Positions 1-64,000 of a stretch of DNA of 64,000 nucleotides are shown piece by piece. Source of the DNA: Comamonadaceae bacterium. Its GTDB lineage: Bacteria > Pseudomonadota > Gammaproteobacteria > Burkholderiales > Burkholderiaceae_C. Under the pieces are notes generated by a model that worked only from the letters and a program-made list of their open reading frames with translations, was not told the origin of the DNA and made no database searches. The position numbers and the translations under genes were made by a program. Where the stretch lies: assembly GCA_947453965.1 (NCBI GenBank), contig CANGIQ010000007.1, positions 1 through 64,000 of the forward strand, read 5' to 3'. How positions within the stretch are numbered: the first letter of the stretch is position 1; every line of letters starts with the position of its first letter.

Positions 1-92
1 ATGATCACGTTCATGAATTTAGACAGCTCGACATTGCCGTACTTAGGATCCGGCAGGATTTCACGTTTAGGGACTTCGCGACGACGTGGCAT
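1..92 (-). CDS. rpsG: 30S ribosomal protein S7, N-terminal part (cut by window edge)
   Basis: S7 binds 16S rRNA and organises the head of the 30S subunit. Only the first 30 codons are visible, reading [20 protein letters not shown] and onward, which is the highly conserved S7 start. A strong ribosome binding site (GAGGTGATC) lies just before the ATG at 90-92. It follows rpsL on the same strand after a 207-base spacer, the usual str-operon order. The rest of the gene lies beyond base 1. Confidence 0.97.
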
Positions 93-299
93 TTGATCAC
101 CTCTATTGCTTCAGTTGGCACTCTTTCAAGCGCCTGGAAAGTCATCATGACTTCCACTTACTCGACCCACACCCAACTCGGGCGCTTGGGGTCACTTCGT
201 TTTGCGCCGTCTGCCTGACGACCAAAACACCGATTTGACGAATTAAGCCTCGTTCAGGCTGGTGGCGGTTAAGCCAGAAAACGATTAATTCTTAAAGAA
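93..299 (-). other. rpsL-rpsG intercistronic spacer
   Basis: This 207-base stretch separates the S12 and S7 genes and has no convincing open reading frame. It contains a small hairpin (AGCCT-CGTTC-AGGCT, about 244-258) close behind rpsL. In other bacteria the S12-S7 spacer is the target for S7 translational feedback. I cannot show an S7-binding fold here, so that role is only a possibility. Confidence 0.4.
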
Positions 300-677
300 T
301 TAAGCCTTCTTAGGACGCTTGGCGCCGTACTTAGAACGCGACTGCTTGCGGTCTTTCACGCCTTGCAAGTCGAGCGAACCGCGCACGATGTGGTAACGCA
401 CACCTGGCAAGTCTTTGACACGACCGCCGCGCACGAGCACAACGCTGTGTTCTTGCAAGTTGTGGCCTTCACCGCCGATGTACGAAATGACTTCGAAACC
501 GTTGGTCAAGCGCACTTTGGCCACTTTACGCAGCGCAGAGTTTGGCTTCTTAGGCGTCGTGGTGTACACGCGGGTGCACACGCCACGACGTTGTGGAGAG
601 TTTTGCATCGCAGGGCTTTTGGACTTGGTCTTTTCGACCTCGCGCCCCTGACGCACCAATTGATTGATGGTTGGCAT
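300..677 (-). CDS. rpsL: 30S ribosomal protein S12
   Basis: S12 sits at the decoding centre of the 30S subunit and controls translational accuracy. The 125-aa product is full length and carries the family core [14 protein letters not shown], with lysines 43 and 44 (Met counted) intact. It also has [11 protein letters not shown] with K88 and D89. Substitutions at these lysines give streptomycin resistance in other bacteria, so the sequence predicts the sensitive wild-type form. It is the first str-operon gene here and has its own promoter at 772-800. Confidence 0.98.
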
Positions 678-771
678 TGAAAAACGTCCCTAAACGTTTA
701 CGTTTCTTGAAAAACGTTTGAAATAAAAAAAGAAAACGTGAATCCCTTCGGAAAGTTCCGAAAAGCCTTCT

Positions 772-800
772 AGTGTATCAGCATTGAACCGGCCCGGCAA
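772..800 (-). promoter_or_regulatory. sigma-70 type promoter for rpsL-rpsG
   Basis: On the minus strand TTGCCG (795-800) and TACACT (772-777) are separated by exactly 17 bases, a good vegetative promoter upstream of rpsL. The start site would be near 765, giving a leader of about 88 bases. That leader has a TTCGGAA-AG-TTCCGAA hairpin (747-762) and several repeats of GAAAACGT or GAAAAACGT before the rpsL start. Confidence 0.6.
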
Positions 801-827
801 ATGAGGCCGAAAGGCTTCAAGCCAGCC

Positions 828-1991
828 TTACTTCACCCAAAGCCGCATCGCATCCCAGGCGCGGCCCAGCAGGCCCGCTTGCTCGACCTGCTCGAGCACT
901 TGCAGGGGCACATCGACCAAGGGCTGCTGATCCAAGGTCACTTTGAGTGCCGCCACGGTTTGCCCTTTGGCAAATGGCGCCACCAGCGGGTCGGGGCGTG
1001 CCACCTGGGTCTGAATTCGGCTGGCCGAGCCGGCTGGCACGGCCACCACGATGGGGGTGAAGCGGCCGAGCTTGACCACGCTGGCATTGCCCTTCCAGAC
1101 CGCTGGACTGACCACCGCTTGCCCGCCTTCAAACAATTTGATGGCGTCAAAGGCGGTGTAACCCCAGTTCAGCAATTTTTGAGACTCGGTCGCCCGCGCG
1201 TTTTCGCTTGAAGCCCCCAACACGATAGACAACAAGCGACGCGAGCCCACGCCCGGCGCATCGCGCTTGGCCGTGGCAATCAAGCAAAAGCCAGCCGCAT
1301 CGGTATGCCCTGTTTTCAAGCCATCCACACTGGGGTCGCGAAACAACAGCAAATTGCGGTTGCTTTCATTGGCCGCCGGCGTGCCGGGATAGCGGTATTT
1401 TTTGATCGCGTAGTAGCCCACATATTGGGGAAAGTCTTGCATCAAGCGGCCCGCCAAGATCGCCAAATCGCGTGCTGTGGTGGTGTGCCCCGGTTCTGTG
1501 AGCCCCTCGGGGTTTTTATACCCCGTGGACTTCATGCCCAGCACCTTGGCTTGGGCATTCATCATCTCCACAAAATGCTCCGCCGTGCCGCCCACCCCCT
1601 CGGCCAAGGCCATGGTGGCGTCGTTGCCCGACTGAACAATCATGCCCTTGATCAAGTCCTCGACTGGCACTTTCATTTTGGGATCAATGAACATGCGCGA
1701 GCCGGGCATCTTCCAAGCGCGCTCGCTGACGCCAAATGTTTGTTGCAGCGTGATTTTTTTCGACTTGAGTGCGTCAAACACCAGGTAAGCCGACATCAAC
1801 TTGGTCAACGAAGCGGGCTCGATGGGTTTGTCCGCATCCAACTCCGCCAGCGTTTGCTGCGCCGTCAAGTCCACCAACAAATAAGCACGTGCCGCGATTT
1901 CGGGCGGTTGTGGCGCTTGCGCGTGAGCGCTGAATCCAGCGAAAAGGCCCATCAGGCCTGCCACGAAGGTAGCACGCAAATTTCGAGTCAT
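828..1991 (-). CDS. dacA: D-alanyl-D-alanine carboxypeptidase (PBP5/6 type)
   Basis: This is a penicillin-binding DD-carboxypeptidase that trims the terminal D-Ala of peptidoglycan stem peptides in the periplasm. The 387-aa protein has a signal peptide (about residues 1-24, ending SAHAQA) and all three active-site motifs of peptidase family S11: S61-L-T-K64, S121-G-N and K226-T-G. The C-terminal region from about 290 fits the PBP5 beta-rich domain and ends in a short amphipathic-looking helix (AWDAMRLWVK) likely to anchor it to the inner membrane. It is the last gene of the hemJ-to-dacA run, 39 bases after the hydrolase gene. Confidence 0.93.
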   Translation of the reverse strand: MTRNLRATFVAGLMGLFAGFSAHAQAPQPPEIAARAYLLVDLTAQQTLAELDADKPIEPASLTKLMSAYLVFDALKSKKITLQQTFGVSERAWKMPGSRMFIDPKMKVPVEDLIKGMIVQSGNDATMALAEGVGGTAEHFVEMMNAQAKVLGMKSTGYKNPEGLTEPGHTTTARDLAILAGRLMQDFPQYVGYYAIKKYRYPGTPAANESNRNLLLFRDPSVDGLKTGHTDAAGFCLIATAKRDAPGVGSRRLLSIVLGASSENARATESQKLLNWGYTAFDAIKLFEGGQAVVSPAVWKGNASVVKLGRFTPIVVAVPAGSASRIQTQVARPDPLVAPFAKGQTVAALKVTLDQQPLVDVPLQVLEQVEQAGLLGRAWDAMRLWVK

Positions 1992-2030
1992 GGCGATCTT
2001 TGAAGCAGAAAAAGTGAATCGGCTCAGCGC

Positions 2031-2654
2031 TTACGCCTGCAAATGGCGCACCACCAAGCTCTTGAGAAGCGGCAATTGTCCATGAAAGAAATGTCCACCG
2101 CCAGGGATCACGGTGACCGGCAAGCTTTGAGGGCGCGCCCAATCCATCACCGAGGCCAACGACACCGTGTCATCTTGCTCACCGTGAATCACCAGCGTTT
2201 TGTCATGGAGGTCCGGCGACACCGGGGCGACGGTGAAACGCTCTGCCGCTGTTCCCACAAACACCACTTTTTCAATCGTGCGTTGCGGCCACAAAGCTGC
2301 CAACGCATGGCTGGCCACAAACGAACCAAACGAAAACCCCGCTATGGCCAAAGCACCGGTGGGTGCGACTTGCGCGACCACAGCCAGCAAATCACGGGCT
2401 TCGCCTACGCCTGCGTCGTGTTCACCCGCTGAACCGCCGACACCGCGAAAATTAAAGCGCACCACCGTCCAGCCGCACTGAACAAAAGCACGGGCCAAGG
2501 TTTGCACAACCTTGTTGTCCATGGTGCCGCCAAACAAAGGGTGGGGATGCGCCACGATGGCCACGCCTTTGGAGACGCCCTCGGGCACATCGCGTAAGGC
2601 CTCAATCACGCCGGCCTCGCACTGCAGGGTGAATTTTTCGGTGAGTGCGTTCAT
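2031..2654 (-). CDS. alpha/beta hydrolase, HPHPLFGGTMDN-type
   Basis: A small serine hydrolase of unknown substrate. The 207-aa product has the HPHPLFGGTMDNKVV oxyanion-region signature, the strand RFNFRGVGGSAG, the nucleophile elbow GFSFGS (Ser about 107) and a C-terminal GGGHFFHG that supplies the catalytic His. These features place it with the cytosolic proteins loosely annotated as alpha/beta hydrolase or dienelactone hydrolase-like. No signal peptide is visible. It lies 9 bases after the [2Fe-2S] gene and is probably co-transcribed with it. Substrate cannot be inferred. Confidence 0.8.
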   Translation of the reverse strand: MNALTEKFTLQCEAGVIEALRDVPEGVSKGVAIVAHPHPLFGGTMDNKVVQTLARAFVQCGWTVVRFNFRGVGGSAGEHDAGVGEARDLLAVVAQVAPTGALAIAGFSFGSFVASHALAALWPQRTIEKVVFVGTAAERFTVAPVSPDLHDKTLVIHGEQDDTVSLASVMDWARPQSLPVTVIPGGGHFFHGQLPLLKSLVVRHLQA

Positions 2655-2663
2655 CGCGCCACC

Positions 2664-3002
2664 TCAACGGCCCACATGGGCAGGGACCAACAAACGCTCG
2701 ACGATTTCACCTTGTTTCAGATGGCGCTCGACGATTTCGTCCACATCAGAGGCATCCACAAATGAATACCACACCCCTTCGGGATACACCACCGCAACGG
2801 GACCTGCCGCACAGCGGTCGAGACAGCCAGCTTTGTTCACGCGCACGCCACCTGGGCCGGCCAAGCCGGCCGCTTTGACCTGCGATTTGCAACGGTCAAA
2901 GGCGTCTTGCGCACCCTGCGCCGCACAGCACGACTCGCCATTGGCGCGCTGATTCAGGCAGAAAAAAATATGGTGTTTGTAATAAGAAGGAGCTTGTGTC
3001 AT
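2664..3002 (-). CDS. thioredoxin-like [2Fe-2S] ferredoxin
   Basis: A 112-aa protein of the thioredoxin-fold [2Fe-2S] ferredoxin family, likely a one-electron carrier. Visible cluster ligands are C15 (FFCLNQR), C25/C26, C60 and C64 (KAGCLDRCAAGP), the spacing typical of the NuoE-like and Shethna-like fold. It follows the VanZ-like gene by 9 bases and precedes the hydrolase by 9 bases, so the three are probably one transcript. Its redox partner is unknown. Presence in an operon with hemJ might connect it to heme synthesis, but that is inference only. Confidence 0.85.
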   Translation of the reverse strand: MTQAPSYYKHHIFFCLNQRANGESCCAAQGAQDAFDRCKSQVKAAGLAGPGGVRVNKAGCLDRCAAGPVAVVYPEGVWYSFVDASDVDEIVERHLKQGEIVERLLVPAHVGR

Positions 3003-3011
3003 GGCCTGATT

Positions 3012-4109
3012 TTAGGTTTGAGACTCGCGTTCACGGCTCAAGCGTGCCAACGCGAACAACAACACCGCATAAGGCCACAACCAGCCCAACCATTGCACCA
3101 GGCCATGAAAACGGATGAATTGCCCTTGTTCCCAGGTTTGCAAGGTTTGGGTGAAGTAAGCGCTTTCTGGCGATTGGTTCAAAACGCTTTGCTGCACCAG
3201 GAGTGCCAACATCAAAAAGGTCCAGCACGTTCTCGCGGAGGTTGGTAAAAAAAACAGCGCCAGCAACAGACCTAAGCCCAAGCCCAACATCACCGGCACG
3301 CCCAACCAAGTCCAAGCATGCGCAGGCCCGTAACTCAAGGTGGCCGACAACGCACTCACGCCCAAACCCACGACCACCACGCCGAGCACGTACAACAAGC
3401 GCTGCCCAAACTGACGAATCACCCCAAAGCCCAACAGGCAAGGGATCAACAGGCCCAACATCACACACAGCAACTCCGCCCCCGGCAGCAAAGGCTCCAG
3501 CTCAAAAGAGCGCAAGGGAATCCAGTCCTCAAACGGTGTGGCATCAAAGGCACTGGTCAATGCGTCTTCTACCCGCTCCCACACCTGGCCCAAACCAAAC
3601 GGCACCGCCACAGGAAAAAGCAAGGCCGCAGGCCACACAGCGATCAACACCAAGGCCATGTGCGCGTCGCGCACAAACCAACGCGCGCGAAATTGGCTCC
3701 AACGGTTTAACAAGCCCAACTGCTCCAACCCACTGGCGAGCACAGCCCCCAGCCAAGCTCCCAGCGTATTGAGCAAAAAATCTGTTTGCGACGGCACGCG
3801 CGCGGGCAAGTAGCTTTGTAAACATTCGAGCGCAAAAGACAGCAAAGACGCCGCCAAGGTGCAGCCCAACACCGCCTGACCACGCCAGCCCATGCGCATG
3901 GCGCTGAGCGTGAGGAGAAATCCCAACGGGGCGTAGCCCAACACATTGGCCACCACGTCAAAGCCGGTCCAGTATTTGGGCCAAGGCGCAGTTAAGAATA
4001 CCCAAGGCGCGATGCCCTGATCGCGCCATTGATCAAACGGGTACAGGCTGGCGTAAACGATCAACGCCACGCACAGTTGCGACAGAGGCCACGCAGAGGT
4101 TTTGCGCAT
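3012..4109 (-). CDS. VanZ-like membrane protein
   Basis: A 365-aa integral membrane protein with about nine hydrophobic segments. The N-terminal half carries the VanZ-like pattern: YASLYPFDQWRDQG, then DVVANVLGYAPLGFLLTLS, then SLLSFALECLQSYLPARVPSQTDFLLN, which holds the conserved acidic and Gln residues. VanZ itself gives low-level teicoplanin resistance, but most chromosomal homologues have no known function. It is 15 bases downstream of hemJ and 9 upstream of the ferredoxin gene. The C-terminal roughly 200 residues are extra membrane segments common in proteobacterial members. Confidence 0.8.
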   Translation of the reverse strand: MRKTSAWPLSQLCVALIVYASLYPFDQWRDQGIAPWVFLTAPWPKYWTGFDVVANVLGYAPLGFLLTLSAMRMGWRGQAVLGCTLAASLLSFALECLQSYLPARVPSQTDFLLNTLGAWLGAVLASGLEQLGLLNRWSQFRARWFVRDAHMALVLIAVWPAALLFPVAVPFGLGQVWERVEDALTSAFDATPFEDWIPLRSFELEPLLPGAELLCVMLGLLIPCLLGFGVIRQFGQRLLYVLGVVVVGLGVSALSATLSYGPAHAWTWLGVPVMLGLGLGLLLALFFLPTSARTCWTFLMLALLVQQSVLNQSPESAYFTQTLQTWEQGQFIRFHGLVQWLGWLWPYAVLLFALARLSRERESQT

Positions 4110-4124
4110 GGTCCCTCGCAGTCC

Positions 4125-4553
4125 TTAAAAAGGTTTGACCACCACCAAGATCACGGCCAAGGTCAGGATCACGACCGGGATCTCATTGAACCAACGAAAC
4201 CACACATGACCGCGCTGGTTGGTACGTGCTTGAAACTTGCGCAACAACACACCACAGCCGTGGTGATAACCCAAGGCCAACAGCACCAGTGTCAGCTTGG
4301 CGTGCATCCAGCCGTTGCCTGGCCCCATCCCGATGCCATAGCCCAGCCAGAGCCACAGGCCCAGCCCCACAGCGGGCACCATCAAGAGGGTGGTGAAACG
4401 CATCAGCTTGCGAGCCATCAGCAGCAAGCGCTCTTCTTCAGCCAACGATTCAGGCGCGACCATCGCCAGGTTGACGAAAATTCGTGGCAAATAAAACAAG
4501 CCGGCAAACCAGCTGGCCACGAACACAATATGAAAAGCTTTGATCCACAACAT
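4125..4553 (-). CDS. hemJ: protoporphyrinogen IX oxidase, HemJ type
   Basis: HemJ oxidises protoporphyrinogen IX to protoporphyrin IX, the step before iron insertion in heme synthesis. The 142-aa product has four hydrophobic segments and the family start MLWIKAFHIVFVASWFAGLF, with the conserved His8. Further on are a conserved Arg/Lys-rich cytoplasmic turn (LMARKLMRFTT) and GWMHAKL with a second conserved His. The divergent neighbour hemB encodes another heme-pathway enzyme, supporting the call over a generic CopD-like name. No clear ribosome binding site precedes the ATG, and an intrinsic terminator ends about 20 bases upstream. Confidence 0.88.
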   Translation of the reverse strand: MLWIKAFHIVFVASWFAGLFYLPRIFVNLAMVAPESLAEEERLLLMARKLMRFTTLLMVPAVGLGLWLWLGYGIGMGPGNGWMHAKLTLVLLALGYHHGCGVLLRKFQARTNQRGHVWFRWFNEIPVVILTLAVILVVVKPF

Positions 4554-4573
4554 GGCTGCAGTTTAGCCGCGCT

Positions 4574-5753
<1,180 letters not shown>

Positions 5754-5756
5754 CAC

Positions 5757-5841
5757 GAAGTGAGGTGAGGGTCAGCGCTTGCGGCGCCTCAGTCGCTTCG
5801 CGCCAGGAAGTTGCCGCAATCACTGACCCCCACCTCACTTC
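5757..5841. repeat. long inverted repeat between convergent hemB and hydrolase genes
   Basis: Two 19-base arms (5757-5775 and 5823-5841) match as an inverted repeat at 18 of 19 positions around a 47-base centre. The centre itself holds complementary pieces (TTGCGGC and GCCGCAA). The structure starts 3 bases after the hemB stop and lies between convergent genes, so a bidirectional terminator or mRNA-end stabiliser is likely. There is no T-run on either side. Confidence 0.55.
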
Positions 5842-5916
5842 TGATTGACGCATGGCAGCGGACGTCGCCTCGCTTGAGCAAAGCCAACGCATGGGTCACC
5901 TAATGAAGGCCACGTC

Positions 5917-6600
5917 TCAACCCAAATGCTTGGCGAAAAACGTCAATGTGCGTTCCTTGGCCAACTTGGCCGAAGCCGCGTCATAGGCCCCACGGTGGTC
6001 ACAGTTGAAGCCGTGATGGGCAGAATAAAGGTGAATCTCCACTTCAGGATGCGCCGCTTTGAAGGCAGGAATGGTATCCATCGGCACATAGTCATCGCAA
6101 TCTGACAAATGCATCATCACAGGGCAGTGCGGTTGGCGCGCTCGCTCGTCCATGCTGGTGGAACCGCCACCGTAGTACGGCACGGCTGCACTCACACCCT
6201 TGAGTAGCGCTGCCGCACGCCAAGTCAACAAACCACCCCAGCAGTAGCCCACGACCCCCACTTTGCCGCCCGAGGTTTTGGCGGCGTAGTCCACCGCAGC
6301 CTGAATGTCGGCCATCACGCCAGGGGCTGGCAGGGCTTCAATGGCGGCCTTCAAGGTCATCCCGGCTTTCATGTCATCGGGCGTATAACCCAACTCCACG
6401 GCGGGTTTGGCACGTGCAAACGTGGCCGGTGCAATTGCCAAATACCCGGCGGCGGCATAGCCATCCGCCACTTCTTTGATGTGGGCATTGACGCCAAAAA
6501 TCTCTTGCAACACCACCACAGCAGCCTTGGGCTTGCCTGCGGGCTGGGCCACGTACGCTGAAAAAGTAAATCCATCGGAAGAGGTCAAATGCACTGTCAT
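5917..6600 (-). CDS. dienelactone hydrolase family protein
   Basis: A 227-aa cytosolic alpha/beta hydrolase of the dienelactone hydrolase (carboxymethylenebutenolidase) family, which opens lactone rings in chloroaromatic degradation. The nucleophile elbow is GYCWGG with Cys120 in place of serine, as in the family. The acid is Asp170 in SDCDDYVP and the base is a His in YSAHHGFN (195/196). The family start (SSDGFTFSAYVAQP) and the QEIFGVNAHIKEVAD motif are present. No aromatic-degradation genes lie next to it, so its true substrate may be a different ester or lactone. It is divergent from the SDR gene. Confidence 0.85.
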   Translation of the reverse strand: MTVHLTSSDGFTFSAYVAQPAGKPKAAVVVLQEIFGVNAHIKEVADGYAAAGYLAIAPATFARAKPAVELGYTPDDMKAGMTLKAAIEALPAPGVMADIQAAVDYAAKTSGGKVGVVGYCWGGLLTWRAAALLKGVSAAVPYYGGGSTSMDERARQPHCPVMMHLSDCDDYVPMDTIPAFKAAHPEVEIHLYSAHHGFNCDHRGAYDAASAKLAKERTLTFFAKHLG

Positions 6601-6726
6601 GGCGTGAGCTTTCTAAAAAGTAGGAGGTCAATCGGTCCAAGCATACCTGTCGCCACTGTGCCGAACAAGATACCTGCTAGCCGGTAATGCGTGTATCGTG
6701 ACTGTGTTCAAGTCCATTCACAGGAG

Positions 6727-7479
6727 ATGCGTTTGAAACCGGTACTTCTCATCACAGGTGGCAGTCGTGGCATTGGCGCGGCCACCGCGCTGCTGGCCGC
6801 GCGCAACGGTTGGTCCGTGGTCGTCAACTACACCCACAACGCCCAAGCCGCCGACGCGGTGGTGCAGCAGATTCGCCAAGCGGGCGGCGAGGCCATCAGT
6901 CTGCAAGCCGATGTGGGCGATGAGGCGCAAATTCTGCGCATGTTTGAACAGATCGACACCCAGCTCGGCCGCTTGTCCGGCCTGGTCAACAACGCCGGCG
7001 TGCTCGACACCGCTGCCCGCGTGGACGAGATGAGCTGGGCGCGCATTGAGCGCATCCTGCGTATCAATGTGCTGGGCTCGTTTGCCTGCGCACGCGAGGC
7101 CATTCGCCGCATGAGCACCCGCCACGGGGGCCAGGGCGGCGCCATCGTCAACCTCAGCAGCGTGGCGGCACGCATGGGCGCACCGGGCCAATATGTAGAT
7201 TACGGCGCCAGCAAAGGTGCCATCGACACCTTCACCGCCGGCTTGGCCAAAGAGGTGGCAGGCGAAGGCATTCGCGTCAATGGCGTGCGCCCCGGCATCA
7301 TCGACACAGACATTCACGCCAGCGGCGGTTTGCCCAACCGCGCGCGTGAGCTGGCCTCGCAAATTCCCATGCAACGCGCGGGCTCAGCAGCCGAAGTGGC
7401 CGAATCGATTGTCTGGCTGCTCAGCGATGCCGCCAGCTACGTGACCGGCACCACCATTGAAGTCACGGGAGGTCGCTGA
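6727..7479 (+). CDS. SDR family oxidoreductase
   Basis: A short-chain dehydrogenase/reductase with a Rossmann fold. The cofactor motif TGGSRGIG, the NNAG motif, the catalytic Ser in VNLSSVAAR and the YGASK active-site pair are all present. It resembles the glucose/ribitol dehydrogenase-like or FabG-like group, substrate unknown. Two starts are possible. ATG 6727 sits directly against an AGGAG, while TTG 6733 lies 6 bases after it and gives MKPVLLITGG; the second may be the real one. Its stop overlaps the next ATG by one base, so SDR and MaoC proteins are translationally coupled. Confidence 0.85.
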   Translation: MRLKPVLLITGGSRGIGAATALLAARNGWSVVVNYTHNAQAADAVVQQIRQAGGEAISLQADVGDEAQILRMFEQIDTQLGRLSGLVNNAGVLDTAARVDEMSWARIERILRINVLGSFACAREAIRRMSTRHGGQGGAIVNLSSVAARMGAPGQYVDYGASKGAIDTFTAGLAKEVAGEGIRVNGVRPGIIDTDIHASGGLPNRARELASQIPMQRAGSAAEVAESIVWLLSDAASYVTGTTIEVTGGR

Positions 7480-7943
7480 TGCGCGAAATCAAGTACTACT
7501 GGGAAGACATGCATCCAGGCGATGTGCGCGACTTGGGCACCATCAGCCCCACACGCGAGGAAATCATTGCCTTCGCCAGCCAGTTTGACCCCCAGCCTTT
7601 TCACCTGGACGACGAGGCTGCCAAAGCCTCTGTGTTCGGCGCCTTGTGCGCCAGTGGCTGGCACACCTGCAGCATGGCCATGCGTTTGATGGTGACCAAC
7701 TTTTTGCACCATGCGGCTAGCTTAGGTTCGCCGGGCTTGGAGAACGTCAAATGGCTCAAGCCCGTTCTGCCTGGTGACATCTTGCGCTTGGAACACAGCA
7801 TCGTCGAAACACGGCCCATGAGCAAACGCCCCGACGTGGGCTTAGTACGCACCGAATGGAACATGTTCAACCAACATGGCGACAAGGTCTTGCACATGGA
7901 AGGTTGGGGCATGTTCCGCAGACGACACCCCGCCGTCGTCTAA
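7479..7943 (+). CDS. MaoC family dehydratase
   Basis: A 154-aa single hot-dog-fold protein of the MaoC/(R)-specific enoyl-CoA hydratase family. The motif FASQFDPQPFHLDDEAAKASVFGALCASGWHT, read in pieces, contains the catalytic Asp and His of the hydratase-2 motif. Hot-dog hydratases act on 2-enoyl-CoA thioesters. It starts one base inside the SDR stop, and the pair could carry out a hydration plus oxidation step. It ends 4 bases into the convergent LysR gene. Confidence 0.85.
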   Translation: MREIKYYWEDMHPGDVRDLGTISPTREEIIAFASQFDPQPFHLDDEAAKASVFGALCASGWHTCSMAMRLMVTNFLHHAASLGSPGLENVKWLKPVLPGDILRLEHSIVETRPMSKRPDVGLVRTEWNMFNQHGDKVLHMEGWGMFRRRHPAVV

Positions 7944-8875
7944 GCCGCAAACCCGGACGCCAAGCCCTGGCGCAGGTACGTCACCAGGGCCGTCACAGCG
8001 CGCGGCACATGGGGTGCGTAAGGACGGATGGCATAGATCTCTTCGGCAAACACACCGACCGGTTTCCAGCCTTCCAACACCCGCACCAGCTTGCCTTGTC
8101 GCAACGCGTCTTGGGCGCTGAAGTCCGGCAGCAGGGCGATGCCCGCCCCCGTCAACGCCGCTTCGCGCAAAGCCTCGCTGTTGTTGGCGGCAAACGAACC
8201 TGTCACGGGCACTGTCACGCGGTCTGCACCTGTTCCGTTGCGCAACGCAAACGTCCAAGCGGGCGTATCGTGCGAACGTGGGTAATGCAGGCAGTTGTGC
8301 GCTTGCAAATCCTCTGGCGTTTGGGGCACACCACGACGCCGTAAATAGGCCCGCGTGGCCACCAGCACCGACTCGGTACGACACAGCGACCACGCCACAT
8401 GCGTGTCCGGCGGACGCGCGGTGTGGCGAATCGCCAGGTCAAAGCCCTCGTTGGCCAAGGTGCTGAGACGGTCCGACATGTCTAACTCCAAGCGCACCTC
8501 GGGGTGGTCCTTCAAAAATTCGGCCAGCAAGGGCACCAGTTGCTGACGCGCAAATGCCACCGGCGCGGTGACACGCAACAAACCACGCGGCACCTCGGCC
8601 AAGTCCCGCACCTCGGAAAAACTTTGGGCAATTTGCTCAAACGATGCGCGGGTGTCGTCCACCAAACGCTGGCCCGCTTCGGTCAGGCGCACGCTGCGGG
8701 TGGTGCGCTGCACCAGGGGCACGCGCGCAGCACGCTCCAGCTCGGCAATCCGTTGACTCATGGCCGCCTTGCTCACGCCCAAGCGCGCAGCAGCCGCGGT
8801 GAAGCTGCCTTGTTGTGCCAACACGCTCAGCCAATGCAAGTGGTGCCAGAGTTCGCTGATTTTTTGTTCATTCAT
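7940..8875 (-). CDS. LysR family transcriptional regulator
   Basis: A 311-aa LysR-type regulator. The N-terminal winged helix-turn-helix is clear (LAQQGSFTAAAARLGVSKAAMSQRIAELE), followed by the substrate-binding co-inducer domain from about residue 90. It is divergent from mmsA and 107 bases away. A T-N11-A type palindrome (8881-8904) lies directly before its start, which fits regulation of mmsA and itself. ATG 8875 is preferred over ATG 8902 because the latter falls inside that palindrome and would add a non-family N-terminus. Confidence 0.92.
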   Translation of the reverse strand: MNEQKISELWHHLHWLSVLAQQGSFTAAAARLGVSKAAMSQRIAELERAARVPLVQRTTRSVRLTEAGQRLVDDTRASFEQIAQSFSEVRDLAEVPRGLLRVTAPVAFARQQLVPLLAEFLKDHPEVRLELDMSDRLSTLANEGFDLAIRHTARPPDTHVAWSLCRTESVLVATRAYLRRRGVPQTPEDLQAHNCLHYPRSHDTPAWTFALRNGTGADRVTVPVTGSFAANNSEALREAALTGAGIALLPDFSAQDALRQGKLVRVLEGWKPVGVFAEEIYAIRPYAPHVPRAVTALVTYLRQGLASGFAA

Positions 8876-8880
8876 GGCTT

Positions 8881-8904
8881 GATTGTTCACTATTTTGAAC
8901 AATC
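8881..8904. promoter_or_regulatory. LysR-type operator between the regulator and mmsA
   Basis: GATTGTTCA (8881-8889) and TGAACAATC (8896-8904) form a perfect 9-bp inverted repeat with a 6-base spacer and contain the T-N11-A core typical of LysR boxes. Relative to the predicted mmsA start site near 8957 the box covers about -76 to -53, the usual activation position for this family. Confidence 0.7.
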
Positions 8905-8921
8905 AATTCAAGGTTTGGCGC

Positions 8922-8950
8922 TTGTTTCGTGCATCCGCCCTGCCTACACT
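8922..8950 (+). promoter_or_regulatory. promoter of mmsA
   Basis: TTGTTT (8922-8927) and TACACT (8945-8950) are spaced by 17 bases and lie 33 bases before the mmsA ATG. With the LysR box centred near -64 this is a typical LysR-activated promoter layout. Confidence 0.55.
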
Positions 8951-8982
8951 GCATCATCTTTTTCCATACAACGAGACACACC

Positions 8983-10497
8983 ATGACGCAAACCGCTCAC
9001 ATCGCGCATTACATCAACGGCGCCGTTGCCAACGGCAGCAGCACCCGCACGCAGCCCGTGTACAACCCCGCCACAGGCGCCGTCACCGGCCAGGTGAGCT
9101 TGGCCAATGTGGCCGATGTGAACGCCGCCGTCGCCGCCGCCGAAAAAGCCTTTCCCGCTTGGGCCGACACACCGCCTCTGCGCCGCGCACGCGTGATGTT
9201 CAAGTTTTTGGAGTTGCTCAACCAGCACAAAGACGACTTGGCACGCTTGATCACCGCCGAGCACGGCAAGGTGTTTACCGACGCCCAAGGCGAAGTCACA
9301 CGGGGCATCGACATTGTGGAATTTGCCACCGGCATTCCCCAGTTGCTCAAAGGCGACTACACCGAACAAGTCTCCACTGGCATCGACAACTGGACCATGC
9401 GCCAGCCCCTGGGCGTGGTGGCGGGTATCACCCCCTTCAACTTCCCTGTCATGGTGCCGGCCTGGATGTTCCCCGTGGCCATCGCCGCCGGCAACACCTT
9501 TGTGTTGAAACCCAGCCCGATTGACCCATCGCCCTCGCTGTTCATTGCGGACTTGCTCAAGCAAGCCGGCCTGCCCGATGGCGTGTTCAACGTGGTGCAA
9601 GGCGACAAAGAGGCGGTGGACGCGCTCTTGGTTCATCCCGATGTGAAGGCTGTGAGCTTTGTCGGCTCCACACCCATTGCCAACTACATCTATGAAACCG
9701 GTGCCCACCACGGCAAGCGCGTGCAAGCCTTGGGCGGCGCGAAGAACCACATGGTGGTCATGCCCGATGCAGACATCGACCAAGCGGTGGACGCTTTGAT
9801 TGGCGCCGCTTACGGTTCTGCGGGCGAACGTTGCATGGCCATCAGCGTGGCCGTGTTGGTCGGCGATGTAGCCGAGCGTCTCATGCCCAAGCTGATCGAA
9901 CGCACCAAAACCTTGAAGGTCTTGAACGGCACCAACCTCGCCGCCGAAATGGGCCCCATCGTCACCGATGTGGCGCACAAGCGCATCACCGGCTACATCG
10001 AACAAGGCGTGAAAGAAGGCGCCACCCTGTTGGTCGATGGCCGCAACTTCGACAACGCGCAAGCCGGCGAAGGCTGCAAGAACGGCTTTTGGATGGGCGG
10101 CACGCTGTTTGACCATGTCACCCCCGACATGCGCATCTACAAAGAAGAAATCTTTGGCCCCGTGTTGAGCTGCGTGCGCGTGGCCGACTTTGGGCAAGCT
10201 GTGGACTTGATCAACGCCCACGAATTCGGCAACGGCGTGAGCTGCTTCACGCGTGACGGCAACGTGGCGCGCGAGTTCTCGCGCCGCATCCAAGTGGGTA
10301 TGGTGGGTATCAACGTGCCGATCCCTGTGCCGATGGCATGGCACGGTTTTGGTGGCTGGAAGAAGAGCTTGTTTGGCGACATGCATGCCTACGGTGAAGA
10401 GGGTGTGCGTTTCTATACCAAGCAAAAGAGCGTCATGCAGCGCTGGCCTGAGAGCATTGGCAAGGGCGCTGAGTTTGTGATGCCGACATCTAAGTAA
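8983..10497 (+). CDS. mmsA: CoA-acylating methylmalonate-semialdehyde dehydrogenase
   Basis: MmsA oxidises (methyl)malonate semialdehyde to propionyl-CoA or acetyl-CoA in valine, inositol and beta-alanine catabolism. The 504-aa product is normal length and aligns throughout with the aldehyde dehydrogenase fold: [28 protein letters not shown] and the catalytic Cys in [11 protein letters not shown]. The C-terminal [19 protein letters not shown] stretch is characteristic of MmsA. ATG 8983 gives the usual start; 18 extra codons upstream would overlap the promoter. No mmsB is adjacent. The divergent LysR protein probably controls it. Confidence 0.93.
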
Positions 10498-10714
10498 CTT
10501 CTGCCTTCGGGTAGCGCTGTTGAGCGCGCAGCGGCAGCTTGGGACAGCATGTTTTGCTCCTCGTCCGCTTCGCGGCCGAAATGTCGCTGCAACACGCCAC
10601 CCCAATCTACCGCTGCACGCTCAAGGGCGCTTCCACAGCGGGCCCACGACCGAAGACAACTGCGGCTCAAGCTAATATCGACTCAGAACATCACAAGACT
10701 TTGAGACATTACCC

Positions 10715-12436
10715 ATGAGCGACACCCAGTTTGACTACATCATCGTTGGCGCTGGCACCGCCGGTTGCTTGTTGGCCAACCGCCTGAGTGCAGACGCCAG
10801 CAAGCGTGTCCTGTTAATCGAGGCAGGTCGCAAGGACGATTACCACTGGGTGCACATTCCTGTGGGCTATCTGTACTGCATTGGCAATCCACGTACCGAT
10901 TGGCTCTACACCACCGCACCCGATGCCGGCTTGAACGGGCGCAGTTTGCGCTACCCGCGCGGCAAGGTGCTGGGGGGGTGTTCCAGCATCAACGGCATGA
11001 TTTACATGCGTGGCCAAGCGCGCGACTACGACCATTGGGCCGAGCTCACGGGGGATGCGAATTGGCGCTGGGACAACTGCCTGCCGTATTTCAAGCTGCA
11101 CGAAGACCACCATGCGGGCGCCAACGCGCTGCACGGGGCCAAGGGTGCGCGCAGCGAGGTGCTGCTGGCCGATCAGACGTCTTATGGCGAAACCTTGCGC
11201 CACCACAACGCCGGTGGCGAGTGGCGCATTGAGCGCCAGCGTTTGCGCTGGGATGTGTTGGATGCTTTTGCCCAAGCGGCTGTCGAAGCCGGCATCCCCG
11301 CCACACCGGACTTCAACCGTGGCAGCAACGAAGGCGTGGGCTACTTTGAAGTGAACCAAAAAAGCGGTTGGCGCTGGAACACCGCCAAAGCCTTTTTGCG
11401 CCCCACCTGTTACGCCCGCCCCAACTTTGAGTTGTGGACTTCGGCCCAAGTGGCCAAGCTGGTCATGCACACCGATGCGAACGGCCAACAACGCTGCACC
11501 GGCGTGGAAGTCGCCACTTCGCACGGCCTGATCACCGCCACCGCCAAGCATGCGGTGGTGCTGAGTGCAGGTGCGATTGGCACACCGCAGATCTTGCAAC
11601 TCTCGGGCCTGGGCCCCGCCGGCTTGCTCAAACAGCATGGCATTGAACCCGTCATCGACCTGCCGGGCGTGGGCGACAACCTGCAAGACCATTTGCAAAT
11701 CCGCTCGGTCTTCAAAGTCCAAAACGTCACCACGCTCAACACCTTGGCCAACAGCTGGTGGGGCAAGGCCAAGATCGGCATGGAGTACGTGTTCAAGCGC
11801 AGCGGGCCCATGAGCATGGCGCCCTCGCAGCTGGGTGCGTTCACACGCAGCAGCCCTGATCAACCGTATCCGAACATTGAGTACCACGTGCAACCCTTGA
11901 GCCTGGATGCGTTTGGTGAACCCTTGCACAACTTCCCCGCGTTCACTGCCAGCGTATGTAACTTGAACCCCACCAGCCGTGGCTCGGTGAGCATCACCAG
12001 CCCTCACTTTGCAGACGCGCCCCGGATTGCGCCCAACTACCTCAGCACCGCCGAAGACCGCCAAGTGGCAGCTGACTCGCTGCGCGTGACGCGTCGCATT
12101 GCCGCCCAACCTGCGCTGGCCAAGTACCAACCCGAAGAGTGGAAGCCTGGCGTGCAATACCAAAGCGACGACGACCTGGCGCGTTTGGCGGGCGACATTG
12201 CCACCACCATCTTCCACCCCGTGGGCACCGCGCGCATGGGCCGAGTGGATGACCCACTGGCCGTGGTCGACACGCAGTTGCGCGTGCGCGACGGACGTGG
12301 CGGCGTGGTGCGTGGCTTGCGTGTGGTCGATGCCAGCGTGATGCCCACCATCACCAGTGGCAACACCAACAGCCCCACCTTGATGATGGCCGAGAAGGCC
12401 GCACAGTGGCTGGCCCACGAGGCCCAGAACGACTGA
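10715..12436 (+). CDS. GMC family FAD-dependent oxidoreductase (choline dehydrogenase-like)
   Basis: A 573-aa glucose-methanol-choline oxidoreductase. It begins with the ADP-binding FAD motif GAGTAGCLLANRLS and has the first GMC signature near GKVLGGCSSINGMIYMRG, the second near SAGAIGTPQILQLSG, and the C-terminal active-site region HPVGTARMG and SGNTNSPTLMMAEKAA. Length and motifs match choline or alcohol dehydrogenase-type members. No betaine aldehyde dehydrogenase or transporter is adjacent, so a choline substrate is unproven. It is preceded by a 217-base gap holding only a small GCGCT-GTTG-AGCGC hairpin behind mmsA. Confidence 0.87.
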   Translation: MSDTQFDYIIVGAGTAGCLLANRLSADASKRVLLIEAGRKDDYHWVHIPVGYLYCIGNPRTDWLYTTAPDAGLNGRSLRYPRGKVLGGCSSINGMIYMRGQARDYDHWAELTGDANWRWDNCLPYFKLHEDHHAGANALHGAKGARSEVLLADQTSYGETLRHHNAGGEWRIERQRLRWDVLDAFAQAAVEAGIPATPDFNRGSNEGVGYFEVNQKSGWRWNTAKAFLRPTCYARPNFELWTSAQVAKLVMHTDANGQQRCTGVEVATSHGLITATAKHAVVLSAGAIGTPQILQLSGLGPAGLLKQHGIEPVIDLPGVGDNLQDHLQIRSVFKVQNVTTLNTLANSWWGKAKIGMEYVFKRSGPMSMAPSQLGAFTRSSPDQPYPNIEYHVQPLSLDAFGEPLHNFPAFTASVCNLNPTSRGSVSITSPHFADAPRIAPNYLSTAEDRQVAADSLRVTRRIAAQPALAKYQPEEWKPGVQYQSDDDLARLAGDIATTIFHPVGTARMGRVDDPLAVVDTQLRVRDGRGGVVRGLRVVDASVMPTITSGNTNSPTLMMAEKAAQWLAHEAQND

Positions 12437-12486
12437 CGGTTGACAAAACGCACCGGGTTAGCCCGCAAGGGAAAATCCTAGGCAAA

Positions 12487-12628
12487 CCCAGACTGGACGC
12501 CGCTTACAGTGGCTTCACTCGCAACGGCCTACGGGCTGTTCCAACGAGGGTCTGAGGAGACAAACAAAAAGTTCTTCGAAAAGAAGAACACACAGGAAAA
12601 GGCACCGGCGTACAACCCGGTGCCTTTT
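12487..12628 (+). ncRNA. structured RNA candidate upstream of the TauE/SafE gene
   Basis: This gene-free stretch folds repeatedly on the plus strand. A stem CAGAC/GTCTG (12489-12493 with 12550-12554) encloses two hairpins. The first is GCCGC-TTACA-GTGGC (12499-12513). The second, AACGGCC-TACG-GGCTGTT (12523-12540), is capped by a UNCG-type tetraloop. A further hairpin GTTCTTC-GAAAA-GAAGAAC (12571-12589) precedes a strong terminator (12597-12635). Domain plus terminator 36 bases before a transporter gene is the layout of a riboswitch or attenuator, but an independent sRNA is equally possible. I do not recognise a known riboswitch core. Confidence 0.5.
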
Positions 12629-12635
12629 GCTTTTT
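12597..12635 (+). terminator. intrinsic terminator before the TauE/SafE gene
   Basis: AAAAGGCACCGG (12597-12608) pairs perfectly with CCGGTGCCTTTT (12617-12628) around an 8-base loop, and GCTTTTTC follows. It is a strong Rho-independent terminator ending about 30 bases before the exporter ATG. It could end an RNA started after the GMC gene or act as a conditional terminator. Confidence 0.8.
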
Positions 12636-12664
12636 CTGGCCGCAATGCCCGCGACAATCGCTGC

Positions 12665-13423
12665 ATGGAACTTTTGATCGTCACCCTTGCCTCTGCCTTG
12701 GCAGGTTTTGTGGATTCGATTGTGGGTGGCGGTGGCTTGATCTTCTTGCCGGCGTTGTTCGCGGTCTATCCCAGCGCCCCGCCTGCCACTTTGTTCGGCA
12801 CCAACAAGAGCGCCTCGGTGTGGGGTACCAGCTTTGCAGCCTGGCAATACAGCCGGCGCGTACAGGTTCAATGGCGCGTCATGCTGCCCGCAGCGGCCGT
12901 GGCCATGATGGGTGCGTTCATTGGCGCCTGGCTGGTGACGCAAATTTCGCCCGACTTCTTACGCCGCGCCTTACCCTTTGTGTTGATGGCGGTGCTGGGC
13001 TACACCTTGATGCGCAAAGACATGGGCCGCGAGCATGTGCCGCGTTTTGAAGGGCGTGCCGAGTTGTGGGCTGCTTGCACCGTGGGCGTGACGATTGGTT
13101 TTTACGACGGCTTTTTTGGCCCGGGCACGGGCAGTTTTTTTGTGTTTTTGCTGGTGCGCTGGTTGGGCTACGACTTTTTGAATGCGTCGGTGGCTGCCAA
13201 GCTGCTCAACCTCTCCAGTAATGCCGCTGCCTTGGTGCTGTTTGGCCTGAAAGGCCATGTGTGGTGGCACCTGGCCTTACCGTTGGCCTTGGCCAATGTG
13301 GCAGGCAGCTTGCTGGGCACACGCATGGCGCTCAAGCATGGCGCCGGCTTTGTGCGCGGCATGTTCATCGTGGTGGTGACGGCCTTGATTGGCAAGACAA
13401 GCTATGACGCATTCCTACGCTAA
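12665..13423 (+). CDS. TauE/SafE family sulfite/anion exporter
   Basis: A 252-aa membrane protein with about eight hydrophobic segments of the TauE/SafE (DUF81) family, linked in some organisms to export of sulfite or sulfoacetate. The duplicated family motif appears as AGFVDSIVGGGGLIFLPAL near the N-terminus and GFYDGFFGPGTGSFFVFLL in the second half. ATG 12665 is chosen because the upstream in-frame codons cross the terminator and have no family similarity. It is isolated, convergent with mrdA, and its leader carries the structured RNA candidate. Confidence 0.85.
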   Translation: MELLIVTLASALAGFVDSIVGGGGLIFLPALFAVYPSAPPATLFGTNKSASVWGTSFAAWQYSRRVQVQWRVMLPAAAVAMMGAFIGAWLVTQISPDFLRRALPFVLMAVLGYTLMRKDMGREHVPRFEGRAELWAACTVGVTIGFYDGFFGPGTGSFFVFLLVRWLGYDFLNASVAAKLLNLSSNAAALVLFGLKGHVWWHLALPLALANVAGSLLGTRMALKHGAGFVRGMFIVVVTALIGKTSYDAFLR

Positions 13424-13498
13424 AACACCAGAAGCTGCACAAAGCCCCATCCGCGCGCGGCACCAGGCATGACTTGTGCGCCAATTGAGCGAGCCGGC

Positions 13499-15577
13499 TT
13501 ATCGAGCGACTCTGGTGGCAGGTTTTTGAGCCCCCGCAGCGCCAGGGGCTGACGCTGCCTTGGCCGCTGCGAGTGCAGCCCGCTCAGCCGCTGAGGCGGC
13601 TACCACAGGCTCTTCGCTCGCCAGTTCGGCCGCTTTCGGTGGCCAGGGCACATTCGCCACGGCACGTGGCTTGCCGATCGGACGTGTGGCTTGGCCTTTT
13701 TGAACGGCCTCAATGTCTTCTTCGGAGGGGTACTGCCCCAGGAGCACAAAGTCAAATACCCGGCGCGCAATCGGCGCAGCGTTTTGCGCCCCAAAGCCAG
13801 CGTTTTCCACCACCATGGCCAAGGCCACTTTGGGATCATCCGCCGGGGCAAAGGCTACAAACAAGGCATGGTCGCGCATGCGCTCATCAATGCTGGAGGC
13901 GTTGTATTTTTCGTTTTGCTTGACGGTGTAGACCTGCGCCGTTCCTGTTTTGCCGGCACTCACGTACTGTGCGCCGACGAAGCTTGAGGCCGAGGTGCCC
14001 TCGATGTTCACGCCAATCATGCCTTTTTTGATGATGTCCAAATTTTCTGGCGTCAACGGCAGTTGTCCCACAGGCTCTTTGGCCACGGGGGTCGATACCT
14101 TGGTTTCAACATCAAGCACTTCTCGCACCAAATGCGGCTTCATCTTCAAGCCGTTGTTGGCCACCGTGCCGGTGGCATGCGCAATTTGCAACATGGTGAA
14201 GCTGTTGTAGCCCTGACCAATGCCCAATGAAATGGTCTCGCCCGAATACCAGCGCTGCTGCTCTGGCTTTTTGTAGGTGGTCCGCTTCCACTCGGTCGAG
14301 GGCAACACACCACGCGACTCACCCATGATGTCAATGCCGGTGATCTGACCAAAACCCAACGGCTTCATTTGGTCATGCATCAGGTCCACGCCCATGTCAC
14401 GCGCCAGGGTGTAGTAGTAGGTGTCACAGGACTCAACGATCGACTTGTACATGTCCACCATGCCGTGACCACCCTCCTTGTCATCGCGGAAGCGGTGGTT
14501 GCCAAACTGAAAGTAGCCTGGGTCAGGAATCAAGGTTTTCTCGGAGCGCTTGCCTGTTTGCAATGCCGCCAAAGCCATGAAGGGTTTGTAGGTGGAGCCA
14601 GGAGGATAGGTGCCGCGCAGCGCACGGTTCAACAAAGGCTTGTCCAAAGACTCGTTGAGCGCTTGCCAGTTTTCAGAGTCAATGCCATCCACAAACAAAT
14701 TGGGATCAAACGTGGGTTTGCTCACAAACGCCAAAATTTCACCGGTTTTAGGATCCAGCGCCACCATGGCGCCACGGCGCTTGCCGTACAAATCTTCAAC
14801 CAGTTTTTGCAGCTTGATGTCGATTGACAGGACCACGCTATTGCCCGGCACGGCTTGGCTGCTGTTGAGGCGGCGCACGGCGCGCCCACCCGCCGAGGTT
14901 TCCATTTCCTGAACCCCGGTGATGCCGTGCAATTGGGCTTCGTAGCTCTGCTCCACGCCCAGCTTGCCGATGTAGTCGGTGCCGCGGTAATTGCCCGCAT
15001 CGTCTGACTCTTCGATCTTGGCTTTTTCGGCGGTGTTGATGCGCCCGATGTACCCAATCACATGGCTGGCCAGCTGGTTGTAGGGGTAGTTGCGAAACAA
15101 GCGGGCACGAATATCGACGCCTGGAAAACGGTAACGCTGGGCGGCAAAACGCGCCACTTCTTCGTCGGTCAAACGGGTACGGATCGGCACCGATTCAAAG
15201 CTCTTGGATTCGCTGAGTAATTTTTTAAAGCGGCGGCGATCGCGGTTTTGAATCTCGATCACCCCGGCCAGTTGCTCGATCACCTCATCCAGGGGCGCCA
15301 CCACTTTGGAGGCGGTGATCTCCAAGGTGTAGGCCGAATAGTTGGTGGCCAGCACAATGCCATTGCGGTCCATGATCACGCCACGGTTGGGCACGATGGG
15401 CACGATGGCGGTGCGGTTGTTTTCAGCTTGGGCGTTGAGGTCGTCGTAGCGGATCACTTGCAAATAGAACAAGCGAATGGACAGCAGACCAAAGGCGATC
15501 AAAATCGCCCCCGTCACCACCACCACACGCGCCCTGAAACGGCGCAGGTCGCCCTCAATGTTGCGAATAATCCTCAT
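13499..15577 (-). CDS. mrdA: penicillin-binding protein 2 (elongasome transpeptidase)
   Basis: PBP2 cross-links peptidoglycan during lateral wall growth with RodA and MreBCD. The 692-aa protein has one N-terminal membrane helix (about 20-40), the dimerisation domain with the NRTAIVPIVPNRGVIMDRNG motif, and the transpeptidase motifs S-x-x-K in PPGSTYKPF, SCD in ESCDTYYYT, and KTG in SAGKTGTAQV. The last roughly 50 residues are an Ala-rich, probably disordered tail. Its ATG overlaps the mreD stop by 4 bases. No rodA follows before the convergent exporter gene, unlike many relatives. Confidence 0.96.
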   Translation of the reverse strand: MRIIRNIEGDLRRFRARVVVVTGAILIAFGLLSIRLFYLQVIRYDDLNAQAENNRTAIVPIVPNRGVIMDRNGIVLATNYSAYTLEITASKVVAPLDEVIEQLAGVIEIQNRDRRRFKKLLSESKSFESVPIRTRLTDEEVARFAAQRYRFPGVDIRARLFRNYPYNQLASHVIGYIGRINTAEKAKIEESDDAGNYRGTDYIGKLGVEQSYEAQLHGITGVQEMETSAGGRAVRRLNSSQAVPGNSVVLSIDIKLQKLVEDLYGKRRGAMVALDPKTGEILAFVSKPTFDPNLFVDGIDSENWQALNESLDKPLLNRALRGTYPPGSTYKPFMALAALQTGKRSEKTLIPDPGYFQFGNHRFRDDKEGGHGMVDMYKSIVESCDTYYYTLARDMGVDLMHDQMKPLGFGQITGIDIMGESRGVLPSTEWKRTTYKKPEQQRWYSGETISLGIGQGYNSFTMLQIAHATGTVANNGLKMKPHLVREVLDVETKVSTPVAKEPVGQLPLTPENLDIIKKGMIGVNIEGTSASSFVGAQYVSAGKTGTAQVYTVKQNEKYNASSIDERMRDHALFVAFAPADDPKVALAMVVENAGFGAQNAAPIARRVFDFVLLGQYPSEEDIEAVQKGQATRPIGKPRAVANVPWPPKAAELASEEPVVAASAAERAALAAAKAASAPGAAGAQKPATRVAR

Positions 15578-16104
15578 AGCGGACGTGTTGCGTCAGGATC
15601 AGGGGCACGGCGTTGCGGCGCCAACAAAATCACGCTCATCACGGGCCACAACACGGCTTCGAGCACAGGTGCCAAGAAAATCGTCCAGCCCGGAAACAAG
15701 GCGCCGGACATCATGCGCACCACCAACTCCATCGCATGGGCGGCCAAGAACAACGGCAGCACCTGCATGGCTTGCGACGGCACCGTGAACCACAACAAAC
15801 GGCGTTCAATGACAGCCGCCAGAAAACCCAGTGCCGTGTAACTCAGCGCATGCTGGCCCAGCAAGGCCGATTGATGCACATCGGTGGCCACGCCCAAAAA
15901 GAAAGCGATGCCAATGCCCACAATGCGTGGCTGATGTACACACCAAAACACCAACACCAAGGCCAAGAAATCAGGCATCCATGCGGCATTGCCCACCAGA
16001 CTGATGTTGACCAGCATGTTGATCAACAAGGCCATCACCAAGGTGAAGGCGACAAACAAAGGATTGGCAGGCAGCAACAGCTGATGGCCGCGCGGCATGA
16101 TCAT
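15574..16104 (-). CDS. mreD: rod shape-determining protein MreD
   Basis: MreD is a small inner-membrane protein of the rod-shape complex. The 176-aa product has five to six hydrophobic segments and the MreD start MPRGHQLLLPANPLFVAFTL. It also has the conserved stretch FLGVATDVHQSALLGQHALSYTALGF. It overlaps mreC by an ATGA at its start and mrdA by an ATGA at its end, so all three are translationally coupled. Confidence 0.92.
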   Translation of the reverse strand: MIMPRGHQLLLPANPLFVAFTLVMALLINMLVNISLVGNAAWMPDFLALVLVFWCVHQPRIVGIGIAFFLGVATDVHQSALLGQHALSYTALGFLAAVIERRLLWFTVPSQAMQVLPLFLAAHAMELVVRMMSGALFPGWTIFLAPVLEAVLWPVMSVILLAPQRRAPDPDATRPL

Positions 16105-17021
16105 CGGCGGCCTCCCTTCGCATTGGCCATCGGCTGTGGTTTTTCAATTTGTGGGCGAGGTGGCGTGTGCTCATTGAGCGGGGTCAACACCATCACATGG
16201 CGGGCCCCTTGCACATGACCCAAGGGTTCGCACAAGATACGGGCAAACGCAGTTTCGGCACGACGCTCGACTTTGGTCACTTTGGCCACCGGTACGCCGG
16301 GTGGATAAATACCATCCACGCCGCTGGTCGATAACAAATCGCCCACTTCAATGTCCGCGTTGGTGGCCATAAAGCGCAGCTCCAACAACGGCGCACCGCC
16401 CGACTCACCGTACGCCACACCACGCGCGCCGGTACGGGTGTTGAGCACCGGGATCGAGTGTTCGCGATCGGTCACCAAGGTCACCTCGCTGACCAGCGGC
16501 AGCACTTGGGTCACCTGGCCCAAGATGCCGAATTCATCCATCACAGGCGCACTGGCCTTCACGCCCTGGGTCAACCCTTTGTCGATGATGAGTTTGCGGG
16601 TGTAAGGGTCAGCGGCGTCATACAGCACCTCTGCCACAAAGCCGCTGCTATCGAGGCGGTCACGCAAGCCCAACAGTTCTCGCAGCTGACGGTTCTCAAG
16701 CGCCAACTGCTCCACCTGACCAGAACGCTTGGCTTGCACCAACAGTTGCTGACGCAACACACGTTCAGCAGCTTGCGCAGCATCGCGCGTTTCAAAGTAA
16801 TCACTGCTGGATTCGGCCAAGACCTGAGGGCGCATGGCCAGCCATTGCACAGGGTACAAAAACACTGACAAAACGGAGCGCAAGGGCTGGGTCACCCCAA
16901 AGCGCACATCGGCCACCATCAACAGCACCGACAAGGCGCTGAAGAGGAGTAATTTAGAAACAGCCGAAGGGCCTTGCTTGAAAAAGGCCGGGGGTGATCT
17001 GTCAAGGGTGCCGAGTGGCAC
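16101..17021 (-). CDS. mreC: rod shape-determining protein MreC
   Basis: MreC is a periplasmic scaffold with one N-terminal membrane helix linking MreB, MreD and PBP2. The 306-aa product has the transmembrane segment KLLLFSALSVLLMVADVRFG, a coiled-coil region (about 60-115) with LALENRQLRELLGL, then the beta-barrel domain with DKGLTQGVKASAPVMDEFGILGQV, quoted here as a motif region. I chose GTG 17021, five bases after the mreB stop, giving MPLGTLDRSPPAFFKQGPS; the longer upstream frame would lie inside mreB. The C-terminal tail is Pro/Lys rich. Confidence 0.93.
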   Translation of the reverse strand: MPLGTLDRSPPAFFKQGPSAVSKLLLFSALSVLLMVADVRFGVTQPLRSVLSVFLYPVQWLAMRPQVLAESSSDYFETRDAAQAAERVLRQQLLVQAKRSGQVEQLALENRQLRELLGLRDRLDSSGFVAEVLYDAADPYTRKLIIDKGLTQGVKASAPVMDEFGILGQVTQVLPLVSEVTLVTDREHSIPVLNTRTGARGVAYGESGGAPLLELRFMATNADIEVGDLLSTSGVDGIYPPGVPVAKVTKVERRAETAFARILCEPLGHVQGARHVMVLTPLNEHTPPRPQIEKPQPMANAKGGRR

Positions 17022-17025
17022 GTGC

Positions 17026-18511
<1,486 letters not shown>

Positions 18512-18519
18512 GGCCAAAA

Positions 18520-19980
18520 ATGACAACTTTGCACAACATGGGTGTGGCTGAACTGGCCCACGCACTCCAGACCAAACAAGTCAGCGCAGTCGAGGTGGCC
18601 ACAGCCTTTTTGGCCCGCACCGGGGGCAACCCGCACAACACCTTTTTAGACATCGACAGCGAAGTCACACTGGCCCAAGCTCAAGCCAGCGACGCCCGCA
18701 TCGCTGCAGGTACAGCCGGTGCGCTGGAGGGCGTACCCATCGCCCACAAAGACGTGTTTGTCACCCGCGACTTCGCCACCACCGCTGGCTCCAAAATCTT
18801 GAGCGACTATCGCTCGCCGTTTGACGCCACCGTGGTGCAAAAGCTCAGCAACGCTGGGATGGTGACCTTGGGCAAGGTCAATTGCGACGAGTTCGCCATG
18901 GGCTCTGCCAACGAAAACTCCGCCTACGGCGCAGTCACCAACCCCTGGGACACCACGCGCATTCCTGGCGGCTCCTCGGGCGGCAGCGCGGCCGCGGTGG
19001 CCGCGCGTTTGACCCCGGCGGCCACAGGCACCGACACGGGCGGCTCGATTCGCCAACCTGCGAGCTTTTGCGGCATCACGGGCATCAAACCCACTTATGG
19101 CCGTGCCAGCCGTTACGGCATGATTGCCTACGCCTCCAGCCTCGACCAAGCGGGCCCCATGGCCCGCAGCGCCGAAGACTGCGCCTTGCTGCTGTCTGCC
19201 ATGTGCGGGCCTGATTTAGACCGCGATGCCACGTCTTTGGATGTGCCTGCCGAGAACTTCTCCGCCAAATTGGGTGACAGCTTGGCTGGCCTGCGCATTG
19301 GCATTCCCAAAGAGTTCTTTGGTGATGGCCTGGCTGCTGACGTGCGCACCGCGATTGACGCGGCGCTCAAGACCCTCGAAGCGCAAGGGGCCAAGTTGGT
19401 GCCCATCACGCTGCCGCGCACCGAGCTGGCGATTCCCGTGTACTACATCATTGCGCCCGCCGAAGCCAGCTCCAACCTGAGCCGCTTTGACGGTGTGAAG
19501 TTTGGTCACCGCGCCAAGGACTACACCGATCTCGTGAGCATGTACAAAAAAACCCGTGCCGAGGGTTTTGGCGAAGAGGTCAAACGCCGCATCATGACCG
19601 GTGCGTATGTATTGAGCCACGGCTACTACGACGCCTACTACCTGCAAGCGCAAAAGATTCGCCGCATGATTGCCGACGACTTCCAACGTGCCTTTGCCGA
19701 GTGCGACGTGATTGCAGGCCCCGTGGCTCCGACCGTGGCATGGAAGTTGGGCAACAACGCCAGCGACCCGTTGGCGGACTATTTGGCCGACATCTTCACC
19801 CTGCCTGCCTCGCTGGCGGGCTTGCCCGGCATGAGCATACCGGTGGGTTTTGGCGAAGGCCGCCTCCCCGTGGGCATGCAACTGATTGGCAACTATTTGC
19901 AAGAAGCCAAGTTGCTCAACGTGGCACACCAGTACCAACTGAACACCGATTTCCACCTCCAAAAACCGGAGGGCATCTGA
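18520..19980 (+). CDS. gatA: Asp/Glu-tRNA amidotransferase subunit A
   Basis: GatA is the glutaminase/amidase subunit that releases ammonia from glutamine. The 486-aa product has the amidase-signature triad: K77 (AHKDVF), cis-Ser152 ([10 protein letters not shown]) and nucleophile Ser176 ([10 protein letters not shown]). These match the spacing of characterised GatA enzymes. ATG 18520 gives the family start [13 protein letters not shown] with GAGTGAGG upstream; a GTG at 18508 overlaps gatC. The gatB ATG begins one base after its stop. Confidence 0.97.
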
Positions 19981-19981
19981 C

Positions 19982-21463
19982 ATGACTGCCAAATTAGTTC
20001 AAGGCTACGAAGTCGTCATCGGCTTTGAAACACACGCCCAGCTTTCCACACAGAGCAAAATTTTCAGCCGCGCCTCGGTGGCCTTTGGCGCCGAGCCCAA
20101 CACGCAAGCCTGCGCGGTGGACATGGCCCTGCCCGGCACGCTGCCCGTGATGAACATTGGCGCGGTCGAGCGGGCCATCGAGTTCGGCTTGGCGGTGAAC
20201 TCGCACATCGCCGAGCGCAGCATCTTTGCGCGCAAAAACTACTTCTACCCTGACCTGCCCAAGGGCTACCAGATCAGCCAGTTTGAAATTCCGGTGGTGC
20301 AAGGCGGCGAAGTGTCTTTCTTTTTGGAAGAAGGCAAAGAAACGGTGCACAAAACCGTGCGTTTGGTGCGCGCCCACCTCGAAGAAGACGCGGGCAAATC
20401 GCTGCACGAGGACTTCATCGGTCAAAGTGGTATCGACCTGAACCGCGCAGGCACACCGCTGTTGGAGATCGTTACCGAGCCCGACATGCGCTCCAGCGAG
20501 GAGGCCGTGGCCTATGCCAAAGAGCTGCACAAAATCGTCACCTGGATTGGCATTTGCGATGGCAATATGCAAGAAGGCTCATTCCGTTGCGATGCCAACG
20601 TGTCGGTGCGCAAGCCCGGGGGCGAGTTGGGCACGCGTCGCGAAATTAAAAACTTGAACAGCTTCAAGTTCATGCAACAAGCCATCGACTACGAAGTGCG
20701 TTGGCAAATCGACCAAATTGAAGACGGCCACGCCATCGAACAAGCCACCGTGCTGTTCGACCCCGACACCGGCGAGACCCGCGCCATGCGCACCAAGGAA
20801 GACGCGGCCGACTACCGCTACTTCCCCGACCCTGACCTGCCACCCTTGGTGATTGGCCGCGATTGGGTCGAACGCGTCAAAAACGACATGGCCGAGTTGC
20901 CACGCGTCATGGCCGAGCGTTTCGTCAAGGACTATGCGCTGCCCGAATACGATGCCACGCTCCTCACCCAAAGCAAAGCTGCGGCCGCCTACTTTGAAGC
21001 CACGGCCAAAGCCTGCGGCCAACCCAAACTGGCCAGCAACTGGATCATGGGCGAGGTATCGCGTCGCTTGAACAGCGGCGAGGGGACGTTTGACACCATC
21101 CCCGTCAGCGCTGCGCAACTGGGCGCATTGATCTCGCGGATTCAAGACAACACGATCAACAACAACTCTGCCAAGCAAGTGTTTGAGGTGTTGTGGACCG
21201 TTGGTGCGGATGCACCAGGCGCTGCTGATCCAGCGCGTGTAGACGCCATCATCGAAGCCAAAGGCCTCAAGCAGATGAACGACACCGGTGAGCTGGAAAA
21301 AATCATCGACGAGGTGCTGGCCGCCAACCCCAAGAACGTGGAAGAGTTCAAGGCTGGCAACGCCAAAGCATTGAACGGCCTGGTCGGCCCCATCATGAAG
21401 GCGAGCAAGGGCAAGGCCAATCCTGCCCAAGTCAACGCCTTGCTGATGAAAAAACTGGGGTAG
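19982..21463 (+). CDS. gatB: Asp/Glu-tRNA amidotransferase subunit B
   Basis: GatB is the kinase/tRNA-binding subunit that activates the misacylated amino acid and transfers ammonia. The 493-aa length is normal. It opens with [20 protein letters not shown]. The cradle motifs [17 protein letters not shown] and EDAGKSLHE and the [16 protein letters not shown] signature are all visible. The C-terminal YqeY-like tail domain is complete and ends [13 protein letters not shown]. It is the third gene of the gatCAB operon. Confidence 0.97.
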
Positions 21464-21493
21464 TCCTTTTCAATCACAACACGCTGCAACACC

Positions 21494-22207
21494 ATGACAC
21501 ACCCCACCTTGATTCTTGTGCCCGGTTTGATGTGCGACCACAGCTCGTGGGGGCCCGTAGCACCGGCGCTGTCAGCCCACATGCCTTGCCAGGTGGTGTC
21601 GCACGGCGACGCTGATTCTTTGGTGGCGATGGCACAGCAAATTTTGGCGACTGCGCCAGCACAGTTCCACATCGCCGGTCATTCCATGGGCGGTCGTGTG
21701 GCCTTGGAAGTGATGCGCTTGGCGCCCGAGCGCGTGTTGCGTTTGGCACTGCTGGGCACGGGCTACCAAGCCAAAGAAGTTGGCGCCGCAGGCGAGACAG
21801 AAGTGCAAAAACGCCAAGCCTTGCTCGACATCGCCCAACAACAAGGCGTGCGTGCCATGGCCCAAACCTGGGTGCAAAACATGGTGGCCCCTTCACGCTT
21901 GAGCGATGCCGTCTTGATTGAAAACATCGTGCAAATGTTCGAACGCAAATCAGAAGACATCTTCAAGCGCCAAATCAAAGCCCTGCTCGAACGCCTTGAC
22001 GCCAGCGGTGTGTTGACACAGGTACAGGTACCCACGTTGGTGATGGCGGGTGAATTCGATGGCTGGGCCAGCCCACAGCAACATCAAGCCATCGCCGACT
22101 TGTTGCCCGCACGTCCGCAGGTGGATGTGGTGGCGGGCGCCGGCCACATGATGATGATGGAGCAACCTGAGGCTGTAACGGCCAGCTTTTTGAAATGGCT
22201 GGCCTAA
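21494..22207 (+). CDS. alpha/beta fold hydrolase
   Basis: A 237-aa alpha/beta hydrolase of the esterase/lipase group, substrate unknown. It has an oxyanion-side VPGLMCDHSSWGP, the nucleophile elbow GHSMGG (Ser about 58), an Asp in GEFDGWASP, and a C-terminal catalytic His in GAGHMMMME. It starts 30 bases after gatB and may be read from the same transcript. A small GCGCC-TCTA-GGCGC hairpin (22224-22237) follows and could end it. Confidence 0.82.
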   Translation: MTHPTLILVPGLMCDHSSWGPVAPALSAHMPCQVVSHGDADSLVAMAQQILATAPAQFHIAGHSMGGRVALEVMRLAPERVLRLALLGTGYQAKEVGAAGETEVQKRQALLDIAQQQGVRAMAQTWVQNMVAPSRLSDAVLIENIVQMFERKSEDIFKRQIKALLERLDASGVLTQVQVPTLVMAGEFDGWASPQQHQAIADLLPARPQVDVVAGAGHMMMMEQPEAVTASFLKWLA

Positions 22208-22243
22208 CACGCCAGCGCTTGGTGCGCCTCTAGGCGCTCGGTT

Positions 22244-22942
22244 TTACTTCACACCGTAACGTTCGCGATACGCCTGGGTGCGCGCCAGGTGCTCGCCCAT
22301 GGCGTTGCCAGGTTGGGCATTCAAATAGGTCAGCAAATCGCTCAGCTCGGCAATCGCACACACCTGCAAGCCCACTTGCTCGCGCACGTATTGCACGGCG
22401 CTGTAGGGCACGTCTTTGGTGGTGCCATCGGCTTGTTTTTCGGTCGCCATTTCTTGGCGGTCCAAGGCAATCGCCACCGCGTGCGGCGTGGCCCCTGCGG
22501 CTTTGATGAGGGCAATCGATTCACGGGCTGCAGTGCCAGCACTCATCACATCGTCCACGATGAGCACGCGGCCTTTGAGCGGCGCGCCCACTAAGCTGCC
22601 GCCTTCGCCATGGTCTTTGGCTTCTTTGCGGTTGTAGGCAAAGGGCACGTTCTTGCCTAAGCGCGCCAACTCAATCGCCACGGCTGCGCCCAAGGGAATG
22701 CCTTTGTAGGCGGGGCCAAAAATCATGTCGAACTCAATGCCGCTGTGCATCAAGCGCTGCGCATAAAAGCTGGCCAGCTTGCCCAGTTTGGCGCCATCGT
22801 CAAACAAACCGGCGTTGAAAAAGTAAGGGCTCATGCGGCCCGCCTTGGTTTTGAACTCGCCAAACTTCAGCACGCCACAATCCAGCGAAAATTGCACAAA
22901 TTCTTGCGCCAACGCATCGTTGGCAGCTGCACTCTGACTCAT
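22244..22942 (-). CDS. pyrE: orotate phosphoribosyltransferase
   Basis: PyrE joins orotate and PRPP to make orotidine 5'-phosphate in pyrimidine synthesis. The 232-aa product has the PRPP-binding motif VLIVDDVMSAGTA, the FGPAYKGIPLG loop and the flexible-loop lysines AYNRKEAKDHGEGG. The start is ATG 22942. The divergent exonuclease gene starts only 11 bases away, so each promoter must lie inside the other coding sequence or upstream region. Confidence 0.95.
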   Translation of the reverse strand: MSQSAAANDALAQEFVQFSLDCGVLKFGEFKTKAGRMSPYFFNAGLFDDGAKLGKLASFYAQRLMHSGIEFDMIFGPAYKGIPLGAAVAIELARLGKNVPFAYNRKEAKDHGEGGSLVGAPLKGRVLIVDDVMSAGTAARESIALIKAAGATPHAVAIALDRQEMATEKQADGTTKDVPYSAVQYVREQVGLQVCAIAELSDLLTYLNAQPGNAMGEHLARTQAYRERYGVK

Positions 22943-22953
22943 GGGGAAATTCC

Positions 22954-23748
22954 TTGTTCAAACTCACCAGCCTCAACCTCAACGGCATTCGTTCGGCCGC
23001 CCGCAAGGGCGTGGAAGCTTGGCTCGAAAAAGCCAACCCCGATTGTATTTGCGTGCAAGAAATCAAAGCCCAGGCCCCGGACATCGCGGGCAACTTTGAC
23101 ACCTTGGCCGGTTTACACGGGCACTTTCACTATGCCGAGAAGAAGGGCTACTCAGGCGTGGGCGTCTACACCAAGCATGAGCCCAGCGAGGTCATCGTGG
23201 GTTTTGACGGCGGCGAGTTTGATGCTGAAGGTCGTTATGTGGAGCTGCGTTTTGACACCCCTGCGCGCAAACTGTCCATCATCAGCAGCTACTTTCCCAG
23301 CGGTTCATCCGGCCCTGAACGCCAAGATGCCAAGTTTCGTTTCTTGGCTGCGATGTACCCGCACCTGCAGCGTTTGAAGCAAGACCGCGAGTTTGTGCTG
23401 TGTGGCGACATCAACATCGCGCACCAAGAGGCGGATTTGAAAAACTGGAAAGGCAATCTGAAGAACAGCGGCTTCTTGCCGGAAGAACGCGCGTGGATGA
23501 CCCAACTCACCACCGAAGGCGGCATCGTTGACGTCTACCGCCAGCTGCAACCCGACGCCACCGACGCCTGCTACACCTGGTGGAGCAACCGGGGCCAAGC
23601 CTATGCCAACAACGTGGGTTGGCGCTTGGACTACCACTTGGCCACCCCTACCTTGGCCAGCAAAGCGCGTAGCGAAGCGATTTACAAAGACGAAAAATTT
23701 TCAGACCACGCGCCCATCACCATTGCGTATGAAGGCTTGTTGGGCTGA
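22954..23748 (+). CDS. xth: exodeoxyribonuclease III (AP endonuclease)
   Basis: This Mg-dependent EEP-family nuclease cleaves DNA at abasic sites and acts as a 3' exonuclease in base-excision repair. The 264-aa product starts with FKLTSLNLNGIRSAARKG and holds the metal ligand Glu in CVQEIKAQ, the CGDINIAHQEADLKN catalytic Asp/Asn region, and the final SDHAPITIAY His. The start is TTG 22954, preceded by GGGGAAA at good distance; no ATG is available at the family N-terminus. It is divergent from pyrE. Confidence 0.93.
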   Translation: MFKLTSLNLNGIRSAARKGVEAWLEKANPDCICVQEIKAQAPDIAGNFDTLAGLHGHFHYAEKKGYSGVGVYTKHEPSEVIVGFDGGEFDAEGRYVELRFDTPARKLSIISSYFPSGSSGPERQDAKFRFLAAMYPHLQRLKQDREFVLCGDINIAHQEADLKNWKGNLKNSGFLPEERAWMTQLTTEGGIVDVYRQLQPDATDACYTWWSNRGQAYANNVGWRLDYHLATPTLASKARSEAIYKDEKFSDHAPITIAYEGLLG

Positions 23749-23773
23749 GTGTTTGACCGCGTGACGTCCGAGC

Positions 23774-24592
23774 TCAATCTCGCTCAGGTTGAATCAGCAC
23801 CTCGTTCACATCGGCTTTTAAGGCCTCGTCAAAACGCCAGGTAAAGTGGTTGGTCACGCGCTGCAACAAACGCTTAGGCACGCCATATTGCGTGGGCACC
23901 TCGTAGGCGCCCTCCAAAGTCGCCACTCCGTCTGCGTCGGTGTAGGCTCGAAATGCAATCGGAGGCACCTTCTGCGAGGCTACGAGCACCAAGGCCTCCA
24001 CCGCTTTCAGATTCTTCGCATCGATGGCTTGTGCGCGGGCCAGCAAGCGAATGGTTTTTGACGCAGGGTGAATGACGGTGCTGAGCGGGTAGGCCAAACC
24101 GTATTCAGGCCGCGCCAATATCTCCCCTGACACAGCGTCATGGTGAACAGGAATGCTTTGGGTACGAAAGAACGCCAACAACGTATCCACGGTGATTTCG
24201 GCCGGTTTGTAGACCGATTTTTTGATATCTGCGGCTTTGCTTCGGGTCTCTTCCATCACCTCCATGATGTGTGCGGCCATGCGCGGTGCATCGTTGAAAT
24301 GGACCTTGGCATCCTTCAAGGTCATCATCAGCACTTTGATGACATCTTCAAAAACTTGCGGGCGAATTTGTACGTCACGGATCGCCGTTTGCCCAGGCGA
24401 GCTTCGGTAATCAATGTCCGGCTTGCGCATGATGAAGTGCGACAGCTGCAGTTGATCGGTAATGAGTTGGGGCGGCGTGACAGAAAACAGGTAGTGCATC
24501 AAGCCGCGCTCGCGGCTGATTCTGAGCGCGAACTCCTCCAGAATCTTTTTCAACCCAGACACACCGCCGTATTTTTCTACCAAGTCTTGCAT
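23774..24592 (-). CDS. globin-like domain fused to a C-terminal domain of unknown function
   Basis: The first about 115 residues follow the truncated-hemoglobin fold pattern: LVEKYGGVSGLKKILEEFALRI, then an LMHYLF segment, then a segment matching helices F-G around TAIRDVQIRPQVFEDVIKVL. The position of the proximal heme histidine is Ile71, so ordinary heme binding is doubtful; His52 might substitute. The C-terminal 150 residues (about 122-272) look like a compact alpha/beta domain faintly similar to YbjN-type folds. I start at ATG 24592, 10 bases after the Cys-rich gene; a frame extending to 24640 would overlap that gene. The function is unknown. Confidence 0.7.
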   Translation of the reverse strand: MQDLVEKYGGVSGLKKILEEFALRISRERGLMHYLFSVTPPQLITDQLQLSHFIMRKPDIDYRSSPGQTAIRDVQIRPQVFEDVIKVLMMTLKDAKVHFNDAPRMAAHIMEVMEETRSKAADIKKSVYKPAEITVDTLLAFFRTQSIPVHHDAVSGEILARPEYGLAYPLSTVIHPASKTIRLLARAQAIDAKNLKAVEALVLVASQKVPPIAFRAYTDADGVATLEGAYEVPTQYGVPKRLLQRVTNHFTWRFDEALKADVNEVLIQPERD

Positions 24593-24602
24593 GGCATGGT
24601 CT

Positions 24603-24908
24603 TTATCGCACCGCCCACATGGCGCCACGCTGCTTGTCACGCACCGCCATCAGGCACGACTGGCGTTTGACGGGGCTGTCAATTTTGTCGCACGCATACG
24701 AGTTATTCGCCACCATGGCGCGGCAAAAAAACATACTTTCTCTGGAAGAAATTTGATCGCAGATGACCGGGTTCACCATAGACACGGCGGTGCACAGGTA
24801 TTGCGCATCTTTGGTGCTTTTACCCTCGCAATCACGCACGGAATCACACCAAGCTGAAGTGCTCACCCACATCACCACACCCGCAACACACCACCGGCTG
24901 AACTTCAT
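24603..24908 (-). CDS. small exported Cys-rich protein
   Basis: A 101-aa protein with a signal peptide (MKFSRWCVAGVVMWVSTSAW, cleavage about residue 20-22). The mature part has six regularly placed cysteines in C-x(8-13)-C steps: RDC, YLC, VIC, FFC, YAC and QSC. This suggests a disulfide-stabilised helical-repeat periplasmic protein. I do not recognise a named family. It is 10 bases upstream of the globin-like gene on the same strand and probably co-transcribed. Two TTGGTAAT/TTTGTAAT half-sites lie 68-97 bases upstream. Confidence 0.75.
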   Translation of the reverse strand: MKFSRWCVAGVVMWVSTSAWCDSVRDCEGKSTKDAQYLCTAVSMVNPVICDQISSRESMFFCRAMVANNSYACDKIDSPVKRQSCLMAVRDKQRGAMWAVR

Positions 24909-24975
24909 GAAATCACCCTTTGAACATGATCCAAAAGGTACGCGTTAAGCGTGGCGTTTGTGTGAATTCCTCATG

Positions 24976-25005
24976 ATTGGTAATCGAGCATGACGCATTT
25001 GTAAT
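24976..25005. promoter_or_regulatory. paired direct half-sites before the Cys-rich gene
   Basis: ATTGGTAAT (24976-24984) and ATTTGTAAT (24997-25005) are direct repeats 21 bases apart, two helical turns. The second matches half of the perfect palindrome in front of the response-regulator gene (27135-27156). This suggests that the adjacent OmpR-type regulator also controls the Cys-rich/globin pair. Confidence 0.35.
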
Positions 25006-25006
25006 G

Positions 25007-26410
25007 TCAGCGCAGGGGCAAGATGCATTCAAACGTGACCCAATGTTCCCGCTCTGTCAGCAGGCGAATACGCCCGCCATGTGCCGCCACAATCTCTCGG
25101 CACAAACTCAAACCCAAACCCGCTCCTCTTGCCTCGCTCACTTGTTGATTGTTGGCCTCTCGGTGACGATAGAAGCGTTCAAACACCCGATCATCCAACC
25201 CCGACATCACCAAATGCGTGGTGTTGCTGATGGTAAAGACCAGTTGATCTCCTGAAGCCTGGGCTTTGACCTCGATTTGTCCTTGGGGGTAGTTGTATTT
25301 GACGGCATTGCCAAACAAATTCATCACCAGTTGCATCAGCAAATCAGGATCGCCTTGGAGGCGCAGGTTGGGTTGAATATTCTTGGAAAACGAAAGATCG
25401 GGGTGAAATGCCTTCAGGTCCTCCATCAGTTGCCCCACCAAGTCATTGAAGCGAATCTCCTCCTTGGCCAAGCTGATGCGTCCTGCGTCGGCTTGGGAGA
25501 GCATCAACAATTTGTTGGAAATAGAAATCAAGCGTTCGACCTCTTCGGCCACCAACGAAAGCTCGATTTGCATGGCTGAACCGTCCGCCGCTTGATTCAC
25601 CATCTTGTGCAAATGGCCACGGATGATGGTCAATGGCGTTCGCAATTCGTGCGCAGCATCGCTGGAGAATCGGGCCGCTTGGGCATAGCTGGCTCTAAGA
25701 CGGTCAATCAAGGCATTGAAGTAGTGGATGAACTCTTCAAACTCTTTGTAGTTTTTTTCTTCTGAGATGTGTGTCTCTTGGTTATGAATTTCAATTTGAG
25801 TGAACGATTTTTGAAGGCTTTCAATGGGCCGAAGCGCGGCATAGCTCATGGCCACGGTGATGAGCAACACAAACCCCAACAAGAACGGCGCAAGTATCAC
25901 AAACAGGGCATCGCGCACTTTGAAAATTTCTTCCAACGAGCGCATCAACACCACGCGTTGTAGAGCGACATAAATCAGCCCATCCTTTGCCGACTCTGCG
26001 CGCAACACTTTCCATTCCGTGCCCTTGTGCGTGATATCGGCAGCCTCCACCCAATGCGTGGTTTGTTGGTTGTCCATGCGCTTCCAGTTCAGCGCTGGAT
26101 GGGTGATGGTTTGCAAAAAATCCGACTCCACTGGAGAGATTTTTTCAACACGTGACGATAAGGCCACGATCAACTCACCGGCTTGCAAGCCATCGATGGA
26201 CTTCTCTAAATTGCCGCGCATCATCGACACATCTATCCGCTCTTTCGACGCATCGATTTCACGCACCATATGGTGCGCCAAGGTTTCACTGAAGTGATTC
26301 AACAACGGCTCGTTGAATGTGTTGTGCACCGCTACCCGCGAAGCAAGAATAAACAACAGCAAGCAGGTGAAGTTGGCTAAAAAAACGCGAAGGCGAAAAG
26401 AACGTTTCAT
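25007..26410 (-). CDS. sensor histidine kinase (OmpR-system partner)
   Basis: A 467-aa inner-membrane sensor kinase. It has transmembrane segments at about 8-28 and 168-190 around a 140-residue periplasmic sensor domain, then a HAMP-like linker. The phospho-acceptor is His254 in SSDAAHELRTPLTIIRGH. The ATPase domain has an N-box near LVMNLFGNAVKYN, and the G boxes are less canonical (DDRVFERFYR, GAGLGLSLC). ATG 26410 lies 4 bases after the regulator stop, so the two are one operon. The overall layout is QseC/BasS-like; the signal is unknown. Confidence 0.9.
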   Translation of the reverse strand: MKRSFRLRVFLANFTCLLLFILASRVAVHNTFNEPLLNHFSETLAHHMVREIDASKERIDVSMMRGNLEKSIDGLQAGELIVALSSRVEKISPVESDFLQTITHPALNWKRMDNQQTTHWVEAADITHKGTEWKVLRAESAKDGLIYVALQRVVLMRSLEEIFKVRDALFVILAPFLLGFVLLITVAMSYAALRPIESLQKSFTQIEIHNQETHISEEKNYKEFEEFIHYFNALIDRLRASYAQAARFSSDAAHELRTPLTIIRGHLHKMVNQAADGSAMQIELSLVAEEVERLISISNKLLMLSQADAGRISLAKEEIRFNDLVGQLMEDLKAFHPDLSFSKNIQPNLRLQGDPDLLMQLVMNLFGNAVKYNYPQGQIEVKAQASGDQLVFTISNTTHLVMSGLDDRVFERFYRHREANNQQVSEARGAGLGLSLCREIVAAHGGRIRLLTEREHWVTFECILPLR

Positions 26411-26414
26411 GGGC

Positions 26415-27098
26415 TCAAGCATTGTTGAGCCGGTAGCCAACGCCACGTATCGTCTCGATGGGAAAAGGACGCATGCTGTTCAAGTCGGAACCCGAGAGCT
26501 TTTTACGCAGCCGTTGGATGCACACATCCACCACATTGGTGCCGGGGTCGAAGTCCACATTCCACACGTGTTTGAGCATTTGTTGCCGCGAGAAGATTTG
26601 CCCCGGTGACAACATCAGACATTCCAGCAACACGAATTCGCGCTGGGTCAGTGCGACCGATCGCTGCTCCCACTCCGCCAGACGTTTGAAGCGATCCAAG
26701 GTCAAGCCGCTTTGACGCACCACGTTCTCCACATTGCCGGTCTTTCGGGCAATCAAGGTTTTGATGCGCACAATCAGCTCTTCCATGAAGAAGGGCTTGG
26801 CCAAATAGTCATCGGCCCCCGACTCGAAACCTTGCAGGCGATCGGCCAACTCAGTTCTTGCCGTCAACATGATCACAGGCGTGTGAATGCCTTTGCGCCG
26901 GATTTCAGCCAAAACCTGGAAGCCATCCATCAATGGCATAGAGACATCCATGACGATGGCATCAAAGCTTTTGATCAACGCCGTATTGAGCCCCCGAAAC
27001 CCATCGGCCTCATGGTGCGTTTGAAAGCCTGACGCTTGCAAGCCTTGCACCAAGATGTCTGCAATTTTTTGCTCGTCTTCAATCACCAAAACATTCAT
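26415..27098 (-). CDS. OmpR family response regulator
   Basis: A 227-aa response regulator. The receiver domain has the acidic pocket IEDE, phospho-acceptor Asp51 (VMDVSMP) and the conserved Lys in LAKPF. The C-terminal winged helix (about 128-224) contains LTQREFVLLECLMLSPGQ and the recognition-helix region TNVVDVCIQRLRKKL. It is the first gene of the regulator-kinase pair. A perfect 22-bp palindrome 37 bases upstream of its ATG is a likely autoregulatory site. Confidence 0.93.
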   Translation of the reverse strand: MNVLVIEDEQKIADILVQGLQASGFQTHHEADGFRGLNTALIKSFDAIVMDVSMPLMDGFQVLAEIRRKGIHTPVIMLTARTELADRLQGFESGADDYLAKPFFMEELIVRIKTLIARKTGNVENVVRQSGLTLDRFKRLAEWEQRSVALTQREFVLLECLMLSPGQIFSRQQMLKHVWNVDFDPGTNVVDVCIQRLRKKLSGSDLNSMRPFPIETIRGVGYRLNNA

Positions 27099-27134
27099 TC
27101 GAACATTTTGGCTTCAACCGAGGCAGCGTTCACC

Positions 27135-27156
27135 CGAATTACAAATTTGTAATTCG
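27135..27156. promoter_or_regulatory. perfect 22-bp palindrome before the response-regulator gene
   Basis: CGAATTACAAA (27135-27145) is followed without spacer by its exact reverse complement (27146-27156). It sits 37 bases upstream of the regulator start and 14 bases below the barrel-gene stop. Such an AT-rich full palindrome in the promoter of an OmpR-type operon is best explained as a regulator binding site. Confidence 0.55.
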
Positions 27157-27169
27157 CCGATGCAAGGGA

Positions 27170-27700
27170 TTAAAAATTCATACCTGCTGAAATGCCCCAA
27201 CCCTGGGCTTTGATGCCACTGCGGTGAAAGTAATTGGTGTAATCGATTTGACCAAACACATTGGGCGTGAACTTGGTTTGAATACCGGCCCCCGACAACA
27301 CATCAGACCCTGTGGTGGCACCCGCCGCAGAGGCCGTGATATCTGAGCGCGCCCACCCCAAACGCGCAAACAGCTCGGTGCTGCCTGTCAACGCCATCTT
27401 CGGCTTGAGCATCAAGCCATAGCCTGTGTATTCGCCGCTGTAAGTGGCCTTGCCGTCACGCGACGCGGTGGTCGCATACATGGCTTCAACGGCCATGTAC
27501 TTGTGCAACTCTTTGCCCACAGTCAGCCGGACAATTTGCGGTGTCGATGTTTCACCACCATTGACCTTCAGATCCAAGGCCGAATAGCCCAACTCAGCGT
27601 AATAGCCGGCGTTGTTGGGATACCAAGTGGTTTGAGCCTGCAAGGACGACACGCCCAGAGCAGCAAACAGGGAAACAGCGATCAAGCGAGAGGCTTTCAT
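27170..27700 (-). CDS. small outer-membrane beta-barrel protein
   Basis: A 176-aa exported protein with a clear signal peptide (MKASRLIAVSLFAALGVSSLQA) and a mature part made of alternating polar/aromatic strands. It has about eight predicted strands and ends ...GWGISAGMNF, with a C-terminal Phe as expected for BAM-assembled porins. It resembles the OmpA/OmpW-like porin family of Burkholderiales. It is upstream of the two-component genes on the same strand, separated from the regulator by the palindrome, so it may belong to the regulon. The function is unknown. Confidence 0.8.
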   Translation of the reverse strand: MKASRLIAVSLFAALGVSSLQAQTTWYPNNAGYYAELGYSALDLKVNGGETSTPQIVRLTVGKELHKYMAVEAMYATTASRDGKATYSGEYTGYGLMLKPKMALTGSTELFARLGWARSDITASAAGATTGSDVLSGAGIQTKFTPNVFGQIDYTNYFHRSGIKAQGWGISAGMNF

Positions 27701-27751
27701 ACAAGGTCCTTTTCAAAAAGAACCCGATGATTCGCTTTTGGTGGCGCAGTG

Positions 27752-27771
27752 TCTGTGGGTTAGCCCACAGA
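27752..27771. terminator. hairpin between DUF3297 and barrel genes
   Basis: TCTGTGGG-TTAG-CCCACAGA forms a perfect 8-bp stem 16 bases after the DUF3297 stop (minus strand). No T-run follows on either side, so it is either a weak terminator or a transcript-stabilising hairpin. Confidence 0.45.
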
Positions 27772-27787
27772 TATTGCCAAGCCTGGC

Positions 27788-28036
27788 TTATTTGTAAAAA
27801 GCTTCCACTTTGCCCTTGATCTTGATGATCAAGGGGTTGCCTTTGCGATCCAAGGTTTTGTGGGCCGGCACTTTGACCCAACTTTCGCTGATGCAGTATT
27901 CCTCCACATCGAAACGTTCTTTGTCGTTGAAACGAATCCCGACATCGTGTTCAAACACAGCGGCCACATAGTGCGGGCTGCGAGGGTCAATCGACAAATG
28001 GTCGGGCAATTCAGGGCGGGAGGTAGCGTCAGTCAT
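27788..28036 (-). CDS. DUF3297 family protein
   Basis: An 82-aa protein recognised by the conserved DUF3297 text: PDHLSIDPRSPHYVAAVFEH, then GIRFNDKERFDVEEYCISE, then the C-terminal KGNPLIIKIKGKVEAFYK. The family is common in proteobacteria and has no known function. No signal peptide or membrane segment is seen. I start at ATG 28036, matching the usual short N-terminus; ATG 28051 would add five residues. It is divergent from the TonB receptor gene. Confidence 0.85.
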   Translation of the reverse strand: MTDATSRPELPDHLSIDPRSPHYVAAVFEHDVGIRFNDKERFDVEEYCISESWVKVPAHKTLDRKGNPLIIKIKGKVEAFYK

Positions 28037-28062
28037 GGCGTGATTTTCCATGATTCACGGGG

Positions 28063-28079
28063 TGGGCATTCAAATTGCT
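28063..28079 (+). promoter_or_regulatory. sigma-54-like promoter before the TonB receptor-ureD operon
   Basis: TGGGCATTCAAATTGCT has the invariant GG (28065-28066) and GC (28077-28078) exactly 10 bases apart, with 10 of 13 informative positions of TTGGCACG-N4-TTGC(A/T). A start would fall near 28090, at the annotated ATG, so the real start codon may be further in. It is one of three such elements in the urea module. Confidence 0.4.
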
Positions 28080-28090
28080 GATTCATCCCC

Positions 28091-30229
28091 ATGTTGGAGC
28101 TTTCAGGCGCATCACGCACGCATTTGCACAAGGCCCGCCCGAAAGATGCACCTTTTCGGGCGATATATCCCTTTGTTGGTGCAATTTGGCTCCTAAACGC
28201 GCAGGCCGACCCACTCGGCAGCATTCACCTGGCCCACGCGTGGATGCCTGAGGTAGATGTTGTCGCCCGATACGACAACGGCCCAGGCAGCAGCGACTCG
28301 GCCTCACAAGGCATGATCCGTGGCACGCAGTTGCAGGAACAGCCTGTGCAGCGTCCCGCCGATGTGCTGACCGCCATCCCCGGCATGGTGGTCACCCAAC
28401 ATTCGGGCGATGGCAAAGCGAATCAGTATTTTTTACGCGGCATCAACCTGGATCACGGCACCGACTTTGCCACCACCGTCAACGGCGTGCCGGTCAACAT
28501 GCCCTCTCATGCGCACGGCCAAGGCTACAGCGATTTGAATTTTTTAATCCCTGAGCTTGTGCAAAGGATTGACTACCGCAAAGGTCCTTACGCAGCACAA
28601 GACGGTGACTTCGCGTCAGCGGGTTCAGCCAATATCGTCTATCGCCGTCACTTAGAACATGGCTTCAGCGACGTCACCGTCGGGCAAGGTGCCTATGTAC
28701 GCGGCGTGGCCGCGAGCTCACATGCCGTGGGTGAAGGCCTTACGTTGCTCACGGCAGCAGAACGCCTGAATCACAACGGTCCGTGGACCTCACCACAAGG
28801 CTTGCGCAAAACCAATGTTTTGCTGACCTTGAGTGAGGGCAGCGCCGCACAGGGTTGGTCCACCAGCCTCACCGCCTACCGCGCACACTGGCGCGCCACT
28901 GACCAAGTGCCACAACGCCTGATTGACGCGGGCAGCTACCAGGGTCAGACCTTTGGCCGCTTTGACAGTCTCGACCCCAGCGATGGGGCCAGCACCTCAC
29001 GGACCAGCCTCTCTGGCGAATGGCATCAACACACCGCAAACGACAGCACACGAGTCAGCTGGTACGCCATGCACTATGACTTGAACCTGTACTCCAACTT
29101 CACCTACCAGCTCAATCCAGGCGGTGACCAGTTCAACCAACGCGACCAGCGCAACGTGTTGGGCGGCAACGTCTCACACACATGGAGCGTCGATGACACA
29201 AACGCAGTGGCCATGCACAACACCCTGGGCCTGCAGCTGCGACAAGACGACATTCAAGCCGGCCTGACCTACACAGCGCAACGCCAACCGATACAAGCTG
29301 TGCGTGAAGACCAAATTCAGCAATTGCTGGTCGGCGTCTACGGCGAGAACGCGACCACATGGACCTCGTGGTTCAAGACAGTGACCGGCTTACGTTTTGA
29401 CCAATACACCGGGCATGTCACCAGCGCCATGCTGGCGGACAACTCTGGGGCACATCAGAGCCAGCAAATCTCCCCCAAGTTCTCGGCCATCTTTGGACCT
29501 TGGCAAGACACTGAACTTTTCTTCAACATCGGCCATGGTTTTCACAGCAACGATGCGCGTGGCACCACGGCCAAGATCGACCCTCAAACCTTGCAGCCGG
29601 TGGCAGCCGTGCCAGGCTTGGTCCGCTCCTTGGGGCGTGAAGTGGGCATCAAAGCACAACCGAACGCGCACTGGCAAACATCCCTTGCCTTGTGGCAATT
29701 GCAATTTGACTCCGAGTTGCTCTACGTGGGCGACAAGGGCAACACCCAAGCCAGTCGCGCCAGCCAACGCACCGGGGTGGAATGGAGCAACCACTGGACG
29801 CCCCAAGAACACTGGGTGCTCGATGCCAACATGGCTTGGACGCGCCCACGCTATGCCGACAATCAGGCCAGCGGCAACTTCATCCCTAATGCCGTGCAAC
29901 GCGTGGCCAGCCTCTCCGCCACCCTGCGCAAGAACGGTCCTTGGTCTGTCAACCTCGGGCTGCGCTACATCGGTTCAGCCGCATTGACCGAAGACAACCG
30001 CATACGATCAGCCGCCAACATCAGCACCCAGCTGCGTGTCACGCGGCAAATGGACCCGCGACTCAGCGTGTCCATGGATGTGATGAACTTGGCCAACCGC
30101 ATGAATCAAGACATTCAATACGTTTACACCTCACGGTTGATTGGTGAACCCTTGGCTGGCGTCAACGGCTTGCATGTGCATCCCGCCGAACCACGCACCG
30201 TGCGACTGACGGCACACTACACCTACTGA
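28091..30229 (+). CDS. TonB-dependent outer-membrane receptor linked to urease
   Basis: A 712-aa TonB-dependent receptor. A signal sequence is visible at about residues 24-39 (AIYPFVGAIWLLNAQA) after an unusually long basic n-region. The plug domain (about 70-190) has QEQPVQRPADVLTAIPGM, LRGINLDHGTDFATTVNGVP and a His-rich HAHGQGYSDLN. The rest is a beta-barrel ending RTVRLTAHYTY with a terminal aromatic. The ureD ATG follows its stop by 10 bases, so receptor and urease accessory protein share a transcript. By this context it probably imports nickel or a nickel complex; no siderophore genes are near. The exact start is uncertain (TTG 28124 is an alternative). Confidence 0.85.
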   Translation: MLELSGASRTHLHKARPKDAPFRAIYPFVGAIWLLNAQADPLGSIHLAHAWMPEVDVVARYDNGPGSSDSASQGMIRGTQLQEQPVQRPADVLTAIPGMVVTQHSGDGKANQYFLRGINLDHGTDFATTVNGVPVNMPSHAHGQGYSDLNFLIPELVQRIDYRKGPYAAQDGDFASAGSANIVYRRHLEHGFSDVTVGQGAYVRGVAASSHAVGEGLTLLTAAERLNHNGPWTSPQGLRKTNVLLTLSEGSAAQGWSTSLTAYRAHWRATDQVPQRLIDAGSYQGQTFGRFDSLDPSDGASTSRTSLSGEWHQHTANDSTRVSWYAMHYDLNLYSNFTYQLNPGGDQFNQRDQRNVLGGNVSHTWSVDDTNAVAMHNTLGLQLRQDDIQAGLTYTAQRQPIQAVREDQIQQLLVGVYGENATTWTSWFKTVTGLRFDQYTGHVTSAMLADNSGAHQSQQISPKFSAIFGPWQDTELFFNIGHGFHSNDARGTTAKIDPQTLQPVAAVPGLVRSLGREVGIKAQPNAHWQTSLALWQLQFDSELLYVGDKGNTQASRASQRTGVEWSNHWTPQEHWVLDANMAWTRPRYADNQASGNFIPNAVQRVASLSATLRKNGPWSVNLGLRYIGSAALTEDNRIRSAANISTQLRVTRQMDPRLSVSMDVMNLANRMNQDIQYVYTSRLIGEPLAGVNGLHVHPAEPRTVRLTAHYTY

Positions 30230-30239
30230 CACAGACACC

Positions 30240-31139
30240 ATGCACACACCAGCTTTCGCTCTTGCGCCGTCGCAGCCACCATCACTGCCTCCGTCGCGCA
30301 CCACCGCCAGCAACTGGCACGCACAGCTGCGCATGGACTACGCACACCAAGACGGACGCACCATGGTGCACCACCAACACCAAGGCCCGCTGCGTATTTT
30401 GCAAAGCCTCTACCCCGAAGGTGATGCGGTGTGCCACAACGTATTGGTCCATCCACCTGGTGGCTTGGTCGGTGGGGATGTGATGGAGATTGATGTGCAT
30501 GTGCAGCCTCAGGCGCATGGTCTGATCACGACCCCCGGGGCCACACGGTTTTACCGCAGCGACAAAGGCCTGGCCACCCAGCACGTGCATGCCCGCGTGG
30601 CTGTCCATGCGCGTCTGGAGTGGTTGCCGCTTGAAACCATTGCCTACAGCGGCTGCCACGGTGTGAACCAAGCGGTGTTTGAGTTGGCCCCTGGCGCCGA
30701 ACTGATGGCCTGGGACATCACCGCACTGGGTCTGCCCAACGCCAACCAACCGTTTGAACGGGGCCAGTTGCAGCAGCATTTAGAAATCAAAGATGTGTGG
30801 CTAGAGCGCGGCTTGATCGATGCGCAAGACACGCGCTTGATGGACGGCCCCTTAGGACTGGCCAAGCACCGCTGCATGGCCACCTTGGTGTTTGCCTGCG
30901 GCACAGACCTCAGCCGCGAGCGTCGCGATATGGCGTTGTCACTGGCACGAGCACTGACCGAGCTTACGCCTGCGGGATTGATGGCAGGTGTCACATCACC
31001 GCATCCACGGGTGGTGGTGTTGCGCACCTTGTCGCCGTTGGTAGAGCCGGCGCAGAGCTTGTTGCGTGGGGTGTGGTCCGCGTGGCGTCAAGGGTTGTGG
31101 GCGATGCCTGCTGGATTGCCGCGCATTTGGTCTATGTAG
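30240..31139 (+). CDS. ureD: urease accessory protein UreD
   Basis: UreD (UreH) binds apo-urease with UreF and UreG during nickel-site assembly. The 299-aa product has the family motifs HHQHQGPLRILQSLYPEG, VLVHPPGGLVGGDVMEIDV, LITTPGATRFYRS and QAVFELAPGAELMAWDI, quoted as regions. It follows the TonB receptor by 10 bases. The other urease genes begin 6 kb away, beyond the oppositely oriented urt operon. Confidence 0.92.
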   Translation: MHTPAFALAPSQPPSLPPSRTTASNWHAQLRMDYAHQDGRTMVHHQHQGPLRILQSLYPEGDAVCHNVLVHPPGGLVGGDVMEIDVHVQPQAHGLITTPGATRFYRSDKGLATQHVHARVAVHARLEWLPLETIAYSGCHGVNQAVFELAPGAELMAWDITALGLPNANQPFERGQLQQHLEIKDVWLERGLIDAQDTRLMDGPLGLAKHRCMATLVFACGTDLSRERRDMALSLARALTELTPAGLMAGVTSPHPRVVVLRTLSPLVEPAQSLLRGVWSAWRQGLWAMPAGLPRIWSM

Positions 31140-31167
31140 CTTTGTGCTTTTTTGCTGGGCTCGCTGA

Positions 31168-31234
31168 GGGTAGAGGGCTTGGGCAGGTTCCTCATACTGG
31201 TCCAGAAATCGTCACCTGCCCAAGCCCTCTACCC
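31168..31234. repeat. perfect 21-bp inverted repeat between ureD and urtE
   Basis: Arms 31168-31188 and 31214-31234 are perfect reverse complements of 21 bases around a 25-base loop that itself holds a small CTGG-T-CCAG hairpin. It lies between the convergent ureD and urtE stops. It has no T-run. The likely role is bidirectional termination or 3'-end protection. Confidence 0.6.
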
Positions 31235-31275
31235 CCAGACTGCGGCTGGCATTGTTTCCGTACGACAGTAAAAAC

Positions 31276-31995
31276 TCAAATGGCAACAAGCTGACGCACG
31301 TTGTCGCGCTGCATGTCTGATCCCAGACCACGCGCAATCACCTCACCGCGTTCCATCACCAAGTAATCGTCTGCAAGCTCTTCTGCAAAGTCGTAATACT
31401 GCTCGCACAGCACAATGGCCATGTCCCCACGACCAGCCAACATGCGAATGACGCGGCCAATGTCTTTGATGATGCTGGGCTGAATGCCTTCGGTGGGCTC
31501 GTCTAGCACCAACAGCTTGGGGCCTGAGGCCAAAGCGCGTGCGATGGCGAGTTGCTGTTGCTGGCCGCCAGACAAATCACCCCCTCGGCGATGGATCATT
31601 TGCTTTAACACCGGGAACAGCTCAAACAACTCAGCCGGAATGTCTGTCCCCGCAGGCTGTGTGGCCAGGCCCATGCGCAAGTTGTCTTCGACGGTGAGGC
31701 GGGCAAAAATTTCACGCCCTTGTGGCACATAGCCAATGCCAGCGCGCGCACGTTCATACGGCGCCGCTTTTTCAATGGCTTGGCCGTTGAAAGTGATGCT
31801 GCCGTCACGAATTGGCACCGCGCCCATGAGCGATTTGAGTAAGGTGGTTTTGCCCACACCGTTGCGACCCAAGAGCACCGTGATGCGGCCCAAATGGGCC
31901 TCAAAGCTCACGTCGCGCAAGATGTGCGAGCCACCATAGAACTGGTTGATGTGTTGGACTTGAAGTAAAGGCATGGTGTCTGTTTGCATATTCAT
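31276..31995 (-). CDS. urtE: urea ABC transporter ATP-binding protein UrtE
   Basis: UrtE is one of the two ATPases of the high-affinity urea ABC importer (HAAT family). The 239-aa product has the signature start LLQVQHINQFYGGSHILRDV, Walker A GRNGVGKTT, the ABC signature LSGGQQQQLA and Walker B LLVLDEPTEGIQPS. Its ATG overlaps the urtD stop (ATGA). It is the last gene of urtABCDE and is convergent with ureD. Confidence 0.94.
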   Translation of the reverse strand: MNMQTDTMPLLQVQHINQFYGGSHILRDVSFEAHLGRITVLLGRNGVGKTTLLKSLMGAVPIRDGSITFNGQAIEKAAPYERARAGIGYVPQGREIFARLTVEDNLRMGLATQPAGTDIPAELFELFPVLKQMIHRRGGDLSGGQQQQLAIARALASGPKLLVLDEPTEGIQPSIIKDIGRVIRMLAGRGDMAIVLCEQYYDFAEELADDYLVMERGEVIARGLGSDMQRDNVRQLVAI

Positions 31996-32864
31996 CGGCC
32001 CAAATACACCTCAATCACGCGCTCATCCGCTTGCACTTGGGCAAGCGTGCCTTGCGCCAACACTGAGCCGTCGCACAAAACGGTGACGATATCGGAGATG
32101 GTGTTGATAAAACTCATGTCGTGCTCCACCACCATCAGGGAGTGTTTGCCTTTGAGGGTCAAAAACAATTCGGCGGTGCGCTCGGTTTCAAAGTCGGTCA
32201 TGCCAGCCACGGGTTCGTCCAGCAACAAAAGCTTGGGGTCTTGCATGAGCAACATGCCAATCTCCAGCCACTGCTTTTGGCCGTGACTCAAATTGCCCGC
32301 TTGGGCGTTGACGCTGTCTTCCAAATGGATGGTGTGCAGCACCTCGCTCAAACGGTCGCGCTGCGTGCCGTTGAGTCGAAAGAACATCGAGGCCGCCACA
32401 CCTTTGTGGGTTTTCAATGCAAGCTCTAAGTTTTCAAACACGCTCAGGTGTTCAAACACGGTGGGTTTTTGAAACTTGCGACCAATGCCGAGTTGGGCAA
32501 TTTCGGGTTCGTTGTGGCGCAGCAAGTTGATGGTGCTGCCAAAGAACACCTGGCCCGAGTCGGGTTTGGTCTTGCCAGTGATGATGTCCATCATCGTGGT
32601 CTTGCCGGCGCCGTTGGGGCCAATGATGCAGCGCAGCTCACCCGGTGCAATGTCCAGCGACAAATTGTTGATAGCCTTGAAGCCATCAAAGCTCACGTTC
32701 ACATCTTCCAAATACAAGATGCGTCCATGGGTCAGGTCTAAGCTGCCGGGTTCGTGCACCCGGCCATAGCCTGCACTGCGGTCACCCGACGTCACCTCAT
32801 TCACCACCCGCGCTTGATGGCTGGCCAAGCGCTCGGCGCCTTGTTCAAACAGATCGGGGGTCAT
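31992..32864 (-). CDS. urtD: urea ABC transporter ATP-binding protein UrtD
   Basis: UrtD is the second ATPase of the urea importer. The 290-aa product has Walker A GPNGAGKTT, the signature LSHGQKQWLEIGMLL typical of LivG/UrtD proteins, Walker B LLLLDEPVAGM and the DFETERTAELF region of UrtD. About 50 extra N-terminal residues precede the ABC core. ATG 32864 overlaps the urtC stop by an ATGA; a longer frame reaching 32975 lies inside urtC. Confidence 0.93.
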   Translation of the reverse strand: MTPDLFEQGAERLASHQARVVNEVTSGDRSAGYGRVHEPGSLDLTHGRILYLEDVNVSFDGFKAINNLSLDIAPGELRCIIGPNGAGKTTMMDIITGKTKPDSGQVFFGSTINLLRHNEPEIAQLGIGRKFQKPTVFEHLSVFENLELALKTHKGVAASMFFRLNGTQRDRLSEVLHTIHLEDSVNAQAGNLSHGQKQWLEIGMLLMQDPKLLLLDEPVAGMTDFETERTAELFLTLKGKHSLMVVEHDMSFINTISDIVTVLCDGSVLAQGTLAQVQADERVIEVYLGR

Positions 32865-33997
32865 ACACGCTCCTCTGTATTTTTCTTGGCGCCAATTTTT
32901 TGTATCAGACCCATCACACCGTGAGGCAAATACAGCGTCACTCCGATGAACAAGGCACCCAAAAAGTACAACCAAAATTCAGGCGCCGTCACCGTCAACC
33001 AGCTCTTCATGCCGTTGACCAAGAAGGCTCCCACGATGGGGCCAATCAACGAAGCACGTCCGCCCACAGCGGCCCACACCGCCATCTCAATCGAGTTGGC
33101 AGGGCTCATTTCGCTGGGGTTGATGATGCCCACCTGTGGCACATACAAAGCCCCGGCAATGCCGCACATCACAGCAGAGATGATCCAAATCGTCAGCTTG
33201 TAAGGCAAAGGCGAATAGCCCGAGAACATGACACGGCTCTCGGCATCGCGTATGGCCTGCAACACGCGACCAAACTTGCTTTGCACCAACCAGCGCGCAA
33301 ACAAGTAGCAACCCAACAAGGTGCCCCCGGTCATGACAAACAAGGTCATGCGCATGCTGGGTGTGGCGATGGGCAAGTCCAAGATGCGTTTGAAGTCGGT
33401 GAAGCCGTTGTTGCCACCAAACCCCGTTTCGTTACGAAAGAACAGCAGCATGGCCGCAAAAGTGAGCGCCTGCGTGATGATGGAGAAGTACACCCCTTTG
33501 ATACGCGAACGAAACGCAAAGTAACCAAACACACCGGCCAACACGCCAGGTACCAAAACGATCAGCAACACGGTGGCCAAAAAGCTGTCGCTGAAGGTCC
33601 AATGCCAAGGCAAGGTTTTCCAATCGAGGAACACCATGAAGTCCGGCAAATTGCTTTTGTAGTTGCCATCGGTGCCGATCTGGCGCATCAGGTACATGCC
33701 CATGACGTAGCCACCGAGCGCAAAGAACAAGCCGTGACCGAGTGACAAGATGCCGGTGTAGCCCCAGATCAAATCCATAGCCAACGCGCAGATGGCGTAA
33801 CACATGATCTTGCCGACCAAGGCCACGGCGTAGTCGCTCATGTGGAACACGCTGCCTGCCGATACCCACAGGTTGAGCACAGGCACCACGCCGCACACGA
33901 CGATGAGCATCGCCACAAAGACAGCCCAGCCTTTGGGGCTCAACAAAGCAGGAGGGGCAGGCAATTGCACAGGAGAGGAATTCATAGAAGTTGTCAT
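32861..33997 (-). CDS. urtC: urea ABC transporter permease UrtC
   Basis: UrtC is a LivM-type membrane subunit of the urea importer. The 378-aa product has about nine to ten hydrophobic segments, the GHGLFFALGGYVMGMYLMRQ region and the permease loop AIRDAESRVMFSGYSPLPYK. ATG 33997 has GAGG six bases upstream and follows the urtB stop by one base; 34012 is an alternative inside urtB. Confidence 0.93.
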   Translation of the reverse strand: MTTSMNSSPVQLPAPPALLSPKGWAVFVAMLIVVCGVVPVLNLWVSAGSVFHMSDYAVALVGKIMCYAICALAMDLIWGYTGILSLGHGLFFALGGYVMGMYLMRQIGTDGNYKSNLPDFMVFLDWKTLPWHWTFSDSFLATVLLIVLVPGVLAGVFGYFAFRSRIKGVYFSIITQALTFAAMLLFFRNETGFGGNNGFTDFKRILDLPIATPSMRMTLFVMTGGTLLGCYLFARWLVQSKFGRVLQAIRDAESRVMFSGYSPLPYKLTIWIISAVMCGIAGALYVPQVGIINPSEMSPANSIEMAVWAAVGGRASLIGPIVGAFLVNGMKSWLTVTAPEFWLYFLGALFIGVTLYLPHGVMGLIQKIGAKKNTEERV

Positions 33998-33998
33998 A

Positions 33999-35612
33999 TC
34001 AAGCCTCGGCACTTCTGCCCTTCATCGCAAACAAACCTTGTGGGCGTTTTTGGATGAAGACAATGATGAACACCAGGACCGCGATCTTGGCCAATACGGC
34101 ACCGGCCACGCCTTCGAGCAGCTTGTTCATGAGGCCCAAACCCATGGCGGCATACACCGTGCCAGCGAGTTGACCCACACCACCGAGCACCACCACCATG
34201 AAGGCGTCCACGATGTAGCTCTGGCCCAGGTCAGGGCCCACGTTGCCAATTTGGCTGAGTGCGCAACCGGCCAGACCTGCAATGCCACAACCGAGCGAGA
34301 ACGCGTAGGTGTCAATGCGTGCGGTGTTCACGCCCAAGGCCGAGGCCATGGGACGGTTTTGCGTCACACCACGCACAAACAAACCCAAACGTGTTTGGCT
34401 GATCAAGAGCGTCATGCCCACCAACACAAACAGTGCAAAACCAAGAATGACCAAGCGGTTGTAGGGCAGCGACAAGTTGGCCAGCAACTGCACGCCACCG
34501 CTCATCCACGATGGGTTTTCAACCCCCACGTTTTGCGCGCCAAAAATACTGCGCACACCTTGCATCAACACCAAGCTGATGCCCCAGGTAGCCAGCAGCG
34601 TTTCGAGCGGGCGACCATACAAATGGCGCAAAACCAAACGCTCCAATACCGCACCCACCAAGGCTGCGGCGAAAAACGACGCGGGCACGGCCACCAACAA
34701 ATACGCATCAAACATGTCGGGCAAATACTGACGAAACAGTCCTTGCACCACATAGGTGGCATAAGCGCCAATCATCATCAACTCGCCGTGCGCCATGTTG
34801 ATCACGCCCATCAAGCCGTAGGTGATGGCTAGCCCCAAGGCGACCAACAACAAAATAGAACCCAAGCTGATGCCGGTGAACAAGGCGCCGAGTTTCTCAC
34901 CCCAGCTCAAGGCTGCTTGGATGGTGCGCAGCGAGGTTTGCAACTGGGCACGTACGTGTTGGTTGTCTTCTTGGCTCAGACGTTGGTTGAGCAAGAGTTG
35001 GGTATCGGGGGTTTGACTCTCAGCCAAAGTTTTGGCCGAGGCCAAGCGTTCATCGGCGTTGTCGCTGTTGAGCAAGATGGCCGAGCGGGCCAACAACATG
35101 TGTTTTTTGACGCCCTCGTCCGCTTCGCTGCTCAAGGCTTTTTCCAACATGGCGAGCTTGGTGGGATCGGGCTCTTTCAACACCGACTTGGCGGCTTGCA
35201 CACGCAAGGCGGCATCGGGACTGAGCAGTTGCAGGGCCGACAAAGCGGCGTCAATCTCACCGCGCATGCGGTTGTTGTTGATCACGTCTTCTGCACTGTC
35301 GGGCAGGGCTGTGGCTTGACCACTCACGGGGTCGATCACTTGGCCATCGCGCACAACGAGCACTTGGGTGCCATTGACCTTCACAGCGTCATCGGCCATG
35401 GCTTGCAAAAAGGCAGCGGTTTGGGCGTCGGGTGAGGCCAAGGCTTTTTGCAGGGCACTCACACGTGCATCGGTGTCACCCAACGTGAGCGCTTGCGCTT
35501 GCTCCACCGTCAATGCCAAGGCAGATGCCTGGCTGAAGATGCCGAGTGCCAAGGCACATGCGCTGCGCAGCACCAGCTGACGTGTCCATGCAGGTAAAGA
35601 AAAACAAGTCAT
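33999..35612 (-). CDS. urtB: urea ABC transporter permease UrtB
   Basis: UrtB is the LivH-type membrane subunit, distinguished from ordinary LivH by a long periplasmic N-terminal domain. The 537-aa product has a signal-like segment (about 10-33, ending SQASALA), a roughly 200-residue Ala/Leu-rich soluble region with repeat-like helices, then the permease (about 250-537) with GEKLGALFTGISLGSILLLV and VLRHLYGRPLETLLATWGIS regions. I chose ATG 35612 because upstream candidates fall within or at the T-run of the terminator hairpin 35625-35651. Confidence 0.9.
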   Translation of the reverse strand: MTCFSLPAWTRQLVLRSACALALGIFSQASALALTVEQAQALTLGDTDARVSALQKALASPDAQTAAFLQAMADDAVKVNGTQVLVVRDGQVIDPVSGQATALPDSAEDVINNNRMRGEIDAALSALQLLSPDAALRVQAAKSVLKEPDPTKLAMLEKALSSEADEGVKKHMLLARSAILLNSDNADERLASAKTLAESQTPDTQLLLNQRLSQEDNQHVRAQLQTSLRTIQAALSWGEKLGALFTGISLGSILLLVALGLAITYGLMGVINMAHGELMMIGAYATYVVQGLFRQYLPDMFDAYLLVAVPASFFAAALVGAVLERLVLRHLYGRPLETLLATWGISLVLMQGVRSIFGAQNVGVENPSWMSGGVQLLANLSLPYNRLVILGFALFVLVGMTLLISQTRLGLFVRGVTQNRPMASALGVNTARIDTYAFSLGCGIAGLAGCALSQIGNVGPDLGQSYIVDAFMVVVLGGVGQLAGTVYAAMGLGLMNKLLEGVAGAVLAKIAVLVFIIVFIQKRPQGLFAMKGRSAEA

Positions 35613-35624
35613 CCAGATTCCCAT

Positions 35625-35651
35625 AAAAAAGGGGAGGGCCATGCCCTCCCC
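35625..35651 (-). terminator. terminator/attenuator between urtA and urtB
   Basis: On the minus strand GGGGAGGGC-ATG-GCCCTCCCC is followed by six T. It sits 25 bases after the urtA stop and 12 before the urtB ATG. A partial terminator here would let the binding protein UrtA be made in excess over the membrane subunits. Confidence 0.75.
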
Positions 35652-35675
35652 CAAGTTCATCCCTCGGAGAAAGGT

Positions 35676-36950
35676 TTACTTCTTCACAGGCTCATCAGGC
35701 TTGGAGGCATTGCCTTCGATGAAGGGGCTCCATGGCTTGGCTTTAACGGGACCTGGTGTTTTCCAGACCACGTTGAACTGACCATCGGCCTTGATCTCGC
35801 CAATGAACACCGACTTGTGCAAGTGGTGGTTCTTTTCGTCCATCTTGGAGGTAATACCGCTCGGTGCCTTGAAGGTTTGACCAGCCATCGCCGCGATGAC
35901 TTTGTCCACATCGGTGGACTTGGCCTTCTCTACCGCTTGCTTCCACATGTTGATGCCGATGTAGGTCGCTTCCATCGGGTCGTTGGTCAAAGGCTTGTCT
36001 TTGTGACCGGCGATGTTGTGTGTCTTGGCATAAGCCGACCACTTCTTGATGAACTCGTCGTTGGCTGGGTTCTTGATGCTCATGAAGTAGTTCCATGCTG
36101 CCAAGTGACCGACCAAAGGCTTGGTGTCCACGCCGCGCAATTCCTCTTCACCGACCGAGAAGGCCACCACGGGCACGTCTTTGGCTTTCAAGCCTGCGTT
36201 GCCGAGCTCTTTGTAGAAAGGCACGTTGGAGTCACCGTTGATGGTGGAGACCACAGCGGTTTTGCCACCGGCAGAAAACTTCTTGATGTCGGCCACGATG
36301 GTCTGGTAATCGCTGTGACCAAAGGGTGTGTATTTCTCGTCGATGTCGCTGTCTTTCACGCCTTTGCTCTTGAGGTAAGCACGCAAAATTTTGTTGGTGG
36401 TGCGTGGGTACACATAGTCGGTACCCAACAAGACCCAACGCTTGGCCGCGCCGCCGTCTTTGCTCATCAGGTAATCCACCGCAGGAATGGCTTGCTGGTT
36501 GGGCGCCGCGCCGGTGTAGAACACGTTTTTGCTGAGTTCTTCACCCTCATATTGCACGGGATAGAACAACAGACCGTTCATTTCTTCGACCACGGGCAGC
36601 ACCGATTTGCGTGACACCGAAGTCCAGCAACCGAAGATGACCGACACCTTGTCTTGACCGAGCAACTGCTTGGTTTTCTCAGCAAACAAAGGCCAATTGG
36701 AAGCGGGGTCCACCACCACGGGCTCGAGCTTCTTGCCCAACACGCCACCCTTGGCGTTGATTTCGTCGATGGCCATCAACACGGTGTCTTTCAACACGGT
36801 CTCGGAAATCGCCATGGTGCCGGACAAGCTGTGCAGCACGCCGACTTTGATGGTGTCTGCGGCCAGCGCTTGTGGCGCAATGGCAAACGATCCGACCGAC
36901 AGCGCTGCAGCTGTGGCCAGGGCCTTGAGGTTTCCTCGACGATTCATCAT
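35676..36950 (-). CDS. urtA: urea ABC transporter substrate-binding protein UrtA
   Basis: UrtA captures urea in the periplasm and delivers it to UrtBC. The 424-aa product has a signal peptide (about 1-30, ending APQALA) and the family core IKVGVLHSLSGTMAISETVLKD. Further on are GCWTSVSRKSVLPVVEE, YPVQYEGEE and KLGTDYVYPRTTN-like regions specific to UrtA within the Leu/Ile/Val-binding superfamily. It starts at ATG 36950 with TTGGAG upstream. A sigma-54-like promoter lies 53 bases further up. Confidence 0.95.
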   Translation of the reverse strand: MMNRRGNLKALATAAALSVGSFAIAPQALAADTIKVGVLHSLSGTMAISETVLKDTVLMAIDEINAKGGVLGKKLEPVVVDPASNWPLFAEKTKQLLGQDKVSVIFGCWTSVSRKSVLPVVEEMNGLLFYPVQYEGEELSKNVFYTGAAPNQQAIPAVDYLMSKDGGAAKRWVLLGTDYVYPRTTNKILRAYLKSKGVKDSDIDEKYTPFGHSDYQTIVADIKKFSAGGKTAVVSTINGDSNVPFYKELGNAGLKAKDVPVVAFSVGEEELRGVDTKPLVGHLAAWNYFMSIKNPANDEFIKKWSAYAKTHNIAGHKDKPLTNDPMEATYIGINMWKQAVEKAKSTDVDKVIAAMAGQTFKAPSGITSKMDEKNHHLHKSVFIGEIKADGQFNVVWKTPGPVKAKPWSPFIEGNASKPDEPVKK

Positions 36951-37013
36951 GGGGTTCACTCCAAAAAAGTTTTCAACAAACGCAAAGCTTCTCAACTTGC
37001 TCGTGAAAGCTTT

Positions 37014-37030
37014 TGCAAAGCCCATGCCAA
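37014..37030 (-). promoter_or_regulatory. sigma-54-like promoter of urtABCDE
   Basis: The minus strand reads TTGGCATGGGCTTTGCA, 12 of 13 informative positions of the sigma-54 consensus with GG and GC exactly 10 bases apart. The start would be near 37003, giving a 53-base leader to urtA with a ribosome binding site. This is the best of the three elements. Confidence 0.65.
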
Positions 37031-37090
37031 CTCCGTGCGTCCCCAGAAGAAAAACATCTCGCTATAAGAAGCCAAACAGATCTACCAGAC

Positions 37091-37163
37091 GCGCACCAAC
37101 ATTGGTCATACCCATAAAAACGCACCACACAACGCACTCATAGCGTGCACAAGCGCGTGCACC
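37091..37163. promoter_or_regulatory. possible activator-binding region between urtA and ureA
   Basis: The 301-base divergent gap has many GCAC/GTGC elements. GCACCAACATTGGTC (37093-37107) and GTGCACAAGCGCGTGCAC (37145-37162) are near-palindromes resembling NtrC sites. Their half-site spacing is one base longer and one base shorter than the NtrC consensus respectively. They are reasonable enhancer candidates for the flanking sigma-54-like promoters but not proven. Confidence 0.3.
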
Positions 37164-37221
37164 AACTCGGATTATTTGCACCAAAGTCTGCACATTGCAC
37201 CGAAACCGCGTGTGCACAACA

Positions 37222-37238
37222 GGGCACGCAAGTTGCAT
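37222..37238 (+). promoter_or_regulatory. sigma-54-like promoter of ureA operon
   Basis: GGGCACGCAAGTTGCAT has GG (37223-37224) and GC (37235-37236) 10 bases apart, with 11 of 13 informative positions of the consensus. The start would be near 37248, only about four bases before the ureA ATG, which has no ribosome binding site. A nearly leaderless mRNA or another promoter is therefore implied. Confidence 0.5.
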
Positions 37239-37251
37239 AGAAAAACCCACT

Positions 37252-37554
37252 ATGGAACTCACACCCCGCGAAAAAGACAAGCTGTTGATTTTCACCGCCG
37301 CCTTGCTGGCCGAACGCCGACAAGCCCGTGGTCTGAAACTCAACTACCCCGAGGCCGTGGCCCTCATCAGCGCCGCCGTGATGGAAGGCGCGCGTGACGG
37401 CAAGACCGTGGCCCAACTCATGAGCGATGGGCGCCATGTGCTGAGCCGTGCCGACGTGATGGAGGGCGTGGCCGAGATGATTCCGGACATCCAAGTCGAA
37501 GCAACCTTCCCCGACGGCACCAAGCTCGTGACTGTTCATCAACCCATTGTTTGA
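37252..37554 (+). CDS. ureA: urease subunit gamma
   Basis: UreA is the small gamma subunit of the (UreABC)3 urease that hydrolyses urea to ammonia and carbamate. The 100-aa product is canonical: [40 protein letters not shown], then [18 protein letters not shown] at the end. ATG 37252 is the family start; the longer frame from 37195 is discarded. It is the first gene of ureA-ureG. Confidence 0.97.
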
Positions 37555-37564
37555 GAGAAATACC

Positions 37565-37729
37565 ATGCAACGATTGATCTGCGCATTTGCACTCCTGCCC
37601 GTCTGGGCTCAGGCCCATGAAGGCCACGGTATGGAAGGGGCTTCGCACTACCACGCCACCGATGCGTGGGGATTTTTTGCAGCGCTGGCTGTGGTTGCCG
37701 CCATGTGGTGGATGGGCCGTGGCAAATAA
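37565..37729 (+). CDS. small His-rich membrane protein between ureA and ureB
   Basis: A 54-aa open frame, MQRLICAFALLPVWAQAHEG and onward, with a GAGAG ribosome binding site 10 bases after the ureA stop. It has a signal-like N-terminus (cleavage after AQA), a short His-rich stretch HEGHGMEGASHYH, and a C-terminal membrane helix AWGFFAALAVVAAMWWMG. Four histidines in 13 residues suggest metal binding, possibly nickel, at the periplasmic face. It separates the normally adjacent ureA and ureB. I do not know a named family. Confidence 0.7.
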   Translation: MQRLICAFALLPVWAQAHEGHGMEGASHYHATDAWGFFAALAVVAAMWWMGRGK

Positions 37730-37741
37730 AGCGAGGCACAC

Positions 37742-38077
37742 ATGACACCCGGTGAATTGTTGATTGACGAGGGTGAGCACACCCTCAACCCAGGACGGCG
37801 CACGCACACCTTGGTGGTGCAAAACGCCAGCGATCGCCCCATCCAAGTGGGCTCGCACTACCACTTTGCAGAAACCAATGCGGGCTTGCGCTTTGACCGC
37901 GAAGCTGCACACGGCATGCGTTTGAACATCGCCTCGGGCACTGCCGTGCGCTTTGAGCCGGGCCAACAACGCACGGTCGAGTTGGTCGATCTGAGTGGTG
38001 ATCGCCAGGTGTTTGGCTTTCGCGGTTTGGTGAATGGTGCGGTAGATCAGGGCGTCGCCGATAAAGGACACAAGTAA
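37742..38077 (+). CDS. ureB: urease subunit beta
   Basis: UreB is the beta subunit of urease. The 111-aa product has the family start [19 protein letters not shown], the [17 protein letters not shown] core and the [11 protein letters not shown]-type tail (here [11 protein letters not shown]). It begins 12 bases after the small membrane-protein gene and its stop overlaps the ureC ATG by one base. Confidence 0.96.
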
Positions 38078-39852
38078 TGGCAACCATTGGCAAACGCGCT
38101 TACGCCGAAATGTTTGGCCCCACTGTGGGTGACCGTCTGCGCTTGGCAGACACCAACTTGGTGGTGGAAGTTGAAAAAGACTTCACCCTGCAAGCAGGCG
38201 AGGGGCGAACAGACGCCAACGGGAACCCCGTTGGCTATGGCGAAGAAGTGAAATTTGGTGGCGGCAAAACCATCCGCGATGGCATGGCCCAATCGCAACG
38301 CACACGCGACGGTGCAGGCACCGGCCCGCAAGCGGGCGGCGCAGTCGACACCGTGATGACCAATGCACTCATCATTGACCACTGGGGCATTGTCAAAGCC
38401 GACATCGGTTTGAAAGGTGGCCGCATTGTGGCCATTGGCAAAGCGGGCAACCCCGACACCCAACCGGGCGTAGATATCGTCATTGGCCCAGGGACCGAGG
38501 TGATCAGCTGCGAAGGCCACATCGTCACCGCAGGTGGGGTGGACACACACATCCACTTTATTGCGCCCCAGCAAATTGAAGAAGCCTTGACCAGTGGCGT
38601 GACCACCATGCTCGGCGGCGGCACAGGACCTGCCACAGGCACCCTTGCCACCACCTGCACACCTGGTGCTTGGAACATTGAACGCATGTTGCAAGCAGCC
38701 GATGCTTTCCCCATGAACTTGGGTTTCTTAGGCAAAGGCAATGCGGCTCTGCCCGATTCGCTGCACGAGCAAATCAACGCCGGTGCGATTGGTTTGAAAC
38801 TGCATGAAGACTGGGGCACCACCCCTGCCGCGATTGACAACTGCTTGAACGTGGCAGAAGCCACCGACACCCAAGTGGCCATCCACACCGACACGCTCAA
38901 CGAAAGTGGCTTTGTGGAAGACACGGTGGCGGCCTTCAAAGGCCGCACCATCCACACCTTCCACACCGAAGGTGCAGGCGGCGGCCACGCACCCGATATT
39001 TTGAAAGTGGTGGGCGAAGCCAATGTGTTGCCCAGCTCCACCAACCCAACACGCCCGTACACAGTCAACACACTCGACGAGCATGTGGACATGCTCATGG
39101 TGTGCCACCACCTCGACCCCGCGATTGCCGAAGACTTGGCCTTTGCCGAGAGCCGTATCCGCCGCGAGACGATTGCCGCCGAAGACATCTTGCACGACCT
39201 CGGTGCCATCAGCATGATGAGCAGCGACAGCCAAGCCATGGGGCGGGTGGGCGAGGTCATCATCCGCACCTGGCAAACCGCGCACAAGATGAAAGCACAG
39301 CGCGGCCAATTACCGGGCGACTCAGACCGTCATGACAACTTCCGCGTCAAACGCTACATCGCCAAATACACCATCAACCCCGCGATTGCACATGGCATCA
39401 GCCACGAGGTGGGCAGTGTGGCCGTGGGCAAATGGGCCGACTTGGTGGTGTGGAAGCCCGCGTTCTTTGGCATCAAGCCCAGCATCATTTTGAAAGGTGG
39501 CTTCATCGCCATGGCGGCCATGGGTGACCCCAATGCGTCCATTCCCACGCCACAGCCTGTGCACTACCGCCCCATGTTTGGTGCGTATGGCGGTGCGCTG
39601 CACCGTGGTTCGCTCACCTTTGTGTCGCAAGCAGGCATGGCGGCGGGCATTGGGCAAAAGTTTGGTCTGCATAAAATACTGAGCGCGGTGAAGAACATCC
39701 GCAGCGTCGGCAAACGTGACATGATTCACAACGACTACGCGCCACGCATGGAAGTGGATGCCCAAACCTACACCGTGCGCGCCGATGGTCATGTGCTCAC
39801 CTGCGAACCTGCGGTGAGTTTGCCGATGACGCAACGCTATTTCTTGTTCTGA
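38077..39852 (+). CDS. ureC: urease subunit alpha (catalytic)
   Basis: UreC holds the dinuclear nickel site. All ligands are present: H158 and H160 (THIHF), carbamylated K241 (GLKLHEDWG), H270, H296 and Asp384 (SSDSQAMGR), with the mobile-flap His in MVCHHLD. Every ligand is shifted by +24 relative to the 567-aa Klebsiella enzyme. This places a 24-residue insertion upstream of residue 134, most likely the Gln/Gly-rich segment [18 protein letters not shown] (about 71-88). At 591 aa it is otherwise full length. It overlaps ureB and ureE by one base each. Confidence 0.97.
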
Positions 39853-40334
39853 TGCTCACCTGTTCTAAATTAATCCCTGGCGGCCAAGGCTTGGCCGCTG
39901 CCTTGATCAAACGCGCTGCGACCGTCGAGTTGGATTGGGATGTGCGCCAAAAGAGCCGCTTTGATGCGACCGACTCCACGGGGCGGGCGTTTGGCGTGTT
40001 CTTACCCCGCGGCAGCTTGGTGCGCGGCGGTGATGTGCTGGTGCTGGAAGACGGTTCGCTCGTGCGTGTGCAGGCTGCGCCGCAAGAAGTACTGCGCATC
40101 ACAGCTTGCACAGAACATGGTTCACCCTTTGATTTGACGCGTGCCGCCTACCACCTGGGCAACCGTCACGTGCCCATCGAACTCAAGCCAGATCATTTGA
40201 AGATTGAACCTGACCATGTGCTGGCCGACATGCTGCGCGCCATGCACATGACGGTGGTGACTGTGCATGAGGCCTTCGAGCCAGAAGGTGGTGCGTACAG
40301 CAGCCACGGACATTCACATGGACATGAGCACTGA
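39852..40334 (+). CDS. ureE: urease accessory protein UreE (nickel metallochaperone)
   Basis: UreE delivers nickel to the urease assembly complex. The 160-aa product has the N-terminal peptide-binding domain, the [15 protein letters not shown]-like strand ([14 protein letters not shown]) and [12 protein letters not shown]. It ends in a short metal-binding tail [11 protein letters not shown] with five histidines. The 3' end overlaps the start of ureF by about 17 bases. Confidence 0.94.
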
Positions 40335-41031
40335 CGTAACCAGCGCAGCGCAGCCTTTCACGCCCGCGCTGATTCAACTCATTTGGCTCGCGTCACCCGC
40401 ATTGCCGATTGGTGGCTTCTCGTATTCCGAAGGTTTAGAAGCGGCGATCGACCATGGCTTCGTGCATGACGAACACAGCGCAGCAAATTGGCTGGTGGAC
40501 CAACTCCACCTCACCCAGTCGCGGGGTGACATGGCGGTGCTGGGTCACATGGTGATCGCTTGGCAAACACATGACCACACCCGCCTGGAAGCACTCAGCC
40601 AATGGGTGCATGCCACCCGCGAAAGCGCCGAGTTGCGTTTGCAAAGCGAGCAAATGGGACGCTCCATGCTGGAGTGGTTGCGCAACCAAAACGCCATCGA
40701 CGGTGACACCATCGCCGTGTGCAACCGCTGGGTACCCACCTACCCGCTGATGTTTGCCTTGGCCTTGTCGCGCACCGGTGCGTCGCTCGAACAATGCCTG
40801 CAAGCTTATGCCTTTGGCTGGGCCGAAAACATGGTGCAAGCCGCCATCAAGTCGGTACCGCTCGGGCAAAACTCGGGACAGCGCATCTTGACTCAACTCG
40901 CCCAACACATCGCACCTGCAGTGAAGCATGCCTTGCAAGTGAATGACGAGAGCCGCCAAGCCTTCTCCCCCATGTTGGCCATTTTGTCGGCCCAACACGA
41001 AACCCAATATTCCAGACTGTTCAGATCATGA
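40318..41031 (+). CDS. ureF: urease accessory protein UreF
   Basis: UreF joins UreD and UreG in the urease activation complex. The 237-aa all-helical product has the family motif [25 protein letters not shown] and the [19 protein letters not shown] region. ATG 40318 (or 40324) lies inside the ureE 3' end with GGA seven bases upstream; its stop overlaps the ureG ATG (ATGA). Confidence 0.93.
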
Positions 41032-41684
41032 GCCATTTACACACCATCGCCCACCGTACCAAAAAGCTCCCCCCCTTGCGCGTGGGCATTGGCGGCCCCG
41101 TGGGATCGGGCAAAACCACCTTGCTTGAGATGCTGTGCAAGGCCATGCGCGAGCAGTACGACCTGGTGGCCATCACCAACGACATTTACACCAAAGAAGA
41201 CCAGCGCTTGCTCACCGTCAGCGGCGCCTTGCCTGCCGAACGCATCATGGGCGTAGAGACCGGCGGCTGTCCACACACAGCCATTCGCGAAGATGCCTCG
41301 ATCAATCTTGAAGCAATTGACCGCATGTTGGTCGACTTTCCCAACGCCGATGTGGTGTTCATTGAGAGTGGTGGCGACAACTTGGCCGCGACTTTCAGCC
41401 CTGAATTGAGCGACCTCACCATTTACGTGATCGACGTCGCAGCGGGCGAGAAGATTCCGCGTAAAGGTGGTCCTGGCATCACCAAGAGCGATTTGTTTGT
41501 GATCAACAAAACCGACCTCGCGCCCCACGTAGGCGCTGACTTGGCCGTGATGGAGGCCGACACCATCCGCATGCGTACCCATGCGCAAGGTTTAAAACCT
41601 TTTGTGATGACCAATTTGCGCACCTTGGACGGCTTGCAAGCGGTGATTCGTTTCATCGAAACCAAAGGCATGTTGCGCGCATAA
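41028..41684 (+). CDS. ureG: urease accessory GTPase UreG
   Basis: UreG is the SIMIBI GTPase that powers nickel insertion. The 218-aa product has the P-loop [11 protein letters not shown], the nickel-binding Cys-Pro-His in [11 protein letters not shown], the [15 protein letters not shown] motif, and NKTD for guanine recognition. It is the last classical urease gene and is followed after 10 bases by a histidine kinase gene. Confidence 0.96.
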
Positions 41685-41694
41685 ACTTGCGGGG

Positions 41695-43272
41695 GTGAAC
41701 TTACCCACCCTCCATCAATTACGGACTGCGCTGCTGTTTTCGCTGGCATTTTTTGCCATCGATTGGCTGAGCTACATCCATCCGCTGGGGCACCTCAACA
41801 TCACCCCCTGGAACCCACCTGCCGCGCTGGAGGTGCTGTTTTTGTTCTCAGCCAGTATTTCCTGGTTGGCATGGGTCTACATCACTCTGGGTATTTCAGA
41901 CTGGTTGGTGCGGGGTTCGTTTATTTTTTCGCCTGCGGTGGTGTTGGGCAATGCGTTGTTGGTGCTTTGTTATGCAGGCATTGCCGCCAGCTTGCGCAGC
42001 GTGTTGCACGGAAAAGCCCATTTGCGCGATCCGGTGGAAGTGAGCTCTGTGAGCGCCATCACCTTTGTGGGGGCTGTGGTCACGGCGTGTTTGTACATCA
42101 GCTTGCAAACTTGGATTGGCGCCTTGCAAGCGACAGACTATTGGACAGCGCTGCATCGCTTTGTGGTGGGCGACTTGCTCGCACTCATGATTGCCTTGCC
42201 TTTGTTCTTTGTGGCCACCGATCGACGTCGCAAACACCAGTACCGACAGATGTTTCGGGCCCGTTCATTTCAAGGCTTGATGGTGGGCTTGCTGGTGTGC
42301 ATGAGTTTTATTTTTTCGCTGCCTTTGGCGCAGCAAATGAAATATTTCTTTTCTTTGTTTTTTGTCATCGGCTTGATCGCCGCTACCCATTCACTGCCTG
42401 GGGCCACCTTGGCTTCGGCCTTGGTACAGCTGCCTTTGGTGTTCAGCGCTACCCGTGCTGGCACTCTGCCCGAGACCTTGTTGGACATGCAAATTGTCAT
42501 GCTCATGCTGTCGCTCACGGGTTTGATCATTGGCACCGTGGTGGACGAGCGCATGCGTGCCGAAGAACGCTTGCGCGAAAGTTTGCAACTGGTGGCGGCC
42601 GGCCAATTGGCCGGGTCTTTGGCACATGAGCTGCACCAACCCATGAGCGCAATCTCGGCCTATGCCGAATCGGCGCTGTTGCTGCAAGCCCAACAAGACC
42701 AAGGGGCGGATGTGCGCGACACCTTGAACCAAACCCTGCGCCGTATCGTCGACGAAACCCTGCGCGCCACCCGCATCGTCAAAGGTTTGCGCAGTTTTTT
42801 CATCAGTGGTGTGTCGGCTTTGCAAGAAGTGGATGCGCAGGCCTTGATTGAAGACAGCTTGGCGCGCGTACAAGGCAAAGCCCAGCAAGCCCAGGTGCAG
42901 CTGCAAGCGAGCTACCCGCCCACGCCCATTTCATTGGTGGTGGATCCGGTACAAATCAGCACCGCCTTGAGCAATGTGTTGAAGAACGCGATCGAGGCGT
43001 CGCCTTCAGGCGCTGCTGTTCGGGTTGAACTGTCATTAGAAAAAAATCACACCGCCAGCATTCGCGTTGTGGACATGGGGCCTTTGCTCACGCCCGATGA
43101 GGCCGATTTGATCTTTCGTCCTTTTTATTCGCAGAAGAAAGAGGGGCTTGGTTTGGGCCTGTCTGTCAGTCAATCCTTGGTCGATAACAATGACGGCATC
43201 TTGCGCTACCAAGACAAACCCGAAAAATGTTTTCAACTTCTTTTGCCCACACGCGAGTTGATCGATGAGTGA
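41695..43272 (+). CDS. membrane sensor histidine kinase (MASE1-like), next to urease operon
   Basis: A 525-aa kinase. The first about 280 residues form eight or so membrane helices with the MASE1-like WNPPAALEVLFLFSAS pattern. His311 in LAHELHQPMSAISAYAE is the phospho-acceptor. The ATPase domain has SNVLKNAIEAS (N box), VVDMGPLLTPDE in place of the canonical DxGxG, and GLGLGLSV. Thus the G1 box is slightly degenerate (DMGPL). The start is GTG 41695, 10 bases after ureG. The partner regulator overlaps its end by 8 bases. Confidence 0.88.
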   Translation: MNLPTLHQLRTALLFSLAFFAIDWLSYIHPLGHLNITPWNPPAALEVLFLFSASISWLAWVYITLGISDWLVRGSFIFSPAVVLGNALLVLCYAGIAASLRSVLHGKAHLRDPVEVSSVSAITFVGAVVTACLYISLQTWIGALQATDYWTALHRFVVGDLLALMIALPLFFVATDRRRKHQYRQMFRARSFQGLMVGLLVCMSFIFSLPLAQQMKYFFSLFFVIGLIAATHSLPGATLASALVQLPLVFSATRAGTLPETLLDMQIVMLMLSLTGLIIGTVVDERMRAEERLRESLQLVAAGQLAGSLAHELHQPMSAISAYAESALLLQAQQDQGADVRDTLNQTLRRIVDETLRATRIVKGLRSFFISGVSALQEVDAQALIEDSLARVQGKAQQAQVQLQASYPPTPISLVVDPVQISTALSNVLKNAIEASPSGAAVRVELSLEKNHTASIRVVDMGPLLTPDEADLIFRPFYSQKKEGLGLGLSVSQSLVDNNDGILRYQDKPEKCFQLLLPTRELIDE

Positions 43273-43858
43273 CAGCCGTTTGATCTGCATCGTTGACGAT
43301 GACCCTGCCGTGCGCGATTCACTGTCGCTGATGCTCGGACTCAAGGGCTTTGACTGCCGCAGCTACGACAGTGCGGAAGCGTTTTTGAGCGCCTTGCCCG
43401 CGCGTCCTTGCTGTTTGATTTTGGATTTGCACATGCCAGGCTTGGACGGTTTGGGTTTGCAAGCGCAGCTCAAGGCACAGCACTTACCGGTTGAAATTGT
43501 GTTTCTCACCGCTTTCGCGGATACCCACACCATGCGCCAAGCTTTTTTAAATGAAGCCACCGATTTTCTAGAAAAACCCGTAGTGCTCGAACGCTTGCTA
43601 GAGGCCTTGGAGAGGGCGTTTGCACGTTTGCAAACCATCCATCCCCTCACCCATGAAGCACACGGGTTTCATTTGCTCACCCCCCGTGAGCGCGAAGTGT
43701 TGGACGCCATTGCCCAAGGCCTGACCCACCGCGAAGTGGGTGAACGGCTGGGCATCAGCCCACGCACTGTTGAAGTTCACAAAGGGCGCGTGATGGACAA
43801 GTTAGGCACCAAAACCCTGGCAGAGTTGCTGCGCCGCGCCATGCAGCAAAGTAAGTAA
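43265..43858 (+). CDS. FixJ/NarL-type response regulator
   Basis: A 197-aa response regulator with receiver residues D11-D13 and phospho-acceptor Asp54 (LILDLHMPG) and the Lys in FLEKPV. A LuxR-type helix-turn-helix follows (LTPREREVLDAIAQGLTHRE then GISPRTVEVHKGRVMDKL). The start overlaps the kinase gene by 8 bases, so the two are translated together. The targets may include the inverted repeat at 43914-43945 just downstream. Confidence 0.91.
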   Translation: MSDSRLICIVDDDPAVRDSLSLMLGLKGFDCRSYDSAEAFLSALPARPCCLILDLHMPGLDGLGLQAQLKAQHLPVEIVFLTAFADTHTMRQAFLNEATDFLEKPVVLERLLEALERAFARLQTIHPLTHEAHGFHLLTPREREVLDAIAQGLTHREVGERLGISPRTVEVHKGRVMDKLGTKTLAELLRRAMQQSK

Positions 43859-43913
43859 TTTTTCGGTCAGGGCGCGCCCTTACGTGCGGTAGCGAATATT
43901 CAAACCGTCCAAA

Positions 43914-43945
43914 AATTCCTACAGTGGGCAAACATCGTAGGAATT
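43914..43945 (+). promoter_or_regulatory. inverted repeat covering the ribosome binding site of a small gene
   Basis: AATTCCTAC (43914-43922) and GTAGGAATT (43937-43945) are a perfect 9-bp inverted repeat with a 14-base spacer. The right arm contains the TAGGA ribosome binding site of the small gene at 43950. As RNA it would hide that site; as DNA it could be an operator for the preceding LuxR-type regulator. Confidence 0.5.
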
Positions 43946-43949
43946 ACAC

Positions 43950-44123
43950 ATGTTTGTACAAACCATTCTGCAAGTGCTGAACCGGCACCATCGGCCAAGA
44001 CACCGCAAGCTCACCGACCCCATGTATCCCGACCGCCCTGCGTCGGACAGCGCCAATGTGCGTACAGGTTTGGTCTGGTTTTTTGTCGTCGTGTTGCTCG
44101 CCTTGTCTTTCGCCCTGGTTTGA
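43950..44123 (+). CDS. small single-pass membrane protein, 57 aa
   Basis: A short open frame starts MFVQTILQVLNRHHRPRHRK and ends with one membrane helix (about 40-57, LVWFFVVVLLALSFALV). The first part is basic and His/Arg rich, then comes a Pro/Asp stretch. TAGGA lies 8 bases before the ATG. Its stop is 11 bases before the winged-helix gene with which it may be co-transcribed. I know no family. The good ribosome binding site, clean membrane helix and tight spacing support a real gene. Confidence 0.55.
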   Translation: MFVQTILQVLNRHHRPRHRKLTDPMYPDRPASDSANVRTGLVWFFVVVLLALSFALV

Positions 44124-44134
44124 AAGGAACTTCT

Positions 44135-44518
44135 ATGCCCTCCTCCTACTTGAAGTTCTTAGCTGCCGTTCATGCCCTGGATGCCGAGTCCAGCGCGTTT
44201 CGTGAACTCGATCCGCTGGCCTTGCGTTTGCTAGAGATCATTGCGATCAAACACCATGCCGGCGAGCCGTTGACGGCCATGAAAGCGACCATGTTGCCGG
44301 CCACGGCATCGCAATCCACCATGCATCGCAAGCTGACACTGTTGTTGAACTTAGGGATGGTTAAGATGGTGCACAAAGACAATAACCGACGAACCAAGTT
44401 CATCGAGCCCACGGAAAAAGCCGAAGATCATTTTTGTAAATTAGGCCAAGCCATGGGCAATCTGTTTGCCTCCTCTCGTGACACCCCAACACCGCATCCC
44501 CACACCATCCACCCCTGA
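44135..44518 (+). CDS. winged-helix (MarR-like) DNA-binding protein
   Basis: A 127-aa protein predicted to hold a winged helix-turn-helix: LALRLLEIIAIKHHAGEPLT, then ATASQSTMHRKLTLLLNLGM as the recognition part, then a wing with KDNNRRTKFIEPTEKAEDHF. This resembles MarR-type or phage-like regulators lacking a ligand domain. ATG 44135 has AAAGGA at good distance. Its 3' end overlaps the flavoprotein frame by about 40 bases. Confidence 0.7.
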   Translation: MPSSYLKFLAAVHALDAESSAFRELDPLALRLLEIIAIKHHAGEPLTAMKATMLPATASQSTMHRKLTLLLNLGMVKMVHKDNNRRTKFIEPTEKAEDHFCKLGQAMGNLFASSRDTPTPHPHTIHP

Positions 44519-45800
44519 CCGTCCTGCGCATGGCGCAGTTGTTATCGTCGGCGCAGGGCCCGCCGGTTTGATGGCGGCCGAACTCCTCAGCGCCCATGGC
44601 GTTGCCGTGCATGTGTACGACAGCATGCCCTCGGTGGGACGTAAATTTTTACTCGCTGGCTTGGGCGGTTTAAACCTCACCCACGCAGAGCCGATTGAGC
44701 ACTTTGTCAGCCGTTATGCCGAACGCAGCAGCGCATGCGCGCAGTGGCTGAGTGACTTTGACGCCACCGCCATTCGCGATTGGGCCAAGGGCTTGGGTAT
44801 TGAAACCTTTGTCGGCTCATCCCAGCGCGTGTTTCCCACCGACATGAAAGCCGCACCCCTGCTGCGCGCTTGGTTGCACCGCTTGCGTCACCCTGAGCAA
44901 GGCGTGCCCGTGACGTTTCATATGCGGCATCGTTGGAACGGTCAGCTGACACGCCGGGTGGCCGCAGCGGCGGCACACACGCACGCATTTGAATTGCAGT
45001 TTGAAGCGCCTCAAGGCCTTGTCAACGTGCCAGCCGATGCCGTGCTGCTCGCTTTGGGTGGCGCCAGTTGGTCACGTTTAGGTTCGGACGGCGCGTGGGT
45101 GCCGTGGTTGCACCAGATCGGCGTGGACGTGGCGCGTTTGCGTCCCAGCAATTGCGGCTTTGATGTGCAAGGCGGTTGGAGTGAACACCTGCGCAGCCAG
45201 TTTGCAGGCCAACCACTCAAGTCGTGTGCGCTGTCTTTCACCGATGCACAAGGCCATCACTTTGAGCGCCGCGGCGAATTTGTGATTACTGCCACAGGCA
45301 TTGAAGGCAGCTTGGTCTATGCAGCTTCGGCTTTGTTGCGCGATGCCATTGAGCACACGGGCAGCGCAACATTGCATTTGGATTTGTTACCCCACTTCAC
45401 GCCCGAACGGGTGCTGGCCGAGGTGTCGCACCCACGCGGTTCGCGCTCACTCTCCAGCCATTTGAAAAGCCGCCTCAACCTCAACGCGCTGCACTTGGCT
45501 TTGTTGCATGAGGTGTTAAGCAAAGACGCCATGCTGGATGCCGTGCAACTGGCGCAAGCCTTGAAGCACCTGCCCATCACCTTGGGTGCTGCGCGTCCTA
45601 TCGACGAAGCCATCAGCACCGCTGGCGGCGTGACACTGGAAACCTTGGATGAGCACCTGATGGCACGCGCCATGCCAGGCCTGTTTGCCGCCGGTGAAAT
45701 GCTGGATTGGGAAGCCCCCACAGGCGGCTACTTGCTCAGTGCATGTTTGGCCAGTGGGCGTGTGGCAGCGCGAGGCATTCGCGCGTTTTTATCGGCCTGA
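44478..45800 (+). CDS. FAD-dependent oxidoreductase of the TIGR03862 (BaiN/YhiN-like) type
   Basis: A roughly 440-aa flavoprotein with the dinucleotide-binding motif VVIVGAGPAGLMAAELLSAH, the family motif GRKFLLAGLGGLNLTHAEP, and the closing ISTAGGVTLETLDEHLMAR plus PGLFAAGEMLDWEAPTGGY, given as regions. The reaction is unknown; the BaiN/YhiN branch is linked to steroid or bile-acid reduction in gut bacteria, but this subfamily is uncharacterised. The start is uncertain: GTG 44478 precedes the Rossmann motif by about 20 residues and overlaps the previous gene. It is convergent with the amidase, 7 bases apart. Confidence 0.85.
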   Translation: MTPQHRIPTPSTPDRPAHGAVVIVGAGPAGLMAAELLSAHGVAVHVYDSMPSVGRKFLLAGLGGLNLTHAEPIEHFVSRYAERSSACAQWLSDFDATAIRDWAKGLGIETFVGSSQRVFPTDMKAAPLLRAWLHRLRHPEQGVPVTFHMRHRWNGQLTRRVAAAAAHTHAFELQFEAPQGLVNVPADAVLLALGGASWSRLGSDGAWVPWLHQIGVDVARLRPSNCGFDVQGGWSEHLRSQFAGQPLKSCALSFTDAQGHHFERRGEFVITATGIEGSLVYAASALLRDAIEHTGSATLHLDLLPHFTPERVLAEVSHPRGSRSLSSHLKSRLNLNALHLALLHEVLSKDAMLDAVQLAQALKHLPITLGAARPIDEAISTAGGVTLETLDEHLMARAMPGLFAAGEMLDWEAPTGGYLLSACLASGRVAARGIRAFLSA

Positions 45801-45807
45801 ACCCGGC

Positions 45808-47253
45808 TCATGCCGGACGTTGAGCCAACATGTCTGTGTTGGCCGCTTCGTAAGCGGCCGCCACTTGCAACAAAGCCGCGTCGCCTTGCGGTTTGCCCAT
45901 CAACTGCAAACCCATGGGCCAAGCTTGCGTGGGATGAAAACCCGCCGGCACGCTCAGCGCAGGCAATCCGCCCAAGGTGGCATAGATGGTGCACTCCATC
46001 CATCGGTGGTAGGTGTCCATCGCGCGCTCACCAATGCGCTCTGGCCAGCGCTGTGCCAAAGCAAAGGGCCACACCTGTGCCACAGGCAGTGCAATCACAT
46101 CGACCTTGTCAAACAAGGTCACCAGGTGGTGATAGAAGCTGGTGCGGATTTGACTGGCTTTGTAAAAATCGGTATGGCGCAACGTCAGCGCGTGGTCATA
46201 CTCCCACAAAGCCTCGGGCTTAATGTGCTCACGCGCTTTCGGCAACGCCATCAATGCGCCCACACGCGGCCCCACCAAAGCGCGCCGCCATGCCAGCCAG
46301 CACTGCCACAAACGGTCCGTGTCAAAGCCAAGCGCCAGCGGCGTGACGATGGCGCCTTGCCCAGCCATGCGCTGCAGCGCTTGTTCGCAAACCTCCAAAA
46401 TACCGGGCTCCATGGCCAGGTAGCCATTCAAATCGCCCAACCAACCGATGCGCACGCCTTTGAGCTGCGAGGCATCGCACACCAGCCCGTCCGCACTGAA
46501 CGGCGACGACAGTGACAACGGCACCCGCGTGTCATGCCCCGATTGGACTTGCAGCAGTTTGGCCAAGTCGGTCACCGTGCGCGCCATCGGGCCTTCGGTA
46601 CTGAGCTGATCGACCCACACATCGGCGCCCGGGCCATAAGGCACGCGTCCTTGGCTGGGACGCATGCCAAAAATATGGTTCCATCCAGCAGGGTTGCGCA
46701 GCGAACCCATAAAGTCTGACCCGTCCGCCACAGGCAACATGCGCTGTGCCAGTGCCACCGCAGCCCCACCACTGCTGCCACCGGCGCTCACCTGTCGGTC
46801 CCACGCATTCGGGGTGGCGCCAAACAACGTATTGAAAGTGTGGGAGCCCAAACCCAACTCAGGCATGTTGGTCTTACCCACCACGATGCTGCCAGCCGCT
46901 TTCATGCGTGCCGCCATCACCGAGTCTTTGGTGGCTACCGCGCCTTTGCGCAATGGGCTGCCCAGGGTGGTGGGAAAGCCCACCGTTGCGCCTGTGTCTT
47001 TGATCGCCTGTGGCATGCCGTGCATCCAACCGCGTGAATGGCCGGCTGCCAGCTCGGCATCACACACATCGGCTTGCGCCAACAGTGACGCATCGGGGGC
47101 CAGGTTGACGATGGCGTTGTAGACAGGATTGAGCCGATGAATGCGCGTCAAGTACGCTTGCATAACCTCGCGACATGACACCTGTCGTGCATGAATGGCT
47201 TGCGACAGCGCGTCGGCGTCAAGATCGGTGATGGGGTCGTGGTGTGAAGTCAT
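45808..47253 (-). CDS. amidase (amidase-signature family)
   Basis: A 481-aa amidase-signature enzyme that hydrolyses a carboxamide of unknown identity. The triad is visible: Lys in [10 protein letters not shown], cis-Ser in [13 protein letters not shown] and the nucleophile region [16 protein letters not shown]. The [12 protein letters not shown] form is typical of the aliphatic/aryl amidase-like or AtzF-related branch rather than GatA. ATG 47253 is preferred to 47292, which would run into the panD promoter region. It is divergent from panD. Confidence 0.87.
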
Positions 47254-47303
47254 TGGCTGGCCATTATGATGGCGGTATTGCTTCGATTTCACCTGTTTTC
47301 CCC

Positions 47304-47708
47304 ATGTTTCGTACTCTCCTCAAATCCAAAATTCACCGCGTTGCCACCACCCAGTGCGAATTGCATTACGAAGGCTCCTGCGCCATCGATGAAAACCTGC
47401 TGGACGCCGCCAACATTTGTGAGAACGAACAAGTCCACATCTGGAACATCAACAACGGCGAACGCTTCATCACTTATGCCATCAAAGGCGAGCGTGGCTC
47501 TGGCATGATTTCGGTCAACGGTTCAGCCGCACGTCGTGCCAGTGTGGGTGACTTGTTGATCATTGCGTCTTTCGCACAAGTGCATGAAGACCAAGTGGCT
47601 GGCCACGAACCTCAATTGGTGTTTGTGGATGAGAAGAATCAACAGGTGGGTTTGCGTCACCATGTGCCCACGCAAGCGGCGCCTGGACATGGGACGGATG
47701 AGTGTTGA
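47304..47708 (+). CDS. panD: aspartate 1-decarboxylase
   Basis: PanD makes beta-alanine from aspartate for pantothenate synthesis using a pyruvoyl group. The 134-aa proenzyme has the self-cleavage site Gly24-Ser25 in YEGSCAIDE, Lys9 (LLKSKIHR) and the conserved [11 protein letters not shown] region around Tyr58. ATG 47304 gives the family start [16 protein letters not shown]; upstream codons are not conserved. A hairpin terminator follows. Confidence 0.95.
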
Positions 47709-47730
47709 GCTGAGTTCTACTGAGTCTTGA

Positions 47731-47750
47731 AAGCCCACTTCTGTGGGCTT
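47731..47750 (+). terminator. terminator after panD
   Basis: AAGCCCAC-TTCT-GTGGGCTT is a perfect 8-bp stem with a tetraloop, 22 bases after the panD stop and followed by ATTCTT. The T-run is imperfect. It may also stop transcription from the convergent diguanylate cyclase. Confidence 0.6.
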
Positions 47751-47832
47751 ATTCTTAGAAGTAAAAATCTACGCTTATCTTCTCAAGTGAAGGTAGTGTC
47801 AGGTAAGGGTTCATAGACGCCGTTATCTGAGT

Positions 47833-48990
47833 TCAGTGAAATGCGTCAGCCACACAAGCACGATCACGCCCCGCATTCTTGGCGGCATAAAGCGCTTCAT
47901 CGGCGTGTTTGATCGTGGCCAGCAAATCTTCGGCGTGCTGATGTGCCGCCACGCCAATTGACAAAGAGAACTTGGCAATTTGTTGTTCACCCAGCATCAC
48001 GTTTTGTTCGCGTATTTGTTGGACGATGCTTTGTGCAATTTTTTCTGCATCGGCTAGGCCGCAATTGGGCAAGATGGCGCAAAACTCCTCACCCCCATAG
48101 CGTCCCAGCACATCATCAATGCGCATGGCATTCATCAACAAGCGGGCGCAGTGCGCAAGCACCTTATCGCCTCCCAAATGACCAAAACTGTCGTTGATCG
48201 ATTTGAAATGATCAATGTCAATCATTAACACAGCGTACGCATCGCTCGATTGTGTGATGCGCGTGGCGTCTTCAAAAAAAGCACGGCGTGTCAATACACC
48301 GGTTAACACATCGCGGCGACTGAGCGCTTCAATCAGGTTGCGTTGGTGTTCGTGCACCATCACAAAAAAACCAATCGATGAACTCACGATGAACAAAGCG
48401 CCAACGATGAGAACGCCCAATTGACTGGCTGAGTTACCAATCGTCCCCGAGGTTGGCTGCGCTGCCAAAACAGTGACAACCGCTCTGAAGCAATACATCG
48501 CGGCCATGATGCCCAATGTAGAAGCCAACAAAATCACTGAGAAAGAGAACGGGCGCTGAGACTTTTTGACAATCAACGCGCAGGCATCAAACAAAATGGC
48601 CGACAGTGCCACGCAGACGGTGACCGTTGGCACGGTCAGCGAAAAGCCACCCCACAGCCACAACAACAAGCCCGCCATACCCGCAGTAAATACAGCCATG
48701 CACCTGCGCACAGGGAAGGCCGTTTCATAAAACTTAGAAACGGTAGCAAGACATGCTGAGGCCGAAAAAAGCAGAATGACGTTTGCAAGGAAGATTCCGA
48801 AGATTTCGGGAATTTGCCCTCGCAAAAAAATCAACACCATGGCCACACCGGCACTGGCCGAGGCCATTGACCATTGCTTGAAACCGTAATCCCGCTCGCT
48901 GCTGGTGGAGCCCAACAGCCACGCCATGAGTGAGATCAACAGCGCCAACAGTGCAAGTGCGAACAACAAGGTTCGCGCGTCTAATTCCAT
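47833..48990 (-). CDS. membrane diguanylate cyclase (GGDEF domain)
   Basis: Makes cyclic di-GMP from GTP. The 385-aa protein has about seven hydrophobic segments (1-210) followed by a GGDEF domain. The active site reads GGEEF (GRYGGEEFCAIL). An RxxD inhibitory site (RIDD) sits five residues before it, so product inhibition is expected. The conserved DIDHFKSINDSFGHLGGDKVL is intact. The membrane part may sense a small signal; no EAL domain is present. It is divergent from the cytochrome-porin gene, 92 bases apart. Confidence 0.93.
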   Translation of the reverse strand: MELDARTLLFALALLALLISLMAWLLGSTSSERDYGFKQWSMASASAGVAMVLIFLRGQIPEIFGIFLANVILLFSASACLATVSKFYETAFPVRRCMAVFTAGMAGLLLWLWGGFSLTVPTVTVCVALSAILFDACALIVKKSQRPFSFSVILLASTLGIMAAMYCFRAVVTVLAAQPTSGTIGNSASQLGVLIVGALFIVSSSIGFFVMVHEHQRNLIEALSRRDVLTGVLTRRAFFEDATRITQSSDAYAVLMIDIDHFKSINDSFGHLGGDKVLAHCARLLMNAMRIDDVLGRYGGEEFCAILPNCGLADAEKIAQSIVQQIREQNVMLGEQQIAKFSLSIGVAAHQHAEDLLATIKHADEALYAAKNAGRDRACVADAFH

Positions 48991-49082
48991 GGCCTCTCCA
49001 AAATTCAGATCAATTCAATAAACGACTTTACTTCATGTGTTGTGGGTATGCTTATGTATTCGTCATTCGCAGGCCGTGATTT

Positions 49083-50498
49083 ATGCGCAAGTGCTTAACC
49101 ACCATCGTGATCGTTTTTGCAGGCTTGCAGGCAAGCTTTACTGCGCACGCCCTGCCTTCCTTCTCCGAACAAACCGAACTCGCTTGCAAAGTCTGCCATT
49201 TGAATATCGGTGAACTGACCCCCACAGGGCGTCAGTTCAAGCTCAAAGGCTACACGCAAGGCACGCGTGTCATGCCGTTCTCATTCACAGCAACGGCTTC
49301 TGTCACCAAGGTCAAAAGCACATCAAGCAGCGCAGACCCCAGCGTGACGATGCCTAAAAATGGCAAACCAATTCCTGAAGAAGCCAATCTTTATGTGGCC
49401 GGTAAGTTGTCAGACCATCTCGGGGGAAATATCAAGTGGACGGCCAGCGCGGCCAACACCGACCCGCTGTATGGCAGCTCAGGCGTACAAACGGGTACAC
49501 GTGTTGGCCATGATTTTTTTCTTGATGCCAGTGATCTGCGGTTTGCAAAGCAAGACCAAGTGGGAACAAACACCCTCGCATGGGGTGTGACGCTGAACAA
49601 TGCACCCGCCAGCCAAGACCTATGGAACACCACGCCTGTTCACACCTTTCCGTATCGAACGTCCAGCTTGCTGAATGCCTGGGGCACCGGTCAGTTTGGC
49701 CCCACCACCATGATGGATGGTGGTCTGAGTTCGCAAACAACAGGGCTCGGCATATATGCCATGCTGAATGACACCATTTATGTGGAGCTGAGTAACTACT
49801 TCAGCTCTTCGCCTCATTTATCGGCCTTGCAGCTGTCAGGCCAAGTGAACACCATCAGCGCCAACGCCAATCCGTATTGGCGATTGGCGTGGAACCATGT
49901 CAAGGGCCACCATTCGTACATGGTGGGCACGTTTGGCATGGTGACGCATTTGGCCCGCGACCCGTATGTGGCGGGGTCAGCGTCTGGAAAGTACACCGAC
50001 ATCGGGTTGGACGCGCAGTACCAGCACATCACAGACACGCATTCACTCTCTGCACAAGCCGCCTACATTCATGAACAAGTCGATTGGGGCGCGCGATCTG
50101 TGGGGCGCAGCCATGACAACCCCTCTGGGAATTTGTCCACATTCAAAACCAAATTGACCTACGACTACGCGCGGACCTACGGTTCTAGCGTTTTCTATTT
50201 CAAAACCAACGGCAGCACCGACAACTTGTACTGGTCATACAACGCAGCTGCAACGACAGGTGCTTGTAACCAAACCAACTCCATGCTGGCTTATTGTTCC
50301 GCCACGGGCACACCGAAAACGAGCGGCATGGGCCTTGAGCTTTATTACGCACCTCAGCCCAATGTCCATATCGCACTCCAACAAACTTATTACAAAAACT
50401 TTTTAGGTGGTTCGACTTTTATCGACAACACGTCAGGCAATAACCGCGCAGCCAGTGACAACAACCTGACTTATTTGTACATCACCTACGCACACTGA
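49083..50498 (+). CDS. fused monoheme cytochrome c-outer-membrane porin, Cyc2-like
   Basis: A 471-aa exported protein. After a signal peptide (about 1-24) comes a tiny cytochrome domain, PSFSEQTELACKVCH, with one CxxCH heme site (C35-C38-H39), then LTPTGRQFKLKGYTQG. From about residue 70 the rest is an outer-membrane beta-barrel of alternating strands ending YLYITYAH. This order, and the SFxxQTxxxCxxCH...LTPxGRxFKLxGY text, is that of Cyc2-type fused cytochrome-porins known as outer-membrane iron oxidases. Related proteins in other bacteria have unknown donors. No other electron-transport gene is adjacent, so iron oxidation is only a possibility. Confidence 0.72.
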   Translation: MRKCLTTIVIVFAGLQASFTAHALPSFSEQTELACKVCHLNIGELTPTGRQFKLKGYTQGTRVMPFSFTATASVTKVKSTSSSADPSVTMPKNGKPIPEEANLYVAGKLSDHLGGNIKWTASAANTDPLYGSSGVQTGTRVGHDFFLDASDLRFAKQDQVGTNTLAWGVTLNNAPASQDLWNTTPVHTFPYRTSSLLNAWGTGQFGPTTMMDGGLSSQTTGLGIYAMLNDTIYVELSNYFSSSPHLSALQLSGQVNTISANANPYWRLAWNHVKGHHSYMVGTFGMVTHLARDPYVAGSASGKYTDIGLDAQYQHITDTHSLSAQAAYIHEQVDWGARSVGRSHDNPSGNLSTFKTKLTYDYARTYGSSVFYFKTNGSTDNLYWSYNAAATTGACNQTNSMLAYCSATGTPKTSGMGLELYYAPQPNVHIALQQTYYKNFLGGSTFIDNTSGNNRAASDNNLTYLYITYAH

Positions 50499-50616
50499 AC
50501 ATGGGCTTACATTGCTTTGTGCCCTCACATGGCACATTGGTTCTAGAGCGTATTTGTTATTGAGGTAATTGCAAGCTGGAACTACGATTTTGGTTGTTCT
50601 TTATTCAACCAGTTCC

Positions 50617-50775
50617 ATGAGATTTGCATTCGTTACATCTTTGATATCAGCCGCGCTCATCGCCCTCGTGAGTGCTGTTTCCGTGGTGATTCTTTCTTGG
50701 GTTTATCCAAGTGTTTCAACCCATGAATCATCACCAGAGATGAAAACAGAAATTTCGTGGGGCCAAGGGAGTTAA
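50617..50775 (+). CDS. small membrane-anchored protein ending in WGQGS
   Basis: A 52-aa open frame. The N-terminal 30 residues are a membrane or signal segment (MRFAFVTSLISAALIALVSA...), followed by a short tail ending MKTEISWGQGS. The next gene encodes a longer protein with the same layout and an EIKWGEGS motif at the same position, so this may be a truncated sister copy. The stop is 2 bases before the next ATG. The function is unknown. Confidence 0.5.
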   Translation: MRFAFVTSLISAALIALVSAVSVVILSWVYPSVSTHESSPEMKTEISWGQGS

Positions 50776-50777
50776 CG

Positions 50778-51206
50778 ATGAAACCTCGTTTGATCATTGC
50801 GTTGATGCTGTCTATCGCCAGCATCAGTACCGCATCCATGCTGTTCTTAGATGCCCCGTCCAAGTCATCGGCCAAGCGCGTGACATCGCAGCCCACGATA
50901 GAAATTAAGTGGGGCGAGGGCTCCGAAGCTGGGGTACCCGAGGCCACGACAACCCTGAATACAAATTCAGCGCCCGTCAACGTCGATGAAACCTATGTCT
51001 TTGCTGGCAAGTGTTCTAACGGCAATTCCTATCGGATTGTTTCGTATCAAAAAGTCTCGTCCGGCACTGTACGCTCGTACTACGACTACAGCGGTCCTGC
51101 GGGAACTGGGACGATCCAATCAGAAACTGAGCCCAAAGTCATGGCCGTTCGCGTCTGTCGCAGCGCAGCAGAAATCATCAGTGCCCAGTATTGGGAATCG
51201 CGCTGA
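50778..51206 (+). CDS. exported or membrane-anchored protein of unknown function
   Basis: A 142-aa protein with an N-terminal hydrophobic segment (about 4-22, RLIIALMLSIASISTASML), the motif IEIKWGEGS at about 48-56, and a C-terminal soluble domain containing two Cys (GKCSNGNSYR and VRVCRSAAE) likely to form a disulfide. AGGGAG lies 7 bases before ATG 50778. Its first half parallels the 52-aa neighbour. It sits between the cytochrome-porin and a NarL-type regulator. No family recognised. Confidence 0.65.
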   Translation: MKPRLIIALMLSIASISTASMLFLDAPSKSSAKRVTSQPTIEIKWGEGSEAGVPEATTTLNTNSAPVNVDETYVFAGKCSNGNSYRIVSYQKVSSGTVRSYYDYSGPAGTGTIQSETEPKVMAVRVCRSAAEIISAQYWESR

Positions 51207-51418
51207 CACCAAGTGGATTTAGAACAACACGTCGAGCTTATAAAAACCCGCGTGGCGCAATGCGTTTCTGTATTAAAAAGCCATTCTTATACGCAAGCGC
51301 ATGCACACTAAACAACTGCTTATAGATAGTTTCTGCAAATTTATATTTATTCAAGCAGCATACCTACAACCAAAGTTTAATTGAAGCGCATAGAGTGAGT
51401 CAGTAGCATGACTTATTC
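51207..51418. other. AT-rich intergenic region before the regulator gene
   Basis: This 212-base gap is visibly richer in A and T than the surroundings and has no plausible reading frame. It has two copies of AAGCGCAT (51295 and 51385 regions) and several TATA-like stretches that could hold the promoter of the regulator/hybrid-kinase pair. No single promoter stands out. Confidence 0.3.
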
Positions 51419-52045
51419 ATGGATGCACTTTACAAGAAATCACTGCTCATTATTGATGACCATCCGGTCTACCGTGATGCATTGAGTGAAAAGCTCGCCA
51501 GTGAATTTGCTTCCGACGGCATTCATGTGGCGGTTGCAAGCAATGCCAGTGAGGGCTTGGACGTGATTGCGCAGTCCAACAAGCACTGGGTCATCTTGCT
51601 GGATATTTTGATGCCTGGACTCAGCGGTCTTGCAGGGATCAAAATTTTCAAAGAGTTGGACAACGTCGAACAAGTGGTCGCCATTTCAGGACTCGACGAA
51701 CACTCGTGGGAGCCCAAAACGGTTTCAGCCGGTGCTTCCATGTTTTTGTCTAAAAACAGCACGGCCGAATTCATTGTGCGCAAACTCAGACCTCTGATGA
51801 CGCTTCAATCAGAGTACGTTGCCACCAACAAAAACCCGGAGCCCAAAGAATTCCGACTCACGCAGCGCCAGCTTGAGGTGTTGGATTTAATTTCACGTGG
51901 TCATCCGAACAAAGTGATCGCAGATTACCTGGACATCAGCGAACAGACGGTGAAGATCCACATCAACCAAATCTTCAAAGAGCTGCGCGTTTTCAACAGA
52001 ACGCAGGCCGTGCTCAAGGCTCAAAAGCACCAACTGCTGCCGTGA
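51419..52045 (+). CDS. NarL/LuxR-type response regulator
   Basis: A 208-aa two-domain regulator. The receiver has IIDDHP, phospho-acceptor Asp62 (LLDILMPGLSG) and a conserved Lys in FLSKNS. The C-terminal LuxR-type helix-turn-helix reads LTQRQLEVLDLISRGHPNKV then LDISEQTVKIHINQIFKEL. It is followed after 6 bases by a hybrid kinase, its likely phosphate donor. Confidence 0.9.
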   Translation: MDALYKKSLLIIDDHPVYRDALSEKLASEFASDGIHVAVASNASEGLDVIAQSNKHWVILLDILMPGLSGLAGIKIFKELDNVEQVVAISGLDEHSWEPKTVSAGASMFLSKNSTAEFIVRKLRPLMTLQSEYVATNKNPEPKEFRLTQRQLEVLDLISRGHPNKVIADYLDISEQTVKIHINQIFKELRVFNRTQAVLKAQKHQLLP

Positions 52046-52051
52046 TGGCAC

Positions 52052-53902
52052 GTGAGCCACGTTATCTTTGAAATCAGCCCCCGCAAGGACAACAAAGCCG
52101 TGAAGCTCAATTCCGAACTGAGTGAAGACAGTCATGCCAAGCTGAAAGAAGATGAGCTGAACAAGGTGTATTTGATGCGCGAGAAATCAGCGCACATCAC
52201 CAAAGCCGCACGCTCAGCCACCCTCGCCAATGTGTTGGCACCTTTGCTCTGCATTCCGGTGTTCAAAGGCGAAGTTGATCCTTTGCATTTAGACATTTGG
52301 CTCAGCTACATGTTCAGTGTGGTGGTGATTCGGACTTGGATCGTGTTTCAGTTGGAATACAAAGCCGAGGCCATTGTTGACCCCAGACATAACTTGCGCA
52401 TGATGACCTATGCCGTGGGTATTGTGGGATTTGGCTGGGGATTGGGCTGGGTCTTGATGGCGCCCGATTTGCTCATGGTGAATCGGATGATTTATGTGTA
52501 CATGATCACGGCCGCAATGATTGCCGGCATGTTTGCATACAGCGTGAACAACGCCACGTTTTTAGCGTTCACACTCCCGATCATGATTCCGTCATTGAGC
52601 ACGGCCTTGTGGTCACTCGATTTCTTGCCTTGGCCATTTACCGTCGGTTTGGCTTCGCTCTACATCGTTGTGTTTAGCATTGCGAAAAATTTCGCCAAAA
52701 CATTTGAAGAATCCGTCAGCTTTAGATTTCGCAATGAACGGCTGTACCAAGAGTTGGCCAATGAGCGCGACCAATCAGTCGCTGCCAATGTGGCGAAATC
52801 GAAATTCATTGCCGTGGCCAGCCATGACTTGCGACAGCCCATGCATGCGGTGAACGTGTACCTGGATTTGGTGAATATCGACAACTTGCCCGTGGCAGAA
52901 CAAAAGTCGATGGCCAAAATCAAAAACAGCATCACAGCACTCAACGCTATGTTCGACTCTTTGCTCAACATCAGCAAGCTCGATGCCGATGTGATGCAGG
53001 TCAACGAACGGGTTTTCAGGCTGGAAGAGCTGGCAAGCACGCTGCACGACTTGACCGAAACAAAAGCCAACAACAAAGGACTGACGTTAAACATCATCTA
53101 TCCTGAGTTGATTGTTCGCGGCGATAAGCTCTTGCTTCAGCAAATCATGACCAACTTGGTGGCCAACGCCATTCAATACACAGAGGGCGGTGAGATTGAA
53201 GTGAAGTTCGACACCGAGCAAGATCACTTGGTGATGGCAGTTCGTGACACAGGTTGCGGCATTGCAGAGTCAGAGCAGCAGCAAATTTTTCAGCAATTTT
53301 TCCGTGCCGACAAAACACGCGCCTTGCACGATGGCTTGGGGCTTGGCTTATCCATTGTCAAACGGTTGTGCGATCTGATTGGGGCAGAAATTCGCGTCGT
53401 CTCGCAAGAGGGCGTAGGTTCGCGCTTTATCGTGAAAACAACATTTCTAGCGTCTGCCAGCGAAGAAGAAATTAACCTCACCCGAGTTCTCGCGCCACCA
53501 AACAATACGCAGCAAAGCCTCCAAGGCAAATGCATCGCGGTGATTGAAGACAACCCGATCATCGTCGAAGCTTACCGACACACACTGGTGAACAAAGGGG
53601 CTTATGTTCAGGTTTTGTCTGAGTATGAGGACGAACTAGACATTCAGCTTGAAACCATTGACCACATCGACTGTGTTCTCTGCGACTACCGCTTGAGCGA
53701 AACGACAGGCGATCGTTTGATTGAAAAAATTCGAGAAAACTTCAACGAAGAAATTCCAGCCATCATCGTGACGGCAGATACATCGCCCTCACACATCAAT
53801 CTGTTTGCAAAACTCAACGTGCAAGTGCTTCACAAACCCATCAGTTTTCAAGAAATTGCACAGGCCATTGAGAAAACAATCCATCTCTGCGAAGCCAAGT
53901 AA
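52052..53902 (+). CDS. membrane hybrid histidine kinase with C-terminal receiver
   Basis: A 616-aa hybrid sensor. Six or so hydrophobic segments (about 57-212) form the membrane sensor. His258 in AVASHDLRQPMHAV is the phospho-acceptor. The ATPase domain has NLVANAIQYTEGG (N), DTGCGIAE (G1) and DGLGLGLSIVKRL (G2). A receiver domain (about 492-612) with Asp545 (VLCDYRLSETTGD) and the Lys in LHKPIS ends the protein. The start is GTG 52052, with weak ribosome-binding signals, so a slightly shorter N-terminus is possible. It pairs with the upstream NarL-type regulator. Confidence 0.9.
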   Translation: MSHVIFEISPRKDNKAVKLNSELSEDSHAKLKEDELNKVYLMREKSAHITKAARSATLANVLAPLLCIPVFKGEVDPLHLDIWLSYMFSVVVIRTWIVFQLEYKAEAIVDPRHNLRMMTYAVGIVGFGWGLGWVLMAPDLLMVNRMIYVYMITAAMIAGMFAYSVNNATFLAFTLPIMIPSLSTALWSLDFLPWPFTVGLASLYIVVFSIAKNFAKTFEESVSFRFRNERLYQELANERDQSVAANVAKSKFIAVASHDLRQPMHAVNVYLDLVNIDNLPVAEQKSMAKIKNSITALNAMFDSLLNISKLDADVMQVNERVFRLEELASTLHDLTETKANNKGLTLNIIYPELIVRGDKLLLQQIMTNLVANAIQYTEGGEIEVKFDTEQDHLVMAVRDTGCGIAESEQQQIFQQFFRADKTRALHDGLGLGLSIVKRLCDLIGAEIRVVSQEGVGSRFIVKTTFLASASEEEINLTRVLAPPNNTQQSLQGKCIAVIEDNPIIVEAYRHTLVNKGAYVQVLSEYEDELDIQLETIDHIDCVLCDYRLSETTGDRLIEKIRENFNEEIPAIIVTADTSPSHINLFAKLNVQVLHKPISFQEIAQAIEKTIHLCEAK

Positions 53903-53916
53903 GTTAGCACCCAGGC

Positions 53917-53933
53917 AATCGCTATCAGCGATT
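53917..53933 (+). terminator. hairpin after the hybrid kinase gene
   Basis: AATCGCT-ATC-AGCGATT is a perfect 7-bp stem 14 bases after the kinase stop. Without a following T-run it is a weak terminator candidate. Confidence 0.4.
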
Positions 53934-53945
53934 TAGTGAATTCCA

Positions 53946-53968
53946 ATTGGCCAAAATGATTGGCCAAA
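53946..53968 (+). promoter_or_regulatory. tandem ATTGGCCAAA repeat before ohr
   Basis: ATTGGCCAAA occurs at 53946-53955 and again at 53959-53968, each copy holding the palindrome TTGGCCAA. The pair lies 50-73 bases upstream of the ohr start, a plausible operator site. It does not match the known AT-rich OhrR operator. Confidence 0.35.
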
Positions 53969-54018
53969 TTTATCATTCCTCCTACGCCAATCAACCTAAC
54001 CAACCGCAGGAGTTACCT

Positions 54019-54462
54019 ATGACAACCGCTACACAAATTCAAAAATTAGACACCGTGCTCTACACCGCACATGCCCACACCACGGGCGGCCGCGATGGTC
54101 GCTCTGTCTCTGATGACGGCTTGCTCGACGTCAAGCTCGCGCCACCGAAAGCGCTGGGCGGCATGGGTGGCGCGACCAATCCCGAGCAATTGTTTGCAGC
54201 CGGCTATTCAGCCTGCTTCATGGGCGCCATGAAGCACGTGGCGGGATTGAAGAAAATTGCTGTGCCCGCAGACGCTGCCATTGATGCCAGCATTGACATC
54301 GGCCCCATTCCTGCCGGTTTTGGCATTGCCGCACATCTGGCGATCAGCCTGCCTGGTATGGACCGTGCCGTGGCCCAAGATTTGATCGACACCGCACACC
54401 AAGTGTGTCCTTATTCAAACGCCACCCGAGGCAACATTGAGGTTGAATTGACCTTGGTCTAA
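54019..54462 (+). CDS. ohr: organic hydroperoxide resistance protein (Ohr/OsmC family)
   Basis: Ohr reduces organic hydroperoxides with a reactive cysteine pair, recharged by lipoylated proteins. The 147-aa product has the peroxidatic Cys66 (AAGYSACFMGAM) and resolving Cys130 (HQVCPYSNATRGN), the Ohr-specific GGRDGRSVSDDG loop and the conserved catalytic Arg. ATG 54019 has AGGAG 6 bases upstream; a frame starting at 53947 overlaps the repeated motif and is not used. Confidence 0.93.
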   Translation: MTTATQIQKLDTVLYTAHAHTTGGRDGRSVSDDGLLDVKLAPPKALGGMGGATNPEQLFAAGYSACFMGAMKHVAGLKKIAVPADAAIDASIDIGPIPAGFGIAAHLAISLPGMDRAVAQDLIDTAHQVCPYSNATRGNIEVELTLV

Positions 54463-54569
54463 ATCGGCACGGCCGATACCGATTTAAAACGCATGACCAC
54501 TTTGTGAGTACAAAGCAGTCGTGCGTTCGGCTTATGATTCGGGCCTATCTGATCCATGCAACCAGCATC

Positions 54570-55361
54570 ATGAAAAATACTTTCTTTAGCTGGATGCTGT
54601 GTCTCTTCGGATTCGTTCATTCCACCTCCCTGGCGCAACCGACACATGCAGACCCTCAGCAGGTCATGGCGTCGCTGAATCAAATTTATTTATCCGAAGA
54701 GTTCTCGGCCATCCATCGCCAATTGACGTTTCCAACCGCGCAACCCAGTTTGGCACAACGTACGGATGAGACCAAAGCCACCAAACTGCAAGTTCAAACA
54801 TTGAACAGTTGGCAAAGAGAGTTTGAAATTCGACTGGCACGCGTGGTAGACGCGCAAAAAAATGCGCACTCTCCGAATGCAAAGGTCTATCAACAATTCT
54901 CAGACAATGTGGTCGCGATTTACCAAAGATTGAAAAACAAAAAAATCAACTTTCGACAAGCCAATCAAGATTTGGTCGCCGCACAGAAAATGTTAGTCCT
55001 CGACGCTGAAGCGCCGCGCAAAGAAAAAATGGGCCAAGGAAATTCAACACCGCGCGTGCCACCGTCTTACACCCCTGCGCCTCAGCAACCGCCCCAAGCT
55101 GTACCCACGACTTCTACCCCGCCCGTGCGCAACGCCAGAACCAACGCGTCTTCGAAGAGCGTGTGTGATCAAAAGCAAATCTTGCTTGATTCACTGTTGC
55201 AAGAAAAAGAAAACTGGGAAAGTGTGACCTCTTCTTTGAACCAGTCTTTGAAGCAACCACTGGATCGTGCGACAGCCCAACAAACCCAGGACATGCAATC
55301 GATGGCCAGAGAAGAAAAAATCAAAGAGCTATCGATGTACCGCACAAAACACTGTCGCTAA
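54570..55361 (+). CDS. exported protein of unknown function
   Basis: A 263-aa protein with a signal peptide (MKNTFFSWMLCLFGFVHSTS, cleavage near SLAQ). The mature part is Gln/Lys rich and mostly helical, with a Pro/Thr-rich linker around 168-195 (TPAPQQPPQAVPTTSTPP) between two helical regions. It ends with a Cys (TKHC). I recognise no family. The next gene, the M14 peptidase, starts 13 bases after its stop, so they are probably co-transcribed. Confidence 0.7.
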   Translation: MKNTFFSWMLCLFGFVHSTSLAQPTHADPQQVMASLNQIYLSEEFSAIHRQLTFPTAQPSLAQRTDETKATKLQVQTLNSWQREFEIRLARVVDAQKNAHSPNAKVYQQFSDNVVAIYQRLKNKKINFRQANQDLVAAQKMLVLDAEAPRKEKMGQGNSTPRVPPSYTPAPQQPPQAVPTTSTPPVRNARTNASSKSVCDQKQILLDSLLQEKENWESVTSSLNQSLKQPLDRATAQQTQDMQSMAREEKIKELSMYRTKHCR

Positions 55362-55374
55362 AAGGCACGATCTC

Positions 55375-57246
55375 ATGTGGACCCAACGTTTTTGCAATGG
55401 AAAATTTGTTTCCATGCTGCTTGTACTGGCACTCAATGGCTGTGGACTGGCGCATGCACAAACCACGTCGGTGCTGGAGGCCGAAGCAAGTAAATTTCGA
55501 CGCACAGGCAGTTATGCCGAAGTAGAACAGCTTTGCCAAACTCTGGCCAAAAATCACCCTAACTCCGCACGCTGCTTTCACATTGGTCACTCTGCCGAGG
55601 GGCGTCCTATTTGGGCCATGGCCGTAAGCCGAAGTGGCGCGTTGACACCCGCACAAGCCAAACATCTTGGAATTCCTGTGGTGCTGGCAATCGGTGGCAC
55701 GCATGCGGGTGAGATCGATGGCAAAGACGCAGGTCTGATGTTGCTCCGTGATTGGTTAAAAAGTCCACCGGCTAACGATCCCTTGAAGCACCAAGTTTTT
55801 CTCTTCGTGCCGGTGTTCAATGTGGACGGCCATGAGCGACCCAGCCCCTACAACCGACCCAACCAAAATGGTCCCAGCTTGCAAGGCGAACGGGTCACGG
55901 CGCAGCGCATCAACCTTAACCGTGACTGGATGTTGGGGCAATCGCCCGAGATGAATGCCATGCTGCAACTGGTCACACAGTGGGACCCGTTGTTGACCTT
56001 GGATTTGCACGTCACCGATGGTGTTCGATTTCGTCATGATGTGTCTTTGTCGATGTCTCCCATGTTCAGCGCAGACGAGCCTTTGACGGAAATGTCAGAG
56101 CATGTGCTGTCAGAACTGATGCAGCGCCTGAGCGTCAAAGGCCATCGTCCTCTGGACTTCACACCGGTGTTGCTGGATTTTGAGAATCCCCGATCCGGCA
56201 TCATGCGCGATGCAGATGCACCGCGCTTCTCGCACGTCTATGCCGTGCTGCGAAATCGAATTGGAGTGCTGGTCGAAGACCACGCGTGGTCACCCTATGC
56301 GCAACGGGTTCAAACCAGCATGGACGTGCTGATCGCTGCACTGGAGTTGATGGCCAAAGATGGGCGCCAACTTTTGATGGTGGCGCTCAACGCCGATGCA
56401 CATGCTGAAAAAATGCAGACCGAAACAGTCGCACTAGATTGGCAAAACATGCTCGAAGCAGGCATCGACATACCAACGGGCGAAGTGGACTTGTTGGGCT
56501 ACGAATACACCACGCATCTTGAAGCACCCATCGTCGGCGGACGTCACATCACCTACCACCTCAACCAACCTGCTGTCTGGCACATGCCGGTGTATGGTGG
56601 CATTCAGCCGGTGAACGATGCCATCGTGACGTTGCCTCAGGGGGGTTACCTCATTCCCGCAGGTTGGGCTTCTGTGGTGGTGCCTTATCTTCAAAAGCAC
56701 CAGGTCGCGTACCAAACGCTTCCTCACGCCATTCAGGGCGCCGAGGTTCAAGCCCTGCAAGTCAATCCAGAAAGCATCTCCTTTGACGCCCGGACCTTTC
56801 AGGGGCGCTTGCGCACCAATATCAGCGGTGAGTGGGTCGCCAAGCGCGCCAATTTGTTGCAAGGCTCTATTTATGTGCCCATTCGCCAAGCGCGCGCTTT
56901 GATGGCGGCACACTTGCTCGAGCCCATGTCCCCGGATTCACTGTCTCGCTGGGGTTTGTTCAACACTGCCTACGAAGTCACTGACCACATCTCAAACCAT
57001 CGGCAATTGCAAATTGCGCAATGGATGTACCGAGAAGATCGACGCATCCGTGAACGCTACGGCGATTCCTTGCACCAGAAATTGCCTGCCTTGCGCAAGG
57101 AATACCAAACCCGAATGGACCGCGATGACCGCTTCCGAGAGGACCCCGAGCAACGCATTGATTTTTGGATCAGCCAGATCCCCTATCACGACCCCACCTT
57201 CAACCAGTATCCAATTTTGCGGACCGGCCGCTCACCGCTGCCTTAG
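55375..57246 (+). CDS. exported M14-family zinc carboxypeptidase
   Basis: A 623-aa metallo-carboxypeptidase. The N-terminus is a signal sequence with a possible lipobox LNGC (residues 21-24), so it may be a lipoprotein. The zinc ligands are H110 and E113 in GGTHAGEIDGKD and a third His in LTLDLHVTDG; the catalytic Glu is in GVLVEDHAWSPY. M14 enzymes remove C-terminal residues from peptides. The C-terminal about 250 residues form additional beta-rich domains of unclear role. The start ATG 55375 follows the exported-protein gene. Confidence 0.87.
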   Translation: MWTQRFCNGKFVSMLLVLALNGCGLAHAQTTSVLEAEASKFRRTGSYAEVEQLCQTLAKNHPNSARCFHIGHSAEGRPIWAMAVSRSGALTPAQAKHLGIPVVLAIGGTHAGEIDGKDAGLMLLRDWLKSPPANDPLKHQVFLFVPVFNVDGHERPSPYNRPNQNGPSLQGERVTAQRINLNRDWMLGQSPEMNAMLQLVTQWDPLLTLDLHVTDGVRFRHDVSLSMSPMFSADEPLTEMSEHVLSELMQRLSVKGHRPLDFTPVLLDFENPRSGIMRDADAPRFSHVYAVLRNRIGVLVEDHAWSPYAQRVQTSMDVLIAALELMAKDGRQLLMVALNADAHAEKMQTETVALDWQNMLEAGIDIPTGEVDLLGYEYTTHLEAPIVGGRHITYHLNQPAVWHMPVYGGIQPVNDAIVTLPQGGYLIPAGWASVVVPYLQKHQVAYQTLPHAIQGAEVQALQVNPESISFDARTFQGRLRTNISGEWVAKRANLLQGSIYVPIRQARALMAAHLLEPMSPDSLSRWGLFNTAYEVTDHISNHRQLQIAQWMYREDRRIRERYGDSLHQKLPALRKEYQTRMDRDDRFREDPEQRIDFWISQIPYHDPTFNQYPILRTGRSPLP

Positions 57247-57292
57247 CCCAGCGCAAGGGTCACACCACGCATCGATGGATTAACATTTCAAA

Positions 57293-57931
57293 ATGCTTCA
57301 GTACGAAACCGTCCCCGTCACCCCCTTCCAACAAAACTGTTCCATCGTCTGGTGCGATGAAACCATGAAAGCCGCCATCATTGATCCCGGTGGCGATTTG
57401 GATATGCTGCAAGACGCTTGCAAACAACTGGGCGTCACGCTGGAACAAATCTGGATCACCCACGCCCACATCGACCATGCAGGGGGCACGGCTGAATTGG
57501 CGGAGCGCTTGCACTTGCCCATCATCGGCCCGCACGAGGGCGATCAGTTTTGGATCGATGGTTTGGCGCAAGCCGCTGCGAGCTATGGTTTTCCGCCCTC
57601 GCGCGCCTTCACGCCCACACGCTGGTTGCACGACGGCGACACCGTCACCCTCGGTCAACACACGCTGCAGGTGCGTCATTGCCCTGGGCACACACCAGGC
57701 CATGTGGTGTTTTATTCGCCCGAGATCAAACGTGCGTTTGTCGGCGATGTGCTGTTTGCAGGCAGCATTGGCCGCACCGATTTTCCGCGTGGCAACCACC
57801 AAGACTTGATCGACAGCATCACCCAACGTTTGTGGCCTATGGGTGACGACACGGTGTTCATTCCAGGCCACGGCCCTGAGAGCACCTTTGGCCGCGAGCG
57901 GGTCAGCAACCCCTACGTGGGCGGAACCTGA
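57293..57931 (+). CDS. MBL-fold metallohydrolase (glyoxalase II-like)
   Basis: A 212-aa cytosolic metallo-beta-lactamase-fold hydrolase. The metal motif is THAHIDHAGG (H57, H59, D61, H62), followed by CPGHTPGH and VGDVLFAGSIGRTD, then PGHGPEST. This is the YcbL/glyoxalase II-like branch, which cleaves thioesters such as S-lactoylglutathione. It is convergent with the enoyl-CoA hydratase gene, 20 bases apart. Confidence 0.9.
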   Translation: MLQYETVPVTPFQQNCSIVWCDETMKAAIIDPGGDLDMLQDACKQLGVTLEQIWITHAHIDHAGGTAELAERLHLPIIGPHEGDQFWIDGLAQAAASYGFPPSRAFTPTRWLHDGDTVTLGQHTLQVRHCPGHTPGHVVFYSPEIKRAFVGDVLFAGSIGRTDFPRGNHQDLIDSITQRLWPMGDDTVFIPGHGPESTFGRERVSNPYVGGT

Positions 57932-57951
57932 AGCAAGCGCAAGGCTGAAGT

Positions 57952-58740
57952 TCAGCGGCCTTGAAAAACGGGTTTGCGTTTGTCAAAAAACGCGCCCAAG
58001 GCTTCCTTGAAATCTTGCGTTTGTGCACTGGCCATGAAGTTCGTGCGCTCCGCATCGAGTTGATCGACCAAACTGGTCTCGAACGATTGACGCATCAAAC
58101 GCTTGAGTCGGCCATAGGCCAAGGTTGGTCCCTGAGCCAGGCGTTGCGCCAAGGCGTGCACCTCGGCATCCAGTTGTTCAGCAGGAACCACGCGATTGAC
58201 CAGACCTAAGCGCAAGGCTTCTTGTGCATCAAAGGTGTCCGCCAACAACGCAATTTGCATGGCATTGCGCAAGCCCACCAAGCGCGGCAAGCTCCACGAA
58301 CCCGACACATCACAACTGGCCGCCACATTGGCATAGGCCAAATTAAAGCGCGTGCCTTCGGCGGAAATGGCCAAGTCACAAGCACTCGCCAAACTCAAGG
58401 AGCCGCCCGCTACCACGCCGTGCAAGCTCGCAATCACCGGCGCGTTGAGCTTGGCCAGAATCAACACGGCTTCGTGCAGTCGGCTGATCAGGGCGTTGGC
58501 GCTGTTGACCGAATCAGTTTGCAAAGTGGCCAAGTCGCCGCCCACACCAAAGGCCTTGCCTGCACCGCGGATCACCACCACGCGCACGCTGTCGTCGTTG
58601 GCCAGGGTTTGGCAATGCGCCAGAAATGCTTCGGCCACCGCCACATTGATGGCGTTCATGGCCTCGGGGCGGTTCATGATCAAGGTGGCCATACCACCTT
58701 CACGGGTCAAGACAACAGAATCAAGGGAGGCGTTCGACAT
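57952..58740 (-). CDS. enoyl-CoA hydratase/isomerase family protein
   Basis: A 262-aa crotonase-fold protein. The oxyanion-hole regions are GAGKAFGVGGDLATLQ and ASLHGVVAGGSLSLASACDL; the second catalytic position is Asp in the AASCDVSGSWSLPRLVG segment, which suggests an isomerase-type rather than hydratase-type active site. It is the last gene of the acyl-CoA cluster, 22 bases after the TetR gene. The substrate is unknown. Confidence 0.87.
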   Translation of the reverse strand: MSNASLDSVVLTREGGMATLIMNRPEAMNAINVAVAEAFLAHCQTLANDDSVRVVVIRGAGKAFGVGGDLATLQTDSVNSANALISRLHEAVLILAKLNAPVIASLHGVVAGGSLSLASACDLAISAEGTRFNLAYANVAASCDVSGSWSLPRLVGLRNAMQIALLADTFDAQEALRLGLVNRVVPAEQLDAEVHALAQRLAQGPTLAYGRLKRLMRQSFETSLVDQLDAERTNFMASAQTQDFKEALGAFFDKRKPVFQGR

Positions 58741-58762
58741 GGTGCAATCTTTCGTACAAGGA

Positions 58763-59407
58763 TCATGGAGTCACAGGCTGATACAAGCCTGTGCTTAAAA
58801 AATGGATGCATTGATCGGCGATGGTGTCGACCGACAGATCGCCATTGGGTTGGTACCAGCGTGCCACCCAGCTGATGGCCCCGGCAATCGTGAAGGCTGC
58901 AATCTTGGGATCACACGGTTTGAGCGAACCTTCGGCAATGCCTTGGGCAATGAGTTCACGAAACTCCAAATCAATTGCGGCTTTGATGCGGCGCAGTTTT
59001 TGTTGACTCTCCGCCGGCAGCGGGTCTTCGCCCACACGAATCACACACATGCCAAAGTCCATGGTGACAATTTCGGTGTACTTGCGCATGGCCGCTGTCA
59101 ATTTGTCAGCAGCCGAACCGCCCGATGCGCCCACATCATGAATCGCCTCTTGCAACATCGTGAGGCCAATGCGCACGCACTCAAACAAAATTTCTTCTTT
59201 GTTTTTGACGTAGTAGTACAGCGTGGGTTTGGTGACGTTGAGGCGCTCTGCGACTTCATCGAGGGTGCTGGCCAAATAGCCTTTTTCGTTGAACACCTGA
59301 GCGGCAGTACGCAGCACTGCTTCGCGTTTGTTGATCCGCGCTTTGATGCGCACCTGAGCCCGGTCTTGCACCGGCGTCCAAGGGGATGTGACGACAGAGC
59401 TGGCCAT
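58763..59407 (-). CDS. TetR family transcriptional regulator
   Basis: A 214-aa TetR-type repressor. The N-terminal helix-turn-helix is clear (FNEKGYLASTLDEVAERLNV, then TKPTLYYYVKNKEEIL); the C-terminal helical ligand domain resembles the acyl-CoA-responsive group. It starts 17 bases after the acyl-CoA synthetase stop and probably controls the transporter/synthetase operon, responding to the substrate or its CoA ester. That is inference from position. Confidence 0.9.
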   Translation of the reverse strand: MASSVVTSPWTPVQDRAQVRIKARINKREAVLRTAAQVFNEKGYLASTLDEVAERLNVTKPTLYYYVKNKEEILFECVRIGLTMLQEAIHDVGASGGSAADKLTAAMRKYTEIVTMDFGMCVIRVGEDPLPAESQQKLRRIKAAIDLEFRELIAQGIAEGSLKPCDPKIAAFTIAGAISWVARWYQPNGDLSVDTIADQCIHFLSTGLYQPVTP

Positions 59408-59424
59408 GCGCAAGAAGCCACCGC

Positions 59425-61236
59425 TCAGCGGTACATGGCCTCAATCTCTGTCGCGTACGTCTTGTAGATGCTGGCGCGACGGACCTTCATGGTGGCGGTG
59501 ACCTCGCCATCGTCATGGTCGAGCTCTTTGGTCAGCAAATGGAAGCGCCGAATGTGGCTGACCTCGGCCAGTTTGGCGTTGCCCTCGCGCACTTGTTCGT
59601 CAATCAGGGCCCGCACTTCAGGTGTTTCGGTCAGCGAGCGGAAGTGGGTGAAGGCCAGATTGCGCGACTCGGCCCATTGCGACACAGCTTCAAAATCAAT
59701 TTGAATCAAGGCGCTGACAAACTTACGCGCATCGGCCACCACCACACACTCTTTGATGAAGTGGCTGGTCTTCATCGTGTTTTCAATTTCAGACGGCGTG
59801 AGGTTCTTGCCGCCAGCGGTGATCATGATGTCTTTGAGGCGGTCAACAATTTTCAATTCGCCCTGCACCTCTTGCACCACGTCCCCAGTGTGCAGCCAGC
59901 CGTCCACCAAAGTGGTGGCCGTGGCCTCTGGATTTTTGTAATAGCCTTTGAACACCACATCGCCCCGAATTTGCAGCTCGCCCACTTCTGACAAACGGTG
60001 CGCCACGCCCAGCACGGGCACGCCGACCGTGCCACGCACCACCGTACCCAAGCGCTGGCCCAACACCATGCCACTGGACTCGGTCATGCCATACACCTCA
60101 ATCAAGGGCACGCCCAAGGTTCGGAAGAAATGCACGATGGCTGGCGAAATCGGCGCCGCCCCCGTCAGCGCGACGGTGACCTTGCGCAAGCCAATGAAGT
60201 TTTGCAAGGCACGGAACATCAAGAGATAGAAGAAGCCAAACACCAAGCGCTCAGTGAGCGTGCGGTCAGCTGCACCTTTGTGCGCAAATTTACCGCACTC
60301 GACCAAGCCCCACTCAAATAAGCGACGTCGCAGCGGACCCGCCTCATGCATTTTGATGTTGATCGCCGAATGCAATTTTTCCCAAATACGCGGCACACCC
60401 AAGAACATCGACGGTGCGACTTCACGCAAGTCTTCCTGCACGGTACGAATGGATTCGCCAAAGTCCACCCGCGAGCCCAGGTACACCGGCACAAAGGAGG
60501 TCAGCATTTGCTCGGCAACGTGGCACAAAGGCAAGTACGACAAATGCGCGGTATCAGCAGTGAGCTGCAAGCGATCTACCGTGCTGCGCGCCATGGCCGC
60601 AATGTTGCGGTAGCTGATCATGGCGCCCTTGGGCTTGCCGGTAGAACCCGAGGTGTAAATCACCAAGGCTGTGTCGTCGAGCTGTTGGTGTGCCAGCACA
60701 CGTTCCACAAGCGCCGTGTCTGCCGATTGCACACCCAGCGCTTCAAGATCGTCAAAGCTGATGACCATGTCGCCCGCTTGTTCCCGCGTGTCGATGAGGC
60801 CTTTCTTTTCCATCACCACGATTTTTTTCAAACGGGGCAATTGGTCCAGCGCTTGCAACACTTTGTCGGTTTGCTCTTGGTCTTCACACACCACCACTTC
60901 GGCATCGGCATGCGAGAGCACATAGGCAATTTCATTCGTCGGGCTGGTGGGGTACACGCCCACCGTCACACCGCCCACCAACCCTGCGCCGAGTTGGCTC
61001 AACACCCACTCGATGCGGTTTTCTGACAGCACACCCACATGCGCACCTTCGCTCAAACCCACCGCCTTGAAGCCCAAGCCCACATGGGTGGCACGCTCGA
61101 AGTAGGCCGCCCAGCTCAGCGGCTTCCAAATGCCGTGCTCTTTTTGACGAATCGCAATACCCGCGCTGTTGTGCTGCGCTTGATGGCACAGCATTTGCGG
61201 CAAGGTGTGCGTGGGGTGGAGTTCGCTCATGGCCAT
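59425..61236 (-). CDS. long-chain-type acyl-CoA synthetase (AMP-forming)
   Basis: An adenylate-forming enzyme that makes an acyl-CoA from a carboxylic acid. The 603-aa product has the ATP motif YTSGSTGKPKG, VYGMTESSG, WLHTGDVVQE and the C-terminal lysine motif in TAGGKNLTPSEIE. The length and layout match FadD15/long-chain acyl-CoA ligases seen beside branched-chain-type transporters. It lies between livF and the TetR gene, so the transporter and ligase likely act together: import then activation of an organic acid. Confidence 0.9.
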   Translation of the reverse strand: MAMSELHPTHTLPQMLCHQAQHNSAGIAIRQKEHGIWKPLSWAAYFERATHVGLGFKAVGLSEGAHVGVLSENRIEWVLSQLGAGLVGGVTVGVYPTSPTNEIAYVLSHADAEVVVCEDQEQTDKVLQALDQLPRLKKIVVMEKKGLIDTREQAGDMVISFDDLEALGVQSADTALVERVLAHQQLDDTALVIYTSGSTGKPKGAMISYRNIAAMARSTVDRLQLTADTAHLSYLPLCHVAEQMLTSFVPVYLGSRVDFGESIRTVQEDLREVAPSMFLGVPRIWEKLHSAINIKMHEAGPLRRRLFEWGLVECGKFAHKGAADRTLTERLVFGFFYLLMFRALQNFIGLRKVTVALTGAAPISPAIVHFFRTLGVPLIEVYGMTESSGMVLGQRLGTVVRGTVGVPVLGVAHRLSEVGELQIRGDVVFKGYYKNPEATATTLVDGWLHTGDVVQEVQGELKIVDRLKDIMITAGGKNLTPSEIENTMKTSHFIKECVVVADARKFVSALIQIDFEAVSQWAESRNLAFTHFRSLTETPEVRALIDEQVREGNAKLAEVSHIRRFHLLTKELDHDDGEVTATMKVRRASIYKTYATEIEAMYR

Positions 61237-61245
61237 CGTGAATTC

Positions 61246-62052
61246 TTAAGAGAGCCAGCGTTTGCGGCGTTTGTAATGTTTGAGTTCTTTGAAACTCTTG
61301 GCGTCGCCTTCGCTGCCCACGCCTAAATAAAACTCGCGCACATCGGGATCGGTGGCCAATTTTTCAGCCGTGTTGTCGATCACCAATTTGCCGTTTTCCA
61401 TGATGTAGCCATAGTGCGCCACCGCCAAAGCGATCGACGCGTTTTGCTCCACCAACAACATCGACACGCCACGCTCGGCGTTGATGCGCGCGATGATTTC
61501 AAAAATGGTTTCTACCAACACGGGCGAGAGGCCGAGCGAGGGTTCGTCCAACAAAATCAGTTTGGGGTCAGCAATCAAGGCGCGACCAATGGCCAACATT
61601 TGTTGCTCACCACCCGACAGGTACCCCGCCAAGCCCCGACGGCGTTCATGCAAGCGCGGAAAGTACTCGTACACCAGATCAAAATCGGCACGCGTAGAGG
61701 CTCGGCCTGTCAACGCATAGGTCGCGGCCACCAGGTTTTCTTCGACCGTGAGGTCTTCAAACACATGGCGGCCTTCCATGACATGAAACAACCCCGAGCG
61801 CACCAAGTCGTGCGGCGCAAGGCCTTGGGTGTCTTGCCCATCAAGCACGATGTCGCCACGGGTCATGGCGCCATCTTGAATTTCCAACAAATTGGAAATC
61901 GCTTTGAGCGTCGTGGACTTGCCCGCGCCATTGCTGCCGAGCAAGGCCACGATTTGTCCGCGTGGAATGGACAAAGAAAGGCCACGCAACACCTGGATCG
62001 TCTTGTTGTAAACGACCTCGATGTTGTTGACCTGCAAGATGGTGCTTTGCAT
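61246..62052 (-). CDS. branched-chain-amino-acid-type ABC transporter ATP-binding protein (LivF-like)
   Basis: A 268-aa ABC ATPase with Walker A GSNGAGKSTT, signature LSGGEQQMLAIGRAL and Walker B LILLDEPSLGLSP, plus the LivF-type EQNASIALAVAHYGYI. The ATG overlaps the binding-protein stop by one base. A C-terminal basic tail (KHYKRRKRW) is longer than in typical LivF. The substrate is set by the binding protein and by the linked CoA ligase; an aromatic or fatty acid is more likely than leucine. Confidence 0.9.
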   Translation of the reverse strand: MQSTILQVNNIEVVYNKTIQVLRGLSLSIPRGQIVALLGSNGAGKSTTLKAISNLLEIQDGAMTRGDIVLDGQDTQGLAPHDLVRSGLFHVMEGRHVFEDLTVEENLVAATYALTGRASTRADFDLVYEYFPRLHERRRGLAGYLSGGEQQMLAIGRALIADPKLILLDEPSLGLSPVLVETIFEIIARINAERGVSMLLVEQNASIALAVAHYGYIMENGKLVIDNTAEKLATDPDVREFYLGVGSEGDAKSFKELKHYKRRKRWLS

Positions 62053-63242
62053 TACTTTTGAAGGTTGATCCAGTCCGACGCTGGCAACATTTTTTGTTGC
62101 TTGAAGTCAGCACGGTAGATACGACCGATTGGGATGGAGTTGCCCTTGATGGACAAAGGCACGCCAATCAAACCGCCGGTATCAAAGTCACGGATAGAGC
62201 TCAAGGCCACCTTCATGTTTTTGCCGTTGAGCTCGTTGCCGGCTTCGAGCGTGCGGCGTGCCGCTTCGGTCAGCAACATGGCGCTCAAGAAACCTTGGGT
62301 ATAGGCGGTGCTTTGGTACTCAGGACGCATTTTGCGAATGCGCTCCAACATAGGGGCTTTGCCTTCGGTGTCGTAGTAGTAACGGTAGGGCATGACACCC
62401 AAAAAGCCGTCCACGTTCGGGCCCATGCGCATGACGGTGGAGTTGTCCATGCTCCAGAAAGTGCCCATGAAGGCCGTCTTCAAATTCAAGGCTTTGGCTT
62501 GGTTGATGAATTCAGGAATCGGTGCCGACACATAGCCGTGGAAGATGGTGTAGTCGGGATCGGCACGACGCAGCTTGATGACTTCGGCCGACACGTCCAC
62601 GCTAGCCGGCGGCGTGACGATTTCAGTCGCAATACTCAAGCCCAGACGCTGTGCATCGGTACGGGCGGCTTCCACAGGGTCACGGCCGAATTCGGTGTCG
62701 GAGTACACCAAGGCAATCTTGGCACCAGGCTTGGTTTTGGCGATGTACTGCAACAAGATGCCCACCATCTCGCTGTAGTTGGGGCCGACCATGAATTGCA
62801 GCGGGTATTTCTTTTCGTCGCTCAGTTCTTTGGCAAACGAGGCGCCTGTCATCAACATGCTTTGGGCACGCTCCAACTCGGGGTTGACGGTGCGGGCAAA
62901 ACCGGTGGAGTCGCCGTAATACAGATTGACTTTGTTTTGGCTGGTGATTTTTTTGAAGGCCGCCATGGACTGATCCACTTTGTAGGCCGTGTCTTCTGGC
63001 ACGTAACGCACCTTGCGGCCTTTGATGCCGCCCTTCTCATTCAAGATCGTCAGATAGTCTTTGATGCCTTGGTCCACGCCAATGCCGGCAAACGCGAACA
63101 CGCCGGTCATGGGAATAGAGCCGCCCAACACAATGTCTTCTTTGGATTCGACTTTGGCTTTTTGGGCCAGTGCTGAAGTGGACAGCGTCAGCGCGGCCAG
63201 CGTAGCCACAGCCGTGGCGCAGAGGGTGCGTTTGGTGATCAT
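62052..63242 (-). CDS. ABC transporter substrate-binding protein (LivK-like, HAAT family)
   Basis: A 396-aa periplasmic binding protein with a signal peptide (about 1-26, ending STSALA) and the two-lobed Leu/Ile/Val-binding fold: VLGGSIPMTGVFAFAGIGVD near the N-terminus, YGDSTGFARTVNPELERAQ and VYSDTEFGRDPVEAART. AGGAG precedes ATG 63242. It lies between the livM-like and livF-like genes. The ligand is unknown. Confidence 0.92.
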   Translation of the reverse strand: MITKRTLCATAVATLAALTLSTSALAQKAKVESKEDIVLGGSIPMTGVFAFAGIGVDQGIKDYLTILNEKGGIKGRKVRYVPEDTAYKVDQSMAAFKKITSQNKVNLYYGDSTGFARTVNPELERAQSMLMTGASFAKELSDEKKYPLQFMVGPNYSEMVGILLQYIAKTKPGAKIALVYSDTEFGRDPVEAARTDAQRLGLSIATEIVTPPASVDVSAEVIKLRRADPDYTIFHGYVSAPIPEFINQAKALNLKTAFMGTFWSMDNSTVMRMGPNVDGFLGVMPYRYYYDTEGKAPMLERIRKMRPEYQSTAYTQGFLSAMLLTEAARRTLEAGNELNGKNMKVALSSIRDFDTGGLIGVPLSIKGNSIPIGRIYRADFKQQKMLPASDWINLQK

Positions 63243-63284
63243 GAAAGTCTCCTTGGTGTTGGAATAAAGGTTGGAATGAAAGAA

Positions 63285-64000
63285 TCAGGTTTTGAAAGGC
63301 CAGAGATGAAAGAAGCGGCGCACACGGCGCCAAACTTCTGCCAGACCATGCGGCTCGAAGATGAGGAACAACACAATCATCAAGCCAAACACAATGGTGC
63401 GAACCGGTGAGAGCACGAGCATGGCGTTGTCGCCCAGAGGCAGCCAACCAACCACCAGCTTTAGCACTTCAGGCACCAGCGTCATGAACACGGCGCCCAA
63501 AATGCTGCCCAGCACCGAGCCCATGCCCCCCACAATGACCGACGCCAAAAAGAAAATCGACATCAGCAGCGGAAAGCTCTCTGGCGTCACCGCACGGAAG
63601 AAGTAGGCAAACATGCCACCCGCCACGCCGGCATAAAACGACGAAATCGCAAACGACAACAGCTTGTAGGGCAAGAGCGGAATACCCAGCACCTCGGCTG
63701 AAATGTCGCGGTCGCGAATAGCGATGAAAGCGCGACCAATGCGGGTGCGAAACAAATTGGCCACACCCAGCAACATCAAGGCTGTGATGGGCACGATGAC
63801 CCAATACAGCTTGAACGAGTCATCCAACTCGAGGCCAAAGATTTGTGCAGGCGGCAGCGTCAAACCACTCGTGCCACCTGTGAGCGAGGTGTAGTGCGAA
63901 AAAATGAAATGCGCCAACACGCCGGCGGCAATGGTGGCAATCGCCAAGTACAAGCCTTTCACCCGCAGCGACGGCAGGCCCACCACCAAGCCCGCCAGCA
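63285..64000 (-). CDS. LivM-like ABC transporter permease (cut by window edge)
   Basis: The 3' part of a branched-chain-type permease. The visible about 238 residues include VGLPSLRVKGLYLAIATIAA, the loop AIRDRDISAEVLGIPLLPYK and GGMGSVLGSILGAVFMTLVP, typical of LivM. The frame is open to the last base, so the start lies beyond 64000. It ends 42 bases before the binding-protein gene and is the first visible gene of the operon. Confidence 0.93.
   Translation of the reverse strand, partial: LAGLVVGLPSLRVKGLYLAIATIAAGVLAHFIFSHYTSLTGGTSGLTLPPAQIFGLELDDSFKLYWVIVPITALMLLGVANLFRTRIGRAFIAIRDRDISAEVLGIPLLPYKLLSFAISSFYAGVAGGMFAYFFRAVTPESFPLLMSIFFLASVIVGGMGSVLGSILGAVFMTLVPEVLKLVVGWLPLGDNAMLVLSPVRTIVFGLMIVLFLIFEPHGLAEVWRRVRRFFHLWPFKT

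Follow-up and report, generated by a model that had tools for sequence, protein, structure and literature searches.

Electrons can cross the bacterial outer membrane through a barrel, as in the MtoAB, PioAB and MtrAB systems. In Cyc2PV-1 of Mariprofundus ferrooxydans, a Cluster 1 Cyc2 (PMC8406198), one chain joins a single heme c to a barrel predicted to have 16 strands, the cytochrome domain is proposed to act as a plug at the periplasmic mouth of that barrel, and Fe(II) is oxidised at 208 mV. Strict recognition of Cyc2 in that paper rests on a single CXXCH, an upstream AXPXFAR[Q/K][T/Y] motif and a PXL motif four residues past CXXCH (PMC8406198). For the rus operon of Acidithiobacillus ferrooxidans, PMC10654088 places Cyc1 behind Cyc2. 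Homologs of Cyc2 in organisms not known to oxidise iron have already been described (PMC7029218, PMC8406198), and one of these papers holds that they may have other functions, which should be put to the test (PMC8406198). Cyc2 homologs nevertheless serve as genomic markers of iron oxidation, although many of them belong to organisms in which iron oxidation is not known.

Here we analyse a cytochrome-porin gene of a Comamonadaceae bacterium (assembly GCA_947453965.1). The window referred to below is the whole stretch of DNA analysed, 64,000 nucleotides comprising positions 1 to 64,000 of contig CANGIQ010000007.1. What is new is a divergent clade of cytochrome-porins, found only in one genus, in which sequence comparison suggests that the heme surroundings have changed and the usual partner cytochrome has been lost. 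The window protein probably serves as an electron or redox gate whose role has changed, and not as a standard iron oxidase.

The gene, its predicted fold and its family

The 471-aa open reading frame is intact in the window and runs from an export signal through one CxxCH to a strand-rich C-terminal part (Table 1). The signal is hydrophobic and ends in TAHA, followed by LP; the heme site reads C35-K-V-C38-H39, LTPTGRQFKLKGY occupies residues 45-57, and S28, E29, E32 and G43 are the diagnostic changes of the cytochrome domain. AlphaFold2, run with 77 sequences, returned a model (pLDDT 86.5, pTM 0.86) with helices at residues 26-31, 35-38 and 47-54 of the cytochrome domain and 16 long strands from E66-77 to E462-470. 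Together with the reading of the frame, this confirms the order of parts that an earlier note on this DNA had described from the letters: a signal peptide, a single CxxCH at C35-H39 and then a barrel. A predicted structure without a closed barrel had been named beforehand as the outcome that would count against that description, and the model shows a porin-type barrel.

Table 1. Features of the cytochrome-porin locus, in window coordinates.
Feature	Position	Strand	Basis or remark
GGDEF protein (diguanylate cyclase), divergently transcribed	47833..48990	-	Pfam PF00990, E 1.6e-40
Divergent Cyc2-like fused monoheme cytochrome-porin, 471 aa, ATG start	49083..50498	+	ORF, homologs, AlphaFold2, dN/dS
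Predicted export signal, residues 1-23 (MRK...FTAHA)	49083..49151	+	Sequence reading by eye; AlphaFold2 helix 2-17
Mini cytochrome c domain, about residues 24-60, C35xxC38H39 and LTPTGRQFKLKGY	49152..49262	+	Alignment
16-strand beta-barrel, residues 66-470	49278..50492	+	AlphaFold2; Foldseek to porins
Codon 69, Thr (Met in 115/127 relatives)	49287..49289	+	Alignment
Clade-specific loop GACNQTNSMLAYCS with Cys pair C395/C405, predicted extracellular between strands 13 and 14	50259..50300	+	Alignment; topology inferred from model
Small membrane peptide, 52 aa (...EISWGQGS)	50617..50775	+	Relatives upstream of regulator in L165 and L166
Small exported protein, about 142 aa, without Pfam match	50778..51206	+	Related protein in L166
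LuxR-type response regulator	51419..52045	+	Linked to porin gene in 3 of the 4 closest genomes
Hybrid histidine kinase, NahK/ErcS-like	52052..53902	+	Profile match, 249 bits against a cut-off of 400

Short turns lie on one side of the modelled barrel and long loops on the other, as in porin-type barrels; in the model this alternation is the pattern expected with a periplasmic N-terminus. When the structure was compared with the PDB using Foldseek, the best matches were general porins, namely OmpT of Vibrio cholerae (E 7.7e-9), DcaP and OmpF, with modest TM-scores (about 0.35-0.46 by query and about 0.4-0.6 by target). A canonical paralog from the same genus (L095) was also modelled with 16 strands (pLDDT 86.9, pTM 0.83). 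No solved Cyc2 structure or solved relative was found in a search by sequence. The C-terminal residue of the window protein and of its two closest orthologs is His (codon 50493-50495), as in 3 of the 110 rows of the tree set; this residue is aromatic in 94 of the 110.

Neither Pfam nor NCBIfam gave a match above noise; Pfam hits to a phage and a bacteriocin family (E 0.14 and 0.68) were dismissed as noise. Placement in the superfamily came instead from homolog searches of genome collections. Porin_O_P (PF07396), searched for in the genome that carries the window, gave no match. Counting that genome each time, homologs with the same order of parts occur in 9 of 41 near-relative genomes, in 86 of the 399 genomes searched from the order and in 88 of the 398 from the phylum; the family search found homologs in 32 of 250 genomes. 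Homologs outside the genus align over nearly the full length at about 30-44% identity (E down to 9e-92), the best of them at about 40-44%. Judged from these alignments, the window protein is homologous to the Cyc2 cytochrome-porin superfamily, with common descent across both the cytochrome domain and the barrel, as the Cyc2-type order read in the earlier note had implied.

For the contig scan for relatives, the best 80 of 597 matching stretches were used. Because relatives were picked by a pattern demanding CxxCH and G..F...G[YF], the conservation of these elements among the 127 rows (125 distinct) of the alignment used below is partly built in. Twelve loci that the pattern missed, whose N-terminus is covered and which lie outside the 127 rows (L060, L094, L110, L149, L153 and L158-L164), also have CxxCH; L042 and L132 do not extend over this site.

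Typical members of the family read PxFARQTGxxCxxCH..FPELTPYGRxFKLTGYT. One group of proteins, f51, accounts for 65 of the 88 genomes matched in the phylum search, mostly through the first third of the profile. These proteins, whose N-terminal part is matched by a family profile, read, for example, AIPAFARQTGAACLSCHFMSFPTLSSFGRSFK, and keep FARQTG..C..CHF..FP.L..FGR or something near it. Their sequences fit the published Cluster 1 description of Cyc2, and from this we infer an assignment to the Zetaproteobacteria.

The tree places the Cluster 1-like f51 rows far from the window clade (branch 2.93). The clade itself lies within a large, heterotroph-rich group with homologs from Pseudomonas, Burkholderia, Ralstonia, Chromobacteriaceae and Rhodanobacter, none of which, to our knowledge, are iron users. 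This position agrees with the remark in the earlier note that distant Cyc2 groups occur in organisms not known for iron use. Two nearly identical rows of the tree (L096 and L097, branches 0.013 and 0.004) carry the labels of a Thiobacillus denitrificans and a Rhizobium MAG, so that one of the two is probably mis-binned.

A divergent clade with altered heme surroundings

Proteins of the window type (58-81% identical to the window protein) occur in 13 of 84 genomes of the genus, the window included, and canonical-type proteins (29-39% identical) in 14; both types are present in seven genomes, giving 20 carriers in all. The window gene is single-copy in its own genome, a 2.95-Mb assembly from which the canonical-type paralog is absent. 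Outside the four closest genomes, seven of the nine clade carriers keep a canonical paralog. The nearest relative with a named record, a protein of a Comamonadaceae MAG (L043), is 71% identical to the window protein. In the order search every other match was at most 44% identical, and the best outside the genus stood at 44%.

In a tree of 110 rows, built by a quick method with 10 of the 13 clade members (L130, L131 and L132 were left out), the clade members form one group with SH-aLRT 100 and a stem of 1.32 changes per column. Homologs from Chromobacteriaceae and Neisseriaceae are placed as its sister with SH-aLRT 93, which is under the 95 mark. The clade signature was absent from 29 non-window loci of the family search (28 of them with the motif; five further matches fell outside this set), from 29 non-window loci of the phylum search and from three loci of the order search. 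On this comparison of sequences the divergent clade appears restricted to its own genus among the homologs examined. Full-text literature searches on Cyc2 in freshwater Comamonadaceae or Limnohabitans listed no work on the clade, as judged by title or abstract.

Residues were compared in an alignment of the 13 clade members with the 127 others. C35, C38 and H39 are kept in all 12 clade members with sequence at this site, so the CxxCH is conserved, a point on which the earlier note had said its description could fail. Around this invariant site the surroundings differ. Position 43, the Pro of PXL, is Gly in 13/13 clade members and Pro in 126/127 relatives; position 32, Gly in the relatives, is Glu or Asp in 12/12 clade members and acidic in 0/127. 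At position 29, Arg is found in 120/127 relatives and in seven of 12 clade members, with Glu, Ala or Thr in the other five; the window residue is Glu. G49, R50, F52 and K53 are kept throughout the clade (13/13).

Position 69, on strand 1 just past the cytochrome domain, is Met in 115/127 relatives and in one of the 13 clade members (L128). Of all His and Met columns, only those of His39 and Met69 are conserved in more than 94 of the 127 rows, which makes Met69 of the relatives a plausible distal ligand of the heme. The same Met is absent from three of the four aligned f51 proteins; if f51 is the iron-oxidising family that it resembles, Met would not be needed for Fe(II) oxidation. Two Paludibacterium homologs in the sister group (L049 and L050) likewise lack both the Met and a diheme neighbour and may be a parallel case. 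The clade has also gained residues: C395 and C405 are both Cys in 13/13 clade members and 0/127 others, His315 is present in 13/13 (against 5/127), His344 in 13/13 and His429 in 10/13 (against 0/127).

Measured against the strict description of Cyc2, the window protein has the signal (by eye), the single N-terminal CXXCH, a 16-strand barrel and sufficient length (471 aa against a minimum of 365-400 aa). Its two motifs are changed. In place of AXPXFAR[Q/K][T/Y] the window reads ALPSFSEQT, and 0/13 clade rows pass this motif; PXFAR[QK][TY] is passed by 89/127 other homologs and failed by 38/127. PXL is replaced by GEL in 13/13 clade members and present in 126/127 others, and no other homolog of the 127 fails both motifs together. 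Failure at the strict PXFAR is thus shared with 38 relatives; what distinguishes the clade is the loss of PXL and the combined loss of the two motifs. With both motifs failed, the strict Cyc2 label does not apply and Fe(II) oxidation cannot be assumed for the window protein; it is better described as a cytochrome-porin with a changed heme pocket and neighbourhood.

The sequence is nonetheless maintained. Between the window gene and its three closest orthologs dN/dS is 0.06-0.10, and it is at most 0.12 over the five of ten pairs that were computable, synonymous sites being near saturation and the other pairs saturated. Selection on the window gene is purifying.

Partner cytochromes and neighbouring genes

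Among other homologs, 72 of 116 loci have an ORF with two CxxCH motifs on the same strand within 2.5 kb downstream, 71 of them within 150 bp, and 42 of the 116 lack one anywhere within 2.5 kb, whichever side or strand is considered. The partner gene encodes a two-domain Cytochrom_C protein (representative L073), and all six distinct canonical paralogs examined in the genus have this diheme partner. Downstream of the clade loci the count is 0/11 (L132 was left out, and L131, checked through L173, has none). The earlier note was right that no periplasmic cytochrome adjoins the window gene: no two-CxxCH ORF lies within 5 kb of it on either side or strand, nor any other CxxCH ORF among the ORFs kept between 38000 and 64000 of the window. 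A coupling between loss of Met69 and loss of Cyc1 was considered, a diheme neighbour being present in 0/15 rows without Met and 60/88 rows with it; only five independent changes underlie this pattern (sign test p 0.25-1, not significant), so that the coupling is no more than suggestive.

The module of a porin and a Cyc1-like diheme protein (L073, L095, L103 and others) is widespread outside known iron oxidisers. Near canonical homologs, 8 of 74 loci share an ORF cluster (e.g. L065:3020-5449) represented by a P-type ATPase of metal type that carries YHS domains, a hint that metal detoxification may be involved.

The genome that carries the window has 17 Cytochrom_C domain matches and three Cytochrom_C_asm matches, and a diheme protein on contig C14 with 29-38% identity to six Cyc1-type proteins. 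This host could thus attach heme to the protein and supply it with an electron partner in the periplasm. A search of the same genome for Photo_RC gave no match, although 56 of the 84 genus genomes match. Its one RuBisCO-family match (229.5 bits; a 446-aa frame, G000:C1:127761-128588) is probably a RuBisCO-like (form IV) protein, the full-length high scorers of the genus reaching 408-462 bits. The missing Photo_RC and the low RuBisCO score argue against photo- or lithoautotrophy, and the host is likely a heterotroph. A link of the porin type to phototrophy was rejected, since Photo_RC is split among the carriers (0/4 of the closest, 7/9 of the others) and shows no association with the porin type.

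The signalling genes listed as neighbours in the earlier note, a GGDEF protein, a regulator and a kinase, are all present, but neither association held as a specific one. No ORF beside 11 other clade loci, several with short flanks, clusters with the GGDEF protein; a link to the diguanylate cyclase was set aside on this ground, and its presence looks incidental. The porin gene is linked to the regulator, the hybrid kinase and the small exported peptides in the window and in two further genomes (G343 and G318), the two-component pair adjoining the porin gene in G343 and lying some 5 kb from it in G318. In G332 the porin gene lies elsewhere with the kinase on another contig, and the remaining clade genomes have other neighbour genes. 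Close copies of the kinase (57% identity or more, own included) occur in 13 of 84 genomes, four with and nine without the window porin type, and the other nine porin carriers have kinase matches of only 38-42% or none at E 1e-100. A dedicated two-component system was rejected because the window porin type is missing from nine of the 13 genomes in which a close kinase copy occurs.

The regulator and kinase are preceded by small exported peptides containing EI.WG.GS, to which L165 and L166 add a LysR-type HTH protein. Elsewhere in the window, 28091-41684 holds urease genes (UreD, alpha subunit, UreF and UreG-type) and a branched-chain-type ABC ATPase, with a TonB-dependent receptor just upstream at 28091-30229, perhaps for nickel.

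Possible functions and known systems

We give about an even chance to the reading that the window protein is a one-heme electron exchanger of the Cyc2 superfamily in the outer membrane, with a rebuilt heme pocket and an accessory redox role that is likelier than growth on iron. The exported protein would form a 16-strand barrel in the outer membrane, its N-terminal 40-residue domain carrying one covalent heme c and probably acting as a plug at the periplasmic mouth, a position borrowed from the published Cyc2 model. From outside, a reductant (or an oxidant) that is small and soluble could enter the barrel and exchange an electron with the heme, which would in turn swap it with a diffusible periplasmic cytochrome encoded elsewhere, e.g. 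a c4-type diheme protein, instead of a co-encoded Cyc1. The pocket appears rebuilt: the Pro of PXL is Gly, an acidic residue stands three before the first heme Cys, Arg is partly replaced and Met is lost. With such a pocket, the heme potential or a free coordination site should differ from Cyc2, and the role may be one of redox balancing, metal detoxification or sensing. The superfamily and the barrel fit the outer-membrane electron gate put forward in the earlier note; the gate role itself is putative. Given the changed motifs, the lost Met and the lack of a Cyc1 gene beside it, function cannot be transferred from Cyc2.

A related reading, to which we assign a rather low probability, is a bis-His, low-potential or ligand-binding heme gate of the outer membrane that is not for iron and is decoupled from Cyc1. 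It would draw on the loss of Met, on His315 and His429 at seemingly periplasmic strand ends, on the exchange for Gly of the proline near the proximal His and on the disulfide-like loop outside.

It is unlikely, though only a little more so, that the protein is a working Fe(II) oxidase like Cyc2, its motif changes reflecting drift, with iron entering the barrel to reduce the heme and a c4 cytochrome encoded elsewhere carrying the electron to the oxidase. The shared architecture of the window and canonical models, with 16 strands in each, agrees with this, as do the periplasmic diheme cytochromes and cytochrome c assembly genes of the genome and three observations on the relatives: Met is missing from three of the four aligned f51 proteins, 42 of 116 other loci lack the diheme ORF, and 38 of 127 miss the strict PXFAR. 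Against it, PXL is lost in 13/13 and PXFAR in the 12/12 clade members covering it, and 0/127 relatives miss both. No other sign of lithotrophy was seen in the genome among the few families searched. The retention of canonical paralogs with their partner, in 7/9 of the non-closest carriers and with a diheme gene beside all six examined, suggests that any iron-type chemistry would remain with the paralog.

That the protein is mainly a solute porin whose heme is structural or redox-inactive is quite improbable: the Foldseek matches to general porins and the lost pocket residues would suit it, but CxxCH is invariant in 12/12 despite the changes around it, G49, R50, F52 and K53 are kept in 13/13, and selection is purifying. 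Least probable is a sensor-transducer in the outer membrane, for redox state, gases or metals, that acts together with the two-component system nearby. The heme pocket is changed and the regulator and hybrid kinase lie close in the window, G343 and, at about 5 kb, G318, but close copies of the kinase occur mostly in genomes lacking this porin type, and in G332 the two lie on separate contigs.

One-heme electron exchange across the outer membrane, in an accessory redox role, is still the likeliest mechanism. The clade offers a natural test case, as some genomes of the genus hold both a canonical copy with Cyc1 and a rebuilt-pocket copy without the partner; a comparison of such pairs would reveal the residues that set heme potential and substrate. 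It is also a warning against calling iron oxidation from a CxxCH-plus-porin match alone.

Set beside known systems, the window protein is closest to the heterotroph-rich part of the superfamily (Chromobacteriaceae, Burkholderia, Ralstonia, Pseudomonas and Rhodanobacter), with which it shares the signal, one CxxCH, AxPxF..QT, LTPxGRxFKLxGY and, in the one relative modelled, a 16-strand barrel. From these relatives its clade differs in the Pro of PXL turned to Gly, Gly32 turned acidic, the lost Met69, the extra Cys-pair loops and the absence of an adjacent diheme cytochrome. Cyc2PV-1 has the same N-terminal cytochrome domain and barrel, whereas the Cluster 1-like f51 rows, whose identity we infer, are distant. 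The cytochrome-porin order is shared with Cyc2 of Acidithiobacillus ferrooxidans as well; many relatives lie directly upstream of a Cyc1-like gene, unlike the window clade. In MtoAB, PioAB and MtrAB, by contrast, a multiheme cytochrome sits in a separate, larger barrel, of 26 strands (PMC10654088), whereas the window protein combines one heme and 16 predicted strands in one chain.
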